Origin: Neelides folsomi
Taxonomy: Eukaryota; Arthropoda; Collembola; Neelipleona; Neelidae
Reading direction: 5' to 3'
NCBI GenBank assembly: GCA_034687125.1
Contig: JAQGBZ010000530.1
Location: 1-34,758 of the forward strand
Length of the DNA stretch: 34,758 nt
A program made the position numbers and the translations under genes. The notes below the pieces were generated by a model. That model did not search any database. It was not told the DNA's origin and worked only from the letters and a program-made list of their open reading frames with translations. Shown here piece by piece: positions 1 to 34,758 of the stretch (position 1 is the stretch's first letter; each line of letters begins with the position of its first letter).

Positions 1-2548
1 TTGTAATTCGTATCTCTGGAAATTATATGCGGGTTTTTCAAACTCACCTGCACCGATTTTGGGAATGAACTATAGTTGATTATATAGTTAAGCTTTTCCT
101 ATTAAGAGAATCTCAGAATTCATTTATTCATTCACATTTTCAAACTGAACACATTACTCGTTGCTTTACCTGATAACTGATGAACTCTTAATGTAATAGA
201 AAATCCTTTTTTTCATAAATGGGAGTTCTCGTTATAAAATACTGATTTAAAAATGTTCAATTTCTTCAATGCAAAAGTCATGAGAGCGTTCTCGTCAAAG
301 ATTCAATGAACATGATTACCTACTTATAAATGCAAGCTAAAACTACTTATAGGACGAGAATATTACTATTGTTTTATCAAGAATTAAAGTTGGAAACGAG
401 ATACTCTTGAGGCAACCTAAGATCTGTACAGTTTAATTCTTAATTAATATATTTAGTGAAAGGAAATAGACTTAAATATTTACTTTGTATTATTACAAAA
501 TGAGATGTGTACCACTTTTTCATAGTCTTGTGAATATACTATTACTTATAATTATATAGACAAAAAACAAATATGATTTATTGCATTTGGTTTATACTTT
601 GACCCAACGATGAATGTCATTTATAAATAATGTCACATTATCTAATAGCTTATTTGTAACTTCCATGACTGGCTATTTTGTCAAGTGAGTTTGATGGTTT
701 GACTCGTTCTGAACAGATCGTCGACTTTCACTCTGACTCGCTCAATGCCACAACTTTTTTGACACTGTTTGATGAAGTCGAATGTTATAATGAGAAGTGT
801 AGGTTGAAGATATTCATAAATTAATTAATTATGTAAACTAAAAAAATGTAAGTTGAATTCAGATTTTTTAAGCTCATTGTCAGTTAATTAGTAATTTTTA
901 TATTAATAGTCAAAATTTTAAACAAAGGATATTAGGAAAATTAATTAGGAAATTGGAATTATTCTTATTGAGAAAATCATGTTATAAAATTTTAATTATG
1001 AATTGAGGCTAAAAATATTAAACATGTGAGTTAATTTGGTATTTTACAAGTGTGTAACTTTACTAATTTACCAATGAGTACATACTATAATATACTTAAT
1101 TGCTTAATTTAATTGTTGATCCTGCGTTTTTATAGTCGAAATGTGTGAGGTCATTTGAAAGAAAAAAACCGGTTGATCCTTTGAACCTTCAAGCATTTTT
1201 CAAATGTTTTTTCTCACACGATGCTTGCCATAAATACAAACGTTAAAATTATGATATTGTAATATAATATTTAGTTAAGTGAGCTAACTTTATAATAATG
1301 TTTAACTATAAAAGTAGAGTCGATTTAAATTTGTTTAAGAATTCTCTTCGTTACTTTTGTATCATGATACATAATATATAACTGATATAATATTTTCAAT
1401 ATTAATATGAAAGATCTGTAGAAGTAAAGTTTAACAACATGGATTATGTTACCTCTATTTAAAATATAGATTATAAAATTAAAATATTTTTTGGGCATTT
1501 TTGTCTCCTTTTGCTCCTCCTCAATGTGTCATTTACGCAAATCGCAATTATATAATTTACAAAGTTATCCTCAATTATATTTCCTATAAATAATATGTTT
1601 ATTATATAAGCGGCAACTGTTGCAGCTTTTTCTAATTATTATTTAGCGTAAGCTTCAACATGACAGCTATTTTGTTCTAGTGAATTCGTGATTAATGTCA
1701 AATGTGGCAAAAATTCAATATTTGTTTTATTTTCAAAATTGATATTCGCGTAATATGAATATGAGTAAAATGCCTTTAAATTGAAAGATTAAATACTAGA
1801 TTTTAAGATTAAGGAATAATTAATTAAATATATTGTCCTATTTTTAGTTAGGTTGAATTAAAACTTTATTTATTGAGCGAAATAAATACCCAAAACTATT
1901 ATTCATGATGTTCATTTCATTTCAACTTCATCGTGTTTTGCATATTAAAAGTTGTCCGATTTAAAAAAAATTATAATTTATTGCATAAAAACTAATCTAC
2001 AAAACATACATTCTAAATTATAGCACAAATATTTATAATATTTATAATTTTATTACTCTTAAAGTTGAACTTGTAAATATTTAGATATTTATCTTTATCA
2101 AAGCTATTAGGTATTTTATTGCAAATTACACAATACACGAATTGGGAAATTACTATAAAATTCACTAAATTCGGCATGTAGTTTTAGTGCACTTGGACAT
2201 AAAAACACAATGTATGCACATAGATATTTACATTATTAACTTTATGTCTGTATTTGTTTTATGAGATCTTAATCATCCAATAAATTAATTAATTATGACA
2301 CAACAAGATATATAAATTCAAACATACTGTGTACATTGAATCATTTCTTCTGATGTATTTGGGTTTTTTTACTAAAAACCAATAAAACATAATTATGTTT
2401 TAAGCTATTATCTATAATATGAATATTATATCTGTAGATAGCTTAAAAGAAAAGTAGTAGAAAAACAAACTATGTTAATTAATAAATTACAATAATTGTA
2501 ATATCAGTCAAGAATAGTCAATTGGTAAATACACTTAAAACGCAATGC
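1..2548. other. AT-rich intergenic region, no gene seen
   Basis: No open frame of useful length and no recognisable exon lies on either strand. The DNA is very AT-rich, with scattered TTAATTAAT-type runs. I see no tRNA, transposase or long repeat. The only structured element I could pick out is the inverted repeat at 2398-2448, listed separately. Distal regulatory DNA or old transposon remnants cannot be excluded by eye. Confidence 0.6.
2398..2448. repeat. Imperfect inverted repeat (hairpin), AT-rich
   Basis: TTTTAAGCTAT at 2398-2408 is matched exactly by its reverse complement ATAGCTTAAAA at 2438-2448. The sequence between is itself nearly palindromic (ATAATAT..ATATTAT around 2414-2429). 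The element sits about 100 bp downstream (in transcription sense) of the stop codon of the minus-strand gene ending at 2549. It could be a small MITE remnant, a structure in that transcript's 3' UTR, or chance in AT-rich DNA. Confidence 0.45.
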
Positions 2549-4170
2549 TTAAGGTGGTCGTACATAACCGGCAACGAGTCGGCAGCAATTCCTTGCTGCG
2601 CTTTTCTTTTTATGAAGAGAGTCACACATGTGGCAGCGATGAATTTTTCCATTGTGTGCGTACTCAATGTGTCTTTTGATCCATCCTTTTCGCCAAAGCT
2701 TTCCACACACCGGGCAAGGATACTTGGCCTCGAGTTCCCTAAGGGCTGGAATATCCGGGTAGGGTGAATGGGGCGGGGAAATGAGTCCGTCTTGTTCTGC
2801 TTCTTCGATCGTTTGTTCCAGCACTTCTCCTTCTCCCTCTTCGATTTGAACTTCTATTGGGATTGATGGAGATTCAACGATTTCTGTGATGATGTCGGAA
2901 GAATCTGCATGAATAAAATAATAATTAATGAATTTGAAATTACATAAATTTATATGACTTATACTTAGGTTAAGTTATGGAAGGTAATGAGGTAATGGAT
3001 GCTTTATAACCTTTGTATTTGGAATTTGATTCATCGAGATATCCGACTACTGTGAATTGCATTGTTTGAAAGGTAACCTTCTTCGTACGGTTAACAAACG
3101 CACAAAATCTATTGAGCTTATCTTCAGTCAATATTCCAGCCCCTCCTTGTTCAAGTAGTCGGTTGGCAGCATCATCAAATTCTTCCTTTTTCTAAAATTA
3201 TAAAATGAATATTTAGTATTTTTTTAAAATGTGTAACAATGTCGAATCAGTATTTTAATTTTAAAGTATAATTTTATTAATATACAAAATGTAACTAAAG
3301 ACATGATTAAACCTCGTCACTCATAATTGCATCAACAAGTTGACCAGTTTCATTTTCAAGATTAAGAAAAATTTCGACAGCTTGAAGAAGAAAACGCCGA
3401 GGATCCCATCCAAACTTCTCCGGATCTTTTACTTCAATTTCGGCACATTTTTGACTGCAGAGAAGAACGAAATTGTACACGAGTCCATTGGAAAGACGAT
3501 GAACTAATTCGGGTCTTAAAAAACTGTCTTTGAGTTCGACAGAGAGATAATGAATTATTTCCATTGATTCCTTTCCAAGCCTCATTAATGCTGGGCATGT
3601 TTCTTGATCTTTGGAAAGTTGTTGAATTCTCTCTTGTTGAACTTCAAGACTCTGAGAATTCCAATTCATGTGGTGAGATAAGTCTTCTTGGACAGCGCTA
3701 ATCCTCTATTAAACGAATAAAGTTTTAGTTAATTAAAAGGCACCTCTCAAATGCAATTTTGGAATGATTTTAAGTTTTATTCTATGCAAATACCTTTAAC
3801 GATTCAAGAGTTTCTTCAAGTAATATTGAGGCATCGTTGATCAACGTTAATGCAAAAGGGATGAACTCTTTTCTTGATCGAGATTCATTTACAATCACTT
3901 CTCTGTAATCAGTGAACAAAAATGTAAATTATATTGAGAATTAAGATTATTTAAAAAATATAAATTATTGCATTTAACTTTATTATATTTTGTATATAAT
4001 CAATATTATTACTTGTAGAGAGGATTGCTCCACAATGTCCGAAAGAGAGTGCAGATATTGTATCGTAAAATATATTTATCAAGTGAATCCATAAATTCCA
4101 AGTCAGCGTAGAACTTCATTAAAATTGATGAAAAGGGGAGTTGCAAATCGTAAAATAATTCTTGAGCCAT
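2549..4170 (-). CDS. UBE4/Ufd2-core protein fused to a C-terminal zinc-finger module, no U-box
   Basis: Five exons: 4013-4170, 3794-3902, 3313-3705, 3011-3191 and 2549-2904. Together they encode 398 residues. Residues about 10-245 read as the C-terminal part of the Ufd2/UBE4 core, which in the family holds the U-box of E4 ubiquitin-chain elongation factors. Clear matches are LMKFYADLEF, LINDASILLEETLESLKRIS, FLRPELVHRLSNGLVYNF and EIEVKDPEKFGWDPRRFLL. Where UBE4 has its U-box, this protein has an acidic linker (about 281-325) and then Cys344, Cys347, His359, His364 (C-x2-C-x11-H-x4-H), followed by Cys371, Cys374 and Cys387/388. The N-terminal half of UBE4 (family length about 1,000-1,300 aa) is missing. 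In-frame TGA and TAA lie just upstream of the ATG at 4170, so the short start looks real. It may be a derived UBE4 paralogue that binds partners without ligase activity. The core assignment is firm; the function is inference. The last exon could belong to another isoform, but its phase fits exactly. Confidence 0.72.
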
Positions 4171-4975
4171 TTTTACTTGTAATCTCAATCACAATTATTC
4201 GAACTAAAATGTTTTCAAATGTGTTTAATCACATGTTTAAATAAGTGTCGTAATATTTAAACTGTATTTTAATCTTTTAATTAATAAAAGAAAAAGCTAA
4301 TTTCAATTTTGATCTTTGCGAATCTGATCTGATATTAAATTGTATATTGTATTGTTTGTACCGCTGAGGACTGAGCGGCGTTTAGGAAGTGACCGACAGA
4401 ATATTTTCAAATCGGCTTCCCCCAACGTTCAATTTTTCTGCTCTAAAATTGAATAATTTTTAATTGAAACTTAATGATAATTTTATTTATGCCGTAAGAT
4501 ATATCATACATTTTTCTTTCTAATAGAAAATGCTGATTAATAATATAATAATATAACATTCTAATAATTATAATGTGGGTAATGAATTTACACATTATTA
4601 AATATTTTTATTCTATATTTAAGCTACTTACATACATACAAGTACACATACTATACATACACACATTAAATGTTATTACAAAATTTGGTAAATTACTTAT
4701 AAAAGTTCACTCCTTATCGTTTTCTAATGTTAACATGCGTAATCAAATTATTAATCAATTGGGTTTCATATGTATACAATTCATGATTTTATCATAAAAA
4801 TCTAACATGACATAATAAAAGTAAGTAAGTATTTGTAATAATCAGTAAAATGGTATATGATTGATATTATAAATAAATAAAATATTGAAATTACATACTG
4901 ATTGTTACTTGTAGTCATTTTATAAAAAATTAACTTATGGATTTCAACACAGTGAGAATGCATGCCAAGTTAACA
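4171..4975. other. AT-rich intergenic spacer
   Basis: This lies between two minus-strand genes. I looked for upstream exons that would supply the missing N-terminal half of UBE4 and found none. The 74-codon plus-strand frame at 4573-4797 has low complexity (Ile, Leu, Tyr, His) and no family signature. A degenerate ACAT-type microsatellite lies near 4629-4668. The promoter of the UBE4-like gene is presumably here, but no clear core element is visible. Confidence 0.5.
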
Positions 4976-5989
4976 TTACTGAATATTGCTACAAGATGTA
5001 TTTGCTTCTAAGACAAAATCGTCACATTCTTCATTTTCCACTGGATCTTCAATGTGATTTTCTTCAGATTCCGAATCTCTGTCTTGAGTCTCTGTCTCGT
5101 GCTGTTCTTCGTCGGTTTGTATTGGCTCAGCCTTATGCTTCGGCTCTTCTGCATTTGAGGACGCAGCTTTGTCAACTTCTTGTAACTCACATTCAGATCC
5201 TGAAATTGGTCTTGCTTTGGAACAAACGTCGTTTGGCCCGGCCGGTGAAAATTTATATACCTTTGACTTTTCATTCGGGAAGTATTCCGAGTAAATGTTT
5301 GGATAAGTTTTGCGAAACTAAAAAGAAATAAAATAATAATGTGTTTGCAATTAAAATAGGAATATTATTGAAAACTTATTTACTCTTTTTTAATAAAAAA
5401 GACATTTAGTGTAAAAGAGAGTCATTGTCGTTTACACACGTTCTTGAGCATTGCTTCTTTTCTTTTTTTAGTCATCGTCTTATTCTCCGCAATTTGAATG
5501 AGAAGATTTCGAAGCTCCACTGCTTTTTGAGGAAATTCGTTGTATTTCTTGGAATCAACTTTTTGACAAGAAGTTCCTTTGTCAGCATACTTATTCACTT
5601 CCTTCCAATAAAATAACCAAAATTTCAATCTTATCTAATGTTAATTTGATTTATTAATTTGATTTATGTATTAATGTATTTTACTTCTTCAATGAAACGA
5701 TCTCTGTTGAAATAACCTCCGAGTATTTGCCTTATACTTTCCTTATCTTCTTTTGCAAGCTAGATAACAGAAAAAAGTAATTTTGATCTTTGTATTATTT
5801 TATAGGTATTCGACAAGTTTAATAAATTGATTTTACAGCTTCAATCATATCCGCTTTTGCATCAATGGGGATCTCTTGGGATTTGATATCGGCCACTTTT
5901 CTCTTCATTGATTCAAGAGTTTCTCGAAGATGTTCCTCAAAATATTTTCCAGTGAAGGCTCGTCGAACTTCTTCGTTTTCACCCATCAT
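4976..5989 (-). CDS. Unrecognised protein, helical N-terminus and acidic C-terminal tail
   Basis: Four exons: 5837-5989, 5685-5759, 5440-5634 and 4976-5317. They encode 254 residues, and all junctions are phase 0. Residues 1-140 look mostly helical and charged, with an aromatic patch (KFWLFYWKEVNKYADKG) at the start of exon 3. From about residue 165 the tail is disordered and Glu/Asp/Ser-rich (for example DRDSESEENHIEDPVENEE). I see no signal peptide, membrane segment or catalytic motif, and I do not recognise the family. An alternative acceptor for exon 3, 39 nt further in, is possible (starting EVNKYADKG); I prefer the longer exon because the shorter one would lose the aromatic patch. Two ATGs stand in tandem at the start (5989 and 5986). 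The gene lies 805 bp upstream of the UBE4-like gene and 414 bp downstream of the IFT54-like gene, all on one strand. A role in the nucleus or with the cytoskeleton would be a guess. Confidence 0.68.
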
Positions 5990-6403
5990 TCAAGATCTCC
6001 TCGTATTACGCCGTCAAAGAATGCTACTCAGTTAATTTAGAATATGACAAAATTAAAGATCTTTAATTTTACAACAATTCAGAACAGAGTAGAGGTGGAA
6101 GTGAGGAAAAGAAAAGATTTTGCAAGCAGCACTGCAAATTAAGCAATTCAGGCAATGGATGGGGATTGGTGGAAAATAAACTCTGTAAATGATGAGAATT
6201 AAAGGCGGTGAAGATGAATTTTAAAAGAACAATTTGGTTACAAAGGAATAATTCATTATTATTCATTATAGAAATCCATGGGTTTATGGTTTATGGCTTG
6301 GAATAAAAAGTGTTTATAACTTTAAGAGCTTTTATGTTATATATTAATTTCTAGCTTTTTAAATATTATTTTAAGTCATAATTCATAATTAAATAAACAA
6401 AAT
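5990..6403. other. Intergenic spacer
   Basis: This is the spacer between the start of the unrecognised gene and the stop of the IFT54-like gene. The 65-codon minus-strand frame at 6069-6266 is Leu/Asn/Pro-rich with no family signal and is treated as non-coding. No obvious TATA box or other element was picked out. Confidence 0.45.
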
Positions 6404-8416
6404 TTAAGTTGAAGAGCCAACAGGGATCTTTGACTTAATCTTTTTCTTTGTCTTTATATCTTTAGCTACTGAGGCCGCTGCTGGTAGTCTTGTCCTCAGA
6501 GGAACAATTTTACTCGGTTTGACTTTTGCAACTGATGGTTGGGTCGGACGAACTTTTGAGACTTTTGGAACTTGTGGAATTTCTACTTCAATGCTTTCTT
6601 CTTCAAGATCATTCCTATTCGCAATAAGCTCAAGAATTGATTCATCGAATTGAAGTCTTTGGTTATCTTCTACTGGAGCATTGTTATTTTTCGCATCTTC
6701 ACCTTGATTCTTCAACTTTTCTTCGGCTTCTTTGGCAGCTTTCTCGGCCTTTGCTTCGCTTACTGCGTAAACCCCTGCCTTGTAGAGTCCAACAATCACA
6801 TGATTAATTTTTTCCCCTTGAGTGAAAATCTCCATTTCGAGTTGGCTAACTTCGTCTTGAGCGTCCAACACTTTGTTTTTGTACATTTCGAGTTCGTCCT
6901 CAAGAGGAATAAGCTCACTTTCGAAATTCCTATAATATTCAAAAACATTAAAGAAACTTATTGTTTACTTTTCACTATCTAACTTTAATTGAATATTATA
7001 ATTACGATTCAATGTCTTCAATTTCAGCCTCCAAAGCTTCATTTTGTTTCTCTAAACGCCTCAATACTTCTTTCATTTCCTCACAATCCTTTAAGAAAGT
7101 CTCGTAACGTTCGCCCAAATTGGATGAATATTGGCAATACTTTTGAAGAAACGCTGCTGCTTTCTTTAAACTTTGGGTTGTTTGCTCATCAATTTTCTTG
7201 CCCTAGTTATATCCATGAAACATTTAAATTTCCTAAACTTACTTAATGGTTATTAATTTTATTAGCATAACATATCTGTAGTTTAAAGGCAATTAAAACA
7301 TCAAATGTATTAAATGTAAGTTTCCCTTTTTTGACTTTTTAGATTAATTACCAGATTCAATTGGGTTGTAACTCCTTCCAGATCTCCTTGAGTTTCGAGA
7401 ATTTGGTCAACTAAAGCTCCATACTTTCCCTCATTTTTCTTCTCCCCAGATCTTTTATCAAAAAAATGGTCAATTGAAGTCGTGTCGATGTTCGTTTCCG
7501 ATTCCTCAACTTCAACCTTGGCATTTTCCTTTAAGCTCTCATCCTTTTCATCTTCATTGTCTTTGAAAATTTCAACAGCCATTCTTGATAAGCCATAAAA
7601 ATAAAATGAACATTTTAAATACAATTCAATTAATAATTCAAATACAAAAGAATACAAATAATTAAATTAACAATTCAAATTCAAAAGAAATACAATAGCC
7701 TTGTAATTATGATAATGATAATTTATAGTACGAATATACATAAATTTTATATATTACTCGAATATTACCCAATTTTTTCATTATCAGGATCTGCAAAGGT
7801 TTGCATCTGCTCCAAAGTGAGTGAATTGTGAAAGTCATAGTCTTCCAGATCATCTTCCATTACGATTTCGTCTAGCAGATTTCTCGGCGGTGGAGGTCTA
7901 GCACTTGGAGGTCGTTTGTAACTCACCTCACGCCTATAAATCCCAAGAGGGAATAAAAGGCATCAAATTCCTTTATATTTATTCATTCCCGTAAATTACA
8001 CCTTTTAAGGTAGGTTTTAGCAATATCCTCGAAGTGATTTAGATGTAAATTTCTCACTTGGCTGACTGAGATGTCACCGGCCTGTCAACCGACTTGAGAA
8101 GATGTTCTGACTCAAAGGATGACATTGCTGGAGTTGGAGGCGGCACACTCGTTTCTTTAAACTTCACGTATAAATCAGAAGGGATTTTTGTCGGGACTGA
8201 AGTTTCCACTTTGCCTGGCATTTTCTCCATTCCCGAGTTCTTATTATTATTATTCTCAATCTTCAACTCCTCCTCGCTCGTTTGTTTGATGTGAGACGGA
8301 GTTTCCTCCGGTTTCTTCATCCCTTTCTCCTCATTAAGTTCTCGCTCGAGAGTATCTTGGATAATTTCCATCAAAATGAAATCCTTTTCAATACTCGTCG
8401 GCTCCTCTTCACTCAT
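6404..8416 (-). CDS. IFT54: IFT54/TRAF3IP1 (MIP-T3)-like intraflagellar transport protein lacking the N-terminal CH-like domain
   Basis: Five exons: 8058-8416, 7769-7933, 7352-7583, 7006-7202 and 6404-6929. They encode 492 residues. IFT54 is an IFT-B subunit that works in cilium assembly and binds tubulin. The match is modular. First comes a disordered Glu/Lys-rich stretch. Then, at about 126-137, comes RPPSARPPPPR, which resembles the RPxSARPxPPR signature of MIP-T3, with an acidic EIVMEDDLEDYD just after. A long C-terminal coiled coil (about 225-375) follows, with LVDQILET, NLGERYETFLKDCEEMKEVL and MEIFTQGEKINHVIVGL in the family order. A basic Lys/Pro tail ends the protein. The N-terminal CH-like tubulin-binding domain, usually the first 130 residues or so, is absent. 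The ATG at 8416 has an in-frame TAA nine bases upstream, and no CH exon is visible in the 636 bp before ECD. An AG directly before the ATG leaves an upstream spliced exon formally possible. Sequence divergence keeps confidence moderate. Confidence 0.62.
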
Positions 8417-9052
8417 CTTGCTTTATTGGCTCTCCTTGGGGGTTTGACGATAAATTCCAAGAAGCAATCAGAGAAACTTTTTGGAATTTGATAAAGCGAT
8501 TTGAAAGAAAAAATTCTTTTTCAAACTTTGTACAAAAAAAGCTATGACAGTTGAACAAAGGAAATGTAAGACGATGCTTTTTGGTCAAAAATCGATAACT
8601 TTCAGTTTCAAAGACCAATTCTGAAGCTGAAAACTTTCAAGAAATATTGGGCTTAAATTTTCAATCTGACTAATTTGAAATTCGAGGCGTTTATCCTCTA
8701 AAAACTAATTAACGGAGAAAATGAAATGCTCTGTAATAAACAATTTAAAACATTTAAGGAATCTACCTAAATCCAATGGTTAAATAATTAAAAGTTCGTT
8801 TATTGTTTATGAATAGCTTTTAGTGCTTCTATGTAGTTATAAAATAAGGATAGAAGTAGTGGGTTCAATTATGAACGAATGAATGATGTATTAACCCCAA
8901 ACCAATGCATTTATATTTTTATTATATTTATTTATTATTGTACATTAGTACATTTGAGGTTAAATTGTTATTAAAGTATTAAAACTAGATATTTAAACAC
9001 ATTTCATCTCTCCGTAAAATACAAAGGAGTTTCTTATATTTAAAGTTCATAT
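8417..9052. other. Intergenic spacer with poly(A) signals for ECD
   Basis: This lies between the IFT54-like gene and ECD, both on the minus strand. Three overlapping or adjacent AATAAA hexamers (minus strand) lie at 8918-8936, 117-135 bp past the ECD stop, and are likely its 3' end. The small minus-strand frame at 8409-8618 overlaps the IFT54 start out of frame and does not encode a CH domain. I saw no convincing RFX X-box for a ciliary gene. Confidence 0.5.
8918..8936 (-). terminator. Cluster of AATAAA polyadenylation signals, ECD 3' end
   Basis: On the minus strand AATAAA occurs at 8918-8923, 8927-8932 and 8931-8936. The cluster is 117-135 bp beyond the ECD stop codon at 9053-9055, a normal 3' UTR distance. 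Confidence 0.5.
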
Positions 9053-11708
9053 TTAATTCTTCATTTTAGACAAATCGAATCCGACAGATCGGAGGAGATT
9101 AGCTGATGGACCCGCGGGACCTTCTTGGCTCTGGAACGATTCTAAAATATTCTTTAAAGTGTTCATGTCAATGTTGACAGGTTCAAATGACTCGACGTCG
9201 CCGAATTCATCGCCTTCTTGAACCGCTCCTTCGCTCCCAGGGACATTCGCAGCAAAGGTCTTTCCCACGTCTGTGCCTTCCAACTCAGTGTCCATCTGCT
9301 TCATAAGCTGATGGATTTTGGAATCCTCTTTGAAGTCGTACATTGCTTTGACTTCTGCCTCCAGCTCAGTGTCGCTGATTTCCTCTTCACTCTCATCCCA
9401 GTCATGATCAGGCTTGCCCAATTCTAAGGATATAAATAATTGAAAATTAGATAATATACAAAATACAATATACTATTACAGTATTACAGTCAGTTAATTA
9501 ATTTTATTACTAACAAAAAATCTCATTACTTATTGTAGTGAATAAAATTTATATTAACTTACCCAATAGAAGTTTATCAAGAGCAGTGACAAAATCGTCA
9601 GCTCTGAAGTCCAGGGGTTCGACTACTTCTGAACTGTCGAAATCACCCGCTCCAATTTCACCTTCGTCAATTTTATCTTTTTTGTCCCTATATCAAAAAT
9701 ATGTAATGTTATCTAACTGTAATGTTATAAATGATTCTAATTGATGATAATTTTTCTTGTTTAGTAATTTCAATGGATAAATAGTTACAAAATAATAAAA
9801 AGATTTACCCTGGAGTTTCAACTCCATCGATTCCCGAAAGTTGGCTCATGAATTCTTTAAGCTTTGCTGGAATATCTTCAGGTTTCGGAATGGAAGACGA
9901 AGATTTGAATTGAGCTTCTAAAAGAGAATCGAGATCTTCTGGTTTGATTTCTAACCAAGATTCATCTGAAATAAAACGCAATTTATTAGTAAATAATTTA
10001 AAAAAATTTCTATTCCAACGCCCAAGATCAGCATTTACGATTATTATTGTGTATTCCCGGCTCGTATAGACGTATAGAGTATAGTTTAAAACAGTGAATT
10101 AGCTGAAAATCCAACTAATGATTTTATTATTATTATAAAATTTTTTTAAATTAACCGTCATCGGGGATAATTTTAGCTGATTCTCCCGAATTGAAATTGC
10201 TTGTATCAAGTGAATTGAGAAGGGTTGAGATTTCTTCCGCAAGTGAGTTTTCTGCGAAAGAGAATGGGGACTCAATGCTCATATTCTTGTCAAAAAATTC
10301 ACGGGCTTTCGCTTCAAGTTCCGTAAAGGGTTTTGATCCTTCAAGGAAGTCTTTGAAATATCCACGATTCCTCAAACTGGATGAAAAACGAATCCAGCCA
10401 GCTGAATCCGCACTAGAACTCGAAATCTGTTTCTTCTTTCTTGAGAGCAGGATTTCAAATGCAAGGGTCTAAAAGATGAAAACTTTTTTAATAAGCTGAA
10501 TAAATCAAAATTTATTGGATTATTTATTGATTCTTTTACCAATTTCGCTCCAATGCTGTGTGCTTTAAATTCAGCCGTGTTTGGACGAGGGAAAGGCCAG
10601 CCGGATTTGGAGTCAGGTCGAAATTCTTGCTTTGAGAGCATCGCATATAAATATCTAGTGAATCGGATTCTTTTCATCACAAGGGCATTAGCTGGTTTGA
10701 AAGTATTCATCAGTCTTGTAGACTAAAAATAAAATAAATATACTTGAATTGATTGATAAAACTATAAATAAATTAAATACTGAATGAATTTTAAACTTAC
10801 TCGCAAATCTAATGGATCTCTAAAATGGAATGCTTGTACCGCTGCAGAAATATATTGGGGTTTGAGTTCAAGGAGTTGAGCGAGAATCGGTGGCAGCATG
10901 ACATTTACTTCATGGAACCGATTCTCTTTCATCATCTTCTCAATCCGAGTCACAATTGCTGTTTGGATTTCATTAGATGCCTTTGTCTCTTTGTGGAACT
11001 TCTTCACCACTTCGATTGCCTCCGGAATTGGAGGAGTATGAGCTGAGAATTTATATTTCAAACTCGGAGGAATCAAGTGAACTTTTCCTTTTGATATGTA
11101 GACCTAAATAAACAGAATTTATATTAAAGTTAAAACTTTGATCATTTAAGATTGAAAAGTTGATTATTGGAAAAAATTAAATATTTTACCCTTTGAAGGC
11201 AATTTTTATCAGAATCGGCCCAGTTTGGAAGACACTCAGCTGCTTCAATGAGTAAAAACTCTCCTTCATTATCAGTGACTCTGTGATTTTAAAAACCATT
11301 GAGTTAAATAAAACCCCGAAGTGATAAAGTGTAGTGCAAATTAATCATGAATGAGTTGAGAATTTATGCTTTATTTTATAGTGAGCTTCGTTTAAAAATA
11401 AAGAATTTCCCATACCTTGCGATAACATCTTGAAACTTCTCCGTGAGAAGAATAAGAATTCTCACAATGAACCACTCGTCTTCGACGTTTTCCCCGAATC
11501 GGGTAATCCCATAAAAATGATCCGACTCGAGTTTAAGAACAAAAGAATCCTTATGCCATAAATAATTCCCTATGATCTCCTCACACGCTTTGTTAATTTC
11601 GCGAAGAAATTCCTCGTTCACGTCCTCTGCTTTGGGATATAGGAAATATTCAATGGAGTCTTCTTCGAGATCCGACCCCAAGATTTTTCCCAAATCGACA
11701 TTTTCCAT
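9053..11708 (-). CDS. ECD: Ecdysoneless (ECD/SGT1 family)
   Basis: Eight exons: 11416-11708, 11190-11280, 10801-11103, 10540-10722, 10156-10468, 9809-9965, 9563-9687 and 9053-9423. They encode 611 residues, close to the family's usual 640 or so. ECD is a conserved regulator that binds the R2TP chaperone complex and PRPF8, and acts in pre-mRNA splicing, cell cycle and, in flies, ecdysone production. The conserved N-terminal half is plain: EDSIEYFLYP (about residue 17), FGENVEDEWFIVRILILLTE, VTDNEGEFLLIEAAECLPNW, KGKVHLIPPSLK, HFRDPLDLR and PDSKSGWPFPRPN. The C-terminal third is acidic and less conserved (DHDWDESEEEISDTELEAEV, then VDIGKTF-like and LRSVGFDLS ends), as expected. All eight exons join in phase. 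It starts 342 bp from the divergent xylosyltransferase gene, so the two may share a promoter. I see no truncation. Confidence 0.95.
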
Positions 11709-12050
11709 TTTGGAAGATTAAAAGTTTAAATTGGGAAATGTTTTTGTTTATTTTCTATCAACAGCAAGAGGAGAGCCCAGCCTTCGGAATTTCAATTTGA
11801 GCATCGAGCTAAATCCAGCCACCCCATGGCGGTTCGGTTCAATTTCCAATGTTTATAGCCATTATTATACCATAATTTTAGTTTTAGTTTTTAATCGGAA
11901 TTTTAGTTATTTTTCTTATCCTTTTTGAATTTAGGATTAACTTCGATGAATTCCTCCGTTTCCGATTCCCATTTTGATCACAATTTGAGAGTTTGAGAAG
12001 GGCCGAGTGGGGTGAGACATGACATAGAGGAAGGATATGATTTTAAGATA
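11709..12050. promoter_or_regulatory. Shared divergent promoter region of ECD and xylosyltransferase
   Basis: This 342 bp gap separates the ATG of ECD (minus) from the ATG of the xylosyltransferase gene (plus). It is less AT-rich in its middle (around 11765-11850) than the surrounding intergenic DNA. I see no TATA box at a convincing place for either gene. The role as a bidirectional promoter is inferred from the geometry. Confidence 0.5.
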
Positions 12051-15000
12051 ATGGCAACGGAACATGACTTTACTCGATTTTATCAAAAATATAAAAAGTT
12101 CTTTGTCTTTCTTGGCATTCTTCTCGCCATCCAAGTCTTTTTAGCCGCAAGGGTCATTTTATCCCTTCATGATGACATTGATTTTATAAATCATAATAAT
12201 ATATTCAAAAGTCACAAGAGTTTTGTGAATCCACACAATTGGTTCTCTTCGAAAGAAGATGCTTCCAATGTAAGAATTTTATCGCATTAAAAATAAAAAT
12301 GATATACCTGTACAAATGCATGTATTTGGTATACTCATTATTATAATTGCAAAGAATTGTAAAATTAATATTTGTCAATTTATTTGCAGATTATTGGTTC
12401 AATGCACTTTAAAACGAAAAAGACAAACAACGGTGATACAAGCACATCCGAAGTGAGTCCGAAACTCCACTTTTTAAAACTCGTATATTTTGTTATATTG
12501 AAAGACATTTAAAAGGTTATTTCATTGTTTTATTCAATGCTAACTACTAACGTTTATTTTAATTTAAATAGAAGATTGTCCCAACGGCGAGTTCTAGTCC
12601 GCAGACTCTTGACTTTGAATCACTCTCTTTTGTTCCTGAATGTGACATTACATCAAAAGAAGCCATTTCAGCTATCCAACGTGCCAAAACAGAAAAGTGC
12701 AAAGAGCAACTTGCAAAAACAACATGCATGATTCAAAATGGAACGTTATACCCTAAAAGACTTCCACGTTTCTGCTCTAATAAAAGTAAAAAAATATTTA
12801 ATGTTTTTACTAAAAAAAATATGAAATGCTCTATACTTTAAATATTTTACATCTTTAATTGTTAATTATATTTCATACATTTTTTTATAATTCTAGAAAC
12901 GACTTTCAAGAAAAACCTTGGGTGCTTTCGAGACGATAGCGAGACTCGTTTACTACATGAACAATTTAATCTTTTGAAAAATAGTAATTCTCCAGATACG
13001 TGTATTGATTTATGTCTTAAATCTGGTTTCCAGTATGCCGGTGTTGAGTATTCGTAAGTATTATTTATTAAATTAACAAGATTTAAATTAATATCTTATA
13101 TCGAATTATGGTCTCTAGATTAATATTAATCATTTGTTTAATTTCAGAGTTGAATGCTTTTGCGGGAACTTGAGACCGTCCGAAAATTTCATATTACCTA
13201 CAAATGACTGTAATATGAAATGTCCTTCAAACGAAGATTTAGTCAAAGTCAATAATCAATCATACTCGGAAATAGTTACGAATGTAGAATTTACATGCGG
13301 GGGATATTTTGCTTTAGATGTATATGAGACTGGCATTTTTCATGGTAAGGAAAATGATATTTGCCTAAATAATTTTAACTTAATTTCCATTTTTTCTTAC
13401 CATTGCCTTTTGTATTTAGAATTGGATTCTCCGAACGAAGTTAAAAGTCTCGAAGAAATATCTGGGATTGAGATTGTAAAGTCCGTCCGAATTGTTTTCT
13501 TCCTAACTTTGAATGGAAGAGCTTACAGACAAGTCATCCGCCTAATCAAAGCTTTATTTCATCAATCGCACTTCTTTTACATTCATGTTGATGCCGTAAG
13601 TTTAAACTGTATAAAATATAAATATATGAGCCGCTCATTTATATCTATTGAAAAGTAATAAATTATTTAAAATCTTTCTAAAAAATATTTATAGTCTTTG
13701 GATTTAAATTATTTTATATACTTAAGTACATAAATAACTTTTTTCTCTTTCAGAGGCAAGATTATTTATATCGTGAACTTCAAATATTGAAGGAGAAACT
13801 CCCAAATAATGTCCGATTTATGAATGATAATCGGCGGGCGACAATCTGGGGCGGCGCCAGTTTACTCACAGTTTTAACTCTCGGAATGTCTGATATTGTG
13901 GAGAATTCCAAAGTTTGGAATTGGGATTGGGACTACGTTATTAATTTGTCAGAATCTGATTTTCCACTAAAGTACGTTACTTGTTCAATCCAACATTAAT
14001 TGCCCCTTGCCCTCTTATGTCAAAATTTAAATACCTACATATTACCTTTTTGTATATTCTACAAAAAGTAAATTGTTTTTAATTTTATTAGAACGTCGAA
14101 AATCCTCGAGCGTTTTCTCAGTCATAACGCAGGAAAGAATTTTGTTAAAAGTCACGGGAAAGAAGTTCAAAAGTTTATTCAAAAACAAGGACTTGACAAG
14201 ACATTTGACGAGTGCGAATTCCGGATGTGGCGATTAGACGATAGAATTTTACCATCAGGTAACTTTTTATTTAAACATCTTTCTTCTTTATAAAATGCAT
14301 TCTATGTAATTGTGCTCTTTTACATGTACAATATACAGAGTTCTTATAAATTCTAATTCTAATCCATATTGTTGATTTTAGGAATTTTGATAGACGGCGG
14401 GAGTGATTGGGTTGCGCTTCATAAAGATTTTGTTCGGTATATTGTTACTTCTGATGACGGTCTTGTTAGTGGATTACAAAAAGTGTTTAGGCAAACGCTT
14501 CTTCCTGCAGAAGTAATATATTTTTATAGAGTTTGAATTTGAACAGTATTTTTTTCAAATCTGTTCATTTTTTGATCATTTTTTATATATTTTGACAGAG
14601 TTTTTTCCATACTGTGTTGAGGAATTCTGAATTCTGTTCTTCATTTGTGGACAACAATTTGAAAGTGACAAATTGGAAGAGAAGTTTGGGCTGCAAATGT
14701 CAATATAGGAATGTAGTAGATTGGTGCGGATGCTCTCCGAATGATTTTCGTATTGCAGATTGGAACAAATTACTGGTAATTAAAGAAGCCCCTTTCGAAT
14801 TCTTAAATTCTATTTTATAATCCATTAAAAATGTAGTTTCCCCTGCCCAATCTACTAATATTTTAGAATAAAGTTTTAATTTGTAATTAAATTTTTAATT
14901 TCAGTTGGCCGAAAGTAGGCTCATTTTCTTTGGTCGCAAGTTTGAAGCTGTTGTCAATCAAGGAATCGTGAACAAATTGGAATCCTGGCTCTACCCGCAG

Positions 15001-16676
15001 AGATTGTCTAGTCATCAATTGACGATTGATAAATATTGGCAAAGCGTGTACCATTATAGTGATGTGTCTCCGAAAGTTGATGATGCTTTGCTTACGCTTG
15101 GCAATTCCTTGGCGCGTTTCTCTCTCAAGATCTTTGCTGGGAAGTTTTTAAATGAGGATCCAAGTGCTACAGAGAATTCATTCATTAAAGATATGCTCGA
15201 ATCGGCAAAAGTCGAAGAAATTTCTGCATTTTTTCAAAATGATGAATTTCAAGGAATTCTTATCCGGTCCCAAGGTTTATTCACTTCTGAGTCAAATATC
15301 CGTATAGAATCATGGTTTAAGTTAGAGAACATTGTCACATTGGAAAACTGGAACAAGAAAATATCAAAAATTCATTCGAGAATTCAGGTTTGATTTTTTA
15401 TATCATTTTTATTAATATCATTATTATTTTTATTTTCATTAATATTTGATTTGATTTCAAATAACGTTTGCATAGGTATTAAATCTATATTAATTTTAGT
15501 TTTTCTCCTAAACTAAATTGTGCATTGTATTTTTTATCATGCAGGATATCCGTGTTGGGACTGATTATGACCAGAAAGAGCAAACATTTAGAAACTTTGC
15601 AGGCGCAATGGGCCCAATGAGTGAGCCAACATTAGCTTATAATGTTTTCAACGATGAGTCCTTCAACATTACCTTTGTTTGGATCAATCCAATTAATTCA
15701 ATCCAGGCGATTCAAAACGTGACCGTTGTGGACGGCTCCACGGTGAGTTCCCCTCAATTATAATATCTTATATCAAATTACACCATAATCCTAACTTTTC
15801 TACACTATAGGCTAATTTCGTGAAGCCAAACTTAAAAACTCCGTTGCTCTCTGGAATTTGGAAAGTCGTAATGACCACTAATGGGCATCTGGTGGCCCAA
15901 ATGAAGTTCCTTATAATTCCTCTTCAATTTTACAACGGGGATCACATTACTCCATCGCAATCAAAGTTAGTTTTTTTCTTATAATTTCTCTCTCATTTGA
16001 ATCCATAATTTGAACTTGCTGGTTACAATGTATACTTTTACTTTACATTGAAATATTACATCATTGCTTTTTCGATATACTTCTATTGAATTATGAACAA
16101 TGTTTCATCCTGAATTGAATATTTTATTAGCCATTGTATTCTATGGAACTTTTGAACCATTTTATGCCATTCTAAATATAGTTAATTTTTTATATAGTTG
16201 TAACATAATACTATGCTAAATTACTTGTGTGAGTATTGAAGGTTTTCACGGTTTTGACATTTTATAGGAAAATGAACACAAAGTCCGGTACCAGGAGGGG
16301 TGTAGTTTACGAAGAGGATTTTAATAGATCTAGTCAAGAACTTGTTTCCTCGATCGACGGTTTTGTTTCAAAGTAAGGGAAAGAATGTTTATTAGCACTT
16401 CAATTACCCGGATGGTCGTTAGGGAGGAAATGAGGAGTAATGCATTATTTGTTTGTCTAAAGGTTCTACACAGTTCAGGACTTTTGCTTGGAGAAGGAAC
16501 TGAGCGAGGTGACAATAACTCGGTGGTTTCCTGAGAAAAAGGAAGGAGATTTTGAGGGTAATCCTGACTCGATGGATGTGTCTCTCTGCCGCCACTCCCA
16601 ATGGAGCTCTCTCTTCCCCGATCCTAAATCCACTATTACTCACATCGACCCGGAAACGGGCCTCTTGGCTCCTTGA
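12051..16676 (+). CDS. oxt: Peptide O-xylosyltransferase (GT14) with WSC domain
   Basis: Fifteen exons: 12051-12269, 12390-12452, 12572-12785, 12897-13053, 13148-13344, 13420-13595, 13754-13971, 14092-14258, 14382-14512, 14599-14775, 14905-15387, 15545-15742, 15811-15965, 16268-16372 and 16463-16676. They encode 957 residues, close to vertebrate XYLT1. The enzyme moves xylose from UDP-xylose to serines of proteoglycan core proteins, the first step of heparan and chondroitin sulfate linkers, in the Golgi. It is a type II membrane protein: short cytosolic tail, then a membrane anchor at about 17-39. A Cys-rich stem follows ([20 protein letters not shown]). A WSC domain (LGCFRDD.., VECFCGN; about 172-275) follows that. 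The GT14 domain ([20 protein letters not shown], then the [15 protein letters not shown] motif with the DWD acids, [12 protein letters not shown] and [10 protein letters not shown]) leads to the XylT C-terminal domain (about 574-957). I chose the ATG at 12051; an in-frame GTG at 12012 is not a credible eukaryotic start. Confidence 0.96.
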
Positions 16677-18291
16677 CTAATACAAGTATAATTATTATAC
16701 ATGTATTACTCGTTCCAGTGATTCTCTCCGGATGTTCCCGGACATTCGTTTCTTCTTTCCAGGACTTTCAATGGCATTTATCTTCACTGTGTTTTAAGTG
16801 AGCTCAGAAGACGAAGTATTACGCATTTAGAATGCGTAGGGAGAAAGCAATAGAACCATTTACATATAATAATAATGTAGTTATAAGAGGTTTTGATCTC
16901 TCAGAATAACTTTTTTTAATTATCTTGGGAGATTCTCTTAACTAAATATTTGTCTACTTAATTTCATTACATTATAATTTTATTCTAATTTACGTTCCGG
17001 CATTTGGCATTTCAATCACTATGATTGTTTCAAGTAGTGAATTCTAATGCATTCACATATTCATAATATAATCAGACTTTATTAAAATATAGTAAAAGTT
17101 CGAATTGTGCCAATAATCATCAAATACACACTGACTTAAACCAAAATACTCTGAATCTTATTAGTAATTAAATAATTTAACAATATACACAATATTTCAT
17201 AGAATAAAACACTTATAAAATATCCAATTTTAAGGCTGATTTCAAATAGAAAATAATTTTAATTCTGACATTAAACTTTACTTTTCCGGTATATGCGTTA
17301 TATAGAATTTAATTTAAATTTTGACAACTTTTTTTAACATCTGGACTCCAGGTTCATACATACATATTGTGTTAATATGTAACATTAATTGTATTTAATT
17401 TAATAGCTTTTCTTAGCAGTTTGACTGGTTTATTCATCTAATAAATACATAAGTAGGTGAATATTCAATTCTTCTCAAATGATTGACGTGAAATGAATCG
17501 CACCTATCTCAACCTTCTCACTATTCACAAGTTTATTTATTTGACTTTGTTTTTATGCGACATTAGTCGTTGTAATTGATTTATTATAGAGCTTACCATT
17601 GTATTTAAACAAACGCATTTATTTATGCAATTGTTAATATTGTTATTTTAAAGGTTTATGTTTACAATAAAGTAATAAAAATAAAATTATAAAAGCCTGT
17701 TGTAGCTTTATAATTAAATATTGAAACCGATTAAAAACAAGTAAATATTAAAGTCCATTGAAAGAATATTAACTGTAATTGAAATATTATTTATAATGAC
17801 AAATATTGTTATTTGAATATCTTATTTATTTGTTATTTTTTACAAAGTGGATTTTAACCCTTACCATGGGCAGAGGCTATAAGAAAAGTCTATTATAGTA
17901 GTAGGAATGCCAACGTGCATTATAAAGAATTATAAATGTGTGATTGTTCAAAAGTACACAAGAGATGTTATATCTATGAAAAAGTAGTAAAAAGAAATAG
18001 GTAATAATACTAACATTAAATGTTATCTTATAGTGCAATGTGGATTTGAAATAAAGAGTCATTTCTGCCTCTCGTGTGAATAGTTGATCATATTGATTCA
18101 TGTGGTCGTTAATTTGTCATTGTTTTACACCTGCTGGTGATTTATTACCAATTTCATTGAGAGCATTAATGTCCTATTGATCATGAAGAAGGTGAATTGT
18201 GGATGAGTCATTTATTCCAATCCACTCTATCATTCCTAATTATTTAAACCTACTCGTTATATTAGGCTAATAACAAATAACAAATATGTAT

Positions 18292-18330
18292 AATTCAATT
18301 TTAATTGAATTTAATCAATTAATGATTAAA
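18292..18330. repeat. Nested inverted repeats in AT-rich DNA
   Basis: AATTCAATT (18292-18300) and AATTGAATT (18303-18311) form a perfect 9-bp inverted repeat with a 2-nt loop. TTTAATCA (18310-18317) and TGATTAAA (18323-18330) form a second one with a 5-nt loop. It may be a small transposon remnant or chance in AT-rich sequence. Confidence 0.4.
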
Positions 18331-18819
18331 TTGAATAAATACAATTAAGATACATTTAACCAAAACTATTCATACTATATTAGAATTTGCAGCAGACTTT
18401 GATCATTCGAAATTCTTTTGTAACCGCAAGTTTTTAATGGAAAGAATGACATTGTAAATATGTAGGAGAACATGCATGGTTCTTATATTTTTCTTTTGAA
18501 ATGTATCTTGTAATTTTGTATGCAAAAGGTGTGCAATTTATTATGCATATTAAATAATTTTTTCCAGGTTGTCAAACATTGATTGAAATGTACCTTATGG
18601 GTCGGCGTGTAGGTTTTTATAAGGAGTAATCCAAAGGATCCCATTCTTTATATTTTGTATGAATCTGATGAAAGGTTAGCTTATTTCTAATGCATGAAGC
18701 CCATTCGCTGAGAAGGGTGTCGAGAGAACCAAATTACGGTTCTTTATTCACCTTAGGTTCACCGAGTCTGCCATATGAGATTATTTAGCGGAAGAAGGGG
18801 GAGGAATTCCCCTTTAAGT

Positions 18820-18836
18820 CCACACACACACACACA
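18820..18836. repeat. CA dinucleotide microsatellite
   Basis: An uninterrupted run of about eight CA units lies in the intergenic region upstream of the crystallin-like gene. Confidence 0.8.
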
Positions 18837-19252
18837 ATCCAAGTAAATCCCATTCATACCCGTCCTCCACACTTTTTGTTTTCGCGGGGCTCTTGAGGAA
18901 TTCCTTTCACGAAAATAATAGATCACATTGTAGAACCCTTCCCCATAAATATTCTTTACAGAGACATCCCTCGTTCTCACGGCCTGATTGACAAAAGGAA
19001 TATTCAGTAATAGGAGAGGAAAACAATTTTATTTGTTTACAATCTGTTGAGGCATGTAAATGAGCCCTATTACTCACATGAAGACCGATGGATGTATATG
19101 TTGTAGAGGTGTCTAATAGATTCGCCCCTCATCTCCCCCGCCAACACAAATTGAATGTGGGGAAGTGAGCGGAGGTGACGGGCGGTTTTTGGCCGTCCCA
19201 TAAATCATATTCCTTCCTGAAGGAATCCATAGCCTAATGATGAAATGCTGGC

Positions 19253-19259
19253 TATAAAA
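19253..19259 (+). promoter_or_regulatory. TATA box of the crystallin-like gene
   Basis: TATAAAA lies 81-87 bp upstream of the ATG at 19340. A start site about 30 bp downstream of the box would leave a 5' UTR of roughly 55 nt. It is the clearest core promoter element in the window and fits a strongly or tissue-specifically expressed gene. Confidence 0.7.
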
Positions 19260-19339
19260 GAGCTCGAGGTGGGATTTGGGGGATATTGGAGAACAGAGCC
19301 TTCCTTCTGGTTCCCTATCATTCTATCAGAGATAAAGAA

Positions 19340-20218
19340 ATGTCTCTCGCCCTCGGCTGCCTTTTCCTCGGGGGCTTCGCCCTCGCCATCGCCCAAGAAG
19401 CGAAGTTCACTCTGTACGAAGCAGCAGGATGCAACACGAGGAGTCGGAGCTTCACTGGGGTCCAAACGGACTTCCCTAATATGACCAACTTCAAATTTGA
19501 TAACTCTGCCGTTTCAGTAAAGGTTCAAGGAGTGTGAGTTTTGATACACAGTACAAGACTTTCTTTGGAAATTGTCATTATATTTGGAATTTATTTGGAA
19601 TTAAACGGGTTTAAAATAATTATAAATGTAATGAATGGGACAGATGGATGTTCTACGATAACTATTCCTATGAGGGAGGCACGGTGGAATATTACTTCTC
19701 TAAGGACTACAAATGCATCGACCTGAAGGGCACAAAGGGAAAAGTCTCCTCGGCGAGGTTTGCAGGTTCGTTATTGTGTTAAGAGAATTGAGGATCCTAT
19801 TCCGCGGACGGTAATAAGACCCGTCTGGTTCCCCCCAAATCAAAACTTATGTACCTGGATAGCAGGAATGACGGCCGTGGGGTTTGTTTCTAATTCCTCT
19901 TTCTCTCTATATCTCAATATAGGGTATCCAAATGATATGAACCTCAACTTCATTAACTTCTACCAAGGAACGTACTTCACGTTTGAAGAAGTGGCCACGA
20001 GCAAGGATCTCCCGTCAATTAACCTCGAACAACCCCCGGCGTCTCTCATTGTGACTGGCTCCATTCCGTGGTCAATCTACGACCAGCCGAATTTTACTGG
20101 GAATGCAAAATGCGTCCGCCCGGCCAAATCCACTCCGTTTTTTGTACCGAATCTTTCTGAGACCCTTCCCGGGTTCAAGATCTTGTCTGTGAAGCGGGGA
20201 TGTGCCAACGTGAAATAA
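19340..20218 (+). CDS. Secreted beta/gamma-crystallin-like protein, two Greek-key domains
   Basis: Three exons: 19340-19533, 19644-19765 and 19923-20218. They encode 203 residues. Residues 1-18 form a signal peptide (LALGCLFLGGFALAIA), so the protein is probably secreted. Four Greek-key-like strands are visible: FTLYEAAGC (about 22), WMFYDNYSYEGGTVEYYF (about 66), FYQGTYFTFEE (about 118) and WSIYDQPNFTGNAKCV (about 158). The phrases AVSVKVQGVW and KVSSARFAG, just before and after the second motif, are typical of a crystallin repeat. The layout is two domains of two motifs each. Cysteines are spread over both halves. The calcium-binding signature (D/N-D/N-x-x-S/T-S) is only partly present (DNSAVS). 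Intron 1 is 110 nt and intron 2 is 157 nt. The stop codon overlaps an AATAAA. In animals this fold occurs in lens and in many stress or extracellular proteins; the role here is unknown. Confidence 0.85.
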
Positions 20219-20219
20219 A
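20214..20219 (+). terminator. AATAAA signal overlapping the crystallin stop codon
   Basis: AATAAA covers the TAA stop at 20216-20218. If it is used, the 3' UTR would be only a few tens of bases long. Confidence 0.45.
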
Positions 20220-21343
20220 TATTTGATTCTGGGTGAAAATGATTTCTAAGCCTCTTTCATACAACCCATTTCTCCCTATGCGAGCGGGGAATAAGTCATA
20301 GGAGAGAGGAATAGTAATGAGGTATGGTGGAAGTAGGTGAGCCCTCGACGGTGTTCCGGTTGGGAGCACAAAGGCATAAGTCATATAATGTGGTAAAAGA
20401 GCGGAATGGATGATTATTGTGATTGTGGGGCTGAGGGTGTTGTGATAGCCGTCTTTAAACAAGAGCCCCGCTAATGGCTTTCTCCCTTACAAAAGAAGGC
20501 TGAATAAGTTATGTCGGATCGGAGATGCCGTCTTTCCCGGGCGGGGTTGGGGATAATTAAAATAATGGGGGCCGGCGGCGGGTGGGTCGATGGGGTTGGG
20601 GGTCTGCCCCCACGGCCCCCGTGGGTCTATAGGTCGCGGCGCTCAATAGGGAGGGTGGGATCACTTATAAATCACTGTCCACGGAGTCCGAGCCGGGAAA
20701 GTGGATTGAGGGGAGTTTGGCTCACTCAGTATTGTTCGAGGGGAATAATGGATTAGGCGGGCCGAGCTTTTATAGAGTCTCTCAAAGAGCCCCCATAACT
20801 CTCAGAGACAAAGGCCTGAATAATTAATGCCTTATGACATCAGGAGGAAGGTAAGGAGGGACATAGCTGGAGAGTCTCTCTCCCGGTTTCCCGCTCGGGA
20901 CAACTTCCCCCGTCACCATTTTTCAAAATTTATCTCGCCTTTTTCTCCCGTTGAGGGAGAGTGAAAGTTTGTCGGGCCCAAGTTGGGAAACTTCCTCCTA
21001 TTAGCAGAAGTTTGTTCCGGAACAAGGAAGAGAGGAAACTTCCTTTCCTAATTTAGCTGTCATCGTGGGGCGAGAGAGGTTCCGGGCAGCTGCCGCCGAA
21101 CCGCGGCCGCGGCCCGCCGCCTGTCGCCCCGATTTATGGGCCGGAGCCCTCAATCAAATGAGGGCTAATCCGGCGGATTACGCCCGTGGTGGGCCCTAAT
21201 TGGCCCCGGCCAGCCTGGTTGACAGGGGAGCTTACTAATGCCTAATGCGCTTGAGTTCGGGGAGTCGCATCTGCAGGGAGGAAGAAAAGAAAGGGCCCAC
21301 GGCCCCACCGTCCCATTCTCCCTCCGAACTCGGCCCGGCACAC
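20219..21343. other. GC-rich intergenic region upstream of the CA10-like gene
   Basis: This holds the most GC-rich stretches of the window, for example 20565-20645 and 21085-21135 (NotI-type GCGGCCGC with flanking CCGCCG). Open frames here (for example the minus-strand frames between 21165 and 21574) are by-products of low stop-codon density. I see no TATA box near 21344. It may act as a CpG-island-like promoter, but that is an inference. Confidence 0.5.
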
Positions 21344-22816
21344 ATGGGCCCCCTCGCCCCCCTCGCCTGCCTGCTCCTCCTCCATGGTGAGTAGAGGCCC
21401 GTTCCGGGATGCTCGGCCCGTTCCGGAATCCGGCCCGGCCCGACCCCAGCAACAGTTCCCCTCATTAATATCGATCGGGGGGACTCCCCCTTTGTCTTTC
21501 AGGGGCGGGGGCAGTGAGCTGGGAGGACTGGTGGACCTACGACGGCATTTCCGGTACTCCCCTCCAAACCTCAATTAACCCCTCACCAGCCCACCCTCTC
21601 CACAGGCCCTGCTTTCTGGGGACTCATTAACCCCGACTGGAGTCTTTGTTCCCGTGGCCGGAGGCAATCGCCCGTAGATCTAGACCCGTCCCGGATACTC
21701 TTCGACCCCAACCTCCGCCTCATCCACATTGACAAGACCCGGGTGAGTTTTAAATTCTTTTTATCTCGGTCTGGAAAAACTTTCCCCTTTCACCCTCGAG
21801 CTTTCACCGCTTTTACCCGCTTTCCCCAATTCTTTCCCCTGTACTTTCCCCAACCACGAAGCTTTCCCTTCTCCAACGGGCCAAAGTGGGCTAAACGGGT
21901 TTTCTCGGGTTTCCGGGTTTCCAGGTGAGCGGGGTGATTCGGAACACGGGCCATGGGGTGGTTTTCGGTCTCATTGACGAAGTCGGGCCAAAGATTACAG
22001 GCGGGCCACTATCCTATACATACTCATTCCACGAACTCGTTCTCCACTTTGGTCTTCGGGACGACGGGGGGTCGGAGCATTCAGTGGCGGGGAAAGCGTT
22101 TCCCGCCGAGCTTCAACTCTACGGCTTTAACTCGGAGCTCCACGGGAATTGGAGCGAGGCGGCGGGGGCTCCCGGGGGCCTCGTGGCCGTCTCTGTCCTT
22201 CTCCAACTCGGCGATCTTTCTAATCCCGAGCTCCGTCTGCTCACGGATCAACTAGGGCGAATCCGTTACGGGGGCGAAGCGTCTTCAGTGGAGCGGATCA
22301 GCCTGGCCGCTCTTCTCCCAAGCACAGACCAGTTCATTACATATGAAGGATCGAGTACAAGTCCCGACTGTGCGGAAACAGTCACATGGATCGTCCTCAA
22401 CAAGCCGATTTACATCACCAAGCAGCAGCTCGTAGCCCTCCGACGTCTCGTCCAAGGGGATGAGAATTTTCCTCGTGGACCGCTCGGTCCCAACTCCCGC
22501 CCACCACAACAACTTCACCATCGTGTCCTCAGGACAAATATTCGTCACCAGGTGAGTGATGAATTTTTCCAATACTCAACGTAAAGTATCAGTATATATT
22601 ATTTAAGTACCTAGAGTGTGTTTACATAGATTTTCACATATAATGTTAATGCTATTTACTTAAATAAGCTGCTTACCTTCTATTGATACTTACCTTAGAG
22701 AAGTATTCTTATTACCTTCAAGTGGATCGGTATATGTGTAATGGATGGTATTGTAGGGCGGGGAATGCGGGCCGCCGCGGGAGGTGCGTTACTCAGGTGA
22801 TGCTCCGCGAGTATGA
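21344..22816 (+). CDS. Carbonic anhydrase-related protein, CA10/CA11 type (acatalytic, secreted)
   Basis: Five exons: 21344-21386, 21503-21553, 21606-21742, 21925-22551 and 22757-22816. They encode 305 residues. A signal peptide (MGPLAPLACLLLLHGAGA) is followed by VSWEDWWTYDGISGPAFWGL, DWSLCSRGRRQSPVDLDPSR and a whole alpha-carbonic-anhydrase domain. It is of the CA10/11 branch, whose vertebrate members are secreted ligands of neurexins. Two of the three zinc-binding histidines are gone: the QFHFHWG site reads ELVLHFG (first His is Val) and AELHLVHW reads AELQLYGF (His is Gln), so it should not hydrate CO2. Cysteines in LCSRG and SPDCAET fit the family's internal disulfide, and GGECGPP near the end matches the C-terminal Cys region. 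Reading through the last exon stops at 22814-22816. Alternatively the GT at 22797 is spliced to an AG at about 22830, adding about 33 residues and ending at 22932. Codons and introns are GC-rich, unlike the flanks. Confidence 0.88.
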
Positions 22817-25725
22817 CGGGAGACTCATTAGGCGGGCAGCCGGCCGCTCCCACGGCCACTCTCATCACTCAGCCGTCAGCGGAGCCGCTTCAAAGGATTC
22901 CTGTTGCTCCCATCGATCGACGATCGGAGTAATAAAGGGCGGGGATCGACACACTCGCTGGTTCCTCGTCACTCTTTCTCGATAATCTCTGTTATTGTTC
23001 CATCTTCTCCGGGCGTTGAATGTAGGCGGCCACGAGCGCCCCTTCGCCTCATTAGCCCCATCAACGGAGTCTTGGAATGGGTCGGATCCCCAACTTTGGT
23101 TTTGCTCTTAATTATCTCATACTAGTAAAGAGCCCGAGAAAAATGCCTCCTGTTACATCAAATGAAAATGTAGTTTACACTCTAAGAGAAAGTTATTTTT
23201 GCCAAAGGAAAAGTTTTTCTTCGCAAAAGTGCGCTGTTGGGGAAGGAGCAAAGTTTGAAAGTATCAAATATCTCCAACAACCCTTTTCCTATGTATTTAT
23301 GTAAGGCGGCGAATTTGAAGTATCAGCTATCATGAACTCAGGACCGTATAATGTATCCGCTCATGGAAGAGGATTTAATTAGCAAATTTACCGTAGGGCC
23401 CCTTTTTCCTCTTCAAACGGAGAAAAAAACGTAATCACTTAAACTCATATCAAATAACATATCACTACTTTACTTACTTTCTGATGAGATAACACAACCA
23501 AGTTCTGTCAAAGACATTATAGATTAAAAACACTTTTTCAACAGAATCAAAAAAAACAAAATTCTTTCCATACATCACATCCATTCGCACAGAACACATC
23601 CGACCTCCTCCCGCACATACCAAATGCCTTTCCAAGATGAGGTAAAAGAGGGTGAGCGGATTTTGTATGTGGAACACTGCGGTCGTCGTTCTTTCACTTT
23701 CTCCGCTCTTCTGCCCCGTCGTCTCCTCCGATCCGAAAGGGAAGTAACGAGGCCCGCATAAGTATCAAGAGACGTCTCTGGTTATGTAACTTTCCCCGTC
23801 TTGTTCTCCTCCTCAATTCGGCTTATCAGCTCCTTTGGGAAGATCCCGTTCCGAGATACCCCAAACCATCCCGAGACTCTTATTAGGGAACGGAGAAACT
23901 TCAAAGGACACATTTCCCTATCAAGATTCGGGGTCAGGAGCTTATCGTCACTCCGTGTGGAGCCCCGCGATCCCCGTCGCTTGTCAAATCCTCCCCCTAA
24001 TTATAAAGGGCAACTATTCAATCCGGATTTGGATCTCCCATGCTTTTACTTTCCTCCTCCGACTTCAAATACTTCTCCTAATAACCTCGGCCCACAAAGG
24101 ACTTCAAAGGCCCTCCCATTTCGCCTGGCTAAGGGAAATGGACAGGAAAAATTGGGCTGGAGTCTCATGGACCCACGGCCCCACTTCAAAAATTACTTCA
24201 GCTATGAAAATAAAGAGCCGATAGATGATATTTATTCTCAAAATATTAAAGTTCATTTAAAGGGAGATTAATATTATGCGAACATCTGTTTGCTTTTATG
24301 CCCGCCCAACTCCCACTCACAAAACTATTAATGCTACTTCGTATGTTGTTATTATTCATATCAAATCCATATCATATATAAATTCCACACATTCGATGAG
24401 GATCCACTTTGACAATGTCGGGGATTAGGGTGGATATGAAACGTGAAGCTCTTCGGCTCCCCAAGTTTATTCATCCCTTTTCATCTCGCGAGCTTCGAAG
24501 CTCAACTCACATACGACCCATATGAGCCCTACGCACACACACGGCTAATATCTTTGGATAAAGATTGAAGGTTGATAAATACAATGAAAAATATGAACAT
24601 CCCCTTGCAACTCTTCCTATCTCATTTTAGAATAAATCACGTAGAAAGTACTTATGTTGTAAATACATAGATTTCAAGATATTACTTTCCAAACCACATA
24701 CGAAATACTAGAGGAATTTCATTTTCCATTTTGAAACAACTGATATTTTTGATCAATATTTGTTAAGACTAAAATCAAATTAAAATGCACTCCCATAAAT
24801 TCTTGCCAGAACATGGTTAATATGTACTTAATGGGTAATACGAATAATGCATGATTACTTTCAATGTACTAATCGTGTAGTGTTTTAATGGCTAGTAACA
24901 TGCACATACATATGACCATTGGAGTATAACATGCATTTGAGTGCATGAATTACTTATTATAAATATGTAGTTATACTCGTATTAAAGAATCCAAGAATAA
25001 ATTCAATTTAAAGAATCAATTTGATGAATGGATGATATTGAAATTTTAAATGCATTATATACGATACAATATATTATTTATATGAAATTATACAAGAATG
25101 TAACCACTTATAACTACAAAGCTATATCAATATGATAATTAAATATAAATTATCAATAGAAGAATTCAATGAAATAAATAAATATTGCATTAGCATCATT
25201 ATCATATAGCATAACAGTTTTAAACTATTAGGGCTATAAATTCTAAAATTTAATATTTATAAGTATTACATAAATTTTTAACTATCATTATGTAATTATG
25301 TATTTAACAACATCCACTCTTTAACATTTGATGAACATGAGATGGGAAGTATGGGAGTTTATCTTATCTCATCAGACGCATAATGAAAAATTATGATAAA
25401 GTGTCTCTCCTCCAACTTCTTTCCAGCTCCCATAACATTGGAATGTTACGAGGAAGCATTACACCATTTTACATCACCAGATGATGAACATTGGGTAGGG
25501 GGGAATGGAGTAAATAACTAGAGCAGCAAAAGGTAAAATTCCCAATGTACTCGACGATAATGAAAAGAGTAGCACATGGCGTACTTGATTCCGAAGGTTG
25601 CATTAAAATGAAGCAAAGAAGCTGACAAACACAAGAGCCGGCAATTGAAGCGTTAAGGAAGAGGGCAATAAAGTAGGAGTGGAATCGGGAAGTGAATTTG
25701 AGGGTGGAATCCCGGTTTTGTGAAA
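22817..25725. other. Intergenic region, GC-rich part then AT-rich part
   Basis: An AATAAA at 22931-22936 probably ends the CA10-like transcript. To about 24.5 kb the sequence is fairly GC-rich and pyrimidine-biased, with overlapping open frames (23801-24271 and 23835-24224) that lack family motifs. The longer one has no ATG at its first codon. From about 24.55 to 25.4 kb the DNA is AT-rich again. A short CA run lies near 24532-24543. No gene is called. Confidence 0.45.
22931..22936 (+). terminator. AATAAA polyadenylation signal, CA10-like gene
   Basis: AATAAA lies about 115 bp after the predicted stop at 22816. It also overlaps the stop of the alternative last exon (TAA at 22930-22932), so either C-terminus would use it. 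Confidence 0.5.
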
Positions 25726-28191
25726 ATGGAGATGGTTGTTGGTGGACTGGCTGCAGTCGGTGCAGGTAAATAATTGATTTCCCCATTTGAAGAGATACAA
25801 AACCCAAGGAGCCCTATGGTTTCACAGGCACATTTTCAAACCCTCTGGAAGTGGTGAAGATCCGAATGCAGCTTCAAGGGGAACTCCTTGCTCGAGGGAA
25901 ATACGTTGTCCATTACAGGTACATTTCCTATTCTCTCCCAACCTGATAACTTTATTCCCGCAATTTTAACAATCTATGGTCTTATTCCAGAAATGTCTTC
26001 CATGCCTTCTTCACGATTGGAAAAAGAGAGGTGGAGTATAAGACCCTGCTTACGTATTCCATTTTTCTCTTATTCATATAACGGGTCTTTTGACATTATT
26101 TGTCACATGGAGGAAGGAACTCCCTTGTATCTTATTTCATCTCCCACCCTAATAGAATCCCTTAATATATTTATGTAGACGAATGTATAGGCATTATTCC
26201 AAATGTACCATACATTTTCCCAGCCACCACCACTATCTTTGCATAATGCAAGGAGTATACCAATTGGATTCAATTCTTTCTATATACCAATTTCAAGCTT
26301 AAATTTAAAGGCAGTAAAACTAAACCTTATAACTGCAAATTCAAATAGGATCCTTTTTTCGTTTTTATCTCTTCAAGGGATGATCATAATTTCATAATAT
26401 TCAACTAATATAGATTTATTTTTTAAAATATATTTTTCATGGTTCAATCTCGTGATTTGAATTCATTTTTATAAAAGTATTTTTTATATCAGACAATTCA
26501 GAACCTTCTAGATCTTTTAGATATTTGATCCATTAAAATTGTAAAAATATTCCGATACGATCATTTATTGCTTTTGGAATGTATTGCAGGGGATCTTGGC
26601 ACTTCAGAAAGGTCTCGTCCCGGCGCTCTACTACCAATTTGTATGTAATTTCATTTCCCCCCAAAGGGGCTCCCAACTTCAGCTTTTCCCCAGGTGATGA
26701 ACGGGACGCGACTGGGACTCTTCGACTACGCCGACAAGGCCGGGCTCACACGGAACAAAGACGGGAAAGTGAGCGGTTTGAAGAGTTGGGGCGTCGGGGC
26801 GTCCGCGGGGGCTGCGGGGGCCATCGTTGCCTCGCCGTTCTATCTCATCAAGACCCAGCTGCAGTCAAAGTCGAACGTGGAGACGATCGCCGTCGGACAC
26901 CAACACGAAGTGAAGAACATGAGCTCGGCCCTTGTGCAAATATTCCGGACCCATGGAGTCCGAGGGCTTTGGAGGGGAACTTCGAGTCAAGTTTCTCGGA
27001 TGATTGTCTCCTCGTCCATTCAGCTCGTCTTCTTTCAAAAGTCCTTAGGTGAGGAGGGAACAATGGGACTTTTATATATAAAATATTAGGCTCAAACAAG
27101 ATAAATAGTTGATGGGCCGGGACTGCCCGAGGTAAATACACTTTATCTCAGAGTCAACTTATAGATTCCTTATGTCTTCACCATTGTGCGATTTGGCTTA
27201 CAAGGTGGGTGAATAGAGGTACAATTGTTACAATGGATATATTATGTCGCAATAGATCAGGTAAAATGTAGTCCAAGAACACATTAGTTTCTTTGCTTCT
27301 CTTATGTATGGTACATTGTATATACATACCATACCTTATGTATACTTACTTAAATACTTAGCATGTATGGATATATGGTAAGTATAAGAATGAAATTACA
27401 CAAGTAATATTTGTACTGTACAATACATATTGTATAAGTACAGGTATGTAATATACTCATAGTATGTATGCTTAAATATATGGTACATTAGTGGATTTAT
27501 CTCTGAAGAACGGAGGATGTATGGAGGGTCTTTAATGTACCAGGTTGTATATGAGAAGAGCGTTTATTTATCCTTTTCCTTCTCCGCCCTCCAGAGTTCG
27601 TGAGATCAAAGAAGATTTTCCCAGAGAGACGATGGGAAAATGCATTTATGGCAAGTTTATTTTCAAGTGTCTTTGTCGCAATTGGAATGGCTCCGGTGGA
27701 TCTCATAGCCACGAGAATTTATAATCAAGGGATTGATTCAGCGGGAAAAGGTAAAAGTTTCTTTAGCCCACTTTCAACCTGCACAACTTTATGATAAAAA
27801 ACATTTCCCCAACTTCGGGGCTCACTTTCCACCCGGGTGTGAATGGGAGGATCCTCGGAGTGTTTCTCTCCCCTTTCACAGGAAGAACAAGAGGAAACTA
27901 TAAATGCAAGGATGCATTGTAATGTTTCGGATCAACTTTGAGTCCAAAGTTGAGCCCTTCAATTTGATGCGTAAAAATGTTTTATTTATGCCCTTAGGCC
28001 TCGTTTATAGTTCAATCTTTGATTGTGCGAGGAAAATCCATCACGAGGAAGGGCTGTATGGATTCTTCAAGGGATGGACTGCGAATTACTTTCGTCTTGG
28101 CCCCCATCTCGTTCTCCTATTTGTTTTCTGGGACCAACTGAGATATTATCAAGAATCTATTCTCCAACCCCGACTCCGAAGAAGCTCTTAA
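25726..28191 (+). CDS. Mitochondrial carrier, SLC25A34/A35 type
   Basis: Eight exons: 25726-25765, 25828-25918, 25991-26030, 26590-26640, 26694-27048, 27595-27750, 27882-27918 and 28011-28191. They encode 316 residues, the normal carrier size. SLC25 proteins swap metabolites across the mitochondrial inner membrane. All three repeats are present. Repeat 1 has [20 protein letters not shown], with the canonical P-x-E-x-x-K. Repeat 2 has [13 protein letters not shown]. Here Tyr replaces the acidic residue, as in the SLC25A34/35 group (SPF-[FY]-LIKTQLQ). Repeat 3 has [16 protein letters not shown], again the A34/35 form with ATRIYNQ. Matrix-helix phrases [37 protein letters not shown] and [20 protein letters not shown] are also intact. 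The transported substrate of A34/35 is poorly defined; yeast Oac1, an oxaloacetate/sulfate carrier, is a relative. TMEM223 follows 411 bp downstream on the same strand. I see no sign of decay. Confidence 0.93.
27296..27490. repeat. RY-rich inverted-repeat stretch in carrier intron 5
   Basis: GTATGGTA (27306-27313) and TACCATAC (27327-27334) form a perfect inverted repeat. Further GTAC/GTATG/TACATA words crowd the next 150 bp, including a TGTAC..GTACA hairpin near 27413-27443. This lies inside the 546-bp intron 27049-27594. It may be a degraded microsatellite or a MITE remnant. Confidence 0.45.
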
Positions 28192-28602
28192 TATTAAAGC
28201 CAAATAAATCATGATTATCTCAAACTAGTTATCTAAGAGTGAAAGTTCTCCTTATTTCCAATTCTTCCATTGTTTAGGGGCCTTAATCATCCGCCCGCCT
28301 CCACACCCTTCATAATGCATTCAGACCCAAATGTCTGTATCTGTTCGGGTGGGTCATATTTCAGCTTCGGATGTTCAGGAGCTGAATGGACTGTCTCCCG
28401 CCCTATATGTGCATAAACTTCAATTTATTACTCCGAAAGTTCTCAAGTATCAAATCCGCTCCGGTCTTCTTCCTCCACCTTATGAATATTCATTGTTACT
28501 CTCCGAGGTTACTGAATATTTAAATTACTTTCTTACTCCCTCCATAAAAAAGAGCTGGAAGAGGTTTAGTTATTTTTTATCAATTCGGTATTTTTCTAAA
28601 TT
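28192..28602. other. Short spacer between SLC25 and TMEM223
   Basis: It holds the AATAAA of the carrier gene at 28203-28208, 12 bp after its stop. The plus-strand frame at 28331-28801 runs out of frame into TMEM223 and has no family signal. The TMEM223 promoter is presumably here; no TATA box is clear. Confidence 0.5.
28203..28208 (+). terminator. AATAAA polyadenylation signal, SLC25 gene
   Basis: AATAAA begins 12 bp past the stop codon at 28189-28191. Confidence 0.45.
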
Positions 28603-29937
28603 ATGGCAATATCAAAGATCAGTTGGTCGTTGGGCAGGCCGAGGATCGGTTTGGTTCCAAGGGCCAACTGTGGCATCGGATTGTATGGGAAATTGGGCCT
28701 TAGAAGAACCTCGACGTTTCCCCTTGTGCTCAAGCCGGTTAAAAATGCAGGAACTTTCCGGAAACAATTCTCCACACTTGAGGACCAAGGCGGAATACTA
28801 ATATTCCAACAAGACCATCCCATAGCGAAGAATCTCATAAGCATCCTTGGGTGGATTGGGGGCTACTTCTTCGGAACAATTGGGCGTAAGCCTTTACAAC
28901 TATTCAATCCCCTATAGACCATTAGTTCACAAAGGGGTTGGGAAATCTTTAAATCATCACCGTATTGATAAAACACCGCAGTGTTGCTAATCCTTGGGAG
29001 GAACGAGCCAATCCCGCCCGAATACTTCAACGATATCCCCCAATGGAGGAAGGACTTTGGAGAATCCAAGTTTAGAGTCATTCTTGGAGCGGTTTATCTT
29101 CTAAACGGTAAGATCAATATGTGTTATTATATCCACTTCAAATCTAATTAATTGGCAATTTTAAATTACTTTTCTTACATAAAGTTTCCACAATGCTTTT
29201 TCATAGATCACCTTCTACACATAACAAGAACTTATTTACTATGAATCTAACTATTTATGACATTTATGAGTATAATCAAATGTGACTTCTGTATACTAAC
29301 ATATAACTACTTTTAACGTATAATTAATCAGTAATTGCTCATTATAATATCAAGCTTCATTTAACTTTTCTTTAAGTTTTACTTTCCTTTTAGCATTACA
29401 GTGTACTATGTAAGATATACTTAGGTAATGTTGGTAGTAAAAAGTTGAATAAAGTTGAGTCAAGCTTTTAGAAATGTAAGATGTTAAATATAAAAGCTGA
29501 TCATTAATTCAGTATTTTCTATACGACATAGCTTTCCTCCTTGGTCGAACGGCGTTCAGTTGGGTCTCAAGAAGCATTCTCTACCTTCGGTTGTCAAAAG
29601 ATCACAAGCAGTTGAACGTGGAAACTTACTCTCCTTTCTTCATGTTCTTTGCTTCTCAGAGGACCGTTCCACTCGACTCGGTATTGATCCCTTTGGAATC
29701 GAATTGAGCTATTTAACTCTACTTCCCTCTTGCTCTCTAACCAGCTCCTTTGATTACCCTGGCGTGTAAACCTTACTTTGCATTAATCATTAGGTGTCAA
29801 TTAAATACGCTGGGAAGAGAATGGGGCTCAGGATTGGGGAAGAGAAATTTATATACGTCTTGAACTCGCACAAGGCCACGTTCCCAAACCCAGAGCTATT
29901 TAAGAAAACCGTCGCCGCGAGACCAACAATCCCATGA
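28603..29937 (+). CDS. TMEM223: TMEM223, mitochondrial inner-membrane protein
   Basis: Four exons: 28603-28885, 28982-29107, 29532-29680 and 29794-29937. They encode 233 residues (about 200 in vertebrates). TMEM223 is a two-pass mitochondrial inner-membrane protein linked to assembly of cytochrome c oxidase. The first 50 residues are basic, with Arg/Lys and almost no acids until about residue 60, as in a mitochondrial targeting sequence. The family signature follows: GGILIFQQDHP, then a membrane helix at about 77-99. After the loop EPIPPEYFNDIPQWRKDFGE comes a second helix at about 125-145. The C-terminal domain has VETYSPFFMFFASQRTVPLD, VSIKYAGKRMGLRIGEEKFI and FPNPELFKKTV, in the order of the vertebrate protein (TYAPFG.., VPL, FPN.KLF..TV). 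Phases match at all junctions. It is convergent with SON, with 544 bp between the stop codons. Confidence 0.88.
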
Positions 29938-30481
29938 AATCCCTCCCAACAACCCAACAACCAAAAATCCATTAAATGCAAAATATGGCCATGTTTATTC
30001 AAAATGTAAGTACAATGTTAAATTAATTTTTAATTAATCATTTATTCTTTTTCTTCTAGGTCAACATATATCGACAAGTAAATGTAAATTGCTCATTGAT
30101 GAACTAAGACAATGTAAATATTTATAAAAATTTTAATGTCAAATGTATAAGTATGAAATAAGAAAAAATTTATAAGTAGAAATATAAAACTGTAAACATT
30201 CACACATGCCTATATACAAAATTATGTATTTATTATGAAAATCACGACTAAATTTATCGATTGAAATAAAACCGATTTAAATATAAAAACATCATAGTTC
30301 ATAAAATATACCCTTAATGTTAGAGCTCTCATACATAAATAGCACTTTTGATTTTAAAATACAAAGCACTCATGATCTCATGAATAACTAAATAAGCTAT
30401 CCTTTACTACAAAGATGAAATATATTAGTTGAAGGGATTACTTATCAGAAGCATTCTTAAATAAGTAAAAATGTGAAGGTG
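29938..30481. other. Convergent intergenic region, TMEM223 and SON 3' ends
   Basis: No coding exon is seen. ATTAAA at 29971-29976 (plus) could serve TMEM223. TTTATT at 30229-30234 (AATAAA on the minus strand) could serve SON, about 250 bp past its stop. Confidence 0.5.
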
Positions 30482-33400
30482 TTAAGAAAATGGGACTGTT
30501 TGAAGGATATGAGTCGATTGGGCAAAAGTCATTTGAGGTCGCGGTGCAGGGATGGGCGGTGGAGGCGGGGGCGGCATCAATTCCGTTGATGTTGCTTCTC
30601 CATGTACGGTCTTAAGTTGTTCGGGAGCTTGAGGAGTTTTAGTAGGATTGAGGAGTCCAAGACTTTGAAGACAAAAGGCGGCTGCGTTCGCCTTGGCCTC
30701 TTTCTTATTATTAGTCGCGACACAGGGCTGGTATTCGACATCATTAACGACCACTTTGTACACAAACTGTTTCTTATGAGCTGGTCCGTGCTCGAAACAA
30801 AGTTCGAAATATGGTGCACCCCATCGACGCTTGTTGCATAACTCCATTAATGCTGACACCGGATGTTTTCCTTATTTAATATAAGTTTAAATTAATGGAA
30901 TAATTATAAATAAAACTTTATAACTTGATTTGTTTAAACCTCTTTGATCTAAACAATAAAATAGCATTATCTAATAAACTAATAATACTATACGATATAA
31001 AAGATTTCATAATTTCAATTAATGAAAAGTATAGAGATTAATATGAAAAATAAGAGTAAAGTATAGGGTAGAGTTAAAATAAATATATTTACCAGAAAGA
31101 TCATGTGAGAAGGTGAGAGAAACTGGGACTTTCTTCAAGTCGGCAGCAGCTGCCAAACCCTTTTTATCCATCTTGATATCAAGTGCAAGAGGAGCCGTGG
31201 ATCCTTCTTTATTTTTCCCTAATCCCTCTCCCGGCCTCCAGCCCATCTTTTGAAGCAAATGCATTCCCATCCCTCCTTTGACCTCTTTCGCCGTTTTCAA
31301 CTGATCCTTTCGAACCCAAGCTTGAGGACCAGACTGTAAATCTGATTGTGATAAAAACTTTGGTTCTAGCGCTTTCGCTTCAGCCCAAACTTTCATCTGG
31401 AAATATAACGATTTCAATTTTGTAAACATTCGATTAATATGTGTATAATTAATGGTAATATTAAAATTGATAAATCTTAAAATGACCTCTTGAGAAGCCG
31501 CGTCAAGTTGCTTTTGAGCCTCCGAATTCTCAGGATCTTGCGTGAGTTGTCTCATTGCTTTAAGCCTCATTGAAATAATATTCCCTATATCGACGGAGGG
31601 AATTGGTTCCAGACTTATTTCTCCAATATAACTAGGCTTGCTATTATTGCTACTTTGACTGTAACTCATTGGGAGTGCGGGAAGAGGAATATCAGCTGGA
31701 ATAATTTCTTCGACTGGAATTGGTATTTCACTTACAGGTATACTCCCAGCTTCTCCCAGTGGAACAAGTCTAAAGAATAATAATTTTGTTAATTATGTGT
31801 GGATTTAAAACGACCTATTTTATAAGATTTTGACAATATTATAATTTCAAAAAAAATTAAATTTCAACGGAATTGGGCTCATACGCTTTATCAGCATCAG
31901 ACCCTGCAGTTTTCTCAGCTTCACCATCTTTCTCTACAGGTTTCCATTCCAGTTCTTTATATCGATGTTGAGTTCCACTCGACACAGGGAATTTGACCTT
32001 CCTCATTGCATTTTCAATGGCTAGCTCCTGAGGAGTCCTCACAGGCAATGGAATAGCATTCCGAATATTGAGAGTGATTTGAGGCATAGGCCGCTCTTTG
32101 ATTTGAAATGGATGATGAATGAAGTTGGCAGGGTCAGGGAGTCCTTGGCCTTCGTCATCATCGCTGTCTGATCCTAATTTGTCTCCTTTTGCATCCGCTT
32201 TGACCAGTTTTCGACAATAATCCGTGAGTTCATCAACGCTTTTCCCTCCTGCTTTAATTGCCACAATTTGATTCCTTGTGAAGATGTCTGTGGGGAGAAC
32301 TCCTTGTTTTAGAAGTTTTGAAGCATTTTTTCTGGCTATTTGAAGAAGCTTCTTTTTATCAATCACATCATCTCCAGTGCGACCTGATCTTGATCTCGAT
32401 CTTGAACGAGATCTGGATCGACTGTATGATCTATTCCTATGAGACGAATGAGATCGTGATCTTCTTTTTCTGGAACTTGAGCTCGAACTGTAAACAAAAA
32501 TTGAATGTTAAATGTTAATTAATTAAATAAATGGCCAATCAAATAAATTAAATATAGAAATAATAGAATGATAAATTAACATTTAATTTTAGTTAAGTTA
32601 TATTTGTATATACATATTAATGATAAAGTAATGTTTAAGACTTACGATTTGCCGTGTCTTTTATATCTTTCTTCTGACCTCTCGTCCCGTTTCTCATATT
32701 TTCTTTCACTGTAACTCGAAGAAGTGTAATGGGCTTCTCGCCGATATCCATCTTTTTCTTCAATGACTCTGAAATCGCTTGATATTCTTCGCTCGTTGAA
32801 ATGATCATAAGAATGTCTAGAATGAGAGGAACTTTGTCTAAATTCATCCTCAGGATGTTCACCGTGCCTCTTTTCAATCACATTATTGTATAAAAATTCA
32901 GGTGCCCCGAGTGGGAATTCATCTTTTGGTCTGTGACTGTGTTCTTTATGAGGTCGTTCGCCCCGCGATTTACGATGTTCATTTTTTGATTTATAGTGAG
33001 GATTATCTTTTGATTCACTGTGACGATCTCTTGCAGTTTCATAATAATCTTCCGGAGGTGCAGTTTTGTAAATTGATTCTTCAATTGTTTCGTTTTTATA
33101 AGCTGTTTCGTATAATTTTGCGAGGTGGTTGAAAACGCTCTTTTTCTTTTCCATAACCTCTTCGTATTTGGCAACGAAGTCATCGTCACCGAGGTCTTTG
33201 ACTTTGGAACCCTTTTTCTTTGACTTTGAGGATTTAGAACTCACAACTTCTTTCTTTTTCTTTTTCTTTATTTTTAACTCTTTAGAGACTTTAGACACTT
33301 TCGATGATTTCTCCTTTCTTTTCTTCTTCTTATGTAACTTGTGGGCTTTTGGACCCTCAGCCTTCTTTTCATTTATTGGGTGATTTAGTGACGGATTTTC

Positions 33401-34527
33401 CTCAACCTCACTTTTATTATCAGAAGTTGCAAAAACGTCGAATCCGAATAAATCCTTCAAAATTTCTGATGAACTTTTTATCTCTTCCGGTTTAACTTTT
33501 TTATCAAATCGTGGTGGCGTATCATCTGTTTCGACCTCTCTGGCATTATCCAGATTTGTAATCTTGGAATCATTTTTTGGGTGGATACTTGAAGACGAGC
33601 TTTGATCCATACAAGCTAGAAACATAAAGATTACAAAATTAATAATTTTAATGAGAATGAAATATCCTTATTATTGTATTATGTATTTCAAAAAATTAAA
33701 GGAGTTGAGAAATTAGATTTACTATTTCATTTAGAAATGCACAAATCAGATTTTTTGCTTACTTATGTTTCAATAATGAATGTCTTGAATATTTAGTAAT
33801 CAGAATAATTTTTAGAACGGATATTGATCATCAATGCATTTAACTAATTTTATAATATTGATAGTATTTTTTCATTCAACGAAAATGTAATTTTCTCACC
33901 TTTTATAAAAAGTTAACTTTTGGAAATTTTTCAGTAGTTTCGGATATAATTACCATTTGTATTAAAATAAACTCAACCAAAGTTATCTTGATAGATTTTT
34001 TAAGAAAATAGTTTTTTTCATTTATCTTAATTGGAATTCACTTGGTTGTTAGAATTTTTTTGAAAGACGAGGAGAATGAAAAAGACGAAAAACGAAAGGA
34101 AGAAAGAGAAAGCGAAAGTGATAAAATAAATTTTGAGTTTTGGAGCAAATGATTTTATGATTTAGCATCAGACAGGATTCTCAATGCTTTTCCATCGTAC
34201 CTTTGTTTTTGTTAGGTAATATTATCTGCTCATTTTTAATTTAAAAAGCATAATTAAGAAATTATAATTTTAATTTATTATAAACTAAATAGCTTTAATA
34301 TCCAAAGCCTTATTTTCACATCTTTCAACAATGAATAATCTAAAATTCTAAAAAGTAAAAAATTAAAAATGCCGATTTTATATAATAGTTAACGAATTCA
34401 ACATAACTAGGAGGGTAGAAGAGAAAAGTTTTGAAATTGGTATGAATTGATCATTTTGACAATTTTACTCACCATTAAAGTTAAACGACTCTGATACTCG
34501 ATCGAACTCACTTCCTTTTATCGTCAT
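30482..34527 (-). CDS. SON: SON-like splicing co-factor (RS region, G-patch, dsRBM)
   Basis: Six exons: 34473-34527, 32646-33615, 31885-32487, 31487-31769, 31093-31396 and 30482-30870. They encode 867 residues. SON is a nuclear-speckle protein that helps splice weak introns. A Lys-rich region (about 95-165) comes first. A His/Arg/Ser/Glu-rich region and a short RS run (SRSRSRSRSRSRS, near 360-375) follow. After them is the SON-specific block: IDKKKLLQIARKNASKLLKQ, NFIHHPFQIKE, FPVSSGTQHRYKELEWKPVE. The G-patch (GGMGMHLLQKMGWRPGEGLG) starts near 678. The last exon has a double-stranded-RNA-binding domain (GKHPVSALMELCNKRRW .. KKEAKANAAAFCLQSLGLL). The donor after residue 543 is GTATGA at 31884, not the longer reading to the TAA at 31857. 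The first exon (18 residues, MTIKGSEFDRVSES) is less sure: translation could instead start at Met 33610, with the first exon as 5' UTR. It lacks the long repeats of vertebrate SON (over 2,000 aa). Confidence 0.93.
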
Positions 34528-34758
34528 CCTGGGTCTCGTATACACTTGTAGCTTACTTAACTTGTCACTGCCAATTACCCTATTATGTCACTTAGAGCGA
34601 ACCCTTTTGTTCCAAACCAAATGGACCCAATTCAAGTATTTCCAATATTAAATATCGCGTTTTAATAAAAAAAATGAATCATCCCCCCACGTTTTCCTTC
34701 AGCTCTCATCAAAACGAGGAGATGAGATTGATCGTAGTTGATCCTGGGAATAAGATTC
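34528..34758. other. Upstream of SON; possible start of a divergent gene at the right edge
   Basis: This lies between the SON start and the window end. At the edge, TTTTCCTTCAG (34692-34702) resembles a splice acceptor. An ATG at 34722 opens a frame to the end of the window (MRLIVVDPGNKI, 12 codons). This could be the first coding exon of a plus-strand gene about 195 bp from SON, but it is too short to identify. Confidence 0.25.

Follow-up and report, generated by a model that had tools for sequence, protein, structure and literature searches.

Introduction

The closest described systems include yeast Ufd2 and UBE4B, for which the available excerpts of the literature assign several partner contacts to one or the other end of the protein. 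In these excerpts, Rad23, Dsk2 and K29 chains bind the N-terminal domain of Ufd2/UBE4B, while the E2 binds the U-box (PMC4192671, PMC3235170, PMC5559722, PMC5303827), and UBE4B additionally binds p97 through an N-terminal VBM or RRRL motif (PMC5559722, PMC3235170). A further contact of yeast Ufd2 is with the C-terminus of Cdc48, with the part of Ufd2 responsible not named in the excerpted text (PMC4192671). As described in the excerpts, yeast Ufd2 that lacks the U-box can stabilise Yap8 (PMC4582114), whereas the U-box is required for the degradation of Mps1 and for the response to oleic acid (PMC4582114, PMC5303827), and the authors of one study found no sign that Ufd2 functions as a dimer (PMC5303827). 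A limited search of the literature found, among the matches listed and as far as their excerpts reach, no report of a UBE4 that lacks the U-box, carries a zinc finger or is chimeric.

Here we describe a gene of the springtail Neelides folsomi that carries the C-terminal part of a Ufd2 core and a zinc-finger-like last exon in the position where a UBE4B gene encodes its U-box. Judged from its sequence, its product is probably a small non-ligase protein assembled from the parts of a ligase.

Results

The gene lies on the minus strand, from position 4170 to 2549, of the window, by which we mean the whole stretch of 34,758 nucleotides analysed (contig C530 of an assembly of 75.1 Mb in 840 contigs). 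Its five exons splice to 1197 nt, comprising 398 codons and a stop codon with no internal stops, and all four introns are GT..AG, with lengths of 110, 88, 121 and 106 b, which bears out the five in-phase exons proposed in an earlier, sequence-only reading of this DNA. The start codon is found in exon 1 (4013..4170) in the context AAAAATGG, as read from the sequence, and an in-frame stop at 4189-4191 lies immediately upstream of the ATG. Codon scores trained on neighbouring genes favour the modelled frame over the two other sense frames in each exon; exon 1 scores low, at 0.03 per codon, as does the portion of exon 5 that encodes the finger, at -0.01 per codon, relative to a noncoding mean of -0.27 and a noncoding 95th percentile of 0.02. 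The donor of exon 4, GTTATA, in our estimation fits the common consensus poorly, and a donor-like GTATAAGT occurs at 2964, after a stop.

Residues 16-255 of the spliced protein match the Ufd2 core profile (PF10408, Ufd2P_core) from position 383 to 626 of 628, with E=7.6e-58 and 196.9 bits against a cut-off of 20.4 bits. Taken singly, exon 1 (profile from 383), exon 2 (3794..3902; profile ~421-461) and exon 3 (3313..3705; profile 463-591) match at E values of 1e-5, 3.6e-6 and 2.4e-31, respectively, exon 3 being the strongest, while exon 4 (3011..3191), which holds the end of the core, has no Pfam match on its own. The sequence-only reading had seen the C-terminal half of the core in exons 1-4; the C-terminal identity stands, although the retained share is only the last ~39% of the profile, with ~60% missing. 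Below the cut-off, the spliced protein also returns PEP_mutase (15.6 bits), zf-C2H2_4 (10.5 bits) and RUBY_RBDX (6.7 bits).

A U-box (PF04564) was found neither by Pfam in the spliced protein nor in the six frames of window positions 1-4200 at E<=1, and a Pfam scan of the minus strand at 1-12000 and 30000-34758 and of the plus strand at 1-4200 and 12000-30000 likewise returned none. On the minus strand between 4200 and 12000, no N-terminal core was found at E<=0.1. The absence of the U-box claimed earlier is thus confirmed by the protein and six-frame searches, as is the loss of the N-terminal part, which had been claimed from stops preceding the ATG, by the stop at 4189-4191 and the lack of core sequence upstream.

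Elsewhere in the window, small genes that by eye are rich in acidic residues lie beside the UBE4B copy (4976-8422, minus strand; no Pfam match at E<=0.1), and there is an SGT1/ecdysoneless-type gene at 9056-11717 (minus strand; PF07093). The plus strand carries a peptide O-xylosyltransferase-like gene with WSC, Branch and Xylo_C matches (~12050-16680), a eukaryotic carbonic anhydrase match (~21600-22540; PF00194) in a stretch that by eye seems richer in GC than the remainder, and a mitochondrial carrier gene (~25700-28200; PF00153). A minus-strand gene at 30485-33612 contains a G-patch and a dsRNA-binding domain, and we take it to be SON-like.

Whether the genome holds a UBE4 elsewhere, a question raised by the first reading, is answered by a U-box-bearing UBE4B-like gene on contig C719. 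This is the sole other locus in the assembly at which Ufd2-core matches were found, with four exon-sized pieces spanning profile positions 45-602 and a U-box at 5779-5982 (U-box exon, E=2.8e-25). We assign it to UBE4B because UBE4B is described with an N-terminal p97-binding motif and the C719 gene has the N-terminus IRRKRLARL, following a short first exon that was joined by eye. A search of the assembly with this N-terminus returned the gene itself and, weakly, contig C365 (E=0.009), and pieces of the N-terminal core are found on C719 only. The retained residues of the window protein presumably also resemble UBE4B rather than UBE4A, and neither a Ufd2-core gene that could be UBE4A nor a second copy of window positions 2000-4300 was found in the assembly. 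Three of the six U-box candidates scored in the assembly match at E<=0.001, namely C719, C5 and C9, none of them CHIP-like. The C5 gene combines DUF5918 with a U-box and has a RING match below the cut-off, an arrangement that we assume to be RNF37-like, and the C9 gene is PRP19.

Three of the four introns of the window gene are shared with the C719 gene in both position and phase. Intron 2 (3706..3793, phase 0) corresponds to the C719 intron that separates ESLK from RI, intron 3 (3192..3312, phase 0) to that after SDE, and intron 4 (2905..3010, phase 1) to that after PEEFK, which directly precedes the U-box exon. Intron 1 (3903..4012, 110 b) is extra, as it is missing from C719 at the corresponding place, and exon 1 begins within a stretch that forms a single larger exon in C719. 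The shared positions and phases indicate that the window gene derives from a copy made at the DNA level, and the C719 intron at the same position and in phase 1 lends good support to the exon 4 donor and thereby supports the joining of exons 4 and 5, which the first reading had left to RNA-seq. Exon 4 aligns along the penultimate C719 exon (60 versus 58 residues), with the last 25 residues aligning weakly. The 3' difference between the genes falls on the last exon, which encodes the U-box in C719 and an acidic linker and finger in the window gene.

Exon 5 (2549..2904), which takes the place of the U-box exon and ends in the stop codon, encodes an acidic stretch, a C-X2-C-X11-H-X4-H finger (from 2716), a short linker and a degenerate second unit, C-X2-C-X12-CC, without His ligands at the usual places. 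The X11 spacing of the finger is atypical relative to the C-X2-4-C-X12-H-X3-5-H pattern of C2H2 fingers, and for exon 5 alone zf-RING_15 ranks first (13.2 bits, cut-off 30.8) and zf-C2H2_4 third (12.5 bits, cut-off 27). Of the C2H2 plus Cys-rich tail first proposed, a finger-like last exon stands, with atypical spacing and with every Pfam score below its cut-off. A single occurrence of the finger pattern is present in the six frames of the window, compared to 0.03 C2H2 matches per window in Markov resamplings, in which the combination of finger, linker and CxxC appeared in 0 of 60. C2H2 structures in the PDB match the tail weakly (best E 0.05-0.2). A single-sequence AlphaFold model of the tail, of low confidence (mean pLDDT 60.5), has, among other helices, two at tail residues 74-83 and 100-114, in the places expected for zinc fingers, and a Foldseek search with this low-confidence model gave 0 matches.

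The tail was found once in its own assembly. Its best other match in the genome is a cluster of two-finger C2H2 genes on contig C66 (E=0.0024, 29%), where adjoining genes at ~53300-57100 carry repeated two-finger units with an HN-type linker and come closer to the tail than any other genes seen in this genome; they suggest a candidate donor family. These proteins share with the tail a PC-x-VCG .. HN linker .. C-x2-C unit but differ in having complete C2H2 fingers, and no UBE4 core was seen in their open frame. The remaining matches in the genome are weak and are also C2H2 fingers. Among 5.8 billion proteins, a search limited by length and shared words yielded three candidates for the tail, none at E<=10, and of 68 pattern matches in viral contigs, 0 were confirmed. 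Searches of limited reach with the whole protein and with the tail found no relative with the same tail in the protein collection. The whole protein matched 4 of 3523 candidates, each of 235-282 residues, over 44-52% of the query and in the core only; these four may be pieces of spliced genes. Exon 3 searched against longer proteins matched 0 of 110 candidates at E<=0.001, in a search whose limits are evident from its missing ordinary full-length UBE4 as well.

Exons 1-4 are identical to the C719 gene at 107 of 272 aligned residues (39%). Within the shared core columns, the window copy is identical to C719 at 81/186 and to four database relatives at 78/186, 80/186, 74/173 and 74/173, whereas C719 is identical to the same four at 138/186, 122/186, 113/173 and 127/173. 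In a tree of six sequences, the end branch of the window copy measures 2.48 changes per site versus 0.16 for C719, with the position of the long branch unsure because only one of the three inner branches is well supported. Nucleotide differences from C719 number 127, 92 and 160 of 272 at codon positions 1, 2 and 3, respectively, and are thus fewest at the second. Neutral simulation from C719 to the same identity, with all change placed on one branch and without indels, produced 4-23 stops (mean 11.3), and 0 of 200 runs remained stop-free. Given no stops where about 11 are expected, together with the fewest differences at second codon positions, we infer that selection would have acted on the reading frame over a large part of its existence and that the copy is not fresh debris.

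Discussion

Taken at the level of its gene structure, the locus is likely to be a chimeric, ligase-dead paralogue of UBE4B. Such a gene would have arisen by a partial, DNA-level and intron-keeping duplication of the 3' part of UBE4B, with the last exon, encoding the U-box, exchanged at the phase-1 intron for an unrelated exon in which an acidic linker is followed by a C2H2-like two-finger unit; an exchange of the last exon is the route that the compared gene structures suggest. Translation would begin at a Met within the former core, the retained C-terminal helices of the core could act as a scaffold, and the tail could bind a new partner, either nucleic acid or protein, so that the protein would no longer be an E4 enzyme but a small, neofunctionalised adaptor. 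Because the U-box, which contacts the E2, and the N-terminal contact parts are both lost, ligase activity is very unlikely, and the protein would be expected to lack E2-dependent ligase activity. Reasoning from the parts that remain, we favour an adaptor that may pair a scaffold with a binding finger. Against the chimera stand the low coding scores of exon 1 and the finger, the weak donor and weakly aligned end of exon 4, the low-confidence tail model without a fold match, and the failure of the limited protein searches to find a relative with the same tail, as well as the dependence of the main Ufd2 functions on the U-box.

The copy is like the C719 UBE4B gene in its C-terminal core, exon order and three intron positions and phases, and differs from it in the loss of both the motif and the domain at the N-terminus, of ~60% of the core profile and of the exon for the U-box, and in having the extra intron 1 and a zinc-finger-like exon. 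It also resembles yeast Ufd2 (PDB 3m62, 2qiz, 9khs), with query residues 12-223 matching chain residues that lie between 620 and 851 at E ~7e-23, but has neither the U-box nor the UBL-binding N-terminal domain. A laboratory allele of Ufd2 with the U-box deleted offers a partial parallel, since in the excerpted account it too keeps one function without a U-box (PMC4582114); in that allele, however, the U-box alone is removed, and other functions are described as lost (PMC4582114, PMC5303827).

Several other readings of the locus can be weighed against the chimera. An unlikely one is that the protein is a decoy or regulator, in which the kept core segment competes for a partner or substrate of UBE4B and so dampens E4 activity. 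The presence of a U-box-bearing UBE4B in the same genome and the stabilisation of Yap8 by yeast Ufd2 lacking a U-box, as excerpted (PMC4582114), are consistent with such a role, and the Cdc48 C-terminus is bound by a part of yeast Ufd2 that the excerpt does not name and that could be the retained one. All contacts with a stated place in the excerpts, namely p97, Rad23/Dsk2, K29 chains and the E2, nevertheless fall in the lost parts, the core identity is down to 39-44%, and the excerpted study of Ufd2 reports no evidence of function as a dimer (PMC5303827). The earlier proposal that the protein keeps Ufd2 contacts thus finds less support, the placed contacts lying in lost parts, and a contact with the Cdc48 C-terminus may have been kept. 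We consider it quite improbable that two neighbouring units are present here, with a truncated remnant of UBE4B stopping at 2970 and with exon 5 belonging to a second, zinc-finger gene or serving as an untranslated exon. Reading on beyond the exon 4 donor does lead to that stop, the 12 read-through codons score as neutral rather than clearly noncoding (sum -0.18), and a donor-like sequence follows at 2964, but the donor at 3010 is homologous to that of the C719 intron and has the phase in which the finger frame is open, no in-frame ATG precedes the first finger within exon 5, and exons 4 and 5 are separated by just 106 b.

A decaying UBE4B pseudogene would account for the fast evolution and the lost ends, yet we regard it as highly improbable in view of the 398 open codons over five exons, the 4-23 stops found in the 200 neutral runs and the ranking of differences by codon position (3>1>2), part of which arose on the C719 side. 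The pseudogene alternative left by the sequence-only reading is largely excluded by the stop-free frame, as compared with simulation, and by the codon-position pattern. Four introns and an open frame also speak against a processed pseudogene or retrocopy, and a UBE4A remnant is unlikely given the three introns in common with C719. Finally, the finger could descend from a U-box in which zinc ligands had been regained, as SGK-x6-I-x-RH of the U-box aligns without gaps with CGK-x6-I-x-RH of the tail (local score 29; P=0.002 for that diagonal, uncorrected for the choice of diagonal). In 2000 shuffles, however, the local score has P=0.086 and the highest score over all diagonals P=0.082, 7 of 40 C2H2 stretches (from nine genome loci, some repeated and overlapping) score at least as high against the same U-box, and the similarity at the exon start has P=0.29, which makes this conversion extremely improbable.

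Within the preferred reading of a chimeric UBE4B paralogue, a more specific claim can be put forward only tentatively, and we hold it to be rather doubtful: that an exact swap of the last exon made an E4 ligase into a selected zinc-finger protein, in which the C-terminal helical repeats of the core would serve, independently of ubiquitin ligation, as a stand-alone scaffold aimed by a finger that binds nucleic acid or protein. If the gene is indeed selected, the C-terminal portion of a Ufd2 core, here joined to a different module where the U-box would be, would prove useful by itself, and the locus would provide a natural separation of core function from ligase function. If the proposed origin is true, the gene would document the exchange of a last exon at a conserved phase-1 intron.
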